DNA of 64,000 bases from Flavobacteriales bacterium. Its GTDB lineage: Bacteria > Bacteroidota > Bacteroidia > Flavobacteriales_D > Sanyastnellaceae. Made by a program: the position numbers and the translations under genes. Numbering within the stretch: position 1 is the first letter of the stretch; each line of letters opens with the position of its first letter. The stretch is from the NCBI GenBank assembly GCA_015665315.1, contig JADFAK010000019.1, positions 25,017 through 89,016 on the forward strand, in the 5' to 3' direction. Positions 1 through 64,000 of the stretch are shown here, in pieces. Under the pieces are notes generated by a model. The model worked only from the letters and a program-made list of their open reading frames with translations, was not told where the DNA came from and ran no database searches.

Positions 1-444
1 GTATTGGATGACACGATTGACGTGATAGCAACTGATCATGCACCACATACCTTGGAGGAAAAACTGAATAAATATACATCTGCACCTTCAGGCGGACCAT
101 TGGTCCAGCACAGCCTCGTGGCGATGTTGGAAAAACACCACGAAGGCAAGATTTCTCTTGAAAAGATCGTTGACAAGATGAGCCACAAAGTCGCCGAATG
201 TTTTCACGTCGAGAAAAGAGGATATATTCGAGAAGGTTATTACGCCGATCTTGTTCTAGTGGACCTCAACAGGCCTTGGGAAGTGTCCAAGTCGAATATT
301 CTGTACAAGTGCGCTTGGTCTCCATTTGAGGGGCAAACGTTCAAGTCAAGAATCCTCAAGACGTGGGTGAATGGACATCTGGCGTGGAATGATGGCAAGA
401 TCAACGAAGAAAGAGCAGGACAAAGATTAACATTTGAGAACTAG
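1..444 (+). CDS. pyrC: Dihydroorotase, C-terminal part (5' end outside window)
   Basis: Frame 1 is open from the first base, so this is the last ~147 residues of a gene that begins before the window. The amidohydrolase motif VIATDHAPHTLEEK carries the metal-site Asp/His of class I dihydroorotases, which cyclise carbamoyl-aspartate to dihydroorotate in cytosolic pyrimidine synthesis. A composite-domain tail (GYIREGYYADLVLVDLNRPW) follows, as in other amidohydrolases. The stop overlaps the TTG start of the next gene by 11 nt, which suggests co-transcription. An inactive dihydroorotase-like paralogue cannot be excluded because the N-terminal HxH motif is not visible. Confidence 0.9.
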   Translation, partial: VLDDTIDVIATDHAPHTLEEKLNKYTSAPSGGPLVQHSLVAMLEKHHEGKISLEKIVDKMSHKVAECFHVEKRGYIREGYYADLVLVDLNRPWEVSKSNILYKCAWSPFEGQTFKSRILKTWVNGHLAWNDGKINEERAGQRLTFEN

Positions 445-817
445 GAAATCACATAGCATATTCATCCTTCTGCTAACAATTGTAACGCTGGCATGCGGCA
501 GTTGTTCTTCGGAAAGCGACCATACGATTGTACCTGAAACTATTCTTTCACAAGAGAGGTTCACCGAAGTATACACGGAAGCGATGATTATCGAAGCTGC
601 ATTCAAGCAGAAAATGTATAAAACAGAGGACCCTCAGATTTGGTTGGCGAAACAATACAACGTGCTATTTGCCAATCAAAACATTAGTTCGGAAACCTAT
701 GACGAGTCCTATACGTGGTACTCAACAAGGCCTGAGCTTCTCCTAGAAATTTACAGTGAAGTGATCGAGAATTTAGGAAAGCAAGAAGCCAAGCAAAATG
801 CTGAGACCAATCCTTAA
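434..817 (+). CDS. DUF4296 family lipoprotein
   Basis: A 127-aa protein with a signal peptide ending in a lipobox (hydrophobic stretch, then LACGSC), so it is predicted to be lipid-anchored in the envelope. The mature part, with a Y-T-E-A-M-I-I-E-A-A segment and a short C-terminal helix, matches my recollection of DUF4296, a Bacteroidota-specific family of unknown function. The start is TTG at 434, since no ATG gives a signal peptide. It overlaps the dihydroorotase gene and ends 12 nt before the histidine kinase start, so the three probably form one transcript. The family call is from pattern recognition only. Confidence 0.75.
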   Translation: MRTRKSHSIFILLLTIVTLACGSCSSESDHTIVPETILSQERFTEVYTEAMIIEAAFKQKMYKTEDPQIWLAKQYNVLFANQNISSETYDESYTWYSTRPELLLEIYSEVIENLGKQEAKQNAETNP

Positions 818-829
818 ATTGCAGCTTAT

Positions 830-3800
830 ATGCGCATAGCGAGGTGGTTTTTCCTACATAGTATTCTTTTTTTATTCTTTAGCCTATCGGCAAATGGGCA
901 GCATTACAATTTTCGAAATTTCTCGGTAAGAGATGGGCTCGCTCAATCTCAAGTATATACCATGTTGCAGGACAGCCGAGGCTACCTATGGTTTGGAACT
1001 CGCGGTGGCGGAATAAGTCGGTATGACGGAGTTTCCTTCCTCAATTATACGCTACGAGACGGGTTGCCCAACAATACGATCAACTGTTTAATCGAGGGTG
1101 CCGACCACACCTTATGGATTGGCACGCACGATGGCCTGTCTCAATTTGATGGTCGGTCATTCAAGAACTATCGACCATTGAAAGGGCTTTCAACAGAAGT
1201 CGAATGTCTTACACTGGACAACGAAGGGAAACTCTGGCTAGGCACTGAAGCGGGAATATTCTATCTGGAGAACGATTCACTAGTTCACTGGAACAACGGA
1301 CAGGACTGGGCACACGAAACTGTTTACGACATGGTGTTTGACCATGACGGACGACTATGGGGAGGGACAGATCGAGGTCTCTTCTGCTATTCTGATTCAA
1401 AATTCACACTCTTTGATCGAAGGAATGCGTTCAATACAAACTTAGTTACCTGCGTCGACATCGATTTGGACGGGAATATATGGGTTGGCCTTTATGGCGA
1501 TGGAGTATATCAATTTTCCCCCACAGGATTGGCCAAGATTACAGAAATCCAGGCCAACGAGATTTTCGATCTTCTTTTCGTCGCTGACGGAAGTGTGTGG
1601 ATTGCCACCTTGGAGAATGGTGCACTGCTGTATAACCCAGCAACTGATGAAGTGACCCCGTATTCAGAAAGCGAAGGGCTAGCTGTCAACCAAGTTCGTT
1701 CGCTGATGGAAGACGACTGGGGGACAATTTGGATGGGCACGTCCGGGGGCGGGGTGTCACGATTTAGCGGACAACAGTTCCAATATTTCAGCACAAATAA
1801 TGGCTTGCCCGGCCATCAAGTCTACTCGATTACGGAAGACCTTTCCTGTAATATATGGATTGGTGTTGGTGATCAAGGTTTGTGTCGAATAGACACTGAA
1901 AGCGGCATCGTTTCGCAGGATAGTGTGCTCAACAATGGAAAAATCAAAGCCCTGTTCACCGATCTAGCCGGACGAGTTTGGGTAGGGAGCAATGGCAAAG
2001 GAATATCAATTTACGATCGCGACACCGTGATCACCTTGAACATGCAGTCGGGCTTAAGTTCGAATTGGATAAGTGCCATCGAACTGCATGGCGCCAAATA
2101 TTATGTAGCGACATTAGGTGGAGGAATCAATATTCTCACACCTTTGGATTCGACACATCGTTCCTTCGACGTAGATATTTTCAGCGAGAGCCGTGGCGTA
2201 GACAACCGAATTTCAGATATGGCCTCCGATCAAAATGGACGCTTGTGGTTTTGCTCGTTGAGTGCTGGAGTTGGTGTGATGCTCCCGAATGGCGACGTGC
2301 TACAATTTGACGAATCGCATGGCTTACCTAGTACATCCGTGCGATCATTGGCTATTGACGCTTCGGGATGGCTATGGCTGGGGATGGCAGGAAGTGGATT
2401 GGCGCGTATGAATCTCAACGCCGAGGTTCTTGCCTTTGAGCAATTCGAAAGTGAAGTACCGTTGGCATCGGACAATGTTTATTTCCTGCAGTTTGACGAC
2501 GAACAGAACTTGTGGGTAGGCAGTGAAAGCGGAATCGACAAGATTACTTTGGAGTCTGACCGAATTCCTTTGGAAGTTACTCATTTTGGACGTCAAGCTG
2601 GAATCGTAGGGGTGGAAACATGCAGTAATTCGGCCTACAAATCGTCGGATGGCAACTTGTGGTTCGGGACGATCGACGGTCTATGTCGCACTACACCGAG
2701 CAGCAAATGGCGTAACACGCAAGCACCGAAGATTTTAATCCAAAATGTGAATCTATTCTACAAACCCTTACAAGAAACGCATCTGAGAAGCTTCGTCGGA
2801 CCGTGGGGACAGGTTAAAGATACCTTGATTCTGACTTATGATCAGAATCATTTGAGTTTCGATTTCGTGGGATTGGATATGCTTTATCCTGAAAAAGTGA
2901 GCTACCAATGGGTCTTGGAAGGAGAAGAAGAAGATTGGTCACCATTGTCGAGCAGAACAAGTGCGACGTATAGCAACCTGCAACCTGGCGCTTACACATT
3001 TCGCGTGCGGTCGTGCAATGGCGATGGAATATGCAATGAGCAAGAGGAAATTATCCGCTTTAACATTTTGATGCCTTTTTGGCAAAAGACCTGGTTCATG
3101 ATCGTAGCCATTCTGGCGGTGGTGTTAATAGCTATTTCTCTATACCTGATACGAATAGGTCGTATTCGCGACGAAGCACGTGAGAAGAACGAGAAATTGA
3201 ACCTTGAAAAATCGGTCATTGAGTTGGAGCAAAAAGCATTGCGCTTGCAGATGAATCCGCATTTTATCTTCAATTCCCTGAATAGCATTCAAGGATTAAT
3301 TGCGAAAGAAGATGCCAAAACTGCGCGCTTGTATCTCAGCAAGTTTTCGAAACTGATGCGGCAGACTTTGGAGAACAGTCGAGAAATGATGATCACCTTG
3401 GCCGATGAGATTTCGGCTTTGGAGAATTACTTGGACATTGAAAAGTTTACCCATGAGAATCGTTTTGACTACAAAATAGAATGTGAAGTAGAAACGGAAG
3501 ATTTCCTCATTCCACCATTGGTCATCCAGCCCTTTGCCGAAAATGCGATTATTCATGGATTGATGCCGAAGGGGGCGGGCGGTCAATTGCTTATTCGATT
3601 TGCAAAAGATGGAGATGACTTGCTAGTAGAAATCTGGGACAACGGAGTGGGGAGAAAAGCTGCTGCTGCCAACAAGGCGCAACGATCAAATTACCACAAA
3701 TCGGCTGGCTTGGAAGTTACCCAAGAACGGCTCGATCTTCTGAATGGAGCGGAGACGAAAAGTTTGGAAATTATCGACGTCCAAGACAGCGTGGGCAATG

Positions 3801-3868
3801 CCCTTGGAACAACCGTCAAGATCAGACTCAAAGGGTCTTTGGTGGATCATGGGGATTGGGATAACTAG
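830..3868 (+). CDS. Propeller-type sensor histidine kinase (LytS-like kinase core)
   Basis: A 1012-aa membrane sensor. Residues 1-23 are a signal peptide. From ~25 to ~640 there are many two-component-regulator propeller repeats (pattern D-x-x-G-x-L-W-x-G-T), then a Y_Y_Y immunoglobulin-like domain to ~745, a transmembrane helix at ~755-778, a short coiled coil, and a His_kinase domain with MNPHFIFNSLNS (phospho-acceptor His ~811). The ATPase half shows ENAIIHG (~905) and DNGVG. The sensor part would be periplasmic. Such kinases normally pair with LytTR response regulators, but none is present in the window, so the kinase looks orphan here. The gene ends 38 nt before the left repeat of the genomic island. 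The ligand is unknown. Confidence 0.92.
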   Translation: MRIARWFFLHSILFLFFSLSANGQHYNFRNFSVRDGLAQSQVYTMLQDSRGYLWFGTRGGGISRYDGVSFLNYTLRDGLPNNTINCLIEGADHTLWIGTHDGLSQFDGRSFKNYRPLKGLSTEVECLTLDNEGKLWLGTEAGIFYLENDSLVHWNNGQDWAHETVYDMVFDHDGRLWGGTDRGLFCYSDSKFTLFDRRNAFNTNLVTCVDIDLDGNIWVGLYGDGVYQFSPTGLAKITEIQANEIFDLLFVADGSVWIATLENGALLYNPATDEVTPYSESEGLAVNQVRSLMEDDWGTIWMGTSGGGVSRFSGQQFQYFSTNNGLPGHQVYSITEDLSCNIWIGVGDQGLCRIDTESGIVSQDSVLNNGKIKALFTDLAGRVWVGSNGKGISIYDRDTVITLNMQSGLSSNWISAIELHGAKYYVATLGGGINILTPLDSTHRSFDVDIFSESRGVDNRISDMASDQNGRLWFCSLSAGVGVMLPNGDVLQFDESHGLPSTSVRSLAIDASGWLWLGMAGSGLARMNLNAEVLAFEQFESEVPLASDNVYFLQFDDEQNLWVGSESGIDKITLESDRIPLEVTHFGRQAGIVGVETCSNSAYKSSDGNLWFGTIDGLCRTTPSSKWRNTQAPKILIQNVNLFYKPLQETHLRSFVGPWGQVKDTLILTYDQNHLSFDFVGLDMLYPEKVSYQWVLEGEEEDWSPLSSRTSATYSNLQPGAYTFRVRSCNGDGICNEQEEIIRFNILMPFWQKTWFMIVAILAVVLIAISLYLIRIGRIRDEAREKNEKLNLEKSVIELEQKALRLQMNPHFIFNSLNSIQGLIAKEDAKTARLYLSKFSKLMRQTLENSREMMITLADEISALENYLDIEKFTHENRFDYKIECEVETEDFLIPPLVIQPFAENAIIHGLMPKGAGGQLLIRFAKDGDDLLVEIWDNGVGRKAAAANKAQRSNYHKSAGLEVTQERLDLLNGAETKSLEIIDVQDSVGNALGTTVKIRLKGSLVDHGDWDN

Positions 3869-3906
3869 ATTGGGTAAGACATTTGCGTTTATCGCTGAAA
3901 AAAGCC

Positions 3907-3959
3907 AAGAGAAAAGGGCCACCCCCACTGGAGATAGCCCTTTTCAACCTTTAACCTAT
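3907..3959. repeat. Left direct repeat of the island (candidate attL)
   Basis: This 53-bp segment recurs in the same orientation at 21127-21178. The last 31 bp (3929-3959 and 21148-21178) are identical. The first part differs only by one base deletion and one substitution near 3922-3928. The repeats enclose ~17.2 kb with two tyrosine recombinases and a restriction system, which fits attL/attR of a site-specific integration. The repeat contains a terminator hairpin. Confidence 0.75.
3912..3944. terminator. Rho-independent terminator inside left repeat
   Basis: Arms AAAAGGGC (3912-3919) and GCCCTTTT (3937-3944) form an 8-bp stem with an A-tract on one side and a T-tract on the other, so it can act in both directions. 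It lies 43 nt after the histidine kinase stop and is likely its terminator. The island probably integrated at this structure. Confidence 0.75.
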
Positions 3960-4101
3960 CCCGATGTTGATGTTAGGCATTGTTCGAGCATTTCTTCCAG
4001 ATGCACCGCCAATCCTGGGATTCCTCATTCTACGTCGTACATTTCGATACATCTCAGTACATCAAGAATGCCCCTTTTTTGACTGAAATGCCCTCAATAT
4101 G

Positions 4102-4116
4102 CCTCATCCAATGAGG
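4102..4116. promoter_or_regulatory. Dyad just upstream of the integrase promoter
   Basis: A perfect inverted repeat, CCTCAT-CCA-ATGAGG, ends one base before the -7 element at 4118. This is where a repressor or the recombinase itself could control the promoter. The binding protein is unknown; the excisionase-like protein encoded at 5354-5743 is one candidate. Confidence 0.4.
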
Positions 4117-4117
4117 G

Positions 4118-4125
4118 TAATTTTG
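4118..4125 (+). promoter_or_regulatory. Bacteroidota -7 element for the integrase gene
   Basis: TAATTTTG matches the Bacteroidota -7 consensus TAnnTTTG and lies 19 nt upstream of the ATG at 4145. No convincing -33 TTTG is seen at the expected distance. Confidence 0.5.
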
Positions 4126-4144
4126 GAGAAACAAATCAGTCATT

Positions 4145-5401
4145 ATGAAAAGGAATTTTTATTTACAGAATCCGTCGGCGGCCAAACCTACACCAATCAT
4201 TTTTACTGGAATCCAAAACGGACTCCGTAAACGCATCTCACTTGGAGAATCCATTAACCCCATTCATTGGGATAGTAAGAAGCAACTGCCAAAACCTGGG
4301 GCACGCAACGCAAAAAGGATACGTGAACTCATTGAGGCCGTGAATGGTCGGGTTACCGCTCTACAGCATGAAAAAGAGAGCAAAGGTAAAGTAGCACACA
4401 TCGACTGGATTTTCTATGAACTGCGGAGAGACGATTACAAGGACCCGCTTGAGTATGCTCCACATTATTTAGAAGTAAAAGGGCTTGGAAAGAAATCTCA
4501 TGAGCGATACAACCGACTGCTCAAGTACCTGGAAGACTTCAAGAGCAGAAAGGGAATTAGTCTTGATTGGAGTGCTCTGGACTCTATGTTCTTCAAAGAA
4601 TTCGACACCTATCTCAGAACTACCTGGAAGAACGGACGAACCACCAGAAACAGCTACTTCGGCACCTTAAAAACCATTATCAAAGCAGCACAAGACGACG
4701 GTCTTCATTCTAATGGGGCTTATAAATACTGGAAGATGAAAGTCATCAAGAACAAGCAGACTGCTCTCAATGATGAAGAGTTGTTTGCCATCCATTCACT
4801 AGCAATGCCAAATGAGCGTCTAGAACGCATTCGAGACATCTTCATCCTGAACTGTTACACTGGTCTCCGCTTCTCAGACTGGAATCTAAAACCTGAATTC
4901 ATAAGGGAGAAGAAGATTACAGCCATGAATCAAAAGACGAAGGAGATTGTCGAATTACCGATTCACCCGATAGCAAGATATTATCTGGACAAGTATGAAT
5001 CTGAGATTATCACACGAAGCTATAACACCGAATACTATTGTCTTCGAGACCTGTTTGAGTATCTGGCAGCAGAACTGGATTTCTTGAATGACGAACTACC
5101 CTATTGGATTGAGGTAGACGGGGAGTATATGAAGAGTTCCAGAAAGCGTGTAGATGCCATGGGAGCGCACACTGCTCGCAGGTCTTTTTGCTCGAACCTT
5201 TATCGCAACTCTGCGAAATATGGACTTACTGTTCGAGACATTATGGCTTTCAGTGGTCACACCTATGTAGATACCTTCATGAACTACATCTGTGTGGAAA
5301 GCAATATGGCAGAACAGGTGACTGAAGCAATGGAAAGGGAGTTCAATGAATTGCTAGCGGTGACGAGTGACCGACGTCCCCAGCGAATTCTTTTTGCCTG
5401 A
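4145..5401 (+). CDS. Tyrosine recombinase / integrase (island left end)
   Basis: A 418-aa recombinase of the type common on Bacteroidota mobile elements: an N-terminal arm-binding region, a core-binding SAM-like domain (~100-200) and a catalytic domain. Visible catalytic residues are Arg in TGLRFSDW (~241), His-x-x-Arg in AHTARRSF (~342/345), His in SGHTYVDT (~372) and the nucleophile Tyr in FMNYICV (~381), so all expected residues are present. It starts ~185 bp inside the left direct repeat, the usual place for an island integrase, and probably catalyses integration and excision between the 3907 and 21127 repeats. Its last 48 nt overlap the convergent HTH gene. Confidence 0.93.
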   Translation: MKRNFYLQNPSAAKPTPIIFTGIQNGLRKRISLGESINPIHWDSKKQLPKPGARNAKRIRELIEAVNGRVTALQHEKESKGKVAHIDWIFYELRRDDYKDPLEYAPHYLEVKGLGKKSHERYNRLLKYLEDFKSRKGISLDWSALDSMFFKEFDTYLRTTWKNGRTTRNSYFGTLKTIIKAAQDDGLHSNGAYKYWKMKVIKNKQTALNDEELFAIHSLAMPNERLERIRDIFILNCYTGLRFSDWNLKPEFIREKKITAMNQKTKEIVELPIHPIARYYLDKYESEIITRSYNTEYYCLRDLFEYLAAELDFLNDELPYWIEVDGEYMKSSRKRVDAMGAHTARRSFCSNLYRNSAKYGLTVRDIMAFSGHTYVDTFMNYICVESNMAEQVTEAMEREFNELLAVTSDRRPQRILFA

Positions 5402-5743
5402 ACGGCGTGTCTTGGATGGTTCAGTTTGCTCGGAATCAAGTTCGTGTCGCATGGCGATGCGGACTTGAGCACGGCTGAATAACAAGGCATTGCCTGACTT
5501 TCCTTGTGGCTCCTCACCTGAGGATTCAAGCCACGCTCGCACAGTACGTTTATCTCTTTTGAAGAATTCAGCCAGCTCAGGAACTGTGTGAGGAGTAGTC
5601 TCATCAATGCTGAATTCATCTTCTCGAATCGCATTTAAAAGACGAATTTCCTGGGCATTCTCCCTTGCTTCGAGAAATTGCTCAAAGACTTCCAATAACG
5701 GATAATACTTCTGAAATCTTTTGTGGTCTTCCTCACCGTACAT
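5354..5743 (-). CDS. HTH protein, excisionase/AlpA-like
   Basis: A 129-aa protein with an N-terminal helical segment and a central helix-turn-helix (~55-75, HTVPELAEFFKRDKRTVRAW), followed by a segment like the wing of excisionase/MerR-type DNA-binding proteins. It is convergent with the integrase gene and shares 48 nt with its 3' end, so the two mRNAs would be antisense there. The context suggests a recombination directionality factor or a regulator of the integrase. It could alternatively regulate the restriction operon upstream on the same strand. The basic C-terminal tail lies in the overlap. Confidence 0.65.
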   Translation of the reverse strand: MYGEEDHKRFQKYYPLLEVFEQFLEARENAQEIRLLNAIREDEFSIDETTPHTVPELAEFFKRDKRTVRAWLESSGEEPQGKSGNALLFSRAQVRIAMRHELDSEQTEPSKTRRSGKKNSLGTSVTRHR

Positions 5744-5753
5744 CGGGATGCAC

Positions 5754-5761
5754 TACCTTTG
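5754..5761 (+). promoter_or_regulatory. -7-like element facing a non-annotated region
   Basis: TACCTTTG fits TAnnTTTG on the plus strand. It sits 4 nt before an ATG that opens a 25-codon reading frame (5766-5843), in the gap upstream of the HTH gene. It may be a chance match. Confidence 0.3.
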
Positions 5762-5765
5762 CGAT

Positions 5766-5843
5766 ATGTCACCGCTGGTCAAACATCAACTGAGCAATTC
5801 TGCTGAGCTGTGCCAGGCTCTCTGGCGTCCCGAAAACAAATGA
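5766..5843 (+). CDS. Possible leaderless 25-aa peptide
   Basis: ATG to TGA encodes 25 residues including SAELCQALWRPENK, which reads like a helical protein fragment. It starts 4 nt after a TAnnTTTG element. It could be a leader peptide, the remnant of a lost gene or chance. No function is proposed. Confidence 0.2.
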   Translation: MSPLVKHQLSNSAELCQALWRPENK

Positions 5844-5960
5844 TTGGAGGGGTGAAAATTAACCCTGTTCAAAGATGCAACGGGAGTAATATACGGTCAG
5901 AAGTAAAAAAGGTTTCATAATGAGCCAATTTCTTGTGTACGCGTGAATTAGGGCAAGGTT

Positions 5961-6842
5961 TCAATTGAAGTTCTGGGCCAAGCCGTTCGCCGAATCCCGC
6001 AACCCTTCGAGTTGGCCTCGCACATTTCCGAGATTCGTTGCCAAATATCCCTTCTCCATATTTATCTCATTGAGTGCCATGTTGCATCGCTTTAATGATG
6101 GCCCCACTTCTTGGGTATAATCATCAGCGATGTTAGCAACAATCAAATCAATGGCTGGTAAAATGAAATCATCTTGCACTTGGAAGAAAGGAATGTTTCC
6201 AGTCTGGAGATGAGGCTTTAAGTGAGCGACGAAAAGTTCGTCGACCTGCCTAAGGAATTCGTTTTCTTTGAAATTCTGTCCTTCCTTTTCTAGCTGACGT
6301 ATTATCGAAGAAAAAGCACCTAGGAATTCATTGAGACCAAGCTTGAATTCGTTCACTTGTGCAGATGAATTGTTCTTGTATTCAAGGAATTTTTCCTGAA
6401 CAGTCTCCAAGTGAGTTTCTGCGATTCCAAAGTAGGAGACTATCTGGTTGGCTCTGGTCGTCGCTTGTTCCTTGGTCAGCTTAAATCTATTGCGACTCAA
6501 ATAGGATTGTAGCGAAGACTTTGGTAGCGATTTTGCAGTTTCACATTTCAACTGGGTTGTAATTCCTAACTCTGGCGACTCAAGAACTGGCTTGTTGTGT
6601 TCATCAAGGAATTCGTCAATCTGGTCGATTTGCTTCTGCACTGGAGTTGCCAAGTACTTGAGTTCGCCAATCCATTTCTTTCCATCACGATTCTCTCTCC
6701 GTCGTTCGAAAAAGACATCCAGAACTCTGTCAAGAGCAGCTCCAAGAATCAATGTGATAATTGGCAATCCAATTTCCCAAAACTTCGATGCTCCATTCTC
6801 ACCGCCAATTATCGAAATATCAATATGTAGAAGTGTGTCCAT
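5961..6842 (-). CDS. Membrane-anchored helical protein, last gene of the restriction operon
   Basis: A 293-aa protein I do not recognise. One hydrophobic segment near residues 22-40 (WEIGLPIITLILGAALDRVL) is followed by a basic stretch (FFERRRENRDGKKW) and a long, mostly alpha-helical, charged region. This predicts an N-terminal membrane anchor with a cytosolic helical domain. It begins 12 nt after the hsdR stop, so it belongs to the same transcript. Single-pass anchored helical proteins occur as effectors or partners in several defence systems, but nothing in the sequence proves that role here. It has no nuclease or protease motif I can see. Confidence 0.75.
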   Translation of the reverse strand: MDTLLHIDISIIGGENGASKFWEIGLPIITLILGAALDRVLDVFFERRRENRDGKKWIGELKYLATPVQKQIDQIDEFLDEHNKPVLESPELGITTQLKCETAKSLPKSSLQSYLSRNRFKLTKEQATTRANQIVSYFGIAETHLETVQEKFLEYKNNSSAQVNEFKLGLNEFLGAFSSIIRQLEKEGQNFKENEFLRQVDELFVAHLKPHLQTGNIPFFQVQDDFILPAIDLIVANIADDYTQEVGPSLKRCNMALNEINMEKGYLATNLGNVRGQLEGLRDSANGLAQNFN

Positions 6843-6854
6843 AGTTATACATAT

Positions 6855-9239
6855 TTACCCCACCTCCTCATACAAGTACCCCTGGAACCCAACAAACACC
6901 TCACGAATTGAGATTGGGTCTCCGAGAGCTGCTTTTGCATCGGCGATGGAGTCGTATTTCAGTTTAAGTAGTTTCGATAGTCTTTCGTCGTCGAGTTCTT
7001 CCACGCCTTTCTTGACATAGTTCTTCAGCACAAAGTCAAGGAATTCCTGTTGTGCTGGGTCGTAGTCGTTGAAATGAATCTTAGCTCGTTCTGCGCGACT
7101 GGTACGAGACTTCATTGTGCTATCATAGGCCACATAGGCCAAGACATCAAAGAGGTCAGAATCCTTGCCGTCGACGATGTCCTGTAGCTCCTCTAGATGG
7201 TCTGGCGAATAACCTTTTTCTTTCAGTTCATCTAGCAATTTTCTACGGGTGCCTGGCATACTCCAAATTCGGCGTAACTCCTCTTCGTCCTTGAGCAGCT
7301 CAGGGAGTTCCTTAAACAGCAGCTTTAAAAAATCCGCTGCCGATATAATTTCACCCTTTGGACCATAAAAGCTGGTCTTAACGTTGCTTTTAATCGAACG
7401 TTTTGTTCCATCTCCAAACTCGACTTCGGTGAGGTAATCTGAAGGGGGTTCTCCTATACATACGCAAGGCCAATTTTCGCAAACTGGACATTCTTCTGGT
7501 GGTGTCTTTTCACAAATACAAGGTTTTTCACCACACACCTTACATTTCTTTTTTGGCATTGGCTCATATGGTTCTGGCTCCAATGGCTCGCCATCCCATT
7601 CAGGGTCTTTGAAGTGGAAATGGTTGTTGCAGAAGTCATAGATGGTGAAGTAGTCCTTTCCATCAAAGAGTCGGGTTCCACGCCCTACGATTTGCTTGAA
7701 CTCAACCATGCTTTTCACAGGACGTAAAAGCACAATGTTTCTGACCTCAGGTGCATCGACTCCTGTACTCAACTTTCTGGAAGTCGTGAGTATTGTTGGT
7801 ATTGCTTTCTCGTTGTCTTGAAAATCTCGAAGGTGCTGCTCACCAATTCCTCCATCATCTGCAGTTACTCGATGACAGTAGTTCGAGTTCATCGTATCCG
7901 AAAGCTCATTAATCAGGTCACGAACCATAGCGGCATGACGCTGGGTTGCACAAAAGATGAGTGTCTTCTGACTCTGAATCATTTGCTGAAGCAAAAGCTT
8001 TACACGGTGTTTCTCCCGATGTCGGACTTCGATTATTCTGTTGAAATCGTTCTCTGTGTATGTTCTTTGTTCATCAATTTCCCCTGAAACCACTTTGTCG
8101 CCTGCAGCAAATTGATAGCTATCGATATTCGAACTGATTTCTTTCAAACGGAATGGCGTAAGGAAGCCGTCTTCGATTCCTTCTTTCAGAGAATACTGAT
8201 ACACTGGTTCTCCGAAATACTTGTAGGTATCTCCGTTCACATCTCTCTTTGGTGTAGCGGTCAAACCCAGTTGAACTGCTGGGGAGAAGTACTCAAGAAT
8301 AGCTCTCCATTGACTTTCATCACTCGCACCCCCACGATGACACTCATCTATAATGATGAAGTCGAAGAAATCTTCTGGGTACTCTCCGAAGTATGGTGTG
8401 TCATCAGGCCCCGACATGAAGCTTTGGAAGATGGTAAAGAAGAGATGTCCGTTCTTGGGCACTCTTCCCTTTTTTTTGACTTCGCTTGGTCGGATTCTGA
8501 CCAAGGCATCTTCTTCGAATGCTCCAAACGAGTTAAATGCCTGGTCCGCTAAAATATTTCTGTCTGCTAGGAATAGAATTCGCGGTCTTCTGGAACCATC
8601 TCGTTGCAGGTTCCAATGCGATTCAAATAACTTCCAGGCTATCTGGAAAGCGATGGCTGTTTTCCCTGTTCCCGTTGCTAACGTGAGCAGGACACGTTGC
8701 TCTTTTCTTGCAATAGCTTTGAGAACACTTTCTATAGCATTCTCTTGGTAATAACGCGGTTGCCAGAATCCTCCATTTGTTTCAAACGGGGTATCGAAGA
8801 AGCGCTTCTCCCAATCCGAAATTTCAATAGTCTCCTCCGTTTTTGGATGAGTAAAAGTCATCTTCCATAACTCTTCTGGAGTAGGGTAGCCAGTCACATC
8901 CGATTCGATGCCTGAGGCCATATCCGCAAAACGGATTTTATCTCCGTTGGTGGCATAGGTATATCTGAGTCTTAATCGTTCAGCATAGTCTTTGGCTTGA
9001 GGGAGACCTTCAGTGTAATATTTATCTCTTGCTTTGGCTTCTATGACCGCCAAGCGCTGACCTTTGTAGTACAATACGTAGTCCGCAAAGAGCGGAGTCT
9101 TTCTGCGACCTTGACCAATGAGTCTACCCTTGGTTACAGGGTATTCCCGATGAATGCGAGTTCCTTCCACAACACCCCAGCCTGCAGCTCTTAGAGCAGG
9201 TTCAATTAATTCGGCTTTGGTGTTGGATTCGTTCATCAA
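6855..9239 (-). CDS. hsdR: Type I restriction endonuclease subunit R (HsdR)
   Basis: A 794-aa ATP-dependent translocase/nuclease. The N-terminal HSDR_N nuclease domain shows D53 and E67-A-K69 (ADYVLYYKG...VIEAKA). Helicase motifs follow: Walker A ATGTGKT (188-194), DECH box (298-301), LTATP (~326-330) and GRGTRLF (~519-525). Between the motor and the EcoEI-type C-terminal domain lies a cysteine-rich linker (566-594) with two copies of CxxC-x4-CxC. The usual DUF4145-like N-terminal extension seen in many HsdR proteins is absent but is encoded by the gene immediately upstream, with a 4-nt ATGA overlap. HsdR cleaves DNA after translocation by the HsdM/HsdS-bound complex. All key residues look intact. 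Confidence 0.95.
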   Translation of the reverse strand: MMNESNTKAELIEPALRAAGWGVVEGTRIHREYPVTKGRLIGQGRRKTPLFADYVLYYKGQRLAVIEAKARDKYYTEGLPQAKDYAERLRLRYTYATNGDKIRFADMASGIESDVTGYPTPEELWKMTFTHPKTEETIEISDWEKRFFDTPFETNGGFWQPRYYQENAIESVLKAIARKEQRVLLTLATGTGKTAIAFQIAWKLFESHWNLQRDGSRRPRILFLADRNILADQAFNSFGAFEEDALVRIRPSEVKKKGRVPKNGHLFFTIFQSFMSGPDDTPYFGEYPEDFFDFIIIDECHRGGASDESQWRAILEYFSPAVQLGLTATPKRDVNGDTYKYFGEPVYQYSLKEGIEDGFLTPFRLKEISSNIDSYQFAAGDKVVSGEIDEQRTYTENDFNRIIEVRHREKHRVKLLLQQMIQSQKTLIFCATQRHAAMVRDLINELSDTMNSNYCHRVTADDGGIGEQHLRDFQDNEKAIPTILTTSRKLSTGVDAPEVRNIVLLRPVKSMVEFKQIVGRGTRLFDGKDYFTIYDFCNNHFHFKDPEWDGEPLEPEPYEPMPKKKCKVCGEKPCICEKTPPEECPVCENWPCVCIGEPPSDYLTEVEFGDGTKRSIKSNVKTSFYGPKGEIISAADFLKLLFKELPELLKDEEELRRIWSMPGTRRKLLDELKEKGYSPDHLEELQDIVDGKDSDLFDVLAYVAYDSTMKSRTSRAERAKIHFNDYDPAQQEFLDFVLKNYVKKGVEELDDERLSKLLKLKYDSIADAKAALGDPISIREVFVGFQGYLYEEVG

Positions 9240-10879
9240 TCAGATTTTAAAGTTTGCAGTTGCCCGTGAATCTTTGCTGGCCATTCATTTCTTATCCACT
9301 GATTTTCCTCACCTCTTGGGTATGGGTGGTAATAGTGAAATTCTTTGCCAGGCTTCGTCCATCCGAACATCTCTCTGCCTGATGGCACAAGGACTTTGTT
9401 GAATATCTGCTTCTTTATGCTGAAGCCTGATTCGTTCATTCCCCACGCCATGATGACAGGACTAGCCTCCGACAATTCAGTTAGTAAGCCATCCAATTCA
9501 TTTCTTCGGTCAGAATGAAAAATCGATTCTTCAAGCAATGACTTGTCCGAGATATATCGCTCAAAAACATTTCTCGAATCAGTATCACAAATGTCAAATA
9601 GGTTGATAACAGCGACGAAACTCCACCCCCTTAAGTTCATTAACCTGCAAATTTGATATTGAGTAGAATCTGGGCTGCACGGAACTAGCCGAGTTTTCTC
9701 AGCGTCAAGTGGAACTTTATCCTGAAAGTCATCGGAGTTCAGGGGATAACTACCTCCAGGGTTTATCATAATCACGAGGGCATCATAGCTCACTGCTGTT
9801 TGTTCCTTTCTTTTCACTGTGAGCAAATTTCTATACCCTACATGCTTCACTTTATAGTAAGAACCGAAAAAATCAAACTCTTCATTCAGCTTGTCTTGCT
9901 GAGCTAATTCGTCCATTTGGCGATTCTTGTCCTTCATTTTGGCAGAGACCTCTTGAATCAACTTTTGAAGTAAGAGGGAGGGTGTTCCAAATCGACGTTT
10001 GTCAAATTTCAGAACAAGGTTCATTTCATCAAATGTTCCAGCCAGCACAGCATTCACTGCACAGCCAGGAGTCTTTTCAAGAAACATTTTATAGAAATCA
10101 CTCTGTTGGTAGCGACCTTTAGAAATCAACAGCTTTTCCTTTGCTCCTCCTTCATTTTGAAAATACTTGACCGCATAGAAAGGATTCTCCAGATACTTGA
10201 AGTTCAAATAAACTCTTCCCCAAATCAACCCTGTTTGCTCTGTCAATCCAACATCCAAAAATTCAGGTTCAGGTTCTTCCACCTGGGACTGAAACTCTGA
10301 AAGCATGTTTGCCCTTTCAGACTCCATCTCTTGTCGAAGAGTTTCGAGCTGCTTGATGTGTTCTTCTTCCTGAGATTGAAATTTAGCCAGATACTCCTCC
10401 TCAACCATTTCTTCTGGAAGCTTAATAGGCAATAAATCCTTATTAAAAACTGGGATTGTGTCGTGATTGTCGAGAACATTTACGTAGAACCACTCAAGTA
10501 CATCTCTTAAAAGCCCCAATAGCCGAACCGCCTCTTTGTCGTTGAATTGGGCAAGTTTCTTCCCTGAAGATTCATGGGTAGCACTATTTGCTAAATCCCT
10601 TGCGGTATCCCATTTATTAAATATTCCTACGTCTGTATCATGCATTAATTCTTCAAAGCACTCTAGGTAAATGAGTTCACCTATCGTGTAGTGCTTCTTT
10701 CTGCCTTCTCTAGGAATGGACAGTAATGGGTGAGAGGCATAGGATTTATGGACGATTTGTTCTAAAGCTCTCCTTGCCTTCCAGCCTGATAATTCAGGTA
10801 TAGTGAGGCAATACTTCTCCGCTTCAACTAAGTTGTTATAAAATGCCTGTCCATATGTGAAGTCGAAATTGGATTCCAT
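9236..10879 (-). CDS. DUF4145-like / DUF1643-like fusion protein in the restriction operon
   Basis: A 547-aa protein using ATG at 10879 (a TTG at 10888 is the alternative). Residues ~5-145 resemble the DUF4145 domain normally found at the N-terminus of HsdR proteins (R-x-A-L-E-x-I-V pattern, then LL-x-L-x-x-V-x-x-W-F). A glutamate-rich coiled coil follows (~155-200), then an unrecognised middle region. Residues ~365-490 resemble DUF1643 (MINPGGS, D-S-T-x-x-x-C-R, VAVINLFD, VIMAWG). It lies between a small gene and hsdR and overlaps hsdR by 4 nt, so expression is coupled. The domain calls are from memory of the families. A role in supplying the missing HsdR domain in trans is inference. Confidence 0.7.
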   Translation of the reverse strand: MESNFDFTYGQAFYNNLVEAEKYCLTIPELSGWKARRALEQIVHKSYASHPLLSIPREGRKKHYTIGELIYLECFEELMHDTDVGIFNKWDTARDLANSATHESSGKKLAQFNDKEAVRLLGLLRDVLEWFYVNVLDNHDTIPVFNKDLLPIKLPEEMVEEEYLAKFQSQEEEHIKQLETLRQEMESERANMLSEFQSQVEEPEPEFLDVGLTEQTGLIWGRVYLNFKYLENPFYAVKYFQNEGGAKEKLLISKGRYQQSDFYKMFLEKTPGCAVNAVLAGTFDEMNLVLKFDKRRFGTPSLLLQKLIQEVSAKMKDKNRQMDELAQQDKLNEEFDFFGSYYKVKHVGYRNLLTVKRKEQTAVSYDALVIMINPGGSYPLNSDDFQDKVPLDAEKTRLVPCSPDSTQYQICRLMNLRGWSFVAVINLFDICDTDSRNVFERYISDKSLLEESIFHSDRRNELDGLLTELSEASPVIMAWGMNESGFSIKKQIFNKVLVPSGREMFGWTKPGKEFHYYHPYPRGEENQWIRNEWPAKIHGQLQTLKSD

Positions 10880-10888
10880 CGAAGTCAA

Positions 10889-11140
10889 TCAGTCGTAAAA
10901 ACTGTTTAAGTCGTTTTCTCTGTACAGCAGGATAGTACCGTAGTTTCCAAAATCAGGCTCACTGTTCTTCGTGCTTTTGCCGAGGGATAAAAGTTCTTTT
11001 GCCTCACGACCATTGGTAGCTGTGCTGTTATCAGAATGGCCTACTTTCTTTTTATAAGTCCAGATTGACATCCAGTCCTCACCATCGATTCTGTAATGTC
11101 CATTTGAGATGTATTCGGGGTCTCCTTTTTTATAGCTCAT
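10889..11140 (-). CDS. Small 83-aa protein of the restriction operon
   Basis: An unrecognised 83-aa polar protein containing the segments YRIDGEDWMSIWTYKKKVGH and YGTILLYREND. It has no signal peptide or membrane segment. It begins 22 nt after the KAP NTPase gene and ends 9 nt before the ATG of the DUF4145/DUF1643 protein, so it is part of the same transcript. It may be an accessory subunit or inhibitor, but nothing in the sequence decides this. Confidence 0.7.
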   Translation of the reverse strand: MSYKKGDPEYISNGHYRIDGEDWMSIWTYKKKVGHSDNSTATNGREAKELLSLGKSTKNSEPDFGNYGTILLYRENDLNSFYD

Positions 11141-11162
11141 AGATATCTAAGGTTTTGTCGAT

Positions 11163-12581
11163 TCAGTTATCATCGTTCGTTTGAAGGTCTGCAATCAGGC
11201 TAATCTTTTCAGTTAGAGCGTGTATCTTCAAGTTTCCACCTCTGAAGTTGTTTCCATATGCTCGGACGAATTCTCCTAAACGACCAGGTTCCTTTGTACT
11301 AAAGAGTGATTGAAGGCTATCCTCATCTCCATCGATATGAACACTAAACTGAAAGTCATTCGACTTGAAATTGAGGGAGTTGTGGTAAGTCAAAAGAAAC
11401 CGAGCCTCCATTCCTAATAGAGCATCTTCAAACTCCTCTGAAACTTTCTTCGGGAAAAACGCTCTTAGTTTTTCCTGAATTTCTTTCACCTCAAATTTCT
11501 GAGATACTATGCCTTGATAGAAGGCTTTGTCCTTGAGTCTGATTACAAGGAGAACCAGCAGTAGCTCTGGAAACGCGTAGCTATTTTTTCTGAAACACAG
11601 GATGGCAGCTTTTAGATTGGCTAAAGTTTTTTCCTGTTCTCTCAAGCTGAGGTCTAGCTCAATGAACATTAGATTGGATAGTACAATCAGATTCCTGCCA
11701 TCGTTTTTAAGTTCTTCATGGTTGGAGCGAAATTCTGACTCGAAGTATTCCGAAAAACTAAAGTGTTTGTACAGGAATTTAACGAAATCCAGATTGTTCG
11801 GTCTAGGTAAGGAGTATTCAAGGTCGATGAAGCGCCGTAAATACTCTGAAGCATCCATCTGTTCACTGCCATATACACCCCGTACCGCGTGTTTTAGCTG
11901 AGTTTTATCTATAGACAAAACAAAGACGATACCCTTGACATCAAAGAAGTGTTTCATCACCTCCAAAGTATGCACGGCATAGTCTGGGCGACAACGGTCC
12001 AACTCGTCAATGAAGAATACCAAAGGCTTCGATTCGAGTTTCGATAGAAGCTTGGTCAAGTCACTTTTGAAGTCGTACAGTCCTTTCTTTTTTTCAGCGT
12101 ATTCCTTTATAGATTCGGCCAATCCGTCTGAAGCAGCTTCGGTGACTCCTTCAATTAGCCCAGAGGCAAATTCCTCATCCGTCAACCTTCGTACGATTGC
12201 CTTAGCAAGCTTAGGGATAAGCTTTGGAGCAAGAGGCCCAGCTCTCTTGACTAATTTCTTGAAGGAAGTTAAATTCTTTTTCTTGAAGAACTCCAGCTCG
12301 CTCAATTCAGCAAGAATCGAGGTTAATGCATCCTGTTCGAAGTCATTCTCCCATGCATTGAAATAGATGGTTTCTATTGATTGATTGCTTAGGTATTGAC
12401 GCCACATCTTCACAAAAGTGCTTTTCCCTGTACCCCAGGGATTATCCAAGGCCAATACCATTCCGTCATCATGGGTCTTAACGATTTCGGATAATATCTC
12501 AGCATAGCGTTTCCGACCAAGCGCACACTTGGAAAATGGGTTGTTCTCGTCAATTGATATTTCTGGCGAACGAACACTCAT
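11163..12581 (-). CDS. KAP-family P-loop NTPase
   Basis: A 472-aa STAND-like NTPase with Walker A NPWGTGKST (47-55) and Walker B VFFIDELDRC (~188-197), followed by the characteristic YAVHTLEVMKHFFDVKGIVF segment of KAP NTPases. The typical membrane helices inserted in KAP domains are not obvious; the insert at ~105-150 is basic and only mildly hydrophobic, so the protein may be soluble. It overlaps hsdS by 4 nt (12578-12581), so it is translationally coupled to the restriction genes. KAP NTPases occur in several anti-phage loci. Acting as an ATP-driven regulator or sensor for the restriction complex is inference. Confidence 0.88.
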   Translation of the reverse strand: MSVRSPEISIDENNPFSKCALGRKRYAEILSEIVKTHDDGMVLALDNPWGTGKSTFVKMWRQYLSNQSIETIYFNAWENDFEQDALTSILAELSELEFFKKKNLTSFKKLVKRAGPLAPKLIPKLAKAIVRRLTDEEFASGLIEGVTEAASDGLAESIKEYAEKKKGLYDFKSDLTKLLSKLESKPLVFFIDELDRCRPDYAVHTLEVMKHFFDVKGIVFVLSIDKTQLKHAVRGVYGSEQMDASEYLRRFIDLEYSLPRPNNLDFVKFLYKHFSFSEYFESEFRSNHEELKNDGRNLIVLSNLMFIELDLSLREQEKTLANLKAAILCFRKNSYAFPELLLVLLVIRLKDKAFYQGIVSQKFEVKEIQEKLRAFFPKKVSEEFEDALLGMEARFLLTYHNSLNFKSNDFQFSVHIDGDEDSLQSLFSTKEPGRLGEFVRAYGNNFRGGNLKIHALTEKISLIADLQTNDDN

Positions 12582-13765
12582 ACCACAACCTCCTTCTCAG
12601 TTAACTCACCAGAAAATGCTTTTTGGAGAAGGGATTCTTTTAGCATGCTCACTTTGACCAACTTGGATACGTATTTCATTGATATATCAAGAATGCTTCT
12701 CTCTAGTTCTGTAAGTTCTTGCACAATTTTATCCTGGTAGTCCAGGGGAGGGACATGAAGCTTGTAGTTGCGCATAGACTTCAAGGAAAAGTTCTTGATT
12801 GTGGCCCCTGTTGACTCCGCTGACATATTGTCGAAAAAAAGTGGGCTCTTAATCAAGTACTTGATATAATGCTTATTTACTTCATCATGAAAGTTTATAT
12901 AGCATGCACTCTTTCCAAGAATTATCGGTTCATGGTTATAGAATGCGACTTTCCCTAAAGTGCCATTTATAGAAACTAGCACTGTGTTTGGAGTAAGCGG
13001 TCGAGAATACTTATGATATTCCTCTTCACTGATTCTCTTCGTATTCTCTTTTATCTCAATCTCTCCGTTATTTAGGTTATTACCATTGATAAAGAAGTAT
13101 TGACCCGATTCATCATACTTTGGAGTTCCATGAAGGCCATCACCTATTCGGCTTGAGAGCTGTTCAAATGTCTTCTCCTCCCAACCATCACCTTCCTGCC
13201 CAAACAGCTCATTCAACTTACTCTGAAACAACTCCTCCGCATTCTTAATATTCCGCTCAATATTCGCCTGGGCCTGGTCGATGGCCTCGAAGGCCTGGTC
13301 CAGGATGGCTACGATGCGTTTTTGTTCGGGGAGAGGGGGGAGGGCGATTTGAATTCTTCTTAAATCATCATTATACAATCTTGAAATAGTTGCCCCTTTA
13401 GATGGATTCCAATCACAATAACCATAAAAAGCATACAAGTATTCATTAGAAACTTGTGACTCATCATTCGCTATCCAAACAATATTTGAATCTTGGAAAT
13501 AGGCAGGTTCGCCATCATAAATAACTCTTCTTCCAATTGTTCCAGAAGCGGAAATTAGTATGTCTCCTTTTTTAGGAAATGAATACTTTTCTTTGAATTC
13601 CGTATAGATTTCATTCGAAATAAATGCATTAGCCTCCTTTCCAAAAGTTCCAATTTTGTAAAAAGGGATTCCACTTTCAGAATTGGTTTGTTTCTTAAGA
13701 ATCCTTTTGCACATCGAAACTTTGCCAATATCCCCTAACGATTTAATTACCCAATCTTCACTCAT
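12578..13765 (-). CDS. hsdS: Type I restriction specificity subunit (HsdS)
   Basis: A 395-aa DNA-recognition subunit built of two target-recognition domains with a conserved helix after each. The first TRD (~1-145) ends in PPLPEQKRIVAILDQAFEAI and a coiled coil. The second (~200-330) ends in VPPLDYQDKIVQELTEL and a coiled coil with LLQKAFSGELTEKE. The two TRDs are dissimilar, so the target should be bipartite and asymmetric. ATGA overlaps with hsdM (13762-13765) and the KAP gene make it the central gene of the operon. The recognition sequence cannot be read from the protein. Confidence 0.93.
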   Translation of the reverse strand: MSEDWVIKSLGDIGKVSMCKRILKKQTNSESGIPFYKIGTFGKEANAFISNEIYTEFKEKYSFPKKGDILISASGTIGRRVIYDGEPAYFQDSNIVWIANDESQVSNEYLYAFYGYCDWNPSKGATISRLYNDDLRRIQIALPPLPEQKRIVAILDQAFEAIDQAQANIERNIKNAEELFQSKLNELFGQEGDGWEEKTFEQLSSRIGDGLHGTPKYDESGQYFFINGNNLNNGEIEIKENTKRISEEEYHKYSRPLTPNTVLVSINGTLGKVAFYNHEPIILGKSACYINFHDEVNKHYIKYLIKSPLFFDNMSAESTGATIKNFSLKSMRNYKLHVPPLDYQDKIVQELTELERSILDISMKYVSKLVKVSMLKESLLQKAFSGELTEKEVVV

Positions 13766-15216
13766 ATCAACTCCTTAATTGATTCAAGAATTGACTTTGT
13801 CTCTGAATCCAAATTCTCCATTTCCGCCAGAATCTCAGCTGGACTTCTCAACGGAGCTTCTTCTGGTTCGTTGGGATTCTTTACACTGAGGTCAAAGGTG
13901 TCTTCGTCGATACTGGTCACATCCAGATTCCAGGATTGCTCTGTCTCTGGCTTGGTGTTGGAAAACTCTACAAACTCCTTGAGGTCGTTATCGTTGAGAG
14001 GATTGGTCTTGCCCATATTTCGACCTGGGTCCAACTGATAGAACCAAGTGTTCTTTGTCGGCTCACCTTTCTTGAAGAATAGCACAACCGTTTTCACACC
14101 CGCACCAAGGAAAGTTCCTGAAGGCATATCCAAAACCGTGTGCAGGTTGCAAGTTTGCAGTAGATGTTTTCTCAAGCTAACCGAAGCGTTGTCTGTATTG
14201 CTCAGGAAGGTGTTCTTGATAACAATAGCCGCACGTCCACCTGTTTTCAAACTCTTGATGAAGTGCTGTAGGAAGAGGAAGGCAGTCTCACCAGTTTTGA
14301 TGTCAAAGTTCTGTTGGACTTCTTTTCTCTCCTTTCCACCAAATGGCGGATTGGCCAGAATCACATTGTATCTGTCTTTCTCCTGGATATCGCGTATGCT
14401 CTCCCCAAGGGTATTGACATGCTGTATGTTTGGAGCTTCGATTCCATGAAGAATCATGTTCATGACCCCAATCACATAAGCCAGGTTCTTTTTCTCCTTT
14501 CCATAAAGCGTCTTTTCCTGGAGTGTTTTTAGGTTATCAGTGGTCTTCTCCATGCGGTCATAGATGTACTCATATGCCTCACACAAAAAGCCTGCAGAAC
14601 CCACTGCTCCATCGTACACCTTGTCTCCAATCTTCGGTTTCAGCACCTGAATCATGGCTCGAATCAAAGGTCGGGGAGTGTAATACTGTCCACCATTGCG
14701 ACCAGCATTCCCCATGTTCTTGATTTTCGTCTCGTAAAGGTGGCTCAGTTCGTGCTTGTCTTTGGAAGAGCGAAACGGGAGTTCATCAGCCAATTCCAGA
14801 ATCTCACGAAGGTTGTACCCGCTTTGAATCTTATTCTTTAGCTCAGAGAATATCTCCCCAATTTTATATTCGATGCTGTCGGGGTTATCGGACTTCGCTT
14901 TGAATCCTGCGAGATATGGAAAGAGTTCCAGGTCGACAAACTGCACCAGGTCAGGACCTGTCTTAGCCACATGATGGTCCAGCTTGCCATCGCCGCCTTT
15001 AGGCATAGCCCAGATAGGCCATCGGTATTTTTCGTCCAGAATATAGTGGTAGGGCTTTCCTTCTAATGCAGCAGTATCCGCCTTCTCTTGCTCCAGCTCA
15101 TCCAGATAACGAAGAAAGAGTACCCAGGACGACTGCCCAACATAATCCAGTTCACTATCAGCACCTGCATCCTTGTACAGGATGTCATCTATATTCTTGA
15201 ACGTCTGTTCGAACAT
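13762..15216 (-). CDS. hsdM: Type I restriction adenine methyltransferase (HsdM)
   Basis: A 484-aa N6-adenine methyltransferase. I place the start at the ATG at 15216 (MFEQTFKNIDDILYK), because the 38 extra upstream residues of the open frame overlap the XRE gene in another frame. The N-terminal HsdM_N domain spans ~1-160. The SAM-binding motif is YDGAVGSAGF (~201-210, a variant of DPxxGSGGF), and the catalytic motif IV is NPPF (~289-292). With HsdS it methylates the host recognition site and forms the core of the restriction complex. It starts 5 nt after the XRE stop. Confidence 0.95.
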   Translation of the reverse strand: MFEQTFKNIDDILYKDAGADSELDYVGQSSWVLFLRYLDELEQEKADTAALEGKPYHYILDEKYRWPIWAMPKGGDGKLDHHVAKTGPDLVQFVDLELFPYLAGFKAKSDNPDSIEYKIGEIFSELKNKIQSGYNLREILELADELPFRSSKDKHELSHLYETKIKNMGNAGRNGGQYYTPRPLIRAMIQVLKPKIGDKVYDGAVGSAGFLCEAYEYIYDRMEKTTDNLKTLQEKTLYGKEKKNLAYVIGVMNMILHGIEAPNIQHVNTLGESIRDIQEKDRYNVILANPPFGGKERKEVQQNFDIKTGETAFLFLQHFIKSLKTGGRAAIVIKNTFLSNTDNASVSLRKHLLQTCNLHTVLDMPSGTFLGAGVKTVVLFFKKGEPTKNTWFYQLDPGRNMGKTNPLNDNDLKEFVEFSNTKPETEQSWNLDVTSIDEDTFDLSVKNPNEPEEAPLRSPAEILAEMENLDSETKSILESIKELI

Positions 15217-15221
15217 GTAAA

Positions 15222-15443
15222 TCAGTTTAAGTCTTTGCGTTCCACTAAAAGCTCGGACACCTCGACATCCAACAATCCAGCGACCCGATACAGGTCTTCC
15301 AAACCAGGCTGCACCTGATTCGTGACCCAAAGGGACATGGTGTTCTCACTCTTACCCAGTTGCTGAGCCAGCCACTTCTGACTTCGCCCCTGAGCTTTTA
15401 GGATTTCCTTGAGCTTATTCAATGGAATTCTTTCTATGCGCAT
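15222..15443 (-). CDS. XRE-family regulator, first gene of the restriction operon
   Basis: A 73-aa helix-turn-helix protein (MRIERIPLNKLKEILKAQGR, then QKWLAQQLGKSENTMSLW) of the Cro/C1 type. The start is at ATG 15443; the open frame upstream is low-complexity and not protein-like. Its position just before hsdM, 5 nt apart, and an inverted repeat 25-68 nt upstream of its start suggest an autoregulatory controller protein that delays restriction until methylation is established. That role is inferred from the context. Confidence 0.85.
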   Translation of the reverse strand: MRIERIPLNKLKEILKAQGRSQKWLAQQLGKSENTMSLWVTNQVQPGLEDLYRVAGLLDVEVSELLVERKDLN

Positions 15444-15813
15444 AAAGATAGATTTAATATAGATGAAAATCCCAATGAGAGTTGGATTTGATAATGCGTG
15501 AAATTGGGATTGGAGAATGTGAAAGGATTCGACGTAGATGTGAAGAACTTTTCTTTTGCCCATTTGACAAGGGATTCAACCCTATTTCCGTAGGAAATCA
15601 TAGAAGGCAACTTGATTTTCTGAAAATCTATGATAATTATTAGCAGCATCATCTCGATGAAGTAACCACGGCGATTAAGGAGGAGTCTCAAACTTCCTCC
15701 ACGCCACATCGGGAAAATGCGTGGTTACATATCAATTCCAGCTATTCCAACATTATAAAATGAGCAGAGGAACACCATCTCCGCAAAGGTTGGGGTCTGT
15801 TTAATCCAGAAAG
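15444..15813. other. 370-bp gap between the restriction operon and a divergent gene
   Basis: This region separates the minus-strand XRE gene from the plus-strand gene at 15814. Apart from the inverted repeat at 15468-15511, I see only AT-rich sequence. A TATCTTTA near-match to the -7 element (minus strand, 15442-15449) abuts the XRE start, and no full consensus promoter is found. Two overlapping minus-strand open frames here look non-coding. Confidence 0.5.
15468..15511. promoter_or_regulatory. 9-bp inverted repeat upstream of the XRE gene (candidate operator)
   Basis: AATCCCAAT (15468-15476) and ATTGGGATT (15503-15511) are perfect reverse complements, 26 bp apart. They lie 25-68 nt upstream of the XRE start. 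The spacing suits two operator half-sites or an RNA stem-loop in the leader. Confidence 0.45.
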
Positions 15814-16479
15814 ATGTATACACAAGAACTGCAACGAAATCAAATAGAGGATGCCTTCGACATCGTCACCAGAGACCTGCCTGCAGAGTTCTATGGATAT
15901 ATGGTCACTATCCAGTTGCCTAGACACCATCTTTGGGTTGACTACGCCAAGCTGATACCCTACGAGGATAAAATTCGTTTTGAGAATGCCAGGGTCATTC
16001 GCATTCCAGAGTTTGAACGAGATACAGCAACGGGTATCAAGGGTGATTACAATCCCTCAAGGATGCACCTTCACCTATCCGTGTTTACCGATGAGGATGT
16101 CAATGCACTCATCGATGCGTTGAATGCCAACGAAGACTTTGATGCCATCTTCCATGTGAGGAGAGAAGACAACAGGGGAAAGCACATTGGCTATGTGATT
16201 AAGCAAGCTGGCCTCAAAGAACTGCCACCCATCACGATAGAATATCATGAATCATTTAACGAAGAAAAGAAAGCGGCAGAGCCGCAAGCAGCAATTGAAT
16301 TAGCTGAAAAGCTTGAAAGAGAGTTGAGTTTATCGACCGAACCATCCCATAGCCAAGACACTTTGCGTGAATCCATCGAAGTTCCAACCTGGCCCTACTT
16401 CTGGTCTTTGTTAGTGCACGCTGCGAAAACCGCAATAGGCGTGGTGACCTGCCTATTCAGTTTCCCCAGGGACGGCTAA
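15814..16479 (+). CDS. Hypothetical protein with C-terminal hydrophobic segment
   Basis: A 221-aa protein I do not recognise. The first ~150 residues look like a compact globular alpha/beta domain with the segments FYGYMVTIQLPRHHLWVDYA, PSRMHLHLSVFTDEDVNAL and NRGKHIGYVIKQAG. A charged linker follows (EEKKAAEPQAAIELAEKLE), then a short C-terminal hydrophobic stretch (WPYFWSLLVHAAKTAIGVVT). It is divergent from the restriction operon across a 370-bp gap. A palindrome begins right after its stop. Function is unknown. Confidence 0.7.
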   Translation: MYTQELQRNQIEDAFDIVTRDLPAEFYGYMVTIQLPRHHLWVDYAKLIPYEDKIRFENARVIRIPEFERDTATGIKGDYNPSRMHLHLSVFTDEDVNALIDALNANEDFDAIFHVRREDNRGKHIGYVIKQAGLKELPPITIEYHESFNEEKKAAEPQAAIELAEKLERELSLSTEPSHSQDTLRESIEVPTWPYFWSLLVHAAKTAIGVVTCLFSFPRDG

Positions 16480-16480
16480 G

Positions 16481-16492
16481 CCCTAATTAGGG
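16481..16492. repeat. 12-bp perfect palindrome CCCTAATTAGGG
   Basis: A self-complementary 12-mer directly after the stop of the 15814 gene. It shares the CTAATTAG core with the palindrome GCTAATTAGC at 16521-16530, 40 bp on. There is no loop or T-tract typical of a terminator, so a protein-binding site is more likely. Confidence 0.4.
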
Positions 16493-16520
16493 GGTTAAAT
16501 AAGCGTATCAATAGTAAGAG

Positions 16521-16530
16521 GCTAATTAGC
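16521..16530. repeat. 10-bp palindrome GCTAATTAGC
   Basis: Second palindrome with the CTAATTAG core; centre-to-centre distance to the first is 39 bp. Confidence 0.35.
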
Positions 16531-16932
16531 AACGAACATTTAGTGGTGACCCTACCCCTCAGAAATTTTTTTCTAGTTTTTTTAGCTTCATTATCTGACC
16601 CCTCTGAATCGGTAGTACCCTCATTTTCTTGCGTTAGAATAACGGATTGCCCTTTTTTGGGATAAATTTTGTGCATTTGGGCTAAGGGTCGAATGTTTTG
16701 TTAGCCTTCTGATTCTTGTTGACCCCCACTTTTTGGCTGAATCCAGCAAGTTGAATCCTAACCAAACCTGCATGAAATCGCACCATTTTAGTGAAGAAAT
16801 GGAGACATCAATTACGACCCAGTCAATGGCTTTACAGTAATGACCAATTGACGGGGGAAACGGATAAGAGAGAAACAGTAACGAATACTCCTAATCCAAG
16901 TATCCTGTTCCGTTTGTTTCTAGTTTTATGAT

Positions 16933-17277
16933 ATGAAAACAGAAAAGAGACAAACTAAATGGCGCAACGGCAAAATTCATGAGGAATACGAAGTATTCAT
17001 CTTCGAGTACAAAGGAGAGCCCAAATGTGTAAAAACTGGAACATCGAAGAACTACGAAGTGGATGGTATTTTGAAGGAAGAATGTGATTATGAAATCACG
17101 ACATACCGCGACAGAGAAGGTAATTCATTTTATGGCCACTCGAAGAAGACCAAAAAGCACTATGCCATCAACGGTGGGTTAAAGAACACTGAAACTTGGG
17201 TTCCTGTATATGGTTCTCCGTATGGAGGACCTGGAAGCTTGCACACCTTTACGCTGAAGGAAAGAATTGAACACTGA
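16933..17277 (+). CDS. Hypothetical 114-aa protein
   Basis: A small polar protein with alternating strand-like segments (EVFIFEYKGEPKCVKTGTS, then ECDYEITTYRDREGNSFYG) and a Gly/Pro-rich C-terminus. It has no signal peptide or membrane helix. The ATG lies after an AT-rich leader. Codon use and composition look coding. I do not recognise the family. It is an orphan cargo gene in the island. Confidence 0.6.
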   Translation: MKTEKRQTKWRNGKIHEEYEVFIFEYKGEPKCVKTGTSKNYEVDGILKEECDYEITTYRDREGNSFYGHSKKTKKHYAINGGLKNTETWVPVYGSPYGGPGSLHTFTLKERIEH

Positions 17278-17478
17278 AACGCTGTCCTAAATTATCGCCT
17301 TAAACCTCGCTAAAAGACCACTATTTGGAAGGTTTTTAGAAGGTCAAACTTGAGGAGAAGTCAGAACGATTGTTTCGTAGACTTTCCACGCATATTGCAA
17401 TAGTTCTTGTAAGGATTATTGCGACGTATCAATTTGTAAAAATCAAAATTTAGTACATTGAGTTGAAAATTTCCTCTT

Positions 17479-17631
17479 ATGCCAACATGGAAAGTTATAT
17501 ATCGACTCAATGGTCGAGGACCCTACAGTGAAGAAGTTCAGGCTTCAAACAGTTCAGATGCGCGTCGTTTGATTGAATCTAAATATGGAAAAGACGTTAG
17601 TGTTGAGCGCTGCGGAGTGGCGAAATATTAG
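17479..17631 (+). CDS. Small 50-aa protein (MPTWKVIYRL...)
   Basis: A 50-residue frame starting MPTWKVIYRLNGRGPYSEEV and continuing with QASNSSDARRLIESKYGKDV. The pattern is a beta-strand pair, then a Ser-rich turn and a helix with Ala-Arg-Arg. This resembles small alpha/beta proteins often attached to mobile elements. It is flanked by non-coding DNA on both sides. The amphipathic pattern and lack of stops support coding, but no homologue was checked. Confidence 0.5.
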   Translation: MPTWKVIYRLNGRGPYSEEVQASNSSDARRLIESKYGKDVSVERCGVAKY

Positions 17632-17710
17632 AATTGAGAGCAAATTCCAAATGCCATGTAGGTTTGAATCCACCTTTACCAAGGTTAATAATCTTCACGG
17701 GTAGGTCTGA

Positions 17711-18024
17711 ATGAAAATCATTAAAAACCTGATACGATGGTGGGTAGTCGGTAACCTAGACTATATATTTCGATGGTATAGGAATATGATAATCCTTCCT
17801 CTATTTTATATTTCTCTTGTTCTTTTGAATGAAGAAATAGACTTGGTAAGATTGGTTTAGAATACCTCATAATCTTTGAAGGTCTGGACTTTCTTGAGAA
17901 TATATTCATCCTATTGATATTCAGAGAGATTTTTTGGGAGGTGTTGAATTGGATATTGAAAGTGTACAGAAGAAGGAAAGCCAGGAGAGAAAACAACCTT
18001 AGCGGGTTAAACAAATATCTATAA
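17711..18024 (+). pseudogene. Small membrane protein gene with an apparent frameshift
   Basis: The frame starting at ATG 17711 encodes 49 residues with a hydrophobic segment (MIILPLFYISLVLL) and stops at 17860. A second frame, open from 17833 to 18024, continues with plausible protein sequence (LGKIGLEYLIIFEGLDF, IFILLIFREIFWEVLNW) and a basic tail. Joining them by a -1 shift near 17833-17858 gives a ~103-aa protein with two hydrophobic segments. No slippery heptamer is evident, so a mutation or a sequencing error is more likely than programmed frameshifting. An intact minus-strand open frame over the same region looks less protein-like. Confidence 0.35.
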
Positions 18025-18090
18025 CCAGTAATAATCAGAAAGGAGTATTTTACGTTCAAAGAATTTGCAATTGCTTACTCGCCTCACGTC

Positions 18091-19368
18091 TCAATTGAGC
18101 TGAATCTCTTCTGTGAATCGAGCTAGTCGAATGCCCGCTGTTTCCTCGACAGGTATATTACGGAGCTGCTTCATAAACAATACTGCATTATCCTTTATAG
18201 AAAGCCTATCATAACTCGCAAAGACTCTGGTTGCGCTTGGGATACTATGGCCAACTACACGTCGAAGGACTGACTCTTGTACAAATGGGAGTAGATTGGT
18301 GATGAAACTTCTGCGAGCAGTGTGAGCGCTGATTCTAGCTGCGGTTTCCTTATCGAACACTTTGGTCAAGAGAAGCTTGATTCTCCTGTGCAAGGTAGAA
18401 ATGGACACGTCATGTGGTCTGTCGTTCAACATGATTTGTCGAACAGGCTCAGCACAAGGAATCACCACTTCAGGACAAGGTGATTTACTCAATCTGAATC
18501 GTGACCAACCAAAGGGTACATCGTCATGGTAGTTCATCACGAACTTGTGCAAGTCACCAACTCGAATACCCGTGAACAGAAGGAGAAGGAACACGCTTTT
18601 CGTGTTCCTCATCTGAGGCGTTTTTGCTTCAAAGTCCATTAGCTTACGAACCATCTCCCAATCCAGGTACATCTTGTCAGTCTGCTGATACCGAGTTGTT
18701 CGTCGCCATTCATTTGCGTCATTTAGCAAACCTCTTTCCCTGGCAATAGACCTAAACTTAAAAATGAGCTTTTCCCAATTCCAAATCGTATTGACAGAAA
18801 GGTCAAATCGTGTTTGCAGCCAGGCCAGAAACTCTTCGTGCAGCTCCAGCGTGTAGTTTTGCCAATAGCATGCTTGCTTGGATTCAGACTCAAACATTCT
18901 CATGCGGGTTGCCAGTAAAGTGAACTGAACCTGGGTCGAGTACTTTTCAGACTTCGACTTGGCTACATAATCGTTGACGAAATGCGGAATTCGAGATTGG
19001 ACCTGAACTTTTCTGAGTTGTCCAGTCATCTGCAGATAACACTGCTTAACGTCTCTAGTGGTAACTAATTCTATCAATGGGTTGTCCATCACTTGCTCAT
19101 GAGCCTGGGTCAAGAAATTGACTTGCTCATCCAGGTAACGATGAAGTTTGAATCTGTCCCTTGCGCTGTATTCTGCCGCCGGCCGACCCAACTCTACATT
19201 CCAAAACTGGGGTAGAATCCTATGCTTGAGTTGAATCTTGAGGGTCTGATACTTGACTTCTCCAGTGATGCTATCCTGGCTGCGAAATCCTGCATTTAAG
19301 GCAAGCTGAATAGCCCTCTTCTTTTTACCTGGGACTTTGATAAGTGATACTCGTATTCTGGCTGCCAT
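18091..19368 (-). CDS. Second tyrosine recombinase (island right part)
   Basis: A 425-aa recombinase with catalytic Arg in TGIRVGDL (~268), His-x-x-Arg in AHTARRSF (~349/352), His in VGHSIPSA and Tyr in FASYDRLS (~388). The N-terminal part is an arm-binding-like domain. It differs clearly from the 4145 recombinase outside the catalytic motifs. It is transcribed away from the right repeat and lies ~1.8 kb inside it. It may belong to an older nested element, or the two recombinases may act together as in some composite integrative elements. Confidence 0.92.
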   Translation of the reverse strand: MAARIRVSLIKVPGKKKRAIQLALNAGFRSQDSITGEVKYQTLKIQLKHRILPQFWNVELGRPAAEYSARDRFKLHRYLDEQVNFLTQAHEQVMDNPLIELVTTRDVKQCYLQMTGQLRKVQVQSRIPHFVNDYVAKSKSEKYSTQVQFTLLATRMRMFESESKQACYWQNYTLELHEEFLAWLQTRFDLSVNTIWNWEKLIFKFRSIARERGLLNDANEWRRTTRYQQTDKMYLDWEMVRKLMDFEAKTPQMRNTKSVFLLLLFTGIRVGDLHKFVMNYHDDVPFGWSRFRLSKSPCPEVVIPCAEPVRQIMLNDRPHDVSISTLHRRIKLLLTKVFDKETAARISAHTARRSFITNLLPFVQESVLRRVVGHSIPSATRVFASYDRLSIKDNAVLFMKQLRNIPVEETAGIRLARFTEEIQLN

Positions 19369-19451
19369 GCCTACAATGAGTCAGAATTTGGAGGGGGAGT
19401 GAAATAGTGAATACTTTTTTTATATCAACCAATTAAAATTCCAACTATACT

Positions 19452-19862
19452 ATGGAGTTCCTACCATCCCTTTTGCTTATTGTTACCTGCGGGAATCTTT
19501 GGTCGCAACAGTCCTATTGGAATGACTTTCCTAACCAAAAGAAGCAAGAACATGTTGAAGTTCTAACCAAAATTGATTCTTTAGAACTAAACATTGAGTT
19601 TAAGGGGTTTGCCCATAAGTATGAGAATGCAGAGACTGATTTGAAAAGGTATATCGAACGTGAATTCCTTGATAGACGAATTGAATTGGCTAAACAGGCA
19701 GGTACCTGGGCAAAGTCCATTGAGGAGAAAAGACAGATGAAGTCCAAAGGAAATATTAATCCATCATATACTCATCTAGCAGATGTGAATGTTCGGGTTT
19801 ACATGTACGACTTGGTGTGTGAAATTTATTACGTTTCAAGTATCTGTCCGCCATCCAATTAG
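19452..19862 (+). CDS. Hypothetical secreted protein, 136 aa
   Basis: An N-terminal hydrophobic signal peptide (MEFLPSLLLIVTCGNLWSQ) is followed by a lysine/glutamate-rich, mostly helical mature region (KRYIEREFLDRRIELAKQAG). A Cys is close to the signal end (TCGNL), but the context is not a standard lipobox. The protein is predicted to be periplasmic or exported. It is divergent from the second recombinase gene. No family was recognised. Confidence 0.6.
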   Translation: MEFLPSLLLIVTCGNLWSQQSYWNDFPNQKKQEHVEVLTKIDSLELNIEFKGFAHKYENAETDLKRYIEREFLDRRIELAKQAGTWAKSIEEKRQMKSKGNINPSYTHLADVNVRVYMYDLVCEIYYVSSICPPSN

Positions 19863-20064
19863 CTCTGAAAGGGTTATGTCTGAATGTGTCTCACACCCAA
19901 TTTCGCCCAGAAATCCGTTAGTAGAAGAAATTTCTCCATTACTCGCTTAACCACATGAATCCTGCGGCTCAGAGGAGAACATAATTTTTAGAAATACGCT
20001 AAATCAATCCCCTGCGGATTCGGGGACCATAGGTGCTATGAGTCATTTTTTGGAGAGGGGTGAG

Positions 20065-20550
20065 CTAAAACTTGACGAGTAAAACCCAAAGAACCATTAC
20101 AACAACGACCGCGACGATTTGAAATACCCATAACTTCTTCTGGTGTTTACACTCTTCTCCACAGACCGTCTCAAAAAATCCACTAACCGCCAATGATGAC
20201 ACAGCGGAGTAAACGACACTAATACGAGAGTTATCAATGAAGATTGAGTCCAGCCAACTGACTATGAAAACGGAATATATAATTGCTCCCAAGAGGAGAA
20301 TCAATGAAAGGAATTTGTACTGTGATAATAATAATCCTGAGCCGACTAGTATCAGTGGGCCTCCAGCCAAAACTATGTCAATCCAGTCCCCTTCATTCCA
20401 TAATAGGTTCCAAAGGGTATTCCCATTTTCAATTAGGGGAATAAACCCAGCTATAACCACGATAACAATCAGCCCAAACGTAACCACAGTATAACTACGA
20501 GAATTCTTTTTGTCTTCTTTATTCTCGTTTGCTTCTATTGCCTTCGACAT
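20065..20550 (-). CDS. Small multi-pass membrane protein
   Basis: 161 aa from the ATG at 20550. The longer open frame upstream overlaps the lipoprotein gene and is not used. After a charged N-terminus (MSKAIEANENKEDKKNSRSY) there are about four to five hydrophobic segments, beginning TVVTFGLIVIVVIAGFIPL and ending in VFQIVAVVVVMVLWVLLV. A CGEECKHQ segment lies before the last helix. It starts 28 nt after the lipoprotein gene stop on the same strand, suggesting a two-gene unit. Function is unknown. Confidence 0.65.
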   Translation of the reverse strand: MSKAIEANENKEDKKNSRSYTVVTFGLIVIVVIAGFIPLIENGNTLWNLLWNEGDWIDIVLAGGPLILVGSGLLLSQYKFLSLILLLGAIIYSVFIVSWLDSIFIDNSRISVVYSAVSSLAVSGFFETVCGEECKHQKKLWVFQIVAVVVVMVLWVLLVKF

Positions 20551-20578
20551 ATAGCCTGCTTTAGATAAATAATTAAGG

Positions 20579-20971
20579 CTATTCAGGAATCCGTCTGTAG
20601 AACTCCTCTCCACCATAAATATCACCATCAACAGTAAATTCAAAAGTTTGGTCAATCCCTTTATGCCGTTTTATTTTCGAGCAGTCCTCTCCAGAAAATA
20701 AATACTTCCCAGAAACATATTTAGCGGCCTGTTCTCGTGTAGAGTTGTCATAAATTTTAACATCAAAACTGTCATCAGTAACTGGAAGAATCACGATTTC
20801 TTTATCACAGCCTTTGCACTTCCAAGAACCCACAAAGTCCGACTCTCTCGAATTACAACTCTCCGCCTTTTCCGAATTACAACTCTCCGCCTTTTCCGAA
20901 TTACAACCGACAATTAGTAGCAACACAAAAAGAATCGGAAAGTAGACGCGTATTGCCGATGGATATGTCAT
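20579..20971 (-). CDS. Small lipoprotein with duplicated linker
   Basis: 130 aa with a signal peptide and lipobox (LLLIVGC). Directly after the lipidated Cys lies SEKAESCN repeated in tandem (24-bp DNA repeat at 20850-20907), then a compact domain with CKGCDKEIVILPV and strand-like segments. The fold resembles small beta-rich lipoproteins of Bacteroidota. The tandem repeat lengthens only the linker between membrane anchor and domain. It is upstream of, and probably co-transcribed with, the membrane protein gene at 20065. Confidence 0.7.
   Translation of the reverse strand: MTYPSAIRVYFPILFVLLLIVGCNSEKAESCNSEKAESCNSRESDFVGSWKCKGCDKEIVILPVTDDSFDVKIYDNSTREQAAKYVSGKYLFSGEDCSKIKRHKGIDQTFEFTVDGDIYGGEEFYRRIPE
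20850..20907. repeat. 24-bp tandem repeat (about 2.4 copies) inside a lipoprotein gene
   Basis: The unit begins GAATTACAACTCTCCGCC and repeats with a 24-bp period at 20850, 20874 and, partially, 20898. It keeps the reading frame and encodes SEKAESCN repeats next to the lipid anchor. It is likely to vary in copy number by slippage. Confidence 0.8.
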
Positions 20972-21126
20972 AAGCTATAATTTATGTTTCTCAGACAAAA
21001 ATATAAAAATATTTCTATTCAGAATTGGGAATCCAATGCTTACTGCCCCCAAAATGCCCCTAGTAGCAAATCAACTCACCCATTTCATTAAAACTTGTTC
21101 CTCCTGCATCCCCCGCCAATCGACAA

Positions 21127-21178
21127 AAGAGAAAAGGGCCACCCCAATGGAGATAGCCCTTTTCAACCTTTAACCTAT
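21127..21178. repeat. Right direct repeat of the island (candidate attR)
   Basis: 52-bp counterpart of 3907-3959 in the same orientation; the final 31 bp are identical. It lies 18 nt beyond the 3' end of the minus-strand small gene at 21197, whose terminator it contains. An uninterrupted chromosome would have one copy between the histidine kinase gene and this small gene. Confidence 0.75.
21132..21163. terminator. Rho-independent terminator inside right repeat
   Basis: Arms AAAAGGGC (21132-21139) and GCCCTTTT (21156-21163) with flanking A/T tracts. It is read as the terminator of the minus-strand gene at 21197-21343. Confidence 0.75.
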
Positions 21179-21196
21179 TTATTTAACCACACCGGT

Positions 21197-21343
21197 CTAG
21201 TGACCAGCAGCTATTTGAATCAATTGGAGGCGTACGTCGTGTACTTCTTGAAGTTTTGCGAGGTAGGCGCTTATTTTTCCTGCACTCATAAGTTCTAATG
21301 CTTGACTCTTGAGGGCTGTATATCTGTTCTTTAGTTCTTTCAT
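21197..21343 (-). CDS. Small 48-aa helical protein
   Basis: MKELKNRYTALKSQALELMS followed by a second amphipathic helix (AKLQEVHDVRLQLIQ): a two-helix, charged protein that looks coding. An upstream ATG at 21373 (MGKFNLIPTIMKEL) is an alternative start. I believe similar ~50-aa proteins occur in other Bacteroidota, but cannot verify this. Its terminator lies in the right island repeat. It is outside the island and not part of the nadD operon, from which it is separated by 125 bp. Confidence 0.6.
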   Translation of the reverse strand: MKELKNRYTALKSQALELMSAGKISAYLAKLQEVHDVRLQLIQIAAGH

Positions 21344-21468
21344 GATCGTAGGTATTAAGTTAAACTTACCCATCATCTTGCAACGACCGTGCCAAAACCA
21401 TTTCATGGCAGTGTGAAAAAAACTTAAAACAGTCTGCACCCTTCACTCACAAAGGGATACAGGACATC

Positions 21469-22071
21469 CTATTCGTACAGAAAATTATTGGAAATGTAGT
21501 TGATGACTGCCTCAGGGAGCAGGTAACGAACGTCTTTTTTATCGCGGATAGATTCACGAATGAAGGTCGACGAGATCTCCAACAAAGGAGCATCGCACAA
21601 GGTTATTTGGGCATCCTTGAATTCAACTGGGAGTTCTTGCTTCAGATCACGCTTTCCGGCCGAAGTTGAAATGCGAGGGTAGACTAAGATTTTATACTTG
21701 GCAAGAAGCTCTTGGTAGTCGCGCCATTTTTGCAGACCGACCAGGTTGTCCTCTCCCATGATAATAGAAAACTCGATATCTGGGTAAAGATCTTTCAGGT
21801 GGCGCATGGTATTGACGGTATACGAAGGCTTCGGTAGATCAAACTCAGCATCGCATACTTGTAGATTTTCATTTTCCTTGATGGCTAGACGCGCCATTTG
21901 CAATCGGTGGGCGTCGGGCATGAGTTTCTTGATATCCTTTAAGGGATTATGTGGTGAAACGACCAGCCATACTTCGTCTAATTGTCCGTGTGTGGCCATG
22001 AAGTTTCCTATGACCAGGTGCCCGATGTGGATCGGATTGAACGTTCCAAAATACAGCCCTACTTGCTTCAC
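21469..22071 (-). CDS. nadD: Nicotinate-nucleotide adenylyltransferase
   Basis: 200 aa, the normal length for NadD, which makes deamido-NAD from nicotinate mononucleotide and ATP. The nucleotidyltransferase signature GTFNPIHIGHLVIG is at ~9-22 (T/HxGH motif), and the C-terminal ISSTFIRESI motif is at ~165. It is cytosolic and part of NAD synthesis. The start overlaps the gmk stop by 4 nt, so it is the last gene of the yicC-gmk-nadD operon. Confidence 0.96.
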   Translation of the reverse strand: MKQVGLYFGTFNPIHIGHLVIGNFMATHGQLDEVWLVVSPHNPLKDIKKLMPDAHRLQMARLAIKENENLQVCDAEFDLPKPSYTVNTMRHLKDLYPDIEFSIIMGEDNLVGLQKWRDYQELLAKYKILVYPRISTSAGKRDLKQELPVEFKDAQITLCDAPLLEISSTFIRESIRDKKDVRYLLPEAVINYISNNFLYE

Positions 22072-22652
22072 GACTTTAGGAAATCTCGAACTAGTGAATC
22101 GGCCGTGTTGATGGCTTCGTGCAGATTATCATTCAACAGTTGGACGTCGAATTTATCGGCATAGGACATTTCGTCTTTGGCTTTGGCCAATCGGCGCGCA
22201 ATACTCTCCTTTGTTTCGGTATCTCTCGAGTTGAGGCGATCGCGAAGTGCTTCCAACGATGGCGGCATGACAAAAATGGCCAGAGCTTTATCGCCAAAGT
22301 GCTTTTTCAAATTGATCCCGCCTTCTACATCGACATCGAAAATAACATGGTTTCCAGCAGCCCAGATGCGATTAATCTCTCGCTCCAGCGTACCATAAAA
22401 TTGATTGGTGTATACCTCTTCCCACTCTAGAAATTCGCCGTTTGCCACTGCAGCCTTGAATTGTTCAATGGACATGTAGTGGTAATCTTTGCCATCGCGT
22501 TCTATATTTCTACGTTCGCGAGTTGTCGCTGAGATTGAAAACTCCAATCCCAATTTACGGTGAAGAAGATGGTGAACTATCGTCGTTTTTCCTGCCCCTG
22601 ATGGCGCCGAGAAAATGATTGCTTTTCCGTTATGTGAGCTTTCCTGTTCCAT
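22068..22652 (-). CDS. gmk: Guanylate kinase
   Basis: 194 aa. The P-loop is FSAPSGAGKTTIVHHLL (~14-30), and the GMP-binding segment is SATTRERRNIERDGKDYHYM (~41-60). It phosphorylates GMP to GDP. Overlaps with yicC (1 nt) and nadD (4 nt) show tight operon coupling. The gmk-yicC pairing is common across bacteria. Confidence 0.97.
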   Translation of the reverse strand: MEQESSHNGKAIIFSAPSGAGKTTIVHHLLHRKLGLEFSISATTRERRNIERDGKDYHYMSIEQFKAAVANGEFLEWEEVYTNQFYGTLEREINRIWAAGNHVIFDVDVEGGINLKKHFGDKALAIFVMPPSLEALRDRLNSRDTETKESIARRLAKAKDEMSYADKFDVQLLNDNLHEAINTADSLVRDFLKS

Positions 22653-23524
22653 TAAAGGACATTGAGTACCTGTTCTTTTATTTTTTCAAGTTCATCCTTC
22701 ATTTGAACGACAATCTTTTGCACCTCAGCATTGTTGGCTTTGGAGCCCATAGTATTAATTTCTCGACCAATTTCTTGTCCGATAAAACCAAGTTTCTTTC
22801 CCGCGGCATCTTCATTCTTGAGTACCTCCAAGAAATAATCGCAGTTGCTTTTGAGGCGGACACGTTCTTCGGTCACATCGAGTCTTTCAAGGTAAAAAAT
22901 CAACTCTTGCTCAAAGCGATTTTTATCAATCTTCTCAGCATCCAGGAATTCATCTAGGTTGCCTTGAATGCGCTCACGTACTTGCACCATTCTCGTGCTC
23001 AAAGGCTCTTCCAATTGATCATATAAGTTCATGATGGTCTGAATGCGATCCTTGAAATCTTGCTCGAGCTTTGCCCCCTCAGTCATTCGGTATTCATCCA
23101 AGCGATCAACGGCTTCATTCACCATTTCTGCTATGGTTTTCCATTCGTTTTCATCCAAAGTTTCGCGCTCAGGGCGAAGGATGTCTGGAATACGCAGCAA
23201 AATTCCCATGAAGTCGGTATTCTCTTGTCCGATCGCATCAGAAACCTCTTTCAAGTCGTTGTAGTAATTCTCCATCAACGCTTTATTGATGGTGACCTTC
23301 TTCTCGGTGGCGTCCGATTCGTAGAAGATCGTCATATCGGTTTTACCCCGTACAACGCGGTCGGCAAGCGAGGAGCGCAAGATCATTTCCTTCTCCTTGT
23401 ACACACTAGGCATGCGTAAATTGACATCGAGCAACTTGCTGTTGAGCGTACGAATTTCGATGGTAAATTTCCGCGGACCGATAGTACCTTCCGCTCGGCC
23501 AAAGCCTGTCATAGATTTGATCAT
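22652..23524 (-). CDS. YicC/YloC-family endoribonuclease
   Basis: 290 aa from ATG 23524 (MIKSMTGFGRAEG, the family hallmark N-terminus); the 11 upstream residues of the open frame are unlikely to be translated. The C-terminal DUF1732 region has FIGQEIGREINTMGSKANNA, the conserved signature. Members are stress-related endoribonucleases in other bacteria. It is the first gene of the operon with gmk and nadD, behind a TATTTTTG element. Confidence 0.93.
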   Translation of the reverse strand: MIKSMTGFGRAEGTIGPRKFTIEIRTLNSKLLDVNLRMPSVYKEKEMILRSSLADRVVRGKTDMTIFYESDATEKKVTINKALMENYYNDLKEVSDAIGQENTDFMGILLRIPDILRPERETLDENEWKTIAEMVNEAVDRLDEYRMTEGAKLEQDFKDRIQTIMNLYDQLEEPLSTRMVQVRERIQGNLDEFLDAEKIDKNRFEQELIFYLERLDVTEERVRLKSNCDYFLEVLKNEDAAGKKLGFIGQEIGREINTMGSKANNAEVQKIVVQMKDELEKIKEQVLNVL

Positions 23525-23540
23525 GTGCTCATCTTTCCCG

Positions 23541-23548
23541 CAAAAATA
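23541..23548 (-). promoter_or_regulatory. -7 element for the yicC-gmk-nadD operon
   Basis: On the minus strand this reads TATTTTTG (TAnnTTTG consensus), 16 nt upstream of the yicC ATG. No clear -33 element was found. Confidence 0.5.
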
Positions 23549-23777
23549 GGAATTCAAATGGGGTCTACGACTTTTGCGAGGTGTGATGGTGACAATTGGC
23601 TTAAAACTGTTTAAAATTTCGCGGCTTTAGCCTTCGGCAAATGGTCAAGTAGGTCGGTGGGTGGAAATGCATGTCGACCTGTGTTAATGCATTTGCCTTG
23701 TGCTAAAGAAAAGAACATTCACACCTGCCTATGATTGTACATGTACCACTCAACAGGGGTGAAAATAGCGGACAATA
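23549..23777. other. Intergenic region between yicC and the protease gene
   Basis: Together with the flanking promoter and terminator, this is ~300 bp without a gene. I see no ORF, RNA gene or repeat in it. Confidence 0.5.
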
Positions 23778-23812
23778 AAAAGGGTGGCTCCCAAATTGGA
23801 AACCACCCTTTT
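23778..23812. terminator. Rho-independent terminator of the metalloprotease gene
   Basis: Arms AAAAGGGTGG (23778-23787) and CCACCCTTTT (23803-23812) form a perfect 10-bp stem with A- and T-tracts on either side. It lies 17 nt after the stop of the minus-strand protease gene. The style (AAAAGGG...CCCTTTT) is the same as that of the island-flanking hairpins. Confidence 0.85.
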
Positions 23813-23828
23813 ACTTAGTTTGAAATGA

Positions 23829-26800
23829 CTATCGACGGATGATCAACTGATCAACTGCAACAGTCTCATTGCTTCTCAATCGGATAACGTAAATACCGTT
23901 GGCCAAATTGCTTAAGTCCATCGCTTGGTTCTGATCGGCAGACAAAATCAACTCGTGGCTTTCAACCAGCTTACCAGTGGCATCTAGTATTTCTACAATT
24001 GTCTTTCCTTCGAAATTATTCGTTTGGATAGTGAATAGTCCGTTCGTAGGGTTCGGATACAGGGCAAACGAAGATGCTTCTAATTCGTCAACACTCACAT
24101 CACAGTTGTTATTCTGAGGTGGTGAAGAAACGATACAACCATCAAGCGTCAACGAACTTACCAGGATAACCACTTCGATGTTGTTACCGAAAGGTCCGAG
24201 TTCAATGGATCCGTTGAAAGAAATTTCGAATTCATTGGCATTGGCGTTGTTGGTCACCGAATATGGCGCGCCATTACCCAAGTCAGATATATCCATTTCA
24301 ATGTAGTAAACATCTGGTTCACCAGGCTCACAGAAAGGAGTGTAGGTAATATCTGGGAAATCGCAGTTGAAGATACATGATCCATCGTCGATAGTTGCCG
24401 CTGGGTCATAGTTCAATGCTTCGCTATCGGTACAACCTTCAATACCTCCGTAGACGCATGAACCGTCGTCGATAGTAGCTGTTGAATCGTAGTTATCGGC
24501 TAGAGGATCAGTACAACCTGCGCACGACACGAATTCACAAGAACCATCATCATCCGTTGCAAATGGATTGTAGTTACAGGCTTCATCGTCGGTACAACCT
24601 TCAACCACCTCATACGAACATGTTCCGTCATCAATTGTGGCATTGGCATCGTAGTTCAAGGCATCTGGATCGGTACAGCCATAACAGCTATAGTCACATG
24701 TTCCATTTTCTATTGTGGCTTCAACATCGAAGTTACACGCCAAGAAATCGGTACAGCCAGCACAAGTTAAATACTCGCAAGAGCCATCGTCGTTCGTAGC
24801 AAATGGATTGTAGTTACACGCACTGTCGTCGATACAGCCATCCACTTGGTCATAAGAACAAGTACCATCATCAATGGTCGCTTCAGAATCATAATTCAAG
24901 GCCGTAGTATCGGTACAACCGTAGCAGCTAAAGTCACAGCTTCCATTTTCGATTGTCGCTTCGCTGTCGTAGTTGCACGCTTCCTCGTTGGTACATCCAG
25001 CGCATGAATTGTATTCACAAGAACCGTTTTCTAGAATGGCATCTTCGTCGTAGTTGCATGCATTTGGGTTGGTACAACCGGCACACGAATCAAATTCGCA
25101 GCTTCCATCGGCAAGTGTTGCGTCTGGATCGTAGTTACATGCAGATGGGTTCATACAACCGGCGCACGAGCTATACTCGCAGCTACCGTTATCTATAGTT
25201 GCATCGGCATCGTAGTTACAGGCTTCTGAATCGGTACAACCAGGAGTTTCAATGATTTCACAACCGTTATTAGGAGGTAAATCACCGCCACAAACGTTAT
25301 TTGGATCATCCGTTGGTGAACCGTCAATATCTCCACAATCATAACCCCATGCAGCACATTCGAAGTCTACAAACTGACCGTCCCACTCGTACGCGTTGTT
25401 GTCGGCAAAACCGTCACCAATCCAAACAATAACACCAATCGTATGTTCTGTTCCAGCACAGTCGCAGATTGTCTCATCGTACGTACATGAGCCATCATCA
25501 ATGTCGGCATTTTCATCGTAGTTGGTAGCGTATGGATTCACACAACCCTCAACTTGAACACAAGAGGTAATCGTAAGTGATCCTAGAGGTGAAGAAGAAC
25601 CATCGTCAAGTGAATAATAGAATTCCCAAACACCTTCGCCTAGTCCGTTAATACCCCATACATCTCCTGAACCAAGATCATTTCCAATCATAGGGAAGCA
25701 GCCTTCGTCTGCAGAGAAAGTAGATTGGTAACAAATTTCTGTAACCAAGCAATCTCCTTCGTAGTCGAATTCAAAGAACATCACATCGGTTAACGATTCC
25801 CCGCATCCGTCGATATACACGTTGATTCCGTTGTACGAGCAATCGCCTCCACCGGAACAACCGTTGTTTGGAGGAAGATCACCACCGCATGTATTGTAAG
25901 GATCATCGGTTGGAGAACCATCGATGTCTCCGCAGTCATAACCCCATGTAGCACATTCGAAATCAACCAATTGGCCTTCCCATTCGTAGGCATTGTTATC
26001 GGCATAGCCATCGCCCAACCACGTAAGAACTCCAATTGAATGCTCTGTTCCGGCGCAGTCGCAAATCGTCTCTACATCGTCACAATTGCCATTGGCGAAG
26101 AAATATACATCTGACTGACTACCATCAGAAAGGGTGTAGTAGAATTCATAGTCGGTATCGGCAAGAGCGGCGTTGAAGTTCACACCATCGCCATCTCCTG
26201 TTTCCAGGGCCGTGATATCCTCACAAGCGAAGGCTCCGCCATTCTCAGAAGCACAAATTTCATCAATCGTACATCCTCCTTCGATTGAGAATACCATATT
26301 GATAATCGGATTAACTCCGTTGCATGAGTTTGAAGACAAAACTACATCTAACACGCATCCACCGCCGGCACAACCATTGTTAGGAGGCAAGTCACCACCA
26401 CATGTATTGTACGGATCATCGGTTGGAGAACCAGCGATATCTCCACAGTCGTAGCCCCAAGTTTCACACTCGAAGTCAACCAATTGACCTTCCCATTCGT
26501 AGGCATTGTTATCGGCATAGCCATCACCTAACCACGTAAGAACTCCAATTGTATGCTCCGTTCCCGCGCAATCGCAAATTGTTTCAAAATCGTCACAACT
26601 GCCATTGGCGAAGAAGTATAAATCTGACTGACTTCCGTCGGACAGGGTGTAATAAAATTCATAGTCTGTATTGGCCAAGGCCGCGTTGAAGTTCACACCT
26701 CCGCCATCTCCGATGAGTAGGGCTGAGATATCTTCACAGGTAAAGGCTCCACCATTTTCAGACGAACAAATTTCGTCAACTGTGCAACCACCGTCGATGG

Positions 26801-28382
26801 TAAAGAACATCGTAATGACAGGGTTAACACCGTTGCAGGTAGTCGATTCAAAGGCCACGTCGGCCATGACACATCCTGCCCCAGCGCAACCATTGTTAGG
26901 AGGCAAGTCACCACCACAGGTGTTATAAGGGTCATCCGAAGGAGAACCAGCGATATCACCGCAGTCATAGCCCCAAGTTGCGCATTCAAAGTCAACCAAT
27001 TGACCATCCCACTCGTAGGCATTGTTATCGGCATAGCCATCACCTAGCCATCCCAAAACTCCAATTGTATGCTCCGTTCCTGCACAATCGCAGATAGTTT
27101 CAAGCTCGCCACAATTGCCATTGGCATAGAAGTAAACACCTGATTGCGTGCCATCAGAAAGTGTGAAATAGAACTCATAATCGGTATCGGCTAGAGCAGC
27201 ATTGAAGTTCACACCCCCGCCATCTCCGATGAGAAGTCCTGAAATATCTTCACAGGCAAATGCGCCTCCATTTTCGGAAGAACAAATTTCATCAATAGTA
27301 CATCCGCCATCGATGTTAAAATACATCGTGATAATCGGATTGTCGCCATTGCAGGCAGTCGATTCAAAATCAACCGATGCCATAGCACAACCGCCACCGC
27401 TGTTATCAACTTCCCAGCCGATATCGGCCATCAAGCCAAGAATAATAGGTCCTGGGGAGTGAATCGCTTCAGCATATCCAATTTGTGGAGTCATGAGGGA
27501 ATTTGCATTACCTTCCATGTAGGTTGACTCATTCAAATGTGAGTAGCTAGAACCTGGCTCCCAAGGAGAAGGGGCATACAAGCGCGGTGAAATTCCGCTA
27601 TTCGCAGCTTCGGCATTTGAACCATTCCAGTACAAGCTGTTTCCAGTAAGTTGTGTCCCTAGGGCTGTAGATGGATTTGTGTAGGATGTTATTGCCGTAC
27701 CACTTCCATTTTCAACATAGAGGTCATAGACGATTGGGTAGTCAAAAGACCCTAAGCCAAGGTATCCAGTCGAACCAATTTTATCGGCAGATCCTTGAAC
27801 ACCTAGTCCGTGTCCCAATTCATGAAGAACAACAGACACAAAGTCAAATTCATCAAAGGCTGGATTACCATCCGTACCAAAATACCAATCGGTACCACTA
27901 TCAAAGTTGGCTACGACGTCAGGAAACCCTGGATCAAGGTCGTATCCAGCAAGCTTATCTGCCAGTGCTGAAGGATAGTACACATTGGAACTTGGTGCTC
28001 CAGTAAAATTGTACCAAAACCCTTCTGCGCCTGCAGAACCGAGGGTATTTCCCGGCAGGTCGGACCAAGTAGCATCAATTAAGATAGGCACATTGGATGT
28101 AAGTTGCGAGGCCCAGATATCAACTGCGTATTGAAACGCATTTTGGGCTGCTGTAGTGAAACCGTTGTAGGTAACGCTAATGACCACATCACGCTCACCA
28201 CCGAAGTCGAAATTCGCTGGTGGAGCAACATATGTGTTCATTGTTTCGGTAACACCTTGCAGACTGGTCGAAATAGTACCATTCACTTTAACACCCGATT
28301 GGGCAAAAGAAGTCGTCCCAAGGAGGACTACAAGCATGAATAAGGCTGACCCAATAAAGGAGGAATGTAAAGTTGTTTTCAT
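23829..28382 (-). CDS. Giant secreted metalloprotease-like protein with Cys-rich repeats and T9SS sorting domain
   Basis: 1517 aa. A signal peptide (1-27) is followed by a metalloprotease-like domain with HELGHGLG (H187, E188, H191) and a downstream segment SLMTPQIGYAEAIHSPGP typical of the turn region. The classic metzincin third ligand position (residue 197) is Gly, so a different ligand would be needed. Next come three ~172-aa tandem repeats (~330-850; each with TICDCAGTEH and GYADNNAYEW) and, after a variant unit, twelve ~26-aa GCTDxxACNYDxxATIDDGSC-type repeats (~930-1290). The C-terminus is a type A T9SS sorting domain (FALYPNPTNGLFTI ... IYVIRLRSNE). The protein is predicted to be exported by type IX secretion and surface-attached or released. 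The gene is monocistronic. Confidence 0.88.
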   Translation of the reverse strand: MKTTLHSSFIGSALFMLVVLLGTTSFAQSGVKVNGTISTSLQGVTETMNTYVAPPANFDFGGERDVVISVTYNGFTTAAQNAFQYAVDIWASQLTSNVPILIDATWSDLPGNTLGSAGAEGFWYNFTGAPSSNVYYPSALADKLAGYDLDPGFPDVVANFDSGTDWYFGTDGNPAFDEFDFVSVVLHELGHGLGVQGSADKIGSTGYLGLGSFDYPIVYDLYVENGSGTAITSYTNPSTALGTQLTGNSLYWNGSNAEAANSGISPRLYAPSPWEPGSSYSHLNESTYMEGNANSLMTPQIGYAEAIHSPGPIILGLMADIGWEVDNSGGGCAMASVDFESTACNGDNPIITMYFNIDGGCTIDEICSSENGGAFACEDISGLLIGDGGGVNFNAALADTDYEFYFTLSDGTQSGVYFYANGNCGELETICDCAGTEHTIGVLGWLGDGYADNNAYEWDGQLVDFECATWGYDCGDIAGSPSDDPYNTCGGDLPPNNGCAGAGCVMADVAFESTTCNGVNPVITMFFTIDGGCTVDEICSSENGGAFTCEDISALLIGDGGGVNFNAALANTDYEFYYTLSDGSQSDLYFFANGSCDDFETICDCAGTEHTIGVLTWLGDGYADNNAYEWEGQLVDFECETWGYDCGDIAGSPTDDPYNTCGGDLPPNNGCAGGGCVLDVVLSSNSCNGVNPIINMVFSIEGGCTIDEICASENGGAFACEDITALETGDGDGVNFNAALADTDYEFYYTLSDGSQSDVYFFANGNCDDVETICDCAGTEHSIGVLTWLGDGYADNNAYEWEGQLVDFECATWGYDCGDIDGSPTDDPYNTCGGDLPPNNGCSGGGDCSYNGINVYIDGCGESLTDVMFFEFDYEGDCLVTEICYQSTFSADEGCFPMIGNDLGSGDVWGINGLGEGVWEFYYSLDDGSSSPLGSLTITSCVQVEGCVNPYATNYDENADIDDGSCTYDETICDCAGTEHTIGVIVWIGDGFADNNAYEWDGQFVDFECAAWGYDCGDIDGSPTDDPNNVCGGDLPPNNGCEIIETPGCTDSEACNYDADATIDNGSCEYSSCAGCMNPSACNYDPDATLADGSCEFDSCAGCTNPNACNYDEDAILENGSCEYNSCAGCTNEEACNYDSEATIENGSCDFSCYGCTDTTALNYDSEATIDDGTCSYDQVDGCIDDSACNYNPFATNDDGSCEYLTCAGCTDFLACNFDVEATIENGTCDYSCYGCTDPDALNYDANATIDDGTCSYEVVEGCTDDEACNYNPFATDDDGSCEFVSCAGCTDPLADNYDSTATIDDGSCVYGGIEGCTDSEALNYDPAATIDDGSCIFNCDFPDITYTPFCEPGEPDVYYIEMDISDLGNGAPYSVTNNANANEFEISFNGSIELGPFGNNIEVVILVSSLTLDGCIVSSPPQNNNCDVSVDELEASSFALYPNPTNGLFTIQTNNFEGKTIVEILDATGKLVESHELILSADQNQAMDLSNLANGIYVIRLRSNETVAVDQLIIRR
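24360..25550 (-). repeat. Twelve Cys-rich ~26-aa repeats in the protease gene
   Basis: I count twelve units of the form GCxxxxAxNYxxxAxxxxGSC; two are linked as a duplicated three-unit block (units 5-7 and 8-10), as shown by shared SCYGCTD and NPFAT variants. Boundaries are approximate. The units probably bind calcium or form disulfide-stabilised stalk modules. Confidence 0.8.
25840..27400 (-). repeat. Three tandem ~172-aa repeats in the protease gene
   Basis: Repeat starts are near 27391, 26875 and 26355, with a ~517-bp period. Long stretches are almost identical between copies (for example GDGGGVNFNAAL and YADNNAYEWEGQLVDFEC), which indicates recent duplication or gene conversion. Boundaries are approximate. 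Confidence 0.85.
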
Positions 28383-28410
28383 TTAATGTTCTTTGGATTC
28401 ATATTTAGGT

Positions 28411-28418
28411 CAAAAATA
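28411..28418 (-). promoter_or_regulatory. -7 element for the metalloprotease gene
   Basis: On the minus strand this reads TATTTTTG, 28 nt upstream of the ATG at 28382. A TTG lies 14 nt further upstream, closer than the usual -33 spacing. Confidence 0.5.
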
Positions 28419-28486
28419 CACACAAGTTTGTACAACTTTTACGCACAATTTATGCCTTAATGAAAATCGCATTGTTCAATTTAAAA

Positions 28487-28494
28487 TATCTTTG
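28487..28494 (+). promoter_or_regulatory. -7 element abutting the polyprenyl synthase start
   Basis: TATCTTTG ends 6 nt before the ATG at 28501, so the transcript would have almost no leader. This supports 28501 rather than the upstream in-frame ATG at 28393. Confidence 0.55.
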
Positions 28495-28500
28495 CGGCAC

Positions 28501-29475
28501 ATGCCAACTGTAGATTCAATAAAAGCCCCGGTTGCTGAGGAAATGCAAATGTTTGAGTCGCGTTTTCGTCAGGCCATGAAAAGCAACACACCGCTGCTTG
28601 ACAAAATCACTCATTACATCATTAAAAGGAAGGGTAAGCAGATGCGGCCGCTCTTCATTTTTTTGACGGCGAAAGCGACTGGATCAGTCACAGATTCTAC
28701 CTATACAGCAGCGAGTTTAATTGAGTTATTGCACACGGCCACATTGGTACATGATGATGTGGTGGATGACGCCAATACACGCCGCGGCTTCTTTTCCATT
28801 AACGCTCTGTGGAAGAACAAGATAGCCGTCCTTGTGGGCGACTATTTACTCTCCCAGGGATTGATGTTAAGCATAGACAACGGTGAGTTTCGGCTCTTAA
28901 AAATTGTCTCCAAGGCGGTCAAGGAAATGAGCGAGGGGGAGCTACTTCAAATTGAAAAGGCGCGCAAGCTGAATATCACTGAAGAAGTGTATTATGACAT
29001 CATTCGCCAAAAGACTGCCTCTCTCATCTCAGCCTGTTGCGAAAGTGGTGCAGCATCGTCTGGAGCATCGGAAGAAGTGCAGGTGAAAATGAGTTTGTTT
29101 GGTCAATATGTAGGCATGGCTTTTCAGATAAAGGACGACCTATTTGACTACGGTAACGGTGACAATATTGGAAAGCCGACTGGGATTGATATTAAGGAGC
29201 GTAAATTGACCTTGCCATTGATACACGCATTGAACCAATCCAGCAACGGGCAGCGGCGGAAGATTATCAATACAATTAAGAATCACAATGAAGATCCGAA
29301 AAGAGTCAAGGAGGTTGTGGATTTTGTTGTTTCGTCGAGTGGCATAGCGTACAGCGTACAAAAGATGAACGAGTTACAATCCAAGGCACTTGCTATTCTT
29401 GAGGAGTTGCCTGAGTCAGAAGCAAAGTCTGCCCTGCGCGGACTAGTGGAATACACAATAAGTCGAAAAAAATGA
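28501..29475 (+). CDS. Polyprenyl diphosphate synthase
   Basis: 324 aa from ATG 28501 (MPTVDSIKAPVAEEM). The first Asp-rich motif HDDVVDDANTRRG is at ~86-98 and the second KDDLFDYG at ~213-220; both bind Mg-diphosphate. The size and motifs fit long-chain (octaprenyl/solanesyl-type) synthases that make the side chain of menaquinone. An upstream extension of 36 aa exists in the frame, but a TAnnTTTG promoter lies inside it. The next gene overlaps its stop by 4 nt. Confidence 0.94.
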   Translation: MPTVDSIKAPVAEEMQMFESRFRQAMKSNTPLLDKITHYIIKRKGKQMRPLFIFLTAKATGSVTDSTYTAASLIELLHTATLVHDDVVDDANTRRGFFSINALWKNKIAVLVGDYLLSQGLMLSIDNGEFRLLKIVSKAVKEMSEGELLQIEKARKLNITEEVYYDIIRQKTASLISACCESGAASSGASEEVQVKMSLFGQYVGMAFQIKDDLFDYGNGDNIGKPTGIDIKERKLTLPLIHALNQSSNGQRRKIINTIKNHNEDPKRVKEVVDFVVSSSGIAYSVQKMNELQSKALAILEELPESEAKSALRGLVEYTISRKK

Positions 29476-29882
29476 AATATTTCTTGTGGATCGGATTTTT
29501 ACTGCTTGTTTCTTGTGGTAAGCAGACTTATGACAAAGTAACCAAGACCTACTCGTCGGGCAATCCGGAGACGATCATGGTTTATGAAGAAGGAAGTGAC
29601 AAGCTTGTTTACCAAAAGGTCATGTACGACAACCAAGTCCTTAAAATTGAAGGTGCTATGTTGGACGGTGAGCGTGACGGACTTTGGACTTCGTATTATG
29701 ATGACGGAACCATATGGACTAAAAACAACTACAAAGGTGGTGTTTTAGATGGGTCATATGAGATGTTCAATCGAAACGGCACCCCCAAATTAAAGGGTCA
29801 ATACAAAAAGGGAAAGGAAACTGGAAAGTGGACAGTCTTTGATGAAAACGGCCAATTTGTCGAAGAACGATTGATGGATTAA
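29472..29882 (+). CDS. YwqK-type MORN-repeat lipoprotein
   Basis: 136 aa with a lipoprotein signal (LLLVSCGK). The mature part has MORN_2-like repeats (GERDGLWTSYYDDGTIW, GVLDGSYEMFNRNGTPKLKG, GKETGKWTVFDENG). Related proteins are annotated as YwqK-family antitoxins, but in Bacteroidota they are often stand-alone envelope lipoproteins. No toxin gene is adjacent, so an antitoxin role is unsupported here. It overlaps the preceding synthase gene by 4 nt. Confidence 0.85.
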   Translation: MKYFLWIGFLLLVSCGKQTYDKVTKTYSSGNPETIMVYEEGSDKLVYQKVMYDNQVLKIEGAMLDGERDGLWTSYYDDGTIWTKNNYKGGVLDGSYEMFNRNGTPKLKGQYKKGKETGKWTVFDENGQFVEERLMD

Positions 29883-29938
29883 CACCAAATTGTTCATATC
29901 CGACGTTTATTCATTTACAGGTTAGGTAAATCCGTATT

Positions 29939-29946
29939 TAGCTTTG
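29939..29946 (+). promoter_or_regulatory. -7 element for the glucosaminidase gene
   Basis: TAGCTTTG matches TAnnTTTG, 29 nt upstream of the ATG at 29976. Confidence 0.5.
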
Positions 29947-29975
29947 CTAGAATAAGGTTTATTGTAATACAGTGA

Positions 29976-30968
29976 ATGATGAAATCAATTATCGCCACGA
30001 TTATCTCATTATCGCTGACCTTGGCATTGTATGCCACGGATAAGCGTATTAGCAGGAACGAGTACATTGATCAATGGAAAGATGCGGCCATCTACCAGAT
30101 GGTCGTTCACAAGATTCCAGCGAGTATCACTTTGGCTCAAGGAATCCTTGAGAGCGGAGATGGTAACAGTCGATTGGCTCGAGAAGCCAACAATCATTTC
30201 GGGATCAAATGTCACAGCGATTGGACGGGTGAATCAATTCGTGAAAACGATGACAAGAAGAATGAGTGCTTTCGTAAATACGACGATGCCGCGGCTTCTT
30301 TTGCCGACCACAGTGACTTCCTCTTAAAGAAGCGATATGCTCCATTGTTTGAACTGAAAACAACGGATTACAAGGGATGGGCAAAGGGATTAAAAAAATG
30401 CGGTTACGCAACGAATCCAAAATACGCTGCTCGGCTTATAGAAATTATTGAAGCCAATGGTCTGGAAAAATATGATGAAGAGGGAATGCGCATGATTAAG
30501 AAAGGTGCTATCCCTGTAGAATTGGCTGAGGCAACTAAACCCACACGCAAGGAAAGAAAGAACAATAATGTGAGTGAAGCGGACGAAGCCTTACCGGGTG
30601 TGGAGGTGAATTTCAGCAGGGCAACACTAACATCAGAGAATAACATCCTCTACGTGAAGGCAAAAAGTGGCGACACGTTTAATACGATTGCAGAGGATTT
30701 AGACTTAATGCCTTGGCAGATCAAGAAGTACAATGATTTCGAAGATAGTTCGAAAATAGAAGAAGGTGAGGTGATTTACATCAAGCCCAAAAGGAACAGA
30801 GCGAAGCAAGAAACGCATATCTTGAAAGAGGGCGAAACGATGCATGATGTCTCACAGAAATATGGGATAAAGCTTTCAGCCTTGTATAAAAAGAATAATT
30901 TATCACCTGGAAATCAGCCTGAGGTTGGGACTAAGCTCTCCTTACAGAAACGTGTACGACCTACTTAA
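29976..30968 (+). CDS. Glucosaminidase-LysM peptidoglycan hydrolase
   Basis: 330 aa. A signal peptide (1-21) is followed by a glucosaminidase domain (~30-160; ITLAQGILESGDGNSRLARE with catalytic-type Glu, and NHFGIKC), then a basic linker and two LysM domains (~225-270 with YVKAKSGDTFNTIAEDL, and ~280-328 with HILKEGETMHDVSQKYG). It is predicted to act in the periplasm on glycan strands between GlcNAc and MurNAc. The gene ends directly against the convergent epimerase gene (no gap). Confidence 0.93.
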   Translation: MMKSIIATIISLSLTLALYATDKRISRNEYIDQWKDAAIYQMVVHKIPASITLAQGILESGDGNSRLAREANNHFGIKCHSDWTGESIRENDDKKNECFRKYDDAAASFADHSDFLLKKRYAPLFELKTTDYKGWAKGLKKCGYATNPKYAARLIEIIEANGLEKYDEEGMRMIKKGAIPVELAEATKPTRKERKNNNVSEADEALPGVEVNFSRATLTSENNILYVKAKSGDTFNTIAEDLDLMPWQIKKYNDFEDSSKIEEGEVIYIKPKRNRAKQETHILKEGETMHDVSQKYGIKLSALYKKNNLSPGNQPEVGTKLSLQKRVRPT

Positions 30969-31979
30969 TCATTTGCGCGCAGCGAGAAAATACTGAGCTG
31001 TATGATGAATTGCCTCATCGATAGGGGTATAAGCGAAGTCGATATGCTCGGTGATTTTCCCACCTAGGTAGCTCACATTATTCGTAGCACTTTTAATGCT
31101 TTCGCGCGTGAGAGTTGCTTTACGCAAACCAATTCCTGCAAGGATGGAGTCGACAATCCACGCGAACTTCAACATCTTTTTTGAAATTTTCTTGGTCGTG
31201 GGCCTTTTACCCAAGGCGGTAGACACTTTGGAGAAAAACTCGTGGTAATGCAGGTTCTCGGCACATAGCACGAATCGCTCACCGAAAACTTCTTTTTCCA
31301 TCAAATTGATGCAAACTTTGGAGACATCCTTTACTCCAACGAAGCCATTGCTGCCGGTGGGGTGAAAGGGGATTCCTTTCCAGGCTCGATGAAAAATCTG
31401 CATGCTCGACCTAGGAGAATTTCCTGGTCCGACCACGATACATGGGTTCACAATGCACACGTTCAATCCTTCCTCCTTGCCACGCCACAACTCTCGTTCG
31501 GCTGAGTACTTGCTTATTGCGTATTGGCTATTCAAGGGTGAATTCTTCCACATGATTTCTTCATGAATCACTTCACCCGGTTTGCTCCTTCCAATCGCAG
31601 CCACCGAACTTACAAAGCAAATTTTCTCGATGTTGCCATCAAGACAAGCATTGACTACGTTGGAAGTACCCTCTGAGTTGACCTTCATCATTTGATCGTG
31701 GTCTTTCTTATGGAAGGACACCATAGCAGCTACATGGTAGACATTTTGCACGCCATCCATCGCCGCTAAGAGTGATTCAATATCTAGGACATCCCCTTCA
31801 ATCCATTGAATTTGGTCGGCTCGAGTTCCGGCGCCTTCTTCCCAATGCTCGAACAAGCGAGCCATACCAGACTTGCTTTGCTCATCGCGATAAATTGCAC
31901 GTACGGCCTGGCCTTGAGCAAGTAAATCAAATAGTATTCTAGATCCGACAATTCCGGTGCCTCCCGTGACCAAATTCAT
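30969..31979 (-). CDS. NAD-dependent epimerase/dehydratase (extended SDR)
   Basis: 336 aa with an N-terminal Rossmann motif (TGGTGIVGSRI), VYHVAAMVSFHKK, and a Tyr-x-x-x-Lys site in SQYAISKYSAE. This places it in the extended SDR family, close to 3-beta-HSD/dihydroflavonol reductase types that act on sugar nucleotides, sterol-like or flavonoid-like substrates. The substrate cannot be assigned. It is convergent with, and directly abuts, the glucosaminidase gene, and divergent from uvrC. Confidence 0.88.
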   Translation of the reverse strand: MNLVTGGTGIVGSRILFDLLAQGQAVRAIYRDEQSKSGMARLFEHWEEGAGTRADQIQWIEGDVLDIESLLAAMDGVQNVYHVAAMVSFHKKDHDQMMKVNSEGTSNVVNACLDGNIEKICFVSSVAAIGRSKPGEVIHEEIMWKNSPLNSQYAISKYSAERELWRGKEEGLNVCIVNPCIVVGPGNSPRSSMQIFHRAWKGIPFHPTGSNGFVGVKDVSKVCINLMEKEVFGERFVLCAENLHYHEFFSKVSTALGKRPTTKKISKKMLKFAWIVDSILAGIGLRKATLTRESIKSATNNVSYLGGKITEHIDFAYTPIDEAIHHTAQYFLAARK

Positions 31980-31983
31980 GGGA

Positions 31984-31991
31984 CAAAGCTA
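31984..31991 (-). promoter_or_regulatory. -7 element for the epimerase gene
   Basis: On the minus strand this reads TAGCTTTG, ending 4 nt before the ATG at 31979; a near-leaderless start is implied. Confidence 0.5.
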
Positions 31992-32053
31992 ATGAATAGG
32001 TGATTGCCGAACTAGGAAAGTCGATTACAACTCGCAGAGTCGAGACAAGTGAT

Positions 32054-32061
32054 TAGTTTTG
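32054..32061 (+). promoter_or_regulatory. -7 element abutting the uvrC start
   Basis: TAGTTTTG ends 5 nt before the ATG at 32067. It lies downstream of the in-frame GTG at 32049, arguing that ATG 32067 is the true start. Confidence 0.55.
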
Positions 32062-32066
32062 CATCC

Positions 32067-33872
32067 ATGCCCGCAAAGAAAGACATAGCAGCCATGTTAC
32101 AACGATTACCTACGAAACCAGGGATTTATCAATTCTTCGATTCGGATGGGACCATCTTGTACGTAGGAAAAGCTAAGAATTTAAAAAGTCGGGTATCCTC
32201 CTATTTTAATAAAAACAAGTATGACAGCGGCAAAACGAGGATTCTTGCCAAGAAGGTCGACAATATTAAGTTCTTGGTTGTAGAGACCGAGATGGATGCT
32301 CTGTTGTTGGAAAACAACTTGATCAAAGAGAATCAACCTAAGTACAATATACTGCTCAAAGACGACAAGTCATTTCCTTCAATTGTTATCAAGAAGGAAC
32401 GCTTTCCACGGATCTATCCAACGCGCCAATTGATCAAAGATGGCTCAGAGTATTTTGGTCCGTACGCCAGTGTAAAGACCATGCACAAGGTGCTCGACCT
32501 CATTCGGAAATTGTACCCTATTCGCAGCTGCAGTTACAATCTAGCCGAGAAGCATGTCGACGCGGGCAAGTACAAGATCTGCCTGGAATACCACATCGGC
32601 AACTGCCTAGGTCCGTGCGAAGCTCGAATCTCTGAAGCCGAGTACGACCAAAATGTTGATGCAATACGCAAGATAATCAAGGGGCAATGGGACGGGCCGC
32701 TCAAAGAACTGAAGGATAAAATGAAATCGGCAGCCGAGGGCTTGCACTTTGAAAAGGCCGCCGAATACAAGTCTAAAATTGAACTTCTACAGAGTTTCCA
32801 GGCGAAGAGCACTATAGTCAATCCGAACATAGACAAGGTTGACGTATTTAGCATTGTCTCAGACAACCAAGCGAGTTATGTGAACTACATGAAGGTGAAC
32901 AATGGGGCGATTATTTTAGGTCAAACCTCGGTGCTCAAACGCAAATTGGGTGAGACAGATGAAGAGGTGTTGTCCTATGCTATTCCAGAGCTGCGAAGGC
33001 GTTATCAAAGCGACAGCAAGGAAGTGTATATCCCCTTCGAGCTTGAACTCGAAATGGAGGGAGTAAGTTTTCATGCTCCTCAACGGGGAGAAAAACTACG
33101 CCTGATCCAGTTGAGCGAAAGAAATGCTAAGTTTTACATGCTCGATCAGCAAAAGCAGCAAGACCAAGTTGATCCCGAGGCAAGTCAGAATCGCATATTG
33201 AGCACCTTAAAAGACGATCTTAAACTGAAAGAAATGCCAAGGCACATTGAGTGCTTTGACAATTCTAATATCCAAGGCACCAATCCGGCATCGGCATGTG
33301 TTGTGTTCAAAAATGCCAAGCCTAGCAAGTCGGACTACCGAAAGTTCACCATCAAGACGGTCGATGGACCTGATGATTTTGCCTCGATGGAAGAAGTTGT
33401 TTTTAGACGATATCGCCGACTAAAAGAAGAGAACCAACCCTTCCCACAGTTGATTATAATAGACGGTGGTAAAGGTCAGCTCAGCGCCTCTCTAAAAGCT
33501 TTGGACCGCTTAGAACTTAGAGGTAAAATTGCGATTATAGGCATCGCCAAAAAGCTAGAAGAAATCTACTTTCCGGGCGATTCACTTCCTCTTTATATTG
33601 ATAAGCGTTCTGAATCCCTAAAGCTGATCCAGCAGCTGCGCAACGAGGCACACCGATTTAGTTTGGCGCATCATCGAAGCAAGCGAAGCAAGGAAGCGTT
33701 GAAGACCGAGTTAACAGAAATTCCTGGTGTGGGCGAGAAGACTGCCCAAGAGTTACTCGTAAAATTTAAGTCGGTCAAAAACATCAAAGAAGCCACCAAG
33801 AAAGAATTGGAGGCGGTGGTCAACTTGAAGATCGCCCAAGCTGTGTGGAAACACTTCAATGAGTACGACTAG
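32067..33872 (+). CDS. uvrC: UvrABC excinuclease subunit C
   Basis: 601 aa from ATG 32067. An N-terminal GIY-YIG nuclease (PGIYQFFDSDGTILYVGKAK) makes the 3' incision. A UVR domain (~190-230, FEKAAEYKSKI) binds UvrB. The C-terminal RNase H-like nuclease (ECFDNSNIQGTNPA) makes the 5' incision, and tandem helix-hairpin-helix (IPGVGEKTAQELLVKF) binds DNA. Length and order are standard. It acts in nucleotide excision repair and is a single-gene unit here. Confidence 0.97.
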   Translation: MPAKKDIAAMLQRLPTKPGIYQFFDSDGTILYVGKAKNLKSRVSSYFNKNKYDSGKTRILAKKVDNIKFLVVETEMDALLLENNLIKENQPKYNILLKDDKSFPSIVIKKERFPRIYPTRQLIKDGSEYFGPYASVKTMHKVLDLIRKLYPIRSCSYNLAEKHVDAGKYKICLEYHIGNCLGPCEARISEAEYDQNVDAIRKIIKGQWDGPLKELKDKMKSAAEGLHFEKAAEYKSKIELLQSFQAKSTIVNPNIDKVDVFSIVSDNQASYVNYMKVNNGAIILGQTSVLKRKLGETDEEVLSYAIPELRRRYQSDSKEVYIPFELELEMEGVSFHAPQRGEKLRLIQLSERNAKFYMLDQQKQQDQVDPEASQNRILSTLKDDLKLKEMPRHIECFDNSNIQGTNPASACVVFKNAKPSKSDYRKFTIKTVDGPDDFASMEEVVFRRYRRLKEENQPFPQLIIIDGGKGQLSASLKALDRLELRGKIAIIGIAKKLEEIYFPGDSLPLYIDKRSESLKLIQQLRNEAHRFSLAHHRSKRSKEALKTELTEIPGVGEKTAQELLVKFKSVKNIKEATKKELEAVVNLKIAQAVWKHFNEYD

Positions 33873-33971
33873 ACATGTATAAATAAAAGCCGCTGTTGAT
33901 TCGTTATTTAACTTGCAACTAGAAATTAATTATTACATTTCTATCAAGTCACGAACTAACACAATAGTCAC

Positions 33972-35492
33972 ATGTCAAACAAAGCCTCAGACAACCTACA
34001 CAAGTTGATCAAATCCATGTCTAAGCCTGAAAAAAGGTATTTCAAGGTGTTTTCATCTAGGCATGTGATAGGAGATCAGAACAATTATCAGATCCTGTTC
34101 GACGCTATTGATAAGCTCGATGAGTACGACGAAGACAAACTAATGCGGAAGTTTAAGAATGAGGCATTCATTCATCGGTTCTCCATTGCTAAAAGTCGGC
34201 TCTACCAATCAATTCTCAAAAGCTTGGATGCATTTCACTCGAACAGTTCGGTGGAGGCACAACTCAAGAGACAGCTTCACTGTGCAGAGATCTTGTACAA
34301 CAAATCCCTCTATGACCAGAGCTACAAGCTGCTTCGAAGTTCTAAGAAAGTTGCCGAGAAGTATGAGAAAGTGACGACCTTGATTGAGATCCGAAATTGG
34401 GAAAAGAGGCTGTTGGAGAAAGATAATTATGACAATGTTACAGACGAAGACCTGGCCGCCATTCTCACCAAAGATCAAGATCTTGTTGAAATCCTGAAGA
34501 CCTATGACAAGCTGTGGAATTTGAAGAGTCAGATTTTCAAAACACTCTACGTCAAAGGAAAAGTTCGATCGGAGTCTGAACTGAAACAATTCAAAGCGAT
34601 TCTTGACAAGACCAAGCATGACCAAGGTGCTGGCCTGAACCACCCTGGCAATATGTACCTCTTAAACCATCTTTCGAGCGCCTATTATTTTGGTTTAGGC
34701 GACTACGAAACGTGCTATCCATTTTTGGTGAAAAACATCGACTTGATACAATCCAAGCGGCACATTTTCGACGAAGAGCCCAATGTGTATATGAGTGTAT
34801 TGACCAACGCCATTCACGTGGCGACTCGACTGGGTAAAGTTGAAGAAGCGTACGGACATATTGACTTGTTGGAGGAAGCGAGCAAGGCCGAAAACGAATC
34901 GACGAATGAAGATCGAGAGATGCGTATGTTTTCAATCTCACGAAGTGCACAGCTGAATTTACTCATCCAGCAAGGAAAATTTGCCGAAGGTTTAAACATG
35001 ATACCTGAAATTGAGGAGGGGCTAGTTAAGTATGAGGAGAAACTCAGTTCGGTGAGAAAGGCGTCATTGTACTTTAATATCGCCATCGCATTTTTCGGAC
35101 ACGGGGATTACAACGAGTCGCTCAAATGGACCAACCAATTGTTGAATAACATCGATATCGACAAATCCCAAGACATTCACTGCATGGGGCAAATCTTGAA
35201 TTTGATCATTCATTTGGAACTTGGAAACAAGAGCTTGTTGCCTTACACTTTACGTTCAACGCAGCGCTATCTAGAAACGCGGAACAAGGTGTATCAATTC
35301 GAAAGTGTCTTTTTGGCCTTTATCAATGAGGTTTTGAAAAAGCGGCAAACCAAACCCACACAGGAGCTTTATGCTGGATTGGCCAAGGATTTAACCAAGC
35401 TGAAGAAAGATCACTTTGAGCGACATGCATTCGACTTTTACGACTTCCTTGCCTGGGCCGAGAAACACGCGCAGATGCAAGAGCAAGACTAA
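33972..35492 (+). CDS. Hypothetical helical (TPR-like) protein, 506 aa
   Basis: A long all-helical protein with no signal peptide or membrane helix. It begins with a basic DNA/RNA-binding-like segment (LIKSMSKPEKRYFKVFSS). Helical pairs with TPR-like spacing follow (for example YDQSYKLLRSSKKVAEKY and YFNIAIAFFGHGDYNESLKW). It is probably a cytosolic scaffold. I do not recognise a named family. The gene stands alone between uvrC and the convergent thiL. Confidence 0.8.
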   Translation: MSNKASDNLHKLIKSMSKPEKRYFKVFSSRHVIGDQNNYQILFDAIDKLDEYDEDKLMRKFKNEAFIHRFSIAKSRLYQSILKSLDAFHSNSSVEAQLKRQLHCAEILYNKSLYDQSYKLLRSSKKVAEKYEKVTTLIEIRNWEKRLLEKDNYDNVTDEDLAAILTKDQDLVEILKTYDKLWNLKSQIFKTLYVKGKVRSESELKQFKAILDKTKHDQGAGLNHPGNMYLLNHLSSAYYFGLGDYETCYPFLVKNIDLIQSKRHIFDEEPNVYMSVLTNAIHVATRLGKVEEAYGHIDLLEEASKAENESTNEDREMRMFSISRSAQLNLLIQQGKFAEGLNMIPEIEEGLVKYEEKLSSVRKASLYFNIAIAFFGHGDYNESLKWTNQLLNNIDIDKSQDIHCMGQILNLIIHLELGNKSLLPYTLRSTQRYLETRNKVYQFESVFLAFINEVLKKRQTKPTQELYAGLAKDLTKLKKDHFERHAFDFYDFLAWAEKHAQMQEQD

Positions 35493-35517
35493 GGAGGATC
35501 AGTTGGTCGCCGACTGA

Positions 35518-36558
35518 TTAATCTTCGCCCTTCATCGCATTCCAACCTTGCGCCTTCAATTCTGTGACGTGTCCGTTTTTGGCGATGAGTTGATTTCCGG
35601 CAGCTTGGTCGGTCATATAACCGATAACAGTCATGTCGGGATGATTTCTAATTTTTTCGTAATCGTCTTGGCTGACCGTGAACAAGAGCTCATAATCTTC
35701 ACCTCCACTAAGGGCACACATAGTAGGATCCAGTTCAAATTCCCTTGCGGTATCGTACGTAGTGTGGTCGATAGGAATCTTCTCTTCATAGAGGACGCTT
35801 CCCAAACCGGAATCATGCGCCAGGTGCAAAATTTCCGAAGACAGCCCATCCGAAATATCAATCATACTCGTAGGCTTGATCCCCAATTCTTTGAAAGCGC
35901 GAATGACATCTACTCTTGCCTCTGGCTTCAATTGCCGTTCAAGGATATAGTCGTGACCCGCAAGGTCGGGCTGAATTTGAGGGGCGTCGACAAACACACT
36001 TTTTTCTCTTTCTAGGATTTGCAGACCCATATACGCTCCTCCCAAATCACCTGTAACAACGAGTAGATCTTTGTCCTTGGCCGTCGATCTCAGAATAGTC
36101 TCTCCCTCATCGGCATACCCCACTGCTGTGATTGAGATGACCAATCCGGCAGCGCTGGCCGACGTATCACCACCTACTAAGTCTACATTGTAAACTTCAC
36201 ACGCTTTAAGCATACCAGCGTACAATTCTTCCACAGCTTCAACAGAAAAGCGATTGGACATGGAAATCGAGACTAAGATCTGCGCAGGAGTAGCGTTCAT
36301 TGCACATAAGTCTGAAATATTGACAACAACGGCCTTGTAACCCAAATGCATCAATGGCATATAAGATAGGTCGAAGTGAATTCCTTCCGTTAGTAAGTCG
36401 GTAGATATCACCACCTGCTTTCCTTTCGAATCTAGTATTGCCCCGTCGTCACCAACGCCCAATTTGGTGTGGGGTGAACTCAAAGATATGGTAGAGGTAA
36501 GGTGTCGTATTAACCCAAATTCTCCCAATTCACTTAATTCAGTTCTCGTCTCAGACAT
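35518..36558 (-). CDS. thiL: Thiamine-monophosphate kinase
   Basis: 346 aa with GDDGAILD (Mg/ATP site, ~37-44), LVGGDTSAS (~127-135) and DISDGLSSE (~229-237), all ThiL hallmarks. It phosphorylates thiamine monophosphate to the active diphosphate cofactor. No other thi genes are adjacent. It is convergent with the preceding gene, and a TAGCTTTG element lies upstream of its start. Confidence 0.96.
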   Translation of the reverse strand: MSETRTELSELGEFGLIRHLTSTISLSSPHTKLGVGDDGAILDSKGKQVVISTDLLTEGIHFDLSYMPLMHLGYKAVVVNISDLCAMNATPAQILVSISMSNRFSVEAVEELYAGMLKACEVYNVDLVGGDTSASAAGLVISITAVGYADEGETILRSTAKDKDLLVVTGDLGGAYMGLQILEREKSVFVDAPQIQPDLAGHDYILERQLKPEARVDVIRAFKELGIKPTSMIDISDGLSSEILHLAHDSGLGSVLYEEKIPIDHTTYDTAREFELDPTMCALSGGEDYELLFTVSQDDYEKIRNHPDMTVIGYMTDQAAGNQLIAKNGHVTELKAQGWNAMKGED

Positions 36559-36573
36559 GTGTCAATTTTTTTG

Positions 36574-36581
36574 CAAAGCTA
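36574..36581 (-). promoter_or_regulatory. -7 element for thiL
   Basis: On the minus strand this reads TAGCTTTG, 15 nt upstream of the thiL ATG. Confidence 0.5.
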
Positions 36582-36664
36582 AACATCGTTTGCTTTCCAT
36601 TGCCATTCTATGCATCCCTTCTTCCTAATTAAGGAATCACAAAACTCGAAAAATTGGCTATACT

Positions 36665-36683
36665 ATTTAGAAAACGTCTAAAT
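36665..36683. promoter_or_regulatory. Perfect dyad in the SUF promoter (candidate operator)
   Basis: ATTTAGA (36665-36671) and TCTAAAT (36677-36683) are perfect reverse complements with a 5-bp spacer. The dyad ends 7 bp before the -7 element at 36691, so it covers the -33 region, ideal for repressor or activator control of the Fe-S genes. No match to a known IscR box is obvious. Confidence 0.55.
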
Positions 36684-36690
36684 AGATGAG

Positions 36691-36698
36691 TATCTTTG
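36691..36698 (+). promoter_or_regulatory. -7 element of the SUF operon
   Basis: TATCTTTG matches TAnnTTTG and lies 43 nt upstream of the ATG at 36742. Confidence 0.6.
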
Positions 36699-36741
36699 CA
36701 CTAGCAAGTCCTATGAGGACGGCTAAAAAAGAAAGAATGTC

Positions 36742-37068
36742 ATGATTAAAGTAAACGACAGCGCACGCATTCAAGTAGCTAATTTGATTGCATCGGAAGG
36801 TCATCCAGACGACTCCTTTGTACGAGTTGGCGTGAAGGGCGGCGGTTGCAGTGGATTGATGTATGAATTGGATTTTGACAACGTGATGACCGAAGGCGAT
36901 CAAGTTTTCGAGGACAATGGTGTCAAAGTGGTTGTCGACAAAAAGAGCTTTTTATACTTGGTAGGAACGGAACTGGAGTATTCAGACGGCTTGAATGGAA
37001 AAGGCTTTGTTTTTAGAAATCCGAATGCCAATAGAACCTGCGGATGTGGGGAAAGTTTCTCCATCTAG
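36742..37068 (+). CDS. A-type Fe-S carrier (HesB/IscA/SufA family)
   Basis: 108 aa. The three conserved cysteines are in GGGCSGLMY (~34) and the C-terminal CGCGESFSI. It is a cytosolic carrier that receives Fe-S clusters from the SUF scaffold and passes them to apoproteins. It is the first gene of the sufBCD operon, behind a promoter overlapped by a dyad. Whether the ortholog is SufA or ErpA cannot be decided from the sequence. Confidence 0.94.
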   Translation: MIKVNDSARIQVANLIASEGHPDDSFVRVGVKGGGCSGLMYELDFDNVMTEGDQVFEDNGVKVVVDKKSFLYLVGTELEYSDGLNGKGFVFRNPNANRTCGCGESFSI

Positions 37069-37131
37069 AAGCCGAAGAAAAGAACGATTAAGTAGGACTC
37101 CAAAAACTTTCATTTTCGAAAGTATCATCAT

Positions 37132-38574
37132 ATGAGTGAAGAAGATAAGATAATAGCCGAGGTCACGAACAAAGAATACGAATACGGCTTCACGACCGAT
37201 ATTGAGAGTGACACGGCGCCTCCTGGAATAAACGACGACACCATTCGCTTCATTTCTGCGAAGAAAAACGAACCAGCTTGGTTGCTTGAATGGCGACTAC
37301 AAGCTTTTCATGCGTGGCAGGAAATGGCCGAGCCTGAATGGGCGCATGTGAAATACGACAAGCCGGATTTTCAGGGAATTAGCTACTACTCTGCCCCAAA
37401 ACAGAAGAAAGAGCTAGCCAGTTTGGATGAACTCGATCCTGAATTGCGAAAAACAATGGATAAGCTTGGCATCTCTATCGATGAGCAAAAACGCTTGTCT
37501 GGTGTTGCCGTTGACTTTGTTATTGATTCGGTTTCGGTGGCGACTTCGTTCAAAGAGAAGTTAGGCGAATTGGGCATCATATTTTGCTCGATGAGCGATG
37601 CTATTCAAGAGCATCCCGAGTTGGTGAGAAAATATATTGGCTCCGTTGTTCCTCAAAAGGACAACTTTTACGCCGCTTTGAACTCGGCCGTGTTTACCGA
37701 TGGTTCGTTTTGTTATATCCCGAAGGGTGTGCGCTGTCCTATGGAGCTTTCGACCTATTTCCGAATCAATGAGAAGGGAACTGGTCAGTTTGAGCGAACC
37801 TTGGTCATCGCCGACGAAGGCAGTTATGTGAGTTACCTAGAAGGTTGTACGGCACCTCAACGCGACGAGAATCAATTGCACGCTGCGGTAGTTGAATTGG
37901 TCGCGCTGGACCGAGCGGAGATTAAATATTCTACCGTTCAAAATTGGTATCCGGGAGATTCGAAAGGTAAAGGAGGTGTTTTCAATTTTGTGACCAAGCG
38001 AGGGATCTGTGAAAATCACGCCAAGATCAGCTGGACCCAGGTAGAAACTGGATCGGCAGTAACGTGGAAATATCCTTCTTGCATCTTGAAAGGTGACCAC
38101 AGTATCGGTGAGTTTTATTCTGTGGCAGTGACAAACAACTACCAGCAGGCTGATACAGGAACCAAGATGATTCACATCGGCCGCAATACGAAGAGCACCA
38201 TTATATCGAAAGGTATATCGGCGGGCCAAAGCCAGAATTCATACCGCGGCTTGGTTCAAATCAATAAAACCGCCACCAACGCCCGCAACTTCAGTCAGTG
38301 CGATTCATTGCTCATGACCGACCGCTGCGGCGCCCACACATTCCCATACATCGAAGTGAACAATAGCACGGCGAAAGTTGAGCACGAGGCGACCACTTCA
38401 AAAATTGGAGAAGATCAAATATTCTACTGTCTGCAAAGAGGTATTCGCGAAGAAAAAGCGATTGCACTCATTGTGAACGGTTATGCCAAGGAAGTGCTTA
38501 ACAAGCTTCCAATGGAATTTGCCGTCGAAGCACAAAAACTCCTAGCCATTAGTTTGGAAGGATCAGTAGGATAA
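37132..38574 (+). CDS. sufB: Fe-S assembly scaffold SufB
   Basis: 480 aa, typical SufB length. The conserved segments [20 protein letters not shown] and [20 protein letters not shown] are present, and [20 protein letters not shown] near the C-terminus holds the conserved Cys. SufB assembles new Fe-S clusters in the SufBC2D complex. It is followed by sufC and sufD in order. Confidence 0.97.
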
Positions 38575-38613
38575 AATAATAAGCAAGAAAAGAACAAGAA
38601 TACCTGGAAGGAC

Positions 38614-39366
38614 ATGAAATTGAAAATCAACAATCTGCACGCTCAAATAGAGGACAACGAGATCCTCAAAGGATTGAACTTAGAAATAGGACCGGGAGAG
38701 GTGCATGCTATCATGGGACCAAATGGTTCGGGAAAAAGCACTTTGGCCTCCGTACTTGCTGGCAACGATGCTTTCGAAGTAACTGAAGGCTCGGTCGATT
38801 TCGATGGCAAAGATCTTTTAGAGATGGATGCAGATGTACGCGCAAAAGAAGGTTTGTTCCTCGCATTCCAATATCCTGTTGAAATTCCAGGTGTCAGCAA
38901 TATTAATTTCCTCCGTGCGGCCATCAGTGAAATTCGTGAGTACCACGGACAAGACGCTGTTTCTGCCAAGGACTTTTTGGCGATGGTTAAGGAGAAGTCG
39001 GCCCTCGTTGAACTGGACGGAAAGCTAGCCAATCGAAGTGTCAACGAAGGATTTTCGGGCGGTGAGAAGAAGCGAAACGAAATATTTCAAATGGCTATGC
39101 TCGACCCGAAATTGGCTGTTCTGGATGAGACAGATTCAGGTCTGGACATCGACGCCCTGCGCATCGTGGCCAACGGGGTAAACGCCATGAAGGATGGCAA
39201 GCGTTCATTCATTGTCATTACGCACTACCAGCGCCTTCTGGACTATATCGTTCCCGACTTTGTTCATGTTTTGCACAACGGGAAGATCATCAAAACGGGC
39301 GACAAAACACTCGCGTTGGAATTAGAAGAGAAAGGATACGATTGGCTCAAGGAAGAAGTAGTTTAA
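38614..39366 (+). CDS. sufC: SUF ATPase SufC
   Basis: 250 aa ABC-type ATPase with Walker A GPNGSGKST (~34-42), signature FSGGEKKRNE (~148) and Walker B LAVLDETDSGLD (the SufC-specific LDETDSGLDID). It drives conformational change of SufB-SufD. Its stop overlaps the sufD ATG by 1 nt. Confidence 0.97.
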   Translation: MKLKINNLHAQIEDNEILKGLNLEIGPGEVHAIMGPNGSGKSTLASVLAGNDAFEVTEGSVDFDGKDLLEMDADVRAKEGLFLAFQYPVEIPGVSNINFLRAAISEIREYHGQDAVSAKDFLAMVKEKSALVELDGKLANRSVNEGFSGGEKKRNEIFQMAMLDPKLAVLDETDSGLDIDALRIVANGVNAMKDGKRSFIVITHYQRLLDYIVPDFVHVLHNGKIIKTGDKTLALELEEKGYDWLKEEVV

Positions 39367-40652
39367 TGGAGAAGATAATTGACATACAGTCTGACAAAAA
39401 GGAGAAATTTCTAGCTCCTTTCGACAACCAGCAGTTTCCAGTTTTAGGCGCGATGAGCACCCTGCGACGTAGTGAAGCGAGAGCGGCACTTGACAGCATT
39501 CCACTACCCCATTCGCGTCAAGAAACATGGAAATACACACGCACCGGCAAGCTTATAAATGCGGTTTGGAATATTTCGCACAAGGCAAATGAGGTTGCGA
39601 TCGACGACATGAAAATCTCTGGATTGGATTGTTACCACCTCGTTTTTGTCAACGGCCACTATTCACCCACATTGAGCGACAATCTCACGTTGGAAACCGG
39701 TCTTGAGGTGTGTCCTATGAGCCAATGTGACGGCGATAAAGCAGCATTTGCCGATAGGCTAATTCAAAAAAACGAAAACAGTAACGCGCACTTATTCAAC
39801 CATTTTAACAGCGCTTATTGGACCGACGGACTGCTGATAAAAGTTGACGCGAATACGGAAATTGGCAAGCCTATTCACATCATTCACAAGACAGTTGGCA
39901 CCAATTCTGCTTCAGTTTTTAGACATGTTCTAGTCGCTGAAAAGAGCAGTAAGGTTAAGGTTATTCAGTCTTTCAGCAATGGTGGCGGGAGTACCTACAA
40001 CAACGTTCTTACCGAAGCTTGGGTCGCTGAAAATGCGCAGGTAACCATCGATAAAATCCAAGCAGAAAACGCCGAAGGAATTACGATAGCGCGGGAAGAT
40101 GTGCGACAGGAATCGAACAGCACATTTCACATCAATACGATCACAGCAAGTGGTGGATTTGTGCGGAATGACCTAGCTATAGTTGTGGATGGCGAAAATT
40201 GCATGACCAACTTGTATGCAGCTTATGCGCCTCAGGGCAAAGAACTCGTCGATAACCACACGGTAGTTGACCACAAAAAGGCTCATTGTGAGTCCAACGA
40301 GGCCTACAAAGGGATTGTGTATGATCAAGCGACTGGCGTATTCAACGGTAAAGTATTTGTGCGACAAGATGCGCAAAAGACCAATGCGTTTCAGCAAAAT
40401 GCGAATATCCTTATGTCTGATTCAGCGACGATGAATTCGAAGCCAGAATTGGAAATCTATGCAGATGATGTAAAATGCAGCCACGGATCGACCACGGGAC
40501 AATTTGACGAAGAAGCTGTGTTCTACCTAAAAGCACGTGGTATTTCGGACAAAAATGCCCGTCAGATGCTGGTTCAGGCATTTGTGGGTGACGTACTTGA
40601 CGAACTGGATGACGAGGTGCGGGCACATGTTGGAAGTCTTCTGAGATTTTAG
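39366..40652 (+). CDS. sufD: SUF scaffold partner SufD
   Basis: 428 aa from ATG 39366; the preceding 8 codons of the frame overlap sufC. The N-terminal part shows PHSRQETWKYTRTGKL, and the C-terminal beta-helix domain ends in KCSHGSTTGQFDEEAVFYLK, the SufD signature. It forms the SufBC2D scaffold and is needed for iron acquisition. sufS and sufE do not follow; the next genes are the pigment cluster. Confidence 0.96.
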   Translation: MEKIIDIQSDKKEKFLAPFDNQQFPVLGAMSTLRRSEARAALDSIPLPHSRQETWKYTRTGKLINAVWNISHKANEVAIDDMKISGLDCYHLVFVNGHYSPTLSDNLTLETGLEVCPMSQCDGDKAAFADRLIQKNENSNAHLFNHFNSAYWTDGLLIKVDANTEIGKPIHIIHKTVGTNSASVFRHVLVAEKSSKVKVIQSFSNGGGSTYNNVLTEAWVAENAQVTIDKIQAENAEGITIAREDVRQESNSTFHINTITASGGFVRNDLAIVVDGENCMTNLYAAYAPQGKELVDNHTVVDHKKAHCESNEAYKGIVYDQATGVFNGKVFVRQDAQKTNAFQQNANILMSDSATMNSKPELEIYADDVKCSHGSTTGQFDEEAVFYLKARGISDKNARQMLVQAFVGDVLDELDDEVRAHVGSLLRF

Positions 40653-40654
40653 CT

Positions 40655-40683
40655 TTTGGAACGAGTCGGAAAAGTTAACTTTG
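40655..40683 (+). promoter_or_regulatory. Promoter of the first pigment-cluster operon
   Basis: A -33-like TTTG (40655-40658) and a -7 TAACTTTG (40676-40683) are spaced 17 bp apart. The GTG start at 40691 follows 7 nt after the -7 element. This is the best two-part Bacteroidota promoter I see in the window, and it supports the GTG start. Confidence 0.6.
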
Positions 40684-40690
40684 GAAGCTC

Positions 40691-42358
40691 GTGAAAAAGG
40701 CATTCTATATCATTTTTCTACTGACTGAGGCATTCATCGGATTCCTCGTCGTTGCATTGATATTGTTTTCCCTTCTCGTAAAAATCACACCTCCCGAAGT
40801 GGCGGATGCGGAAATCCCTGCAGTTCAGAAAATCTCGGACACACATTTCACCTGTGGTAATAACTGGCTTCGGCAGGACGAAGAAGGAATTTGGGTGGTT
40901 TATATTGAAGGGAAGCCTTATGAACGCGGACTGGCCTATGGAGCCCTTTGCGAAAAGCTTATTCGTGACCAAGAGGTCATCTTTGTTGGTCAGATTCAAG
41001 AAATGATCCCTTCGGATTTCTTTCTCAATTTTCTCAAGTTCTTCGTCGCTTGGTTCAACAAAGACATGGAAGAGTTCGTGCCATTGGAGTATCAGCAAGA
41101 AATCTATGGAGTCTCTCGGTCCTTTTCAGATGACTTTGATTGGGTAGCTCCCAAATACCATCGTGTAATCAATTACCACGCGGCTCACGATATAGGTCAT
41201 GCGCTTCAAGAATTGGCCGTGGTAGGTTGCACATCCTTTGGAGCCAGTAGATCTTACTCTGCTGATTCCACCCTGATTGTGGGTCGTAATTTCGACTTTT
41301 ACATGGGACCGGAGTTTGCGAAGCAGAGATTACTATCTATCGTAAAGCCGACTGAAGGATATGCGTACAGCAGTTATTCGTGGGCTGGATTGATGGGAGT
41401 GGTTTCAGGCATGAATGAAGTTGGACTTACAGTCACCATCAACGCGGCCAAGTCGGACCTACCCACGGGAGCCAAGGACCCTATTTCGATATTGGCGAGA
41501 GAAGTATTGCAGTATGCCTCAACGATTGAGGAGGCTGTTGAGATATGCAACAAACGGGAAGTTTTTGTTTCGGAAAGTCTGATGATTGGATCTACGAAAG
41601 ACAACCGCACCGCCATTCTCGAGAAATCGCCCATGAAGTTTGGAGTGTACGATCCGCATACTGAATTGGTGGTATGCAGCAATCACTACCAAAGCGATTT
41701 TTATGCGGATGACGCGGCAAATCAAGCAAATATCATTGAGTCGGATTCACCTTATCGCTTTGAGCTAATGAAAGGTCTGCTGGAGAAAAAGGCGCCACTT
41801 GACCCTCGAGATGCGATTGCTATATTGAGTGAGACGAAGGGTTTGGAGGACAAAGACATTGGTTTAGGAAACCAGAAATCGATCAACCAACTCATCGGAC
41901 ACCACGCGATTATATTCAAGCCTGCCCAGCAGCTATTTTGGATCTCGAACTACCCCAATCAAATTAGTGGGATGCAGGCATTTCATTTGCAAGAATTGCT
42001 AGCTAAAAAAATTGACGATGACACCGACTTGGATATTGACTCGCTGAGACTAGGGGCGCGCGCGTTGTATACTAGTCGAAGGTACGCCGATTTTCAAGTC
42101 TACTTAGAAATCAAGGAAAAGCTAGGTAAGGCGATCTATTTTGGGAAAGAATATGAACTGACCCAAGAAACGGAAGATGCATTTCTTCGAAGCAATGCCG
42201 AAAGTTATATTCCGTACATGACCTTGGGGCAATACTATCTGAAAAAGGAAGATAAAGTTAAAGCCGAGTCGTATTTTAAAATGGCCTTGGACAAAGAAGT
42301 GTCGTCGCCGAACGAAAGAACGAAAATCAAATCTTTTATCCATGAGTGTCAGCACTGA
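40691..42358 (+). CDS. C45-type Ntn hydrolase/acyltransferase with membrane anchor
   Basis: 555 aa from GTG 40691. An N-terminal transmembrane or signal-anchor helix (~5-28) is followed by a C45/acyl-CoA:isopenicillin N acyltransferase-like domain. The likely autocatalytic nucleophile is Cys180 in VVGCTSFGAS, with VGRNFDFYM after it, and VSGMNEVGLTVTINA downstream. The C-terminal ~100 residues are TPR-like. Such enzymes cut or form amide bonds and may act on acyl amides. Placement at the head of the pigment cluster, overlapping the ligase gene by 17 nt, suggests a role in pigment maturation or ester/amide chemistry. That role is inference. Confidence 0.82.
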   Translation: MKKAFYIIFLLTEAFIGFLVVALILFSLLVKITPPEVADAEIPAVQKISDTHFTCGNNWLRQDEEGIWVVYIEGKPYERGLAYGALCEKLIRDQEVIFVGQIQEMIPSDFFLNFLKFFVAWFNKDMEEFVPLEYQQEIYGVSRSFSDDFDWVAPKYHRVINYHAAHDIGHALQELAVVGCTSFGASRSYSADSTLIVGRNFDFYMGPEFAKQRLLSIVKPTEGYAYSSYSWAGLMGVVSGMNEVGLTVTINAAKSDLPTGAKDPISILAREVLQYASTIEEAVEICNKREVFVSESLMIGSTKDNRTAILEKSPMKFGVYDPHTELVVCSNHYQSDFYADDAANQANIIESDSPYRFELMKGLLEKKAPLDPRDAIAILSETKGLEDKDIGLGNQKSINQLIGHHAIIFKPAQQLFWISNYPNQISGMQAFHLQELLAKKIDDDTDLDIDSLRLGARALYTSRRYADFQVYLEIKEKLGKAIYFGKEYELTQETEDAFLRSNAESYIPYMTLGQYYLKKEDKVKAESYFKMALDKEVSSPNERTKIKSFIHECQH

Positions 42359-43658
42359 CGATCCAAATTTGGGGCAATATCTAAGTACAAAATCGCCTGA
42401 CGAAATAGCGGCTCGACAGCTGGACTTGCTCAAAAGCACCGTCGATTACGTTTCAAAGAACTCGCCGTATTACAAGTCGGTTTTCAAGAAACATGGCATC
42501 GCAGCACAAGACATCCAGAGCTTTGAAGATCTTCGTAAAATACCGTGTACAGATAAAGATGATCTATCGCGTCACAATGAGGATTTTCTTTGTGTTCCAA
42601 CATCAGAGATTTCTGATTTTGTTACTACCTCAGGCACTTTGGGCAATCCTGTAAGTTATTATCTCACCGCTCAGGATTTGGAGCGTCTGGCTTATAATGA
42701 GGCCGGATCATTTGCGTGTGCGGGGGCAACTGGCTCGGATGTTTTTATGCTCATGACCACCATCGATAAACGATTCATGGCGGGTCTTGCCTATTACTTA
42801 GGCGTGCAAAAATTGGGTGCAGGCATCGTGCGGAATGGTCCGGGCGTGCCCTATTTGCAATGGGATTCGATCATGCGTTTCAATCCTACTTATTTGATTG
42901 CTGTGCCCTCGTTTATCCCTTCCTTGCTGAAATACGCCGAGGAAAACAAGATAGACTATGCGTCATCGTCGGTCAAAGCGATCATTTGTATTGGCGAGCC
43001 TATTCGCAATGACGATTTTAGTTTGAGTGAACTCGGTGAGCGGATCAAGGCCAAGTGGGACATCGAATTGTATTCTACCTATGCGTCGACTGAAATGGCC
43101 ACTGCCTTTACGGAATGTGCTCAGGGATGTGGAGGACATCTTCGTCCGGATTTAATGTATTTGGAGGTGCTTGATGATGAGGGACAACCGGTTGAATCGG
43201 GAAAATCGGGTGAAGTAATTTTTACGACATTGGGCGTTGAGGCCATGCCCTTGTTGCGGTATAAGTCTGGGGATATATGCACGGTGCATTACGAAGCCTG
43301 TGCTTGTGGGCAAACTACGCCTCGATTGGGGCCGGTGCTAGGTCGAAAAAAGCAGATGATCAAATACAAAGGAACCACCTTGTTTCCTCAGCTCATTTTC
43401 GACATGTTGGATCAGTTTGAAGAGGTGGAAGAATATGTAGTTGAAGCGTCGACCAACGAGTACGGAAACGATCACTTATGTGTGTATCTGGACGAGAAAC
43501 TTGATCATTTCGACTTTGCATACAAGGTGAAAGACGCTTTCAAAGGTCGATTGCGCGTCACTCCAGAAATTTTGTTTATCCCGCAAACCCTATTGAAAAC
43601 AAAGCTTTTCCCGGAAAAAAGTCGAAAACCGTTAAAATTCGCCGATCTCAGGGGTTGA
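42342..43658 (+). CDS. PaaK-like acyl/aryl-CoA ligase
   Basis: 438 aa of the adenylate-forming superfamily, phenylacetate-CoA ligase branch. The P-loop-like TTSGTLGNPVSYYL is at ~89-102, YASTEMATAF at ~246, YKSGDI at ~307, and the C-terminal subdomain ends in KTKLFPEKSRKP. It probably activates an aromatic acid (for example 4-coumarate made by the ammonia lyase at 51366) to a CoA or ACP thioester as the polyene starter. It starts inside the previous gene (17-nt overlap), so it is in the same operon. Confidence 0.88.
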   Translation: MSVSTDDPNLGQYLSTKSPDEIAARQLDLLKSTVDYVSKNSPYYKSVFKKHGIAAQDIQSFEDLRKIPCTDKDDLSRHNEDFLCVPTSEISDFVTTSGTLGNPVSYYLTAQDLERLAYNEAGSFACAGATGSDVFMLMTTIDKRFMAGLAYYLGVQKLGAGIVRNGPGVPYLQWDSIMRFNPTYLIAVPSFIPSLLKYAEENKIDYASSSVKAIICIGEPIRNDDFSLSELGERIKAKWDIELYSTYASTEMATAFTECAQGCGGHLRPDLMYLEVLDDEGQPVESGKSGEVIFTTLGVEAMPLLRYKSGDICTVHYEACACGQTTPRLGPVLGRKKQMIKYKGTTLFPQLIFDMLDQFEEVEEYVVEASTNEYGNDHLCVYLDEKLDHFDFAYKVKDAFKGRLRVTPEILFIPQTLLKTKLFPEKSRKPLKFADLRG

Positions 43659-43663
43659 TTTTA

Positions 43664-43671
43664 TAGATTTG
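43664..43671 (+). promoter_or_regulatory. -7 element upstream of the methyltransferase gene
   Basis: TAGATTTG matches TAnnTTTG, 61 nt before the ATG at 43733. It may give the methyltransferase gene its own transcript. Confidence 0.4.
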
Positions 43672-43732
43672 GCATCCAATAATATGAACCACATACAGGG
43701 TCGATAAAACCCTCACTTAAATACTAAACAAG

Positions 43733-44803
43733 ATGACCCAAAATTTGGATCTCTCTGATTTCGAAGCTGCAAAATCTCACGTGCAACGCATGTCGTTTTA
43801 TCCGATCATGTTTCAAGCTGCGCGTAGTCTAAAGAATCTAGGAATTCTTCGTTTTATGCAATCCAATCGCAGAAAACGTCAGCTTACAGTTGAAGAAATT
43901 GCTACAGAAACTAACCTCAAGCCATACGGCGTTCGCGTTCTTTTGGAAGCGGGTTTAAGTTTGCAGCTCGTAGAATCGGCAGATCAAGAGTTGTGGTCAA
44001 TTACTCCTGCGGGACGATTTTTACTTTCGGATAAGCAGACAGAAGTGAATTTTGACTTCGTCAACGATGTATGTTATGTTGGCTCATTGGCGCTTGAGGA
44101 TTCAATCAGAAATCACGCTCCTGAGGGATTGAAAGTGTTTGGTGAATGGGAGACTATTTACGAGGCTTTGGCTCATCTTCCTGAAGATGTTAGAAAGAGT
44201 TGGTTTGCCTTTGATCACTACTATTCAGATGGAGCTTTTCCTCAGGCATTGAAAGTAGTATTTTCGACCGATATAAAGAAGTTGGCCGACGTAGGTGGAA
44301 ACACCGGTAAGTGGTCGATGATGTGTGCCGATTACAATCCAGACGTTGAAGTAACGATCGTTGACCTTCCTGGTCAATTGAACGATGCTATGCGCAATGT
44401 AAAAGAGCGCGGATTGCAAGATCGAATAAAAGCACACGAGACGAATGTTCTACGCGAAGATGTTAAGTTCCCAACGGGAATGGATGCTTTTTGGATGAGT
44501 CAGTTTCTCGATTGCTTTTCTGAAAAGGAGATCGTTCATATTCTATCGAATGCGGCCAAAGTAATGGGTCCAGATACCAAGCTCTTCATCATGGAGACCT
44601 ATTGGGATCGCCAATCACATGAAGCTTCTACTTATTGTCTGCACGGAACAAGTCTGTATTTCACGGCCATGGCCAACGGAAACAGCCGTATGTACCACTC
44701 AGACGCTATGATGAAATGTGTGGAGCAAGCCGGATTGAAGGTCGTTGCAGACCACGATCAGGTGGGTGATTACCACACCATCTTCGAATGTAAATTGGCT
44801 TAA
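43733..44803 (+). CDS. SAM-dependent methyltransferase with N-terminal dimerisation domain
   Basis: 356 aa. The N-terminal winged-helix dimerisation region contains ELWSITPAGRFLLS. The SAM-binding motif is ADVGGNTGKWSMM, followed by VTIVDLPGQ. It resembles O-methyltransferases that act on phenols (family 2 type). In a pigment cluster it would methylate the aryl head. Its stop overlaps the convergent halogenase-like gene's stop by 4 nt. Confidence 0.87.
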   Translation: MTQNLDLSDFEAAKSHVQRMSFYPIMFQAARSLKNLGILRFMQSNRRKRQLTVEEIATETNLKPYGVRVLLEAGLSLQLVESADQELWSITPAGRFLLSDKQTEVNFDFVNDVCYVGSLALEDSIRNHAPEGLKVFGEWETIYEALAHLPEDVRKSWFAFDHYYSDGAFPQALKVVFSTDIKKLADVGGNTGKWSMMCADYNPDVEVTIVDLPGQLNDAMRNVKERGLQDRIKAHETNVLREDVKFPTGMDAFWMSQFLDCFSEKEIVHILSNAAKVMGPDTKLFIMETYWDRQSHEASTYCLHGTSLYFTAMANGNSRMYHSDAMMKCVEQAGLKVVADHDQVGDYHTIFECKLA

Positions 44804-46026
44804 TTTTTTTCTTGCTCAATCATCATTGTAACCACTCGGTGCAAGGATAAAAGTCCTTGCTCGGGTCGGCGTACAAATGGATTGTCCATATCCCACACAT
44901 AGCCTGCAAGCACGGAGCAAACTTGTTCTTTGAAGGTAGGATTGAAATGTCCTGAGAAGAAGATGTCCTGCAGTTTGCCATCGTACCAATGGTCTACGTA
45001 TGTGCGAAAGACATCTATTCCTTGGCGCATGTATGTGCTGTATTCAGACCAGTCGACCTCTTTACCTTCAAAAGCCTCTATCACCATGTTGGAAGCTTTC
45101 ATGGAAGAAGCTGTAGCCAGTGCGACACCGGAAGAGAACACAGGATCAAGAAACTCGGCGCAATTGCCGCAAAGCACCCAGTTTTCACCGTACATCGTCT
45201 CCGAAGACTGAGAATAGCCTCGATGCCAGACTGGTTCGAATAGTATTTCGGTGTTTTTGAATCTTTCGTGGAACCAAGCTGATTTTTCAAGCTTCTTCTT
45301 GAAATATGCTTTACCGCCGTCTTCCGCATCTTCAAAATGCACCTTGTTCCCAGCAAAGCCGAGCGAGGTAGTTCCGTTGGAAAATGGAATCATCCAAAAC
45401 CACAAATCTGTTTCAAGGATATCAAAGGAAATGCGGTTTGGTTCAGGGAAATCGTTTTTGAACTCATCTTTTACGTGCGTAAAAACAGCCCAATTGGGGA
45501 ACTGACCCTTTTCAACTTTGTGGCCGAGCATATTTGGTACGACGCAACCAAAACCCGATGAATCAATTAGAAAATCGCCTTTGACCGTATGTGTAGTTCC
45601 ATCCTTTTCGAAGGTAACTGACGGATAGGGAGATGTTTGTAGCGAAGAAATATTGGCACCAAAGTGAATCACTCCTCCTTTCTTCTTTACTTCCTCTGCC
45701 ATGATCATGTCAAAGTCGGCACGAGGAACTTGCCAAGTATACGTCCAGCCTTTGGTAAACTGTTCATTGAACCAAAAATCGAACTTCACTCCTTTCTTAA
45801 TAAAGCGCACCCCTGGTTTTTCTGCAAATCCAGCAGCCATCAACGGCTCAAGAAAACCAACTTCCTTAAAATGTTCCATGCTATACGGAAGCAGACTTTC
45901 TCCCACGACAATTCGTGGAAATACCGAACGCTCAATAATCGTCACTTCACAACCCTTGTTTAGCAAATTGGCTGCTGCGACGAGTCCGGCAGGTCCAGCG
46001 CCGATAATAAGAACAGATTTTTTCAT
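44800..46026 (-). CDS. Flavin-dependent halogenase-like oxidoreductase
   Basis: 408 aa. The N-terminal FAD motif is IIGAGPAGLVAAANLL. The segment FPRIVVGESLLPYSMEHF and a Lys in GFAEKPGVRF match phenolic flavin-dependent halogenases, and LWFWMIPF contains the halogenase signature WxWxIP. These suggest chlorination or bromination of the aryl ring, consistent with halogenated flexirubins known from Bacteroidota. A non-halogenating relative cannot be excluded. It is the last gene of the minus-strand block, 4 nt downstream of the phytoene-desaturase-like gene. Confidence 0.82.
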   Translation of the reverse strand: MKKSVLIIGAGPAGLVAAANLLNKGCEVTIIERSVFPRIVVGESLLPYSMEHFKEVGFLEPLMAAGFAEKPGVRFIKKGVKFDFWFNEQFTKGWTYTWQVPRADFDMIMAEEVKKKGGVIHFGANISSLQTSPYPSVTFEKDGTTHTVKGDFLIDSSGFGCVVPNMLGHKVEKGQFPNWAVFTHVKDEFKNDFPEPNRISFDILETDLWFWMIPFSNGTTSLGFAGNKVHFEDAEDGGKAYFKKKLEKSAWFHERFKNTEILFEPVWHRGYSQSSETMYGENWVLCGNCAEFLDPVFSSGVALATASSMKASNMVIEAFEGKEVDWSEYSTYMRQGIDVFRTYVDHWYDGKLQDIFFSGHFNPTFKEQVCSVLAGYVWDMDNPFVRRPEQGLLSLHRVVTMMIEQEKN

Positions 46027-46029
46027 TGT

Positions 46030-47538
46030 TTACGACTCCTTGATGTCTTTCATGAGTTTATCACGATCGATAAATTCAAAACAGGTGATAAGTGAACTGA
46101 CGGTTACACCGAGTATTCCGTGCACTCCAATGTTCTGACCGGTAAGGTACAGATTCGGAACTTTAGTTTTTGGATTGATGAATGTTTTTAGAAATGATTT
46201 ATGGTCATTCAACACACCATACATATTTCCATCTGGCGAACCGATGTAATCCCGAAAAGTCAGTGGAGTCGACGCATACACGCCTTTCACACTATCTTTA
46301 ATTCCAGGGAACACTGATTTTTCGATGGCATCAAGTAACACCTCTGATTTGGCTTGCTTGAAATTTTCATACGAATCAATGCGACCTTCTGGCCTGGCGA
46401 CCGTGTTGTACGATTGAATCCATGGCTTCATCTCGTCGTAGTGCATGTATGCCATGACCGATAATCCATCGGCATAATCGGGAGTTTTGGAATTGGCTGG
46501 GCAGCTGAGCATGTAGCACCCAGGCCACGATTTTTCTGTGTAATTCATTCCACCCCATACATCCATCTTGTCATAATGGTAGACATTATAATCCAAGTAT
46601 GGGAAAGACTTTTCTTTGAACGATAAATGCAATGTGAACGAAGAGATGGTATTCTCTAGGCTCATGATTCGGTTTCTGTAGGCCTTTTTAAAATGCTCTG
46701 GTCCAACTAAATTGAAGGTCGTCACAGGGTGTGCATTCGAGATGTAGTTTTTGGCTTCAATTAATTCTCCGTCGGCCAATTTCAATGCTTTGATCTCTCC
46801 CCCAGCAACATCGGCGCCAATGACTTCAGCGCGCTTTCTAATTTCACCACCCATGGCATGAATGCTCCGTGCCATGTGTTTAGCGATTTGAGATCCTCCG
46901 TCTACCAAGCGATATGAACTCTCAATGTAAGTGTTCACGACAAGAGCATGGATATAAAAGGGCGTTTTGTCCTGTACACCCGCATACAAGGCATTTGTAC
47001 CGGCCAATACACTGCAAAAAACTTTATCAGTAGAAAGTGAATTGATGTATTCGTAGGCGCTAAGTTCCAGCAGGGAATCAGAAAAATAATCAGGTTCAGT
47101 AACTTCTAGATTGTACAAAGGGAAGCGATCACATACGGCTCGGACCTTTTCACAATACTTCGTCACGGCCTCCCTTTCTTTTGGGAATTGGCGCACGATT
47201 TCTTCGATAAAGAGGTCGTATCCCTGCGCATGATTGTAATACTCGTCACCATCACCAAAATGAACTCGATCGAATGCACGCTCATCCATTTTGCGCAACT
47301 TGATCTTATCCATCAATCCGAAGTATCTGAAATACCGGTTCAAATTTTGTCCTTCGTCTAGTCCGCCAATGTAATGCACACCTGTATCAAACACAGTCTT
47401 GTCCCGACTGAATACTTGCAAACTACCTCCTAGCTGATGGTTTTTTTCTAAAACAACGACTTTGTGCCCCTCCTTAGCAAGGATATAAGCGCATTGTAAA
47501 CCACCTAATCCTGCTCCAATTATCGCGAAATCGTACAT
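46030..47538 (-). CDS. Phytoene-desaturase-like FAD oxidoreductase
   Basis: 502 aa with an N-terminal FAD motif (FAIIGAGLGGLQCAYILAKE), LEKNHQLGGSLQVF and the C-terminal LTGQNIGVHGILGVTVS typical of carotenoid desaturases and CrtO/CrtI-like enzymes. In an aryl-polyene context it may desaturate or hydroxylate the chain or ring. Its start overlaps the stop of the MMPL fusion gene by one base, so they are co-translated. The substrate is unknown. Confidence 0.87.
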   Translation of the reverse strand: MYDFAIIGAGLGGLQCAYILAKEGHKVVVLEKNHQLGGSLQVFSRDKTVFDTGVHYIGGLDEGQNLNRYFRYFGLMDKIKLRKMDERAFDRVHFGDGDEYYNHAQGYDLFIEEIVRQFPKEREAVTKYCEKVRAVCDRFPLYNLEVTEPDYFSDSLLELSAYEYINSLSTDKVFCSVLAGTNALYAGVQDKTPFYIHALVVNTYIESSYRLVDGGSQIAKHMARSIHAMGGEIRKRAEVIGADVAGGEIKALKLADGELIEAKNYISNAHPVTTFNLVGPEHFKKAYRNRIMSLENTISSFTLHLSFKEKSFPYLDYNVYHYDKMDVWGGMNYTEKSWPGCYMLSCPANSKTPDYADGLSVMAYMHYDEMKPWIQSYNTVARPEGRIDSYENFKQAKSEVLLDAIEKSVFPGIKDSVKGVYASTPLTFRDYIGSPDGNMYGVLNDHKSFLKTFINPKTKVPNLYLTGQNIGVHGILGVTVSSLITCFEFIDRDKLMKDIKES

Positions 47539-50500
47539 TAAAATACTTTGTTTTTAGGCTTTAGGACAAAGAGCACATTAGACGTCCTCTTGGATGCTGG
47601 CGTATAGTCCACCGACATCTGATTCCTTTCTGCGAATTTCTCGATAAAATCTCGATCAAAAAAATGAAGTTTATCGCTAGTTTTATTGAACTTAAGCAGC
47701 TTGGTCGAAAAGTACTCTGTGAGCTTTGTCATTCCATGCTTTCCCTCTAAATCCCGCAGTCCATCTCGAATAATCAATGTTCCGTTGGGTAATAGCGCAT
47801 GCGCGCAAATGTCTAGAACGGCCAACTGTTCATCCTCTGGCATGTAGTGAAGCACGTCATTCAAGAAGATTGCAGCGGCAGGTTTAGGTTCAAAAACTCT
47901 CAAGTCTCCCGTCTCAAATCGCAAGGAGTCGTTGACCAAATAGTGATTGGCCGCCACCTGAATTTTCTCCTCGTCGTAATCAATTCCAATGACCTCTCTA
48001 TTTGCGCTTCGCGCCGATAAATACAGTGATAAATACCCATAACCGCAACCCAAATCGTATACAACTCCTTCATCTGGAATTAGGTTGTCGTAATGCTCGA
48101 AATTGGACTTTTCCAACATCCATTTCACACGAAAATACCACTCAACAATAGGTCCTTTGTACAAAAAGGCACCCAAAATTCTATGAAAATGGAAATCGGT
48201 AAGCCCTTGCTCCTTGTCGAACTTGTGGTACTCTTCTTTCACGTGCGCCGAAATAAGCTTTGTGCGCTCTCTATGGCCCTCACCGTATGTTTTATCATCA
48301 AACTTAATCCGCGGGAGTATCACAGTCGTCATATACGCATTGCTCAACAAATAATCATTTTTTGGCATGGCAAATCCATAACCATGTAGCACAATTGGGG
48401 TGATGTCCAACTGATATTGATCGGCCATAAAGAAAGCCCCTTTGTGCCATCTCCTATGCTCTCCCTCTAGGTTTCTCGTGCCTTCCGGGAAAATCATCAC
48501 CGAACAACCCTCGCTTAATCTTTCCTGAATTCTCTTTTCGGTAACTTCCTGCGAGTCTTCGGTGTATAGATAGCCTGCAAACCGCACCGCGCTACCAAAT
48601 AGTGGGTTTTTATACACCCATTTCTTGGTCATGATTACCAGGTCAGGGGACAGACTAATCATGGCCAATATATCGATAAACGATTGATGATTCGTGACAA
48701 TGATAGAGGGGTTCTTCATGTCTAATCGATCTTTTAGAACATGCCGCTTACGAACGTTGATGCACGCGTAAAGCAGGAACAAACATTGGTACTGGAGAAT
48801 CTTTCGAAGAAAGCGCTTTCTCTTGGCCAAATTGGTAGGTAGCAAGCGCAAAATGATGGTCGCAACCATGCCCACGATGCTGCCCGTGACAAAGATTCCG
48901 AATGCCCATATTGAAAGAATGATCCCGTGCAAGGTCAAAGGTGGTAAGCCCTTGGCCGTGCGGTTGATAATGAGCCAGCGAAATAGAACGGGCTGCAAAG
49001 TAAGACTGATAAACAGAATGATGAGAATTCCCATCACACTTAAAAGTGAAATCGACTGGATAGCGGGATGACCAGCAAAAAGCAATGCCGCCATACCTAT
49101 CAGGGTTGTCATAGCCGATAGGCCGATTGCCGACGTGTAAGACTTCAATGAATCTTTGCCATACTTATGTTTATTCAAGTATCCGTCGGAAATAAAAATC
49201 GAAAAATCGTCCCCGAGTCCAAAAATGAAAGTGCTCAAAATCACGTTGACAAAATTGAATTTTATGCCCAGTAAAACGGTGGCGCCGACAATCCAGATCC
49301 AACTGAGAGCCATCGGTAAGAAGGTGATGATGGCCAATTCGATTCTTCCGTAAATCATGAGAAGGATGAGAAAGACAAGCAAAGAGGAGGCGATCAATAT
49401 GAAGTTAAAATCCTCTTCCACGGCGCTCACCAGTGAATAGGCGCTCGCTCGCATATCGATGACTTCAACATTCCCAATTTTTTCCAATCTCTCCTTGACA
49501 TTGTCCAGCTCCTCTTTTGGAACCACCAGAAAACTCATCGCCGCCTGTTTGTTCATGGGCAATTCTTCGGCTTCAATATGCATGAGCTTCGCAAATGGCT
49601 CAAAGGCCGATTCACTGAATCCCAATTGTTGACCTGCTGCCGATAATTCGGCTAAAATGGAATCACTTTTTTCGGCGAAGTAACTATTCCACCTTTCGAG
49701 CGCATCTTTTTGGATACGGCTGGATGGATTGCTGTAATCTTTTAGGAGATAGCCCGACACTTGGCCGTTTTTCCTCATTTGCTCAAGCGATAGCGCAGTA
49801 GCGTAATAATCATCCAATTGAGCATGTTCAAACTTGAGAAACAGCCTCTTTTCTTCCTCCGCTTTAATGCCACTGAAGGTCTCTTCGGCCTGCTTTAAGT
49901 CTTCTGGATAGTAGTTGAGGTTATCGAGATCGGCATCGAATTGGGCTTCGTCGAGAAAGCCGATCATGAAAAAGGTCACGACGAAGATGATTAGCACTAA
50001 AACAGGGCGGACAAACTTCATTTTCGACGAAAACGAAGGGAAGTTCCATTTGAGCGGCTTTACGGTTTGATCGCCAATAAATACAGGCATGATAAACAGC
50101 ACGGTAATCGCTGCAGCAATCAAACTAAAGGAAGCGAACAGTCCGAAATCGGCCAAAATAGGTGAGCTCGTGAAGAACAACATCCCAAAGGCCAAAACGG
50201 TGGTCAGGCAGGACAATAACAATGGCTTGGAGACCTCTTTGACCGAGTCGGTAACCGACTGTGTTTTTTGAAGGTGGGTGAAAAAGTGAAAGGAGTAATC
50301 GAGCACAATTCCGAGCACCACCGAACCAGCACCTATGGCTATTCCAGCGATCTGACCTTTAAAAATCGAAATAAACCCGAGCGCCATAATCAGGGCAATT
50401 CCGCCGGGGACCAAAAACAAGATGGGCATGAGCCACTGTCGGTACACCAGAATAAGCAGAATCAAAATTGCGATCACCGCCAATACCAGGGTAAACCCAA

Positions 50501-51257
50501 GATCGTCGCCAATTTGTCGCACGTTCTCTGCCTCGATGAGCATGGAGGAGAAGTAATGCAACTTGATTCCTTGTTCAAGTGCCTCTTCGCGAAGGGCTTT
50601 GAGGGATTCCAGGAGCTCAACTTTCTCGCCCGACTTGAGTCCTTCGTTCATTTGATAGGTACGCACCTGCTCCCCGGAGACCAATTCAAGCCCATCGCCC
50701 GAATCCGTTATTCGCGCCAGGCTCTCGGCGGCACGCATTCGATCAAAAGCCAGCCCTCCAATTCCGTAGGGATCGAAAACGAGGGAGTTACCACCCACGA
50801 AGGAACCGGGTTCCGACAGGCGTGCAAGTCCATTGGCTAGTGCTTCTTGTGCCGACTGTGATTGAATAAGTTCATCAATCTTTTCGTAATCTTCCGGGGT
50901 GAGCAGGAGGGGAAGTCCGTTGTACAAACTTTCAAGATCGGTATCGAAGGCTTGGGCAAATTTTTCGTCGGACCTTTCGCCGACTTTTGACGCAATTGCG
51001 TCTGTTTTCTCCCAATACAATTCTGAAAAATCTTCGTTTTGGGAGTCAATGGCGACAAATAATGTAGTCGACTGAGCTACTGAGTCGATTAATTCCTTCA
51101 ATTGATCGAAGGCCTCGTGCTCGGGTAAGGTGCTGCGTGCATCATTGACGATTTCGAGCTGTAACGCCCTCCATCCCAACAAAGCGAGCGCACCCGCCAC
51201 CAAGAAAACAAACAATGTTTTCCTCTTCTTCCACCAACTAATCCAGCCGCTAACCAT
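47538..51257 (-). CDS. MMPL transporter - acyltransferase - methyltransferase fusion
   Basis: 1239 aa with three modules. Residues ~1-790 are an RND/MMPL exporter with about 12 transmembrane helices and two large periplasmic loops. Residues ~850-1000 are a PlsC-like acyltransferase with NHQSFID (HX4D, ~856) and FPEGTR (~922). Residues ~1060-1230 are a class I SAM methyltransferase with VYDLGCGYGYLSLY (~1068). In aryl-polyene clusters these functions are usually separate proteins; here they form one polypeptide, probably moving, acylating and methylating the pigment at the membrane. It is the first gene of the minus-strand block. Confidence 0.88.
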   Translation of the reverse strand: MVSGWISWWKKRKTLFVFLVAGALALLGWRALQLEIVNDARSTLPEHEAFDQLKELIDSVAQSTTLFVAIDSQNEDFSELYWEKTDAIASKVGERSDEKFAQAFDTDLESLYNGLPLLLTPEDYEKIDELIQSQSAQEALANGLARLSEPGSFVGGNSLVFDPYGIGGLAFDRMRAAESLARITDSGDGLELVSGEQVRTYQMNEGLKSGEKVELLESLKALREEALEQGIKLHYFSSMLIEAENVRQIGDDLGFTLVLAVIAILILLILVYRQWLMPILFLVPGGIALIMALGFISIFKGQIAGIAIGAGSVVLGIVLDYSFHFFTHLQKTQSVTDSVKEVSKPLLLSCLTTVLAFGMLFFTSSPILADFGLFASFSLIAAAITVLFIMPVFIGDQTVKPLKWNFPSFSSKMKFVRPVLVLIIFVVTFFMIGFLDEAQFDADLDNLNYYPEDLKQAEETFSGIKAEEEKRLFLKFEHAQLDDYYATALSLEQMRKNGQVSGYLLKDYSNPSSRIQKDALERWNSYFAEKSDSILAELSAAGQQLGFSESAFEPFAKLMHIEAEELPMNKQAAMSFLVVPKEELDNVKERLEKIGNVEVIDMRASAYSLVSAVEEDFNFILIASSLLVFLILLMIYGRIELAIITFLPMALSWIWIVGATVLLGIKFNFVNVILSTFIFGLGDDFSIFISDGYLNKHKYGKDSLKSYTSAIGLSAMTTLIGMAALLFAGHPAIQSISLLSVMGILIILFISLTLQPVLFRWLIINRTAKGLPPLTLHGIILSIWAFGIFVTGSIVGMVATIILRLLPTNLAKRKRFLRKILQYQCLFLLYACINVRKRHVLKDRLDMKNPSIIVTNHQSFIDILAMISLSPDLVIMTKKWVYKNPLFGSAVRFAGYLYTEDSQEVTEKRIQERLSEGCSVMIFPEGTRNLEGEHRRWHKGAFFMADQYQLDITPIVLHGYGFAMPKNDYLLSNAYMTTVILPRIKFDDKTYGEGHRERTKLISAHVKEEYHKFDKEQGLTDFHFHRILGAFLYKGPIVEWYFRVKWMLEKSNFEHYDNLIPDEGVVYDLGCGYGYLSLYLSARSANREVIGIDYDEEKIQVAANHYLVNDSLRFETGDLRVFEPKPAAAIFLNDVLHYMPEDEQLAVLDICAHALLPNGTLIIRDGLRDLEGKHGMTKLTEYFSTKLLKFNKTSDKLHFFDRDFIEKFAERNQMSVDYTPASKRTSNVLFVLKPKNKVF

Positions 51258-51299
51258 GTTTTAAAAATTATTCCCTGAGTTGCACTTGCACAAAGCAGG

Positions 51300-51307
51300 C
51301 AAAATTA
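51300..51307 (-). promoter_or_regulatory. -7 element for the MMPL-fusion operon
   Basis: On the minus strand this reads TAATTTTG, 42 nt upstream of the MMPL gene start. It is the mirror image of the plus-strand element at 51320-51327. Confidence 0.55.
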
Positions 51308-51319
51308 TTTTTTAAATAC

Positions 51320-51327
51320 TAATTTTG
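51320..51327 (+). promoter_or_regulatory. -7 element for the ammonia-lyase operon
   Basis: TAATTTTG, 38 nt before the TTG start at 51366. With 51300-51307 it forms a perfect inverted repeat with a 12-bp centre; the two divergent promoters overlap. Confidence 0.55.
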
Positions 51328-51365
51328 TCGGCTCGATTGGGACGAAATAAGGACTTAAATCAAAC

Positions 51366-52922
51366 TTGTTGAAAAGAACAGGCTATCTGACCATTGCAGA
51401 AATCAATGGACTGATCAAAGGAGAACGTGAATATTCTCTATCGGCGGAGCAAATAGAAACATTTGACAAAGCTTTTGACTTTCTAGAAGATTTCGCATCC
51501 AAAAAAGTAATTTATGGCATTAACACCGGATTCGGGCCTATGGCTCAGTACCGTGTAAAGCCAGAAGAATACATAAATCTACAGTACAATCTAATCCGCA
51601 GCCACTCGAACGGTTTGGGAGAACGATTGTCACCTGACCAGATCAAAGCTGTGATGGTATGTCGGTTGCACACCCTGGCCCTTGGGCGCTCGGGAGTGAG
51701 TCCAGGCATCATTCACCAGTTGATGACCTACCTCAAGCACGACATCTTACCGATAATTTATTATCACGGTGGTGTTGGAGCGAGTGGAGACTTGGTTCAA
51801 CTGGCACACGTTGGACTTGGATTGATTGGCGAAGGAGAATGCTACTACAAAGGAGAAGTTGTACCAGTTGCTGATGCGCTGAAAGCTGAAGGCCTCGAAA
51901 AAGCTGAGCTTAAGCTTCGTGACGGACTGGCTATTGTAAACGGTACTTCCTGCATGACGGGAATGGCTGCTTTGAATGTCAAGCGATCACAACACTTACT
52001 CTTCTGGTCAATTGCCGCCTCGGCCATGCTCAATGAGCTCGTCGAAGCATTTGATGATTCCTTCTCTAAAGAACTGAATTACGTGAAACTTCATCCCGGT
52101 CAGCGCTACGTTGCTGCCCGCATGCGCGATCACGTGAAAGGAAGCGAGCTCATCCAAAAACGTCACTTGCACGATTTTGATGAACGTGTTGAGGAAAGCG
52201 GACAGATCTTCCAAAAGAAGGTTCAAGAATATTACAGTTTAAGATGTGTGCCACAAATCCTCGGTCCTGTGGCTGAGACGATTGACAACACGGCTGAGAC
52301 TGTAGAGCGTGAAATGAATTCGGCCAATGACAATCCGATCATTTCAATGGAAGAAGAAAATGTATTCCATGGAGGAAATTTCCATGGAGACTACATCGCC
52401 TTCGAAATGGATAAATTGAAGCTAGCCATCACCAAAATGACGATGTTGGCCGAGCGTCAGTTGAACTTCTTGATGAATGACAAACTCAACGAGAAATTCC
52501 CTCCATTCTTGAATGCTGGTGTACTTGGTTTGAACTACGGTTTGCAAGGCATGGTATTCTCGGCGACATCTACAACTGCTGAAAACCAGGCATTGTCGAC
52601 TTCTCTTTATATCCATTCGATTCCGTGTAACAACGACAACCAGGATATCGTAAGCATGGGCGCCAACGCAGCGAGAGTTGCGGAACACGTCATTGAAAAC
52701 AGTGCTCAAGTGATGAGTCTGCTTCTGTTGGCATTGGCACAAGCTGCTGATTTCGACGGATTGAAAGATCGCCTTTCACCGGCATCGAAAGATATATACC
52801 GACAAATTCGATCGGTAGCTGATCGCGTAGAGGCCGACATGCCAATCAGTCACCAATTAAAAGCACTGAAAGACTTAATATCCAACGAAGAAAGATTTTC
52901 TGACTTAGACTTGAATTTATGA
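51366..52922 (+). CDS. Aromatic amino acid ammonia lyase (probably tyrosine ammonia lyase)
   Basis: 518 aa from a TTG at 51366 (a second TTG at 51369 is possible). The MIO-forming Ala-Ser-Gly is in GGVGASGDLVQL (~137-148). The NxxP and Tyr/Asn residues of the active site are seen in FGPMAQYRV and ANDNPIISME. The residues at the substrate-selectivity position read Ser-His (LIRSHSNG), a pair found in histidine ammonia-lyases and, as I recall, also in Bacteroidota flexirubin-associated tyrosine ammonia-lyases. The pigment context favours tyrosine to 4-coumarate. Its stop overlaps the fabG-like start by 4 nt. Confidence 0.9.
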   Translation: MLKRTGYLTIAEINGLIKGEREYSLSAEQIETFDKAFDFLEDFASKKVIYGINTGFGPMAQYRVKPEEYINLQYNLIRSHSNGLGERLSPDQIKAVMVCRLHTLALGRSGVSPGIIHQLMTYLKHDILPIIYYHGGVGASGDLVQLAHVGLGLIGEGECYYKGEVVPVADALKAEGLEKAELKLRDGLAIVNGTSCMTGMAALNVKRSQHLLFWSIAASAMLNELVEAFDDSFSKELNYVKLHPGQRYVAARMRDHVKGSELIQKRHLHDFDERVEESGQIFQKKVQEYYSLRCVPQILGPVAETIDNTAETVEREMNSANDNPIISMEEENVFHGGNFHGDYIAFEMDKLKLAITKMTMLAERQLNFLMNDKLNEKFPPFLNAGVLGLNYGLQGMVFSATSTTAENQALSTSLYIHSIPCNNDNQDIVSMGANAARVAEHVIENSAQVMSLLLLALAQAADFDGLKDRLSPASKDIYRQIRSVADRVEADMPISHQLKALKDLISNEERFSDLDLNL

Positions 52923-53650
52923 ATTGTGCACTTGTAACAGGAGGTTCTCGCGGACTAGGAAGAGCGATAAGCGTTACTCTGGCCAAAGACTTGGGCTACC
53001 ATATTTTGATCAACTATCAAGGAAACGAAGCTGCCGCTAAGGAGACTTTGGCCATGATAGAAGCCAATGGCGGCAGTGGTGAATGCATTCAGTTTGACGT
53101 TTCACAGAAAATTGAAGTGGATACCGCTTTGGAAGCTTGGGCCGAAAGAAACCCGGATGCGGTTTTAGAAGTATTGGTCAACAATGCTGGAATCACACGT
53201 GACAACCTTATGGTTTGGCTCGAGGAGAAAGATTGGGACGACGTGCTGAACACACATGTAAAAGGTATGTTCAACTGCACGAAATTTGTCATTCAGAAAA
53301 TGGTGCGCAAGCGTTACGGACGAATCATCAACATTGTCTCTGTAAGCGGTGTTAAAGGTGTACCAGGACAAACGAATTATTCGGCTGCCAAAGGAGCCAT
53401 GATCGCTGCAACGCGTTCACTTGCTCAAGAAGTTGCCAAGAGAAAAATCACGGTCAATGCAATTGCCCCTGGTTTTATCGAAAGTGATATGACCGATAAG
53501 CTTCCTAAAGATCAGCTTATCAAATTAATTCCGACCGCTAGATTTGGAGAACCAGAAGAAGTTGCTGATTTGGTGTCCTTTATCGCCTCTCCGAAATCAG
53601 CCTACATCACTGGGGAGATTATCAATATTAATGGGGGAATCCACTCGTAG
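52919..53650 (+). CDS. fabG: 3-oxoacyl-ACP reductase (FabG-like)
   Basis: 243-aa SDR with TGGSRGLGRAIS (~7-18), NNAG (~89-92), catalytic Ser in VSVSGV and YxxxK in YSAAKG. It reduces the beta-keto group during polyene chain extension in the cytosol. It is translationally coupled to the lyase gene. A housekeeping fatty-acid role is possible, but the location in the cluster favours a dedicated pigment enzyme. Confidence 0.93.
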   Translation: MNCALVTGGSRGLGRAISVTLAKDLGYHILINYQGNEAAAKETLAMIEANGGSGECIQFDVSQKIEVDTALEAWAERNPDAVLEVLVNNAGITRDNLMVWLEEKDWDDVLNTHVKGMFNCTKFVIQKMVRKRYGRIINIVSVSGVKGVPGQTNYSAAKGAMIAATRSLAQEVAKRKITVNAIAPGFIESDMTDKLPKDQLIKLIPTARFGEPEEVADLVSFIASPKSAYITGEIININGGIHS

Positions 53651-53653
53651 ACC

Positions 53654-54880
53654 ATGGACAATAGAGTTGTAATTACAGGTTTAGGAATTTATTCTTGTTT
53701 GGGGACTACGCTCGACGAAGTGTCTCAGTCATTGCAAGAAGGAAAAAGCGGAATTATTTTCGATCCAGCCCGAAAAGAAATGGGGTACAGATCGGCACTT
53801 ACTGGTTATGTCGAAGAACCAGATTTGAAATCTGAGCTCAATCGTCGACAACGTGTTGGTCTATCAGAAGAGGCCAAATACGCTTATGTTTCTACGAAGC
53901 AAGCCCTTGACCAAGCTGGTATGGATATGGACTATCTCACGAACAATGAGGTAGGAATACTTTTTGGCAACGATTCATCGGCGCGCGCTGTGATCGAGGC
54001 CATTGATGTCATTCGAGAAAAGAAGGATACTACCCTCTTGGGATCGGGATCCATCTTTCAATCGATGAATTGCACCGTAACCATGAACCTCTCGACTATT
54101 TTCAAGTTGAAAGGAATCAACTTCACGATCAGTGGAGCTTGTGCTTCTGGTTCGCATTCAATAGGTATTGGATACCTGTTGATTAAATACGGCTTACAGA
54201 AAGCGATTGTATGTGGAGGCGCCCAAGAGGTGAATCCGTACGCTTTCGGAAGTTTCGACGGAATTGGTGCTTTCTCTGTCAGGGAAGATGAACCAACGAA
54301 AGCGTCGAGGCCCTTTGATAAAAGTCGCGACGGATTGATTCCTAGCGGTGGTGGAGCGACCGTGATTATCGAGTCACTGGAATCGGCCAAGGCACGTGGA
54401 GCAAATATCCTCGGCGAAGTCATGGGCTATGGATTTAGCAGCAATGGTGAGCACATTTCGAATCCGAACAAGGACGGACAAGTACGTTCATTGAACATGG
54501 CTTTGAAGCAGTCTGGTTTGGATCCAAAAACAATTGACTACATCAATGCGCACGCAACTTCAACGCCAGTGGGTGATGGGTACGAGGCTGAGGCGATTAG
54601 CGAAATATTCCAGGGATTAAATACACCTGTAAGTAGTACCAAGTCTATGACCGGCCATGAATGTTGGATGGCGGGAGCGAGTGAAATCGTATATTGCATG
54701 CTGATGATGAGAGATGGATTCATCGCTCCGAATATAAACTTCAAGGAGCCCGACGAATCATCCTCAAAATTGAATATTATTGCCGAAACTAAAAAAACGG
54801 CTATTAACTCCTTCTTGTCGAACTCGTTTGGCTTTGGAGGCACGAATAGTACATTGATCATAAAGAAATACCAAGAGTGA
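53654..54880 (+). CDS. Beta-ketoacyl-ACP synthase (type II, complete)
   Basis: 408 aa of the FabB/F type. The catalytic Cys163 is in SGACASGSHS, the first His in HATSTPVGD and the second in STKSMTGHECWMAG, with GGTNSTLI at the end. It condenses malonyl-ACP with the growing polyene. It begins 3 nt after fabG's stop, and its stop overlaps the ACP gene start. Confidence 0.94.
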   Translation: MDNRVVITGLGIYSCLGTTLDEVSQSLQEGKSGIIFDPARKEMGYRSALTGYVEEPDLKSELNRRQRVGLSEEAKYAYVSTKQALDQAGMDMDYLTNNEVGILFGNDSSARAVIEAIDVIREKKDTTLLGSGSIFQSMNCTVTMNLSTIFKLKGINFTISGACASGSHSIGIGYLLIKYGLQKAIVCGGAQEVNPYAFGSFDGIGAFSVREDEPTKASRPFDKSRDGLIPSGGGATVIIESLESAKARGANILGEVMGYGFSSNGEHISNPNKDGQVRSLNMALKQSGLDPKTIDYINAHATSTPVGDGYEAEAISEIFQGLNTPVSSTKSMTGHECWMAGASEIVYCMLMMRDGFIAPNINFKEPDESSSKLNIIAETKKTAINSFLSNSFGFGGTNSTLIIKKYQE

Positions 54881-55131
54881 TGACACAAGAGGAGATAATC
54901 TCGAAAATCAACGACTTCCTAGTTGATGAATTTGAAGTTGATCCAGCTGATATCCAGCCGGATGCCCCTTTGCAGGAAACACTTGACCTAGATAGCTTGG
55001 ATTATGTAGACTTAGTTGTTGTCATTGAAAGCAACTTCGGTTTTAAGGTTAAGGGTGAAGATTTTATGGAAATTAAAACTTTCCAAGATTTCTATGACTA
55101 TATCCTCGTAAAAGTCAAGGAACAAGCATAA
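54877..55131 (+). CDS. Acyl carrier protein 1
   Basis: 84 aa with the phosphopantetheine Ser in LDLDSLDYVDL (~39). The start is ATG 54877 (overlapping the previous stop), or the adjacent ATG at 54880. It carries the polyene intermediates of this cluster. It is one of two carrier proteins; the other is at 58562. Confidence 0.94.
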   Translation: MMTQEEIISKINDFLVDEFEVDPADIQPDAPLQETLDLDSLDYVDLVVVIESNFGFKVKGEDFMEIKTFQDFYDYILVKVKEQA

Positions 55132-55132
55132 C

Positions 55133-56008
55133 ATGGCGTCATGGGACGGTAAGAGTAGAGGCAACTTGCTCGGTTACAAGATTTTCTTGTTTACCATTAA
55201 AGTTGGTGGAGTTCCACTAGCCTATACCTTACTCAAGTTCATTTCATTTTATTTCTATTTGTTTGCCGCAGCACCGCGTAAGGTCATTATGGACTTCTAC
55301 ACCGGTGCTCTTTCTATGTCTGAACCTCAGGCAAAAAAAGCAACCAAAAGGAATTTCCAGCTGATAGGTCAGTCGATCATCGACAAAGTTGCCTTCCTCA
55401 CTGGAAAAGATAAAAAGTACACCTTCGCCTTTGATGGCCATGATATCCTCAAACAAATGGAGGAAGACGGCAAAGGAGGAATCCTTATCTCAGCCCACTT
55501 AGGCAATTGGGACATCGCAGGAAACATGTTAAAAAGCACCGATCTGACGGTCCCCGTCAATGTCGTGATGTTTGAAAACGAGGTGGAAGCCATTAAAAAG
55601 CACATGGATAGCCAAACGGGTGGCAATAAATTCAATGTGATTCCCATTGGCAATGATCTGTCTCATATTATCCGCATCAATGCTGCCTTGAGTAAAGGAG
55701 AATTTGTGTGCATTCACGGCGATAGATTCATGGGTCCCATGAAGACCATCACCCTTCCGTTTTTCGGTAAGGATGCCAAGTTCCCAGCGGGGCCATTTGA
55801 AATGGGCGCTAAGTTCAAAGCGCCAGTTACTTTCGTGTTTAACTTGAAAAAGTCAGACTACGAATACCAGTTGAGCTCAACCGCTCCTTTGCGCGATGAA
55901 ATTACATCTGCAACGGATTTAGCTACGAGATATGCCGCCAAATTGGAACAAATGACGCGCGACTATCCCGAGCAGTGGTTCAATTATTACGACTTCTATA
56001 AACAGTGA
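55133..56008 (+). CDS. LpxL/HtrB-type lysophospholipid acyltransferase
   Basis: 291 aa with a membrane-proximal N-terminal helix and the HX4D motif HLGNWD in ILISAHLGNWDIAGN (~122), then IHGDRFMGPMKTITLPFFGK, as in LpxL/LpxM-type enzymes. It is predicted to transfer the aryl-polyene acyl chain to a lipid or sugar at the inner membrane. Its 3' end overlaps the next gene by 4 nt. Confidence 0.88.
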   Translation: MASWDGKSRGNLLGYKIFLFTIKVGGVPLAYTLLKFISFYFYLFAAAPRKVIMDFYTGALSMSEPQAKKATKRNFQLIGQSIIDKVAFLTGKDKKYTFAFDGHDILKQMEEDGKGGILISAHLGNWDIAGNMLKSTDLTVPVNVVMFENEVEAIKKHMDSQTGGNKFNVIPIGNDLSHIIRINAALSKGEFVCIHGDRFMGPMKTITLPFFGKDAKFPAGPFEMGAKFKAPVTFVFNLKKSDYEYQLSSTAPLRDEITSATDLATRYAAKLEQMTRDYPEQWFNYYDFYKQ

Positions 56009-56427
56009 TTATGCTTATTTCGAAAGAAGACATCCACAAAGTAATCCCTCAGCGAGATCCTATGGTTCTCATTGACGACCTACTCGAACAAAGTCAAGTC
56101 AAGTCTGTCACCCAATTCGTAGTTCCTGCAGGTCACGTTCTGTTGGATGGCGATGAATTGTCGGAATCAGGACTCATTGAAAATATTGCCCAAAGCGCAG
56201 CGGCTGGTGTCGGATACGAATACTTCACCAAGAATGAACCAGCACCCGTTGGCTTCATTGGAGCCGTTTCAAAGCTGCAGATTATGCGCCGACCGAAAGT
56301 CGCTCAAAAACTTGAGACAACTATCGAGGTGACGCACCAACTGACAGGAATTACCGTAATTCAAGGCACCTCCACTATCGATGGTGAATTGGCCGCGACC
56401 TGTGAAATGAAGATCTTTCTTCAATGA
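56005..56427 (+). CDS. Hotdog-fold 3-hydroxyacyl dehydratase-like protein
   Basis: 140 aa with the FabA/FabZ-like N-terminus VIPQRDPMVLIDDLLEQS, followed by ENIAQSAAAGVGYEY and GFIGAVSKLQ. Start ATG 56005 overlaps the acyltransferase stop; ATG 56011 is an alternative. It is probably a dehydratase that makes the conjugated double bonds. It overlaps the thioesterase gene by 4 nt. Confidence 0.85.
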   Translation: MIMLISKEDIHKVIPQRDPMVLIDDLLEQSQVKSVTQFVVPAGHVLLDGDELSESGLIENIAQSAAAGVGYEYFTKNEPAPVGFIGAVSKLQIMRRPKVAQKLETTIEVTHQLTGITVIQGTSTIDGELAATCEMKIFLQ

Positions 56428-56867
56428 GAAAGCCTTCGGCAAATAGAGCGCTGTCGACCTATGTCGATATCAATGTTCGCTTCAGTGAGGTCGACTCCAT
56501 GGGCGTGGTGTGGCATGGAAACTATGTCAAATACCTCGAAGATGCCCGTGAAAAAATGGGGGCCGAATTCAAATTGGGCTACATGGACGTTCACCGAAAC
56601 AAATTCATGATTCCGATTGTGAAAATGAATCTGGACTACAAACTGCCGCTCTATTACGAAAAAAAATACCGCGTTCATATTTCGGTCATCGATACCATTG
56701 CAGCCAAAATTGAGTGCCACTACAAAATAATTAACGACCAAGACCAAGTGTGTGCCACCGCAGAAACCACCCAGGTATTCATTGACCTCAATGGCGAGCT
56801 GCAACTCATAACACCGCAGTTCTTTGTCGACTGGAAGGCCACACAAAATTGGCAAGAAATAAAATGA
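56424..56867 (+). CDS. 4HBT-type thioesterase
   Basis: 147 aa with the hotdog motif VRFSEVDSMGVVWHGNYVKY, which holds the Asp of the 4-hydroxybenzoyl-CoA thioesterase family and the V-W-H-G-N-Y-V-K-Y signature. It likely hydrolyses or edits acyl thioesters in the pathway. It overlaps the neighbours at both ends by 4 nt (ATGA type). Confidence 0.9.
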   Translation: MRKPSANRALSTYVDINVRFSEVDSMGVVWHGNYVKYLEDAREKMGAEFKLGYMDVHRNKFMIPIVKMNLDYKLPLYYEKKYRVHISVIDTIAAKIECHYKIINDQDQVCATAETTQVFIDLNGELQLITPQFFVDWKATQNWQEIK

Positions 56868-57976
56868 TCTACGTTGGCGCCGAACATATTGTAGCCCCCT
56901 TGGGCATGTCTGCTGAAAAAGCTTTTATGGCCGCGATGGACGGAGAAACGTCCGTTGAAATGCATGAAGGTTTGGGTGTCCAGAACCCACATTTGCCAGC
57001 GGCTAAATTCACTGACAAACAACGCTCAGAAATAGCCATTGACGGCGAGAGATTTATTGTTTCACTTGCGGTTAAATGCATTGAAGGCAGCCTCGGACTC
57101 GTCACGCGCGACCTCTTGAGCAATCCGAAAACATTGCTCCTTTTGAGCACAACGAAGGGGGATATTGAATTGATTGCCGAAAACCCTGAAGCCGCTCGAC
57201 TGCACAAATTGGGAGAGGCAATTAGTAAAAGACTCGATTTTCAGGGCAGCGTTCAGATCATTTCCAATGCCTGCATTTCAGGTGTGCTGGCGGTGATCAC
57301 TGCTGCTGATTTTATTCGGCGCGGACACTACGAGCATGTGATTGTGTGCGGGGTCGATCTGGTCACTTCGTTCACGGTTTCGGGATTTGAGTCCTTTTTT
57401 GCCATCTCCCCTGAAACATGTCGCCCCTACGACGCCGATCGCGATGGAATTGCCTTGGGTGAAGGAAGTGCGTGCGTTTGTGTATCGTCGGAAAACATCT
57501 TTCTAGACGAGCCTTTTACTTATTTAGGGGGCGCATGCGCAAATGACGCTAACCATATTAGTGGCCCGTCTCGAACTGGAGAAGGACTTTATCGTGCGAT
57601 CAAAAGAGCTATCAAAACGGCGGGAATTAAGCCCGAAAAAATTAGCCAAATATCGGCCCATGGAACGGCCACCAAGTACAACGACGACATGGAGTCGATC
57701 GCTTTAAAACGCGCCGAATTGCAATACACGCCCGTAAATTCGTTGAAAGGATATATCGGACATACCTTGGGAGCTGCTGGCCTAATGGAAATTGCCCTGC
57801 TTTTTCAAAGTGTGCGCAATGAAGTGATACTAGAATGCCTGGGATATGAAGATCCAGGAACTACCGAAACGATGGAAATTGCAACTGCAACCATGTCGCT
57901 CGAATCGGAAATTGTTTTAAAGACTGCCAGCGGTTTTGGTGGTTGTAACGCTGCGGCATTATTCAAAGCACCATGA
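56864..57976 (+). CDS. Beta-ketoacyl synthase, second complete copy
   Basis: 370 aa from ATG 56864 (MIYVGAEHIVAPL). Active-site Cys137 is in SNACISGVLAV, His in SAHGTATKYND and LKGYIGHTLGAAGLM. It differs in its N-terminal region from the 53654 synthase. It may start or elongate the polyene, or pair with one of the truncated synthase-like proteins. It overlaps its neighbours by 4 nt at both ends. Confidence 0.9.
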   Translation: MIYVGAEHIVAPLGMSAEKAFMAAMDGETSVEMHEGLGVQNPHLPAAKFTDKQRSEIAIDGERFIVSLAVKCIEGSLGLVTRDLLSNPKTLLLLSTTKGDIELIAENPEAARLHKLGEAISKRLDFQGSVQIISNACISGVLAVITAADFIRRGHYEHVIVCGVDLVTSFTVSGFESFFAISPETCRPYDADRDGIALGEGSACVCVSSENIFLDEPFTYLGGACANDANHISGPSRTGEGLYRAIKRAIKTAGIKPEKISQISAHGTATKYNDDMESIALKRAELQYTPVNSLKGYIGHTLGAAGLMEIALLFQSVRNEVILECLGYEDPGTTETMEIATATMSLESEIVLKTASGFGGCNAAALFKAP

Positions 57977-58560
57977 TAGGCACGCACGTTCATATCACGG
58001 CCGATAAAATTGTTGTCGACGGAAAAGAAGTCGCACACAACGATGATATTATCCGTGCAGGTTACGACTTGCTCGACTTGCAATACCCGAAGTTTTTCAA
58101 AATGGACCGCTTGTGCAAGTTGGGAGTTCTAGGAACAGAATTCATTGTGCGCAACAATCCGCGGATCCAAGAACTTGCAGACGATGACATCGCTTTGTTG
58201 TTCAATAATAGAGACTCGAGTCTGGAATCAGACGTAAAGCACCAGGAGTCCTTTAGCCAAGGAGCAGCCAGCCCGGCGATCTTTGTATACACCCTCCCCA
58301 ATATTGTTTTGGGTGAAATAGGGATTAAGCACAAGTGGTATGGCGAGCAGCTATTTACAGTAACCGACGAACCAGATTTCGACTTTCTGTATAATGTAAT
58401 GAGCAACAACTTTGCCTTTAGAAAAGCAAAGGCCTACGTGCTTGGAATAGTAAATTCGTTGAGCGACAATTTTGAAGCTCATTTGATTTGGATAGAAAAT
58501 AAAGAAATAGCGGGTGGAATTCCTTTTACCGCCCTAAATTTGAAGCAAATAATTACGTGA
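57973..58560 (+). CDS. Truncated ketosynthase-like protein (no catalytic Cys)
   Basis: 195 aa. The segment SQGAASPAIFVYTLPNIVLGE matches the N-terminal part of ketosynthase-like (PF13723-type) domains, but the usual T-A-C active-site motif and the C-terminal half with the two His residues are missing. It is probably a non-catalytic partner or chain-length factor for one of the complete synthases. It overlaps the 56864 synthase gene by 4 nt. Confidence 0.72.
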   Translation: MIGTHVHITADKIVVDGKEVAHNDDIIRAGYDLLDLQYPKFFKMDRLCKLGVLGTEFIVRNNPRIQELADDDIALLFNNRDSSLESDVKHQESFSQGAASPAIFVYTLPNIVLGEIGIKHKWYGEQLFTVTDEPDFDFLYNVMSNNFAFRKAKAYVLGIVNSLSDNFEAHLIWIENKEIAGGIPFTALNLKQIIT

Positions 58561-58561
58561 A

Positions 58562-58816
58562 ATGGACGATTTGAAAGAGAAGCTTAAAGTGCAGGTGATT
58601 GAACACCTCAACTTAGACGATATGAAGCCCTCAGACATTCCAAACGACGAACCTTTGTTTGGAGACGGTCTAGGCCTTGATTCGATTGACGCACTTGAGT
58701 TAATCGTAATGCTCGAGAAGCACTACGGACTTAAAGTGACCAATCCTGAAGACGGTCGACGTGTTTTTTACACGATTGATTCTATGGCAGAATACATCCT
58801 TGAACATACGTCTTGA
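58562..58816 (+). CDS. Acyl carrier protein 2
   Basis: 84 aa with the phosphopantetheine Ser in LGLDSIDALELI (~40). It is divergent in sequence from the ACP at 54877, so the two may serve different steps or partners. It overlaps the next synthase gene by 4 nt. Confidence 0.94.
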   Translation: MDDLKEKLKVQVIEHLNLDDMKPSDIPNDEPLFGDGLGLDSIDALELIVMLEKHYGLKVTNPEDGRRVFYTIDSMAEYILEHTS

Positions 58817-59994
58817 AAAAAATTCTGATTACCGGTATGGGCATCGTCTCTTCTATGGGACGTGGCGTAGATCAGCACAGTAATGCATTGGCCAACCGCC
58901 AGTCGGGCATCAAAGATGTCAAGCGTGTGGGCGGACTACCACATGCATACTGGGGTGGTGAGCTTGACCAATCGGTAGCAGAGATTCTGGCGACTGCTGG
59001 TATCAACAACTTGCCCCCGAATTTGTCGCGATCTACAGCCTTGGCTTTGTCGGCCATTCAGGATTTAATGAGCTCGGTCAATTTCAGCGATGGAAAAGGC
59101 TCGGGACTCATCAACGCCACTTCGGTGGGCGGCATGGACACGACCGAACAGGAATATCTCACCGATCGTGATGGGTGGGACTACAGCAGTTTCCTTCAAC
59201 ATAATTTGGGGCAGATCAACGATCAAATCCTGAATTATTACGACTGGAATTTATACAACACGACCTTGTCGACTGCCTGCTCATCGGCGGCGAATGCCCT
59301 CATGCTCGGAGCGCGAATGATTCGCTCTGGAAAGTACGACCGCATCATTGTCGGCGGTACCGATGCCTTGTCAAACTTCACCATGCGTGGGTTTGAATCG
59401 CTCATGATTTACGACCGTGAATTGTGCCGACCGTTTGACGATACACGTACGGGGTTGAATCTTGGAGAAGGTGCTGCCTACGTGCTTTTGGAAAGCGAAG
59501 AATCGGCGGCGAAAAGTGGCAATACGCCTCTTGCTCAGCTTACTGGATGGGCCAACGCTAATGATGCCTTTCATGCAACAGCTTCATCTCCGGACGGAAA
59601 AGGAGCGGTACTCAGCATGTCGCAGGCACTTGCATGCGCAGGACTCAAAGCAAGCGATATCGACTACATCAATGCGCATGGAACGGCCACTCCTAACAAC
59701 GATTTAAGCGAGTCGGTAGCGATTCAACAAGTCTTTGATGAGGTGCCTCCTTTTAGTTCTACCAAGGGCTTTACCGGACATACATTGGCTGCCGCTGGAG
59801 CGATTGAAGCGGTGTTTAGTGTCATGAGCATCCGTCAAGGAAAAATTTGGCCCAATTTGAATTTCACTACGCCCCTCAATGAAACTGGTCTCTCTCCGCA
59901 AACCGAACTCATGGACTGCGAAGTGAAAAATGTGCTCTCCAATAGCTTTGGCTTCGGAGGAAATAACTCGACCGTAATATTTTCTGCTCTCTGA
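58813..59994 (+). CDS. Beta-ketoacyl synthase, third complete copy
   Basis: 393 aa with Cys156 in LSTACSSAANAL, His in NAHGTATPNND and STKGFTGHTLAAAGAIEA. It ends in NSFGFGGNNSTVIF. It is followed within 1 nt by the 59996 gene for a Cys-less partner, the usual ketosynthase and chain-length-factor order of aryl-polyene clusters. Confidence 0.93.
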   Translation: MKKILITGMGIVSSMGRGVDQHSNALANRQSGIKDVKRVGGLPHAYWGGELDQSVAEILATAGINNLPPNLSRSTALALSAIQDLMSSVNFSDGKGSGLINATSVGGMDTTEQEYLTDRDGWDYSSFLQHNLGQINDQILNYYDWNLYNTTLSTACSSAANALMLGARMIRSGKYDRIIVGGTDALSNFTMRGFESLMIYDRELCRPFDDTRTGLNLGEGAAYVLLESEESAAKSGNTPLAQLTGWANANDAFHATASSPDGKGAVLSMSQALACAGLKASDIDYINAHGTATPNNDLSESVAIQQVFDEVPPFSSTKGFTGHTLAAAGAIEAVFSVMSIRQGKIWPNLNFTTPLNETGLSPQTELMDCEVKNVLSNSFGFGGNNSTVIFSAL

Positions 59995-59995
59995 T

Positions 59996-60883
59996 ATGGT
60001 ATTCATTCACGCGACATCAGCTATTTCAGTTCAGGCAGAACAAAATCAACTTCAGCCCGTCACTTTTCCGTGTGCCATCAATGCTCCCAATTACCGCGAT
60101 TGCATCTCACCGGCCAATATGCGCCGCATGGGCAATGCCGTCAAGATGGGTGTTTGGTCGGCGTTGGAAGCGGGGGCTAGCACCGATGAACCCATTATCG
60201 TGGGCTCCGGTATGGGCTGTCTCAAAGACTCGGAGAAATTTCTTGAGTCGCTGCGAGGTGCGCCGGACATTGTGAGCCCTACGCCTTTTATTCAGTCTAC
60301 ACACAATACAGCGAGCGGACAAATCGCCTTGAACTTATCCAATCACCAGTACAATATCACACACGTCCAAAACGGTATTTCTTTCGAGGTCGCATTGATG
60401 GATGGCATGCTGTGGATCAATTCTGGTCAAAGTGCTGTTCTTGTGGGAGGTGTCGATGAAAAGACGCCCCTGCTATCGGAAATCGGTGCGGCTTTGGGAC
60501 TGAGCCAGGAACAGTTGGATTTCTTCAGTGAAGGTGCCGCATTTGCGAAAATAAGTAAAGAAGTTTCCGAGTGCGAGTTGGTTGAGTGCGAAGTGTTTGC
60601 CAATCGTGAAGACGCCATCGCATTTGCCGAAGGCTTAAACGCCCACATGATGCTCGTAGGAAATTCCGGTCCTATGGCACACGAACTTCCTAGCTTCAAA
60701 GGCGAGACCCTCAATTTTAATGACTTTTGCGGATTGCACATGTCCAACTCGGCTTTTGCCCTGCACATGGCCTTCCTCATTCTTACCCAAAAGACCACCA
60801 AGCTCGGTCAGCCCGATTCAGTTTGCATTTTCAATCAGTATCTTGACCGATCATTTGGCGTCACTTACTGTAGAAAACATTGA
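59996..60883 (+). CDS. Truncated ketosynthase-like partner (chain-length-factor-like)
   Basis: 295 aa from ATG 59996. It carries PTPFIQSTHNTASGQIALNL and THVQNGISFE, where a catalytic synthase would have the T-A-C motif; no Cys is in that position. Its length is well below a full synthase (~400). This fits a chain-length factor partnering the 58813 synthase. The last 4 nt overlap the polysaccharide deacetylase gene. Confidence 0.75.
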   Translation: MVFIHATSAISVQAEQNQLQPVTFPCAINAPNYRDCISPANMRRMGNAVKMGVWSALEAGASTDEPIIVGSGMGCLKDSEKFLESLRGAPDIVSPTPFIQSTHNTASGQIALNLSNHQYNITHVQNGISFEVALMDGMLWINSGQSAVLVGGVDEKTPLLSEIGAALGLSQEQLDFFSEGAAFAKISKEVSECELVECEVFANREDAIAFAEGLNAHMMLVGNSGPMAHELPSFKGETLNFNDFCGLHMSNSAFALHMAFLILTQKTTKLGQPDSVCIFNQYLDRSFGVTYCRKH

Positions 60884-61629
60884 AAATATACCTGCTCAAC
60901 ATTCTCACTTTATCTCTTTGTGCGCTTGCATTTTTTCAATGTGATGCCCCACTGCGCTGGTATGTGATTGTGGGGATATTGCTGCTCCATGCTTTCTTCC
61001 TTTTCTTCGCTGTGAAGAATGTGCAACTCAAGTTTTTCCTGCCCTATATCAACTCGACCAAGGGACAGGGCGCGCTGCTTACTTTTGATGACGGACCGCT
61101 AGAAGGCGACACATTACACGTGGCTGAAACGCTTACCAAACACGGAGTCAAAGGCCTCTTTTTTCTGATTGGCGAGCGCGTAGAACAACAACCAGAAATC
61201 GTGCACAAGCTAGTCTCTCTCGGACATGCCGTGGGAAATCACAGCCATACGCACCCCAAGAATTTCCCCATGCTCTCGACCCAAAAAGTCGTGGCTGATA
61301 TTGAAATGTGTGGCACTGCGCTGGCTCCTCTTACCAAGCAATCGCCTATTCCTTTTCGCGTTCCGTACGGACTTACAAATCCACGAATAGGACGCGCGGT
61401 CAAACGATTGGGACTGCTCACATTGGGTTGGAATCTTCGTTCTTTCGACACCATGAAAAAGGGCTCGGAAGTGAGTAAAAAGCTCAAAACTCGGATAGGA
61501 AAAAACAGCATCGTACTTTTGCACGACCACAGTGACTTCTCGAAGAACAATTTGGACGAGTTTTTGCAGTGGGCAGGGCAACATGAAATTAAATTCGCAG
61601 ATCCGCATGCATTTATCCACTCGATTTAA
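60880..61629 (+). CDS. Polysaccharide deacetylase-like protein (CE4)
   Basis: 249 aa from TTG 60880, which overlaps the previous stop. Two hydrophobic helices at the N-terminus (~3-45) are followed by the NodB-type domain with LTFDDGPLEGD (~67), GHAVGNHSHTHPKNF (~113) and VLLHDHS near the end. It is membrane-anchored and predicted to act on envelope glycans. Its role in pigment attachment is unknown. Confidence 0.86.
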   Translation: MKIYLLNILTLSLCALAFFQCDAPLRWYVIVGILLLHAFFLFFAVKNVQLKFFLPYINSTKGQGALLTFDDGPLEGDTLHVAETLTKHGVKGLFFLIGERVEQQPEIVHKLVSLGHAVGNHSHTHPKNFPMLSTQKVVADIEMCGTALAPLTKQSPIPFRVPYGLTNPRIGRAVKRLGLLTLGWNLRSFDTMKKGSEVSKKLKTRIGKNSIVLLHDHSDFSKNNLDEFLQWAGQHEIKFADPHAFIHSI

Positions 61630-62263
61630 GTTTAAAACCCTCGGCATATTCTTGGGTGCATTATTGATTGCCTCCGTAAGTTTCGCTCAGGATTTTAAGC
61701 CGTTGGCAAATGCATCAACTTTTGTCACCGCGTACCAACAAGCGGCCGATTCACACAAAACTTTGTCGGCCACGTATGTACAAAATAAGCACCTCAGTTA
61801 CATGAACCAACCCGTCCAATCCAACGGACTATTTTATGCGTCGGGACAGGATAAAATTCGCTGGGAAGAAGTCAAGCCCAACAGCAGTGTGCTCATCATG
61901 AATGGCGCCATGGCTTATGTCATAAAAGGGGAAAAGACGGAAGAATTTGACTTGAGTAAGAACCGACAATTTGCCATGATCAACGAAATGATGTCGGCAG
62001 TGGTGTCGGGAGATCTTGCCAACAATACCGATTTTGAAATTACCTTTTTCGAAAGCGATAATGCGTACAAAGTCATGCTCGTCCCCGTGAAAAAAATGGT
62101 GCGGAAATTCGTGGCCAACATCGAATTGATCATCGCCAAAGAATCCTATTTCCTCAATAGCATGACCATGTCAGAGGCCGATGGAAACAGTACCGAGATT
62201 ATATTTTCTTCTCAAAAGGCCAACCTTCCCCTCGAAATGTCGATTTTTGAACCCACGAATTGA
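61607..62263 (+). CDS. LolA-type outer-membrane lipoprotein carrier
   Basis: 218 aa from ATG 61607, with a signal peptide (to ~SVSFAQ). Beta-strand-rich features such as GLFYASGQDKIRWEEVKPN and ADGNSTEIIFSSQKA match LolA-like proteins. Aryl-polyene clusters usually carry such a carrier to move the product across the periplasm. The start overlaps the deacetylase gene by 23 nt; ATG 61583 is an alternative. Confidence 0.85.
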   Translation: MHLSTRFKFKTLGIFLGALLIASVSFAQDFKPLANASTFVTAYQQAADSHKTLSATYVQNKHLSYMNQPVQSNGLFYASGQDKIRWEEVKPNSSVLIMNGAMAYVIKGEKTEEFDLSKNRQFAMINEMMSAVVSGDLANNTDFEITFFESDNAYKVMLVPVKKMVRKFVANIELIIAKESYFLNSMTMSEADGNSTEIIFSSQKANLPLEMSIFEPTN

Positions 62264-62266
62264 ATT

Positions 62267-62629
62267 ATGGCAGCTTTTTACGACAAAACAGCGTCTTCGA
62301 AAGACGAAAAAGAGTGGGTTTTTAACGTGGCTTTGAACACCGATCACCCTGTTTACAAAGGACATTTTCCTGGTCAGCCAGTGGCTCCTGGTGTGATGTT
62401 GACAGCAATGATCAAAGAACTCACCGAAGAAATTAGCGGAAAGAAATTGTTTCTGAACGAAGCACGCAGCATCAAATTTCTAAAATTTGTTGACCCCAAT
62501 GCGACCCCGACATTGGACGTTCACATACAATGCACAGATACTGACGAGGGCGTAAAAATCATCTCACGAGCAGATCATGACGGAGCAACGTACTTCAAAC
62601 TCAACGCAAGCTTCAAAGACGTATCCTAA
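62267..62629 (+). CDS. FabZ-like hotdog protein with atypical active site
   Basis: 120 aa with the FabZ signature HPVYKGHFPGQPVAPGVM, so the catalytic His is present. At the position where FabZ has the catalytic Glu (PGVxxxE), Ala is found (PGVMLTA). It may be a non-dehydratase partner or use another residue. Its 3' end overlaps the glycosyltransferase gene by 53 nt in a different frame. Confidence 0.84.
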   Translation: MAAFYDKTASSKDEKEWVFNVALNTDHPVYKGHFPGQPVAPGVMLTAMIKELTEEISGKKLFLNEARSIKFLKFVDPNATPTLDVHIQCTDTDEGVKIISRADHDGATYFKLNASFKDVS

Positions 62630-63791
62630 GGACTGCGCCGATCTGAAAGTTTGCCTTCTCGTACCTACTTACAACAATGCCAAAACACTCAAGCGAGTAG
62701 TTTCTGGTGTGCTGGAGTATTGTAGTGATGTGCTTATCGTCAACGATGGCAGCACCGATAATACCAAAGAAATTCTCAAGGAGTTTGAAGAGGTGGCCAC
62801 AATCATCCATTTCGACGAAAATCGCGGAAAAGGAGATGCCTTGAAAGTCGGACTTGCCCGCGCTGCGGAAATGGGCTTTCGCTATGCCGTTACGATTGAT
62901 AGCGACGGACAACACCTCGCCGAAAATATTCCTTTGTTCCTGGATGCCTTACGTGAAAATCCCGACAGCCTTGTCATTGGTGCCCGTGATTTGGAAGGCG
63001 AAGGAGCCCCTAAGAAAAGTAGTTTTGGCAACCGATTCTCGAATTTTTGGTTTTGGGTGGAGACGGGCCAAAAGCTTCCCGATACACAAACCGGTTTTCG
63101 TGCCTACCCCTTGAATTTTGTCAAGGACATGAAATTCTACACCGGGAAATTCGAGTTCGAAATCGAAATTTTGGTCCGACTGGCCTGGAAAGAGGTCAAA
63201 ATTCTCAACGTTCCCGTCCGCGCAATCTATGATCCCGAAGAGCGCGTTTCTCACTTCCGACCGGGGCCCGATTTCTTCCGCATAAGCGTGCTCAATACGG
63301 TTTTGGTCACGATCACATTGTTGTGGCAATTGCCTCTACGTCTGTTCCGCTACGTCAAGCGACAAGGCGTATGGAAAGTGATCAAGGAAGACCTCATCGA
63401 CATCAATGAACCTACAGGCAAAAAGAGCTCGGCCATTGGATTTGGCTTGTTCATGGGCATCGCTCCACTGTGGGGAGTTCAAATGTTAGTGGCGGCCGCC
63501 TTGGCTGTTCCCCTCAAGTTGAACAAGGTCGTCGTCCTGGCATTTTCCAATATTTCCATCCCTCCCATGATTCCGTTTATCATTTACGGTTCGTACAAAA
63601 TGGGCGGACTCTTCATTGCCAATCCCAATAAAATTGACCACTGGCGAGATATGACTTTGGAGTCAATCTACATCAATTTTTCCCAATACCTTATCGGGAG
63701 CATTGCGCTTGCCCTGACTGCTGGAATTCTAGGCTTTTTAGTTTCCTTCGGCATTCTCACATTCATTAGAAAAAATCGAAAAAATGCTTGA
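62577..63791 (+). CDS. GT2 glycosyltransferase fused to DUF2062
   Basis: 404 aa. An N-terminal GT2 domain (~20-260; LLVPTYNNAKTLKRVV, VNDGSTDNTKEIL, TIDSDGQH with D-x-D-like residues) is followed by a DUF2062 membrane domain (~280-404) with about three transmembrane helices. The start (ATG 62577) lies inside the hotdog gene. GT2-DUF2062 proteins are recurrent in aryl-polyene and flexirubin clusters and are probably membrane-associated. The substrate is unknown. Confidence 0.87.
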   Translation: MTEQRTSNSTQASKTYPKDCADLKVCLLVPTYNNAKTLKRVVSGVLEYCSDVLIVNDGSTDNTKEILKEFEEVATIIHFDENRGKGDALKVGLARAAEMGFRYAVTIDSDGQHLAENIPLFLDALRENPDSLVIGARDLEGEGAPKKSSFGNRFSNFWFWVETGQKLPDTQTGFRAYPLNFVKDMKFYTGKFEFEIEILVRLAWKEVKILNVPVRAIYDPEERVSHFRPGPDFFRISVLNTVLVTITLLWQLPLRLFRYVKRQGVWKVIKEDLIDINEPTGKKSSAIGFGLFMGIAPLWGVQMLVAAALAVPLKLNKVVVLAFSNISIPPMIPFIIYGSYKMGGLFIANPNKIDHWRDMTLESIYINFSQYLIGSIALALTAGILGFLVSFGILTFIRKNRKNA

Positions 63792-64000
63792 GAACACTGA
63801 TATTCCAATGGATGAAGAGCACATCGAAGAGACACCCGCTGAGCCCACGGAATTTCGATTGGATGCCCTAGCACTCCAGGCCGAGCTCTTCGACACACGT
63901 TCCCGCGCCGAGAATTACATCAAGGAATTCGGTCTGCTCGTTAACGGTAAAAACATCAAAAAGCCGGGCAAGAAATTCGAAATCGACGCCAAAATTGAAT
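63784..64000 (+). CDS. S4-domain protein, TlyA-like, 3' end outside window
   Basis: The first 72 codons are visible from ATG 63784 (overlapping the previous stop). After an acidic stretch (DEEHIEETPAEPTE), RLDALALQAELFDTRSRAE and LLVNGKNIKKPGKKFE match the S4 RNA-binding domain of TlyA-type rRNA methyltransferases. The methyltransferase domain is not in the window. It may be the last gene of the operon. Confidence 0.7.
   Translation, partial: MLENTDIPMDEEHIEETPAEPTEFRLDALALQAELFDTRSRAENYIKEFGLLVNGKNIKKPGKKFEIDAKIE

What the first reader, a model, noticed from the sequence alone, without database searches (positions are those of the whole stretch)
5961..15443. Type I restriction operon with four embedded accessory genes: candidate composite defence system
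Eight minus-strand genes are packed with gaps of 22 nt or less and three 4-nt overlaps: XRE, hsdM, hsdS, KAP NTPase, 83-aa protein, DUF4145/DUF1643 fusion, hsdR, membrane-anchored protein. Classic type I loci have only hsdRMS. A KAP NTPase and a membrane-anchored partner suggest an added sensing or abortive arm. The architecture is seen directly; the function is inferred.
Basis: partly seen in the sequence, partly recalled or inferred. Interest (0 to 1): 0.8.

Follow-up and report, generated by a model that had tools for sequence, protein, structure and literature searches.

The report
Restriction operon carrying glycosylase-like arm
A bacterial DNA-cutting defence operon carries an extra protein that joins a module otherwise found on the cutting subunit itself to a domain predicted to resemble base-removing enzymes, so the operon would likely also attack viruses that disguise their DNA; extra genes packed into such operons were common in the related loci compared.

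Summary
In detail: eight minus-strand genes, packed as described, around an intact-looking EcoAI-type hsdM-hsdS-hsdR core. Embedding as such is not special: 28 of 34 comparison loci with hsdS before hsdR have extra ORFs between them. No other genome searched has this set. The KAP NTPase is a full-length match to PDC-S20, a catalogued defence candidate, rarely beside hsd genes elsewhere. The membrane protein returned only itself.

Best reading: a type I enzyme with a trans-acting, HsdR-linked arm, likely a base-excision effector against modified phage DNA (Brig1-like logic). Linkage is well supported, the fold moderately, activity untested.

The parts
15222..15443 (-). XRE/Cro-type HTH regulator, 73 aa (likely operon regulator)
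   Evidence: HTH_3 33.4 bits over cut-off 23; 5 nt upstream of hsdM
13762..15216 (-). hsdM, N6-adenine methyltransferase subunit, 484 aa
   Evidence: N6_Mtase 211 bits; PADLOC MTase_I 531 bits; ANPPF motif read
12578..13765 (-). hsdS, specificity subunit with two target-recognition domains, 395 aa
   Evidence: two Methylase_S stretches, 158 bits
11163..12581 (-). KAP P-loop NTPase, 472 aa, match to PADLOC defence candidate PDC-S20; Walker A NPWGTGKST and Walker B LVFFIDELDR read from sequence
   Evidence: PDLC04959 487 bits, residues 1-466 of 472; KAP_NTPase 148 bits
10889..11140 (-). 83-aa protein, likely partner of gene 6
   Evidence: four stand-alone relatives; same domain in the C-terminal part of gene 6-like P0008-P0011 (BLASTP 3e-20 against P0010)
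9236..10888 (-). gene 6, 550 aa: DUF4145-like module, middle domain, DUF1643 domain
10286..10879 (-). gene 6 N-terminal module, homologous to the N-terminus of long HsdR subunits; likely HEPN fold
9929..10270 (-). gene 6 middle domain ('WGRVY...YGTPSxLL'); elsewhere a separate 121-134-aa gene in type I operons
9239..9883 (-). gene 6 C-terminal DUF1643 domain, predicted uracil-DNA-glycosylase-like fold
6855..9239 (-). hsdR, EcoAI/FtnUII-type restriction and translocation subunit, 794 aa, without the DUF4145 module
   Evidence: NF046051 785 bits over cut-off 550; ResIII, HSDR_N, EcoEI_R_C
5961..6842 (-). 293-aa protein with one candidate transmembrane helix; orphan
   Evidence: no family; only itself returned from 5.8 billion proteins, 960 candidates scored; hydropathy

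Best explanation
The locus is a type I restriction-modification operon with an added arm: the 550-aa protein encoded just before hsdR joins the N-terminal module of long HsdR subunits, a middle domain found elsewhere as a separate gene in type I operons, and a DUF1643 domain that is predicted to have a uracil-DNA-glycosylase-like fold and would likely excise modified bases from phage DNA. Proposed working: HsdM2S protects host sites and HsdR translocates and cuts unmodified invading DNA (inferred from family). Gene 6, probably with the 83-aa protein, would sit on the HsdR/RM complex through its HsdR-type module, in place of the module that long HsdRs carry in cis (inferred from fusion and adjacency). 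Its C-terminal domain would then remove altered bases from phage genomes that evade recognition or cutting by base modification, leaving abasic sites that block phage replication, the logic reported for Brig1 and Brig3. The KAP NTPase is best read as a separately embedded defence candidate sharing the promoter, the XRE protein as the likely regulator, and the membrane protein is unassigned.
Confidence: 0.33

Rival explanations
1. Independent cargo in a hotspot: the KAP NTPase, 83 aa plus gene 6, and the membrane gene are unrelated defence genes that settled between and after hsdS and hsdR and share only the promoter; none works with the restriction enzyme.
For: 28 of 34 comparison loci have other ORFs at the same place, among them Schlafen/AlbA_2 with HATPase and a HipA-like kinase. 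Hsd genes were detected beside KAP in only 1 of 14 other genomes. PMC12255303 describes DarTG2 in the same slot with a small repressor in front and calls the site a potential recombination hotspot (passages).
Against: Does not explain why gene 6 carries the HsdR N-terminal module, or why its middle domain recurs as a separate gene in type I operons in four of five genomes. Fully compatible with the KAP and membrane genes.
Confidence: 0.35
2. HEPN RNase arm: gene 6 is a dormant RNase held by the restriction complex and switched on when restriction is inhibited, cutting RNA and aborting infection, as PrrC does with EcoprrI (recalled).
Against: The basic residue lies 8 positions before the histidine, outside the Rx4-6H spacing (spacing recalled); 5 of 21 rows have K there; the same module sits permanently on many HsdRs; it leaves the DUF1643 domain unexplained.
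Confidence: 0.2
3. One reading: the KAP NTPase and the membrane protein sense infection or restriction failure at the membrane and abort the infected cell.
For: KAP is an intact-looking P-loop NTPase of defence candidate PDC-S20 and more distantly like PifA and QatA; one candidate TM helix in the 293-aa protein.
Against: The two genes are separated by three others; no relative of the membrane protein was found, so no co-occurrence can be shown; KAP was found elsewhere without it (no phmmer match to the membrane protein in the 17 KAP loci).
Confidence: 0.1
4. Repair or regulation: the DUF1643 domain acts on host DNA or nucleotides, limiting self-damage by the restriction enzyme, instead of acting as a weapon.
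For: No functional study of DUF1643 is apparent in the listing of the 13 library papers that mention it, and it is common in phage contigs, which do not need anti-phage effectors.
Against: Fusion to an HsdR module next to a defence candidate favours an effector role; nothing seen here links DUF1643 to host repair.
Confidence: 0.1

Closest known systems
RptR-RMS-DarTG2-metallopeptidase (RRDM) island of enteropathogenic E. coli (PMC12255303, passages read)
   Same: Small regulator first, then type I genes with defence genes embedded between hsdS and hsdR, and one gene downstream; reported there as active against selected phages
   Different: Embedded unit is the DarTG2 toxin-antitoxin, regulator is RptR rather than XRE; no KAP or DUF4145 mention in the text search of that paper
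Long type I HsdR with N-terminal DUF4145 (e.g. loci L035-L044, L306-L321)
   Same: Same N-terminal module, in two genomes with the middle domain as the immediately preceding gene
   Different: There the module is in cis on HsdR; here it is on a separate protein that also carries a DUF1643 domain, beside a short HsdR
Brig1 and Brig3 anti-phage DNA glycosylases (PMC11078745 and preprint PMC13160076, passages read)
   Same: UDG superfamily; found among defence genes; Brig1's best structural match, Sulfolobus tokodaii UDG, is the best VIA match here
   Different: No HEPN or HsdR module is described in the passages seen; activity shown there and not here; no sequence comparison was made
PADLOC PDC-S20
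   Same: KAP NTPase matches the model end to end (487 bits)
   Different: An S-class candidate; PDCs are described as single-gene or putative candidates, mostly unvalidated (PMC12988326, passages); here inside a type I operon

Membership tests
Type I restriction-modification system, EcoAI/FtnUII type | HsdR over the NF046051 cut-off, HsdM with N6_Mtase, HsdS with two recognition domains, in one operon | tested here: met
   785 bits vs 550; 211 bits vs 20.4; two Methylase_S stretches
Type I restriction-modification system, EcoAI/FtnUII type | ATP-dependent restriction and modification in vivo | not testable with these tools
   needs a cloned operon and phage assays
PDC-S20 (PADLOC candidate) | full-length match to the model | tested here: met
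   PDLC04959 1.7e-146, residues 1-466, model 1-462 of 464
DUF1643 (PF07799) | score over the gathering cut-off | tested here: met
   23.3 vs 22.5 bits; hhalign 92-95% against classical members
DUF4145 (PF13643) | score over the gathering cut-off for this protein | tested here: not met
   not listed for gene 6 at E 0.1 or for P0001 at E 0.01; 7 of 11 family members match at E 0.01, so it is called DUF4145-like here
HEPN fold | structural match to solved HEPN domains | tested here: inconclusive
Uracil-DNA glycosylase superfamily | fold match to solved UDGs | tested here: inconclusive
Uracil-DNA glycosylase superfamily | sequence-profile match (Pfam UDG PF03167 or hhalign) | tested here: not met
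   no Pfam hit at E 0.1; hhalign DUF1643 vs UNG 30-33% with the first motif out of register, gene 6 C-domain alone 0.2%, family-4 UDG 0.1-1.5%. Control: family-4 UDG vs UNG, relatives by established knowledge, also gives 0.2%, so the test is insensitive. Hence 'UDG-like', not filed as a UDG
Brig-type anti-phage glycosylase | base excision from modified phage DNA | not testable with these tools
   needs enzyme assay

The most novel reading that the evidence does not exclude
A type I restriction enzyme with a glycosylase subunit: the N-terminal HEPN-type module of HsdR has been detached, joined to a type I-associated middle domain and loaded with a UDG-fold DUF1643 domain, so that one complex cuts unmodified DNA and strips bases from modified phage DNA, with the 83-aa protein as an exchangeable partner domain. 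DUF1643, so far without a known function, would be a new family of base-excision enzymes shared by phages and their hosts.
Probability: 0.23. Interest if true: 0.82.

Novelty: new variant of a known kind. Interest (0 to 1): 0.55.

Why it matters
Phages defeat restriction enzymes by modifying their bases. A restriction operon that carries its own base-excision arm, attached through a piece of the restriction subunit, would close that escape inside one complex. The modular evidence makes two open questions directly testable: what the DUF4145 module does on HsdR, and what the phage-common family DUF1643 does. It also shows how to separate a likely partner gene from mere cargo in the hsdS-hsdR slot: by fusion and adjacency of its domains elsewhere, not by embedding alone.

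Tried and rejected
Embedding as evidence of function: rejected as a sole argument, since 28 of 34 comparison loci have ORFs in the same slot. ORFs are mechanical; of 67 loci scored, 24 have hsdR before hsdS and 9 lack one of the two genes in the stretch held, leaving 34; the 19 long-HsdR loci among them had been chosen for their N-module match, and one (L040) has an 8.3-kb gap whose hsdS may belong to another operon.

KAP as the key gene: 17 loci in 14 other genomes were examined and only G070 had hsdM/hsdS matches beside it, in the order Nmad3 protein, 104 aa, KAP, hsdM, hsdS, EcoR124-type hsdR. Several of these loci lie near contig ends and divergent hsd genes can escape phmmer with the window's proteins, so this is a lower bound; the neighbours in the other loci were not annotated.

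Membrane protein: the protein search returned only itself; nothing further was done.

Collections without relatives: gene 6 alignment and KAP in genome contigs; gene 6, C-domain, 83 aa and middle domain in viral contigs; middle domain in plasmids. The pattern-based scans are insensitive, so absence there is weak. Gene 6 in plasmids gave only the DUF1643 part in 2 Paenibacillus records. P0010 in plasmids gave 15 records, all matching query residues 1-222 at most; 13 of the 15 are annotated as DEAD/DEAH helicase or restriction subunit R.

Structure: the whole-protein model gave HEPN entries for the N-terminus and esterases with one TDG row for the C-terminus; a separate C-domain model with 6 gene 6-type and 27 phage DUF1643 rows was then made.

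Mobility: no tRNA in the window and no direct repeat of 15 bases or more in 1-20000, so no att site was found.

Literature: 'PDC-S20' does not occur in the 10 papers listed, a search too broad to say more. DUF1643 is mentioned in 13 library papers (listing; passages of one, describe it as insertion-sequence cargo). A glycosylase in a type I operon was not seen in the titles and abstract starts listed (10 of 24 papers; 12 of 284). The preprint on embedded defences cited in PMC12255303 was not read.

Full report
WHAT IS THERE. The window is bases 25017-89016 of contig C4 of a 4.6-Mb genome in 219 contigs. Eight minus-strand ORFs run from 15443 to 5961 with the gaps claimed: XRE, hsdM, hsdS, KAP NTPase, 83 aa, gene 6 (550 aa), hsdR, 293 aa. 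The RM core looks intact: HsdM shows ANPPF, HsdR shows ATGTGKT and DECH helicase motifs and a D...EAK nuclease-type motif (motifs recalled, read), HsdS has two recognition domains, HsdR scores 785 bits against a cut-off of 550 for the EcoAI/FtnUII family.

HOW UNUSUAL IS THE EMBEDDING. EcoAI-type HsdR was found in 77 of 395 phylum genomes at E 1e-100. Forty of the 84 listed matches, long ones away from contig starts and none from the over-represented genus g60, were fetched with up to 12 kb upstream and 5 kb downstream. Together with 11 loci of the first long-HsdR search and 16 of the order search, 67 loci were scored: in 34 hsdS precedes hsdR, and 28 of these 34 have at least one same-strand ORF of 100 aa or more in between (9 of 15 with short HsdR, 19 of 19 with long HsdR). 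In 24 hsdR comes first and in 9 one gene was not found. Extra genes in this slot are therefore the rule in this sample, and PMC12255303 calls it a potential recombination hotspot (passages). None of the 67 loci has a KAP match, and matches to the middle domain, the 83-aa protein or the gene 6 C-domain occur only in L306-L309.

KAP. The protein matches PADLOC's PDC-S20 end to end. PDC families are putative candidates found by 'guilt by embedding' (PMC12988326, passages). PDC-S20 at E 1e-30 occurs in 15 of 395 phylum genomes; of 14 other genomes only G070 showed hsd genes beside it. KAP relatives also occur in 29 plasmid and 4 phage-collection records at E 1e-20. It is best read as separate cargo.

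MIDDLE DOMAIN. The order search also returned the middle domain alone, with the A1 model, which did not contain these sequences: E 3.7e-17 (G413), 1.5e-16 (G499), 2.8e-20 (G668, a stretch with stops in the search's own reading; a clean 121-aa ORF is there) and 1.8e-14 (G656). Gene maps: in G413 hsdM, hsdS, 193 aa, middle domain (124 aa), 3 nt, hsdR (1171 aa with the N-module); in G499 the middle domain (122 aa) lies 10 nt before hsdR (1162 aa); in G668 it lies 473 nt before a DUF4145-bearing hsdR; in G656 a 259-aa protein with the domain lies next to a 79-aa homolog of the 83-aa protein (E 4e-12 with a profile that did not contain it). A further search of 100 order genomes with a middle-domain alignment gave 16 matches: the window's, G413, G417, and 13 that hit only the tail of the G656 protein. 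In G417 the domain (134 aa) lies 43 nt after hsdS in an operon hsdR, RhuM, hsdM, hsdS, middle domain. Four of five genomes thus place it in a type I operon. It has no Pfam match.

THE 83-AA PROTEIN. It has four stand-alone relatives (43-71% identity). The same domain forms the C-terminal part of P0008-P0011, after the N-module and middle domain and in place of DUF1643 (42% over 83 aa, E 3e-20; P0009 has a further stretch behind it). In the window the two genes abut. This fusion-and-adjacency pattern makes a physical or functional partnership likely. It is rare: 1 of 100 order genomes, the window's own.

MECHANISM. Shown: gene content, packing, domain homologies, fusions and adjacencies. Inferred: that gene 6 binds HsdR or the RM complex, that the 83-aa protein is its partner, that the C-domain removes bases from modified phage DNA. 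Precedent: Brig1 removes alpha-glucosyl-hmC and Brig3 removes 5hmC from T-even phage DNA, both UDG-superfamily enzymes found among defence genes (PMC11078745 and preprint PMC13160076, passages). A restriction enzyme is what modified phage DNA evades, so adding such an arm to it would be adaptive. The chief rival for the whole set is independent cargo; for gene 6, an RNase role of the HEPN-type module.

VERDICT. Observation confirmed; interpretation partly supported. KAP and membrane genes look like ordinary or unassignable cargo. The 83 aa / gene 6 unit is a new variant of a known kind: a type I accessory built from HsdR's own N-module with a predicted glycosylase-like end.

Noticed in passing
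window 4145-5401 (+) and 18091-19368 (-): Two tyrosine-integrase-type genes bracket the restriction operon (Phage_integrase itself is below the Pfam cut-off in both; the left one is over the cut-off for Phage_int_SAM_5 and Arm-DNA-bind_5); no direct repeats of 15 bases or more were found in 1-20000, so island borders are unknown.
   Followed up: partly
window 5354-5743 (-): 129-aa HTH_17-like protein between the operon and the left integrase, with sub-threshold matches to MAD1 of the methylation-associated defence system (E 0.059) and a weak match to terminase small subunits (E 2e-4).
   Followed up: no
window about 7440-7560 (-), inside hsdR: Cysteine-rich insert (CKVCGEKPCICEK...CPVCENWPCVC) between helicase and C-terminal domain of HsdR, possibly a metal-binding hairpin (read).
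   Followed up: no
L051 9160-11941: KAP NTPase of the same family directly before hsdM, preceded by a 104-aa gene and an Nmad3 (nucleotide modification associated) protein, in an operon with EcoR124-type hsdR.
   Followed up: partly
L127 10298-11956 and L136 7420-9057: In two genomes the hsdS-hsdR slot holds a protein of the same architecture, Schlafen/AlbA_2 plus HATPase.
   Followed up: no
L308 4594-16945: Methyltransferase fused to a specificity domain and a HATPase domain, then 380 aa, middle domain, DUF4145-bearing HsdR, TBP-TOTE protein and a TPR protein: a possible composite conflict system.
   Followed up: no
   Followed up: partly
window 46030-52922: FAD oxidoreductase, MMPL-acyltransferase-methyltransferase fusion and aromatic amino acid lyase side by side, suggesting an aryl-polyene/flexirubin-type pigment cluster (naming recalled; domains).
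   Followed up: no
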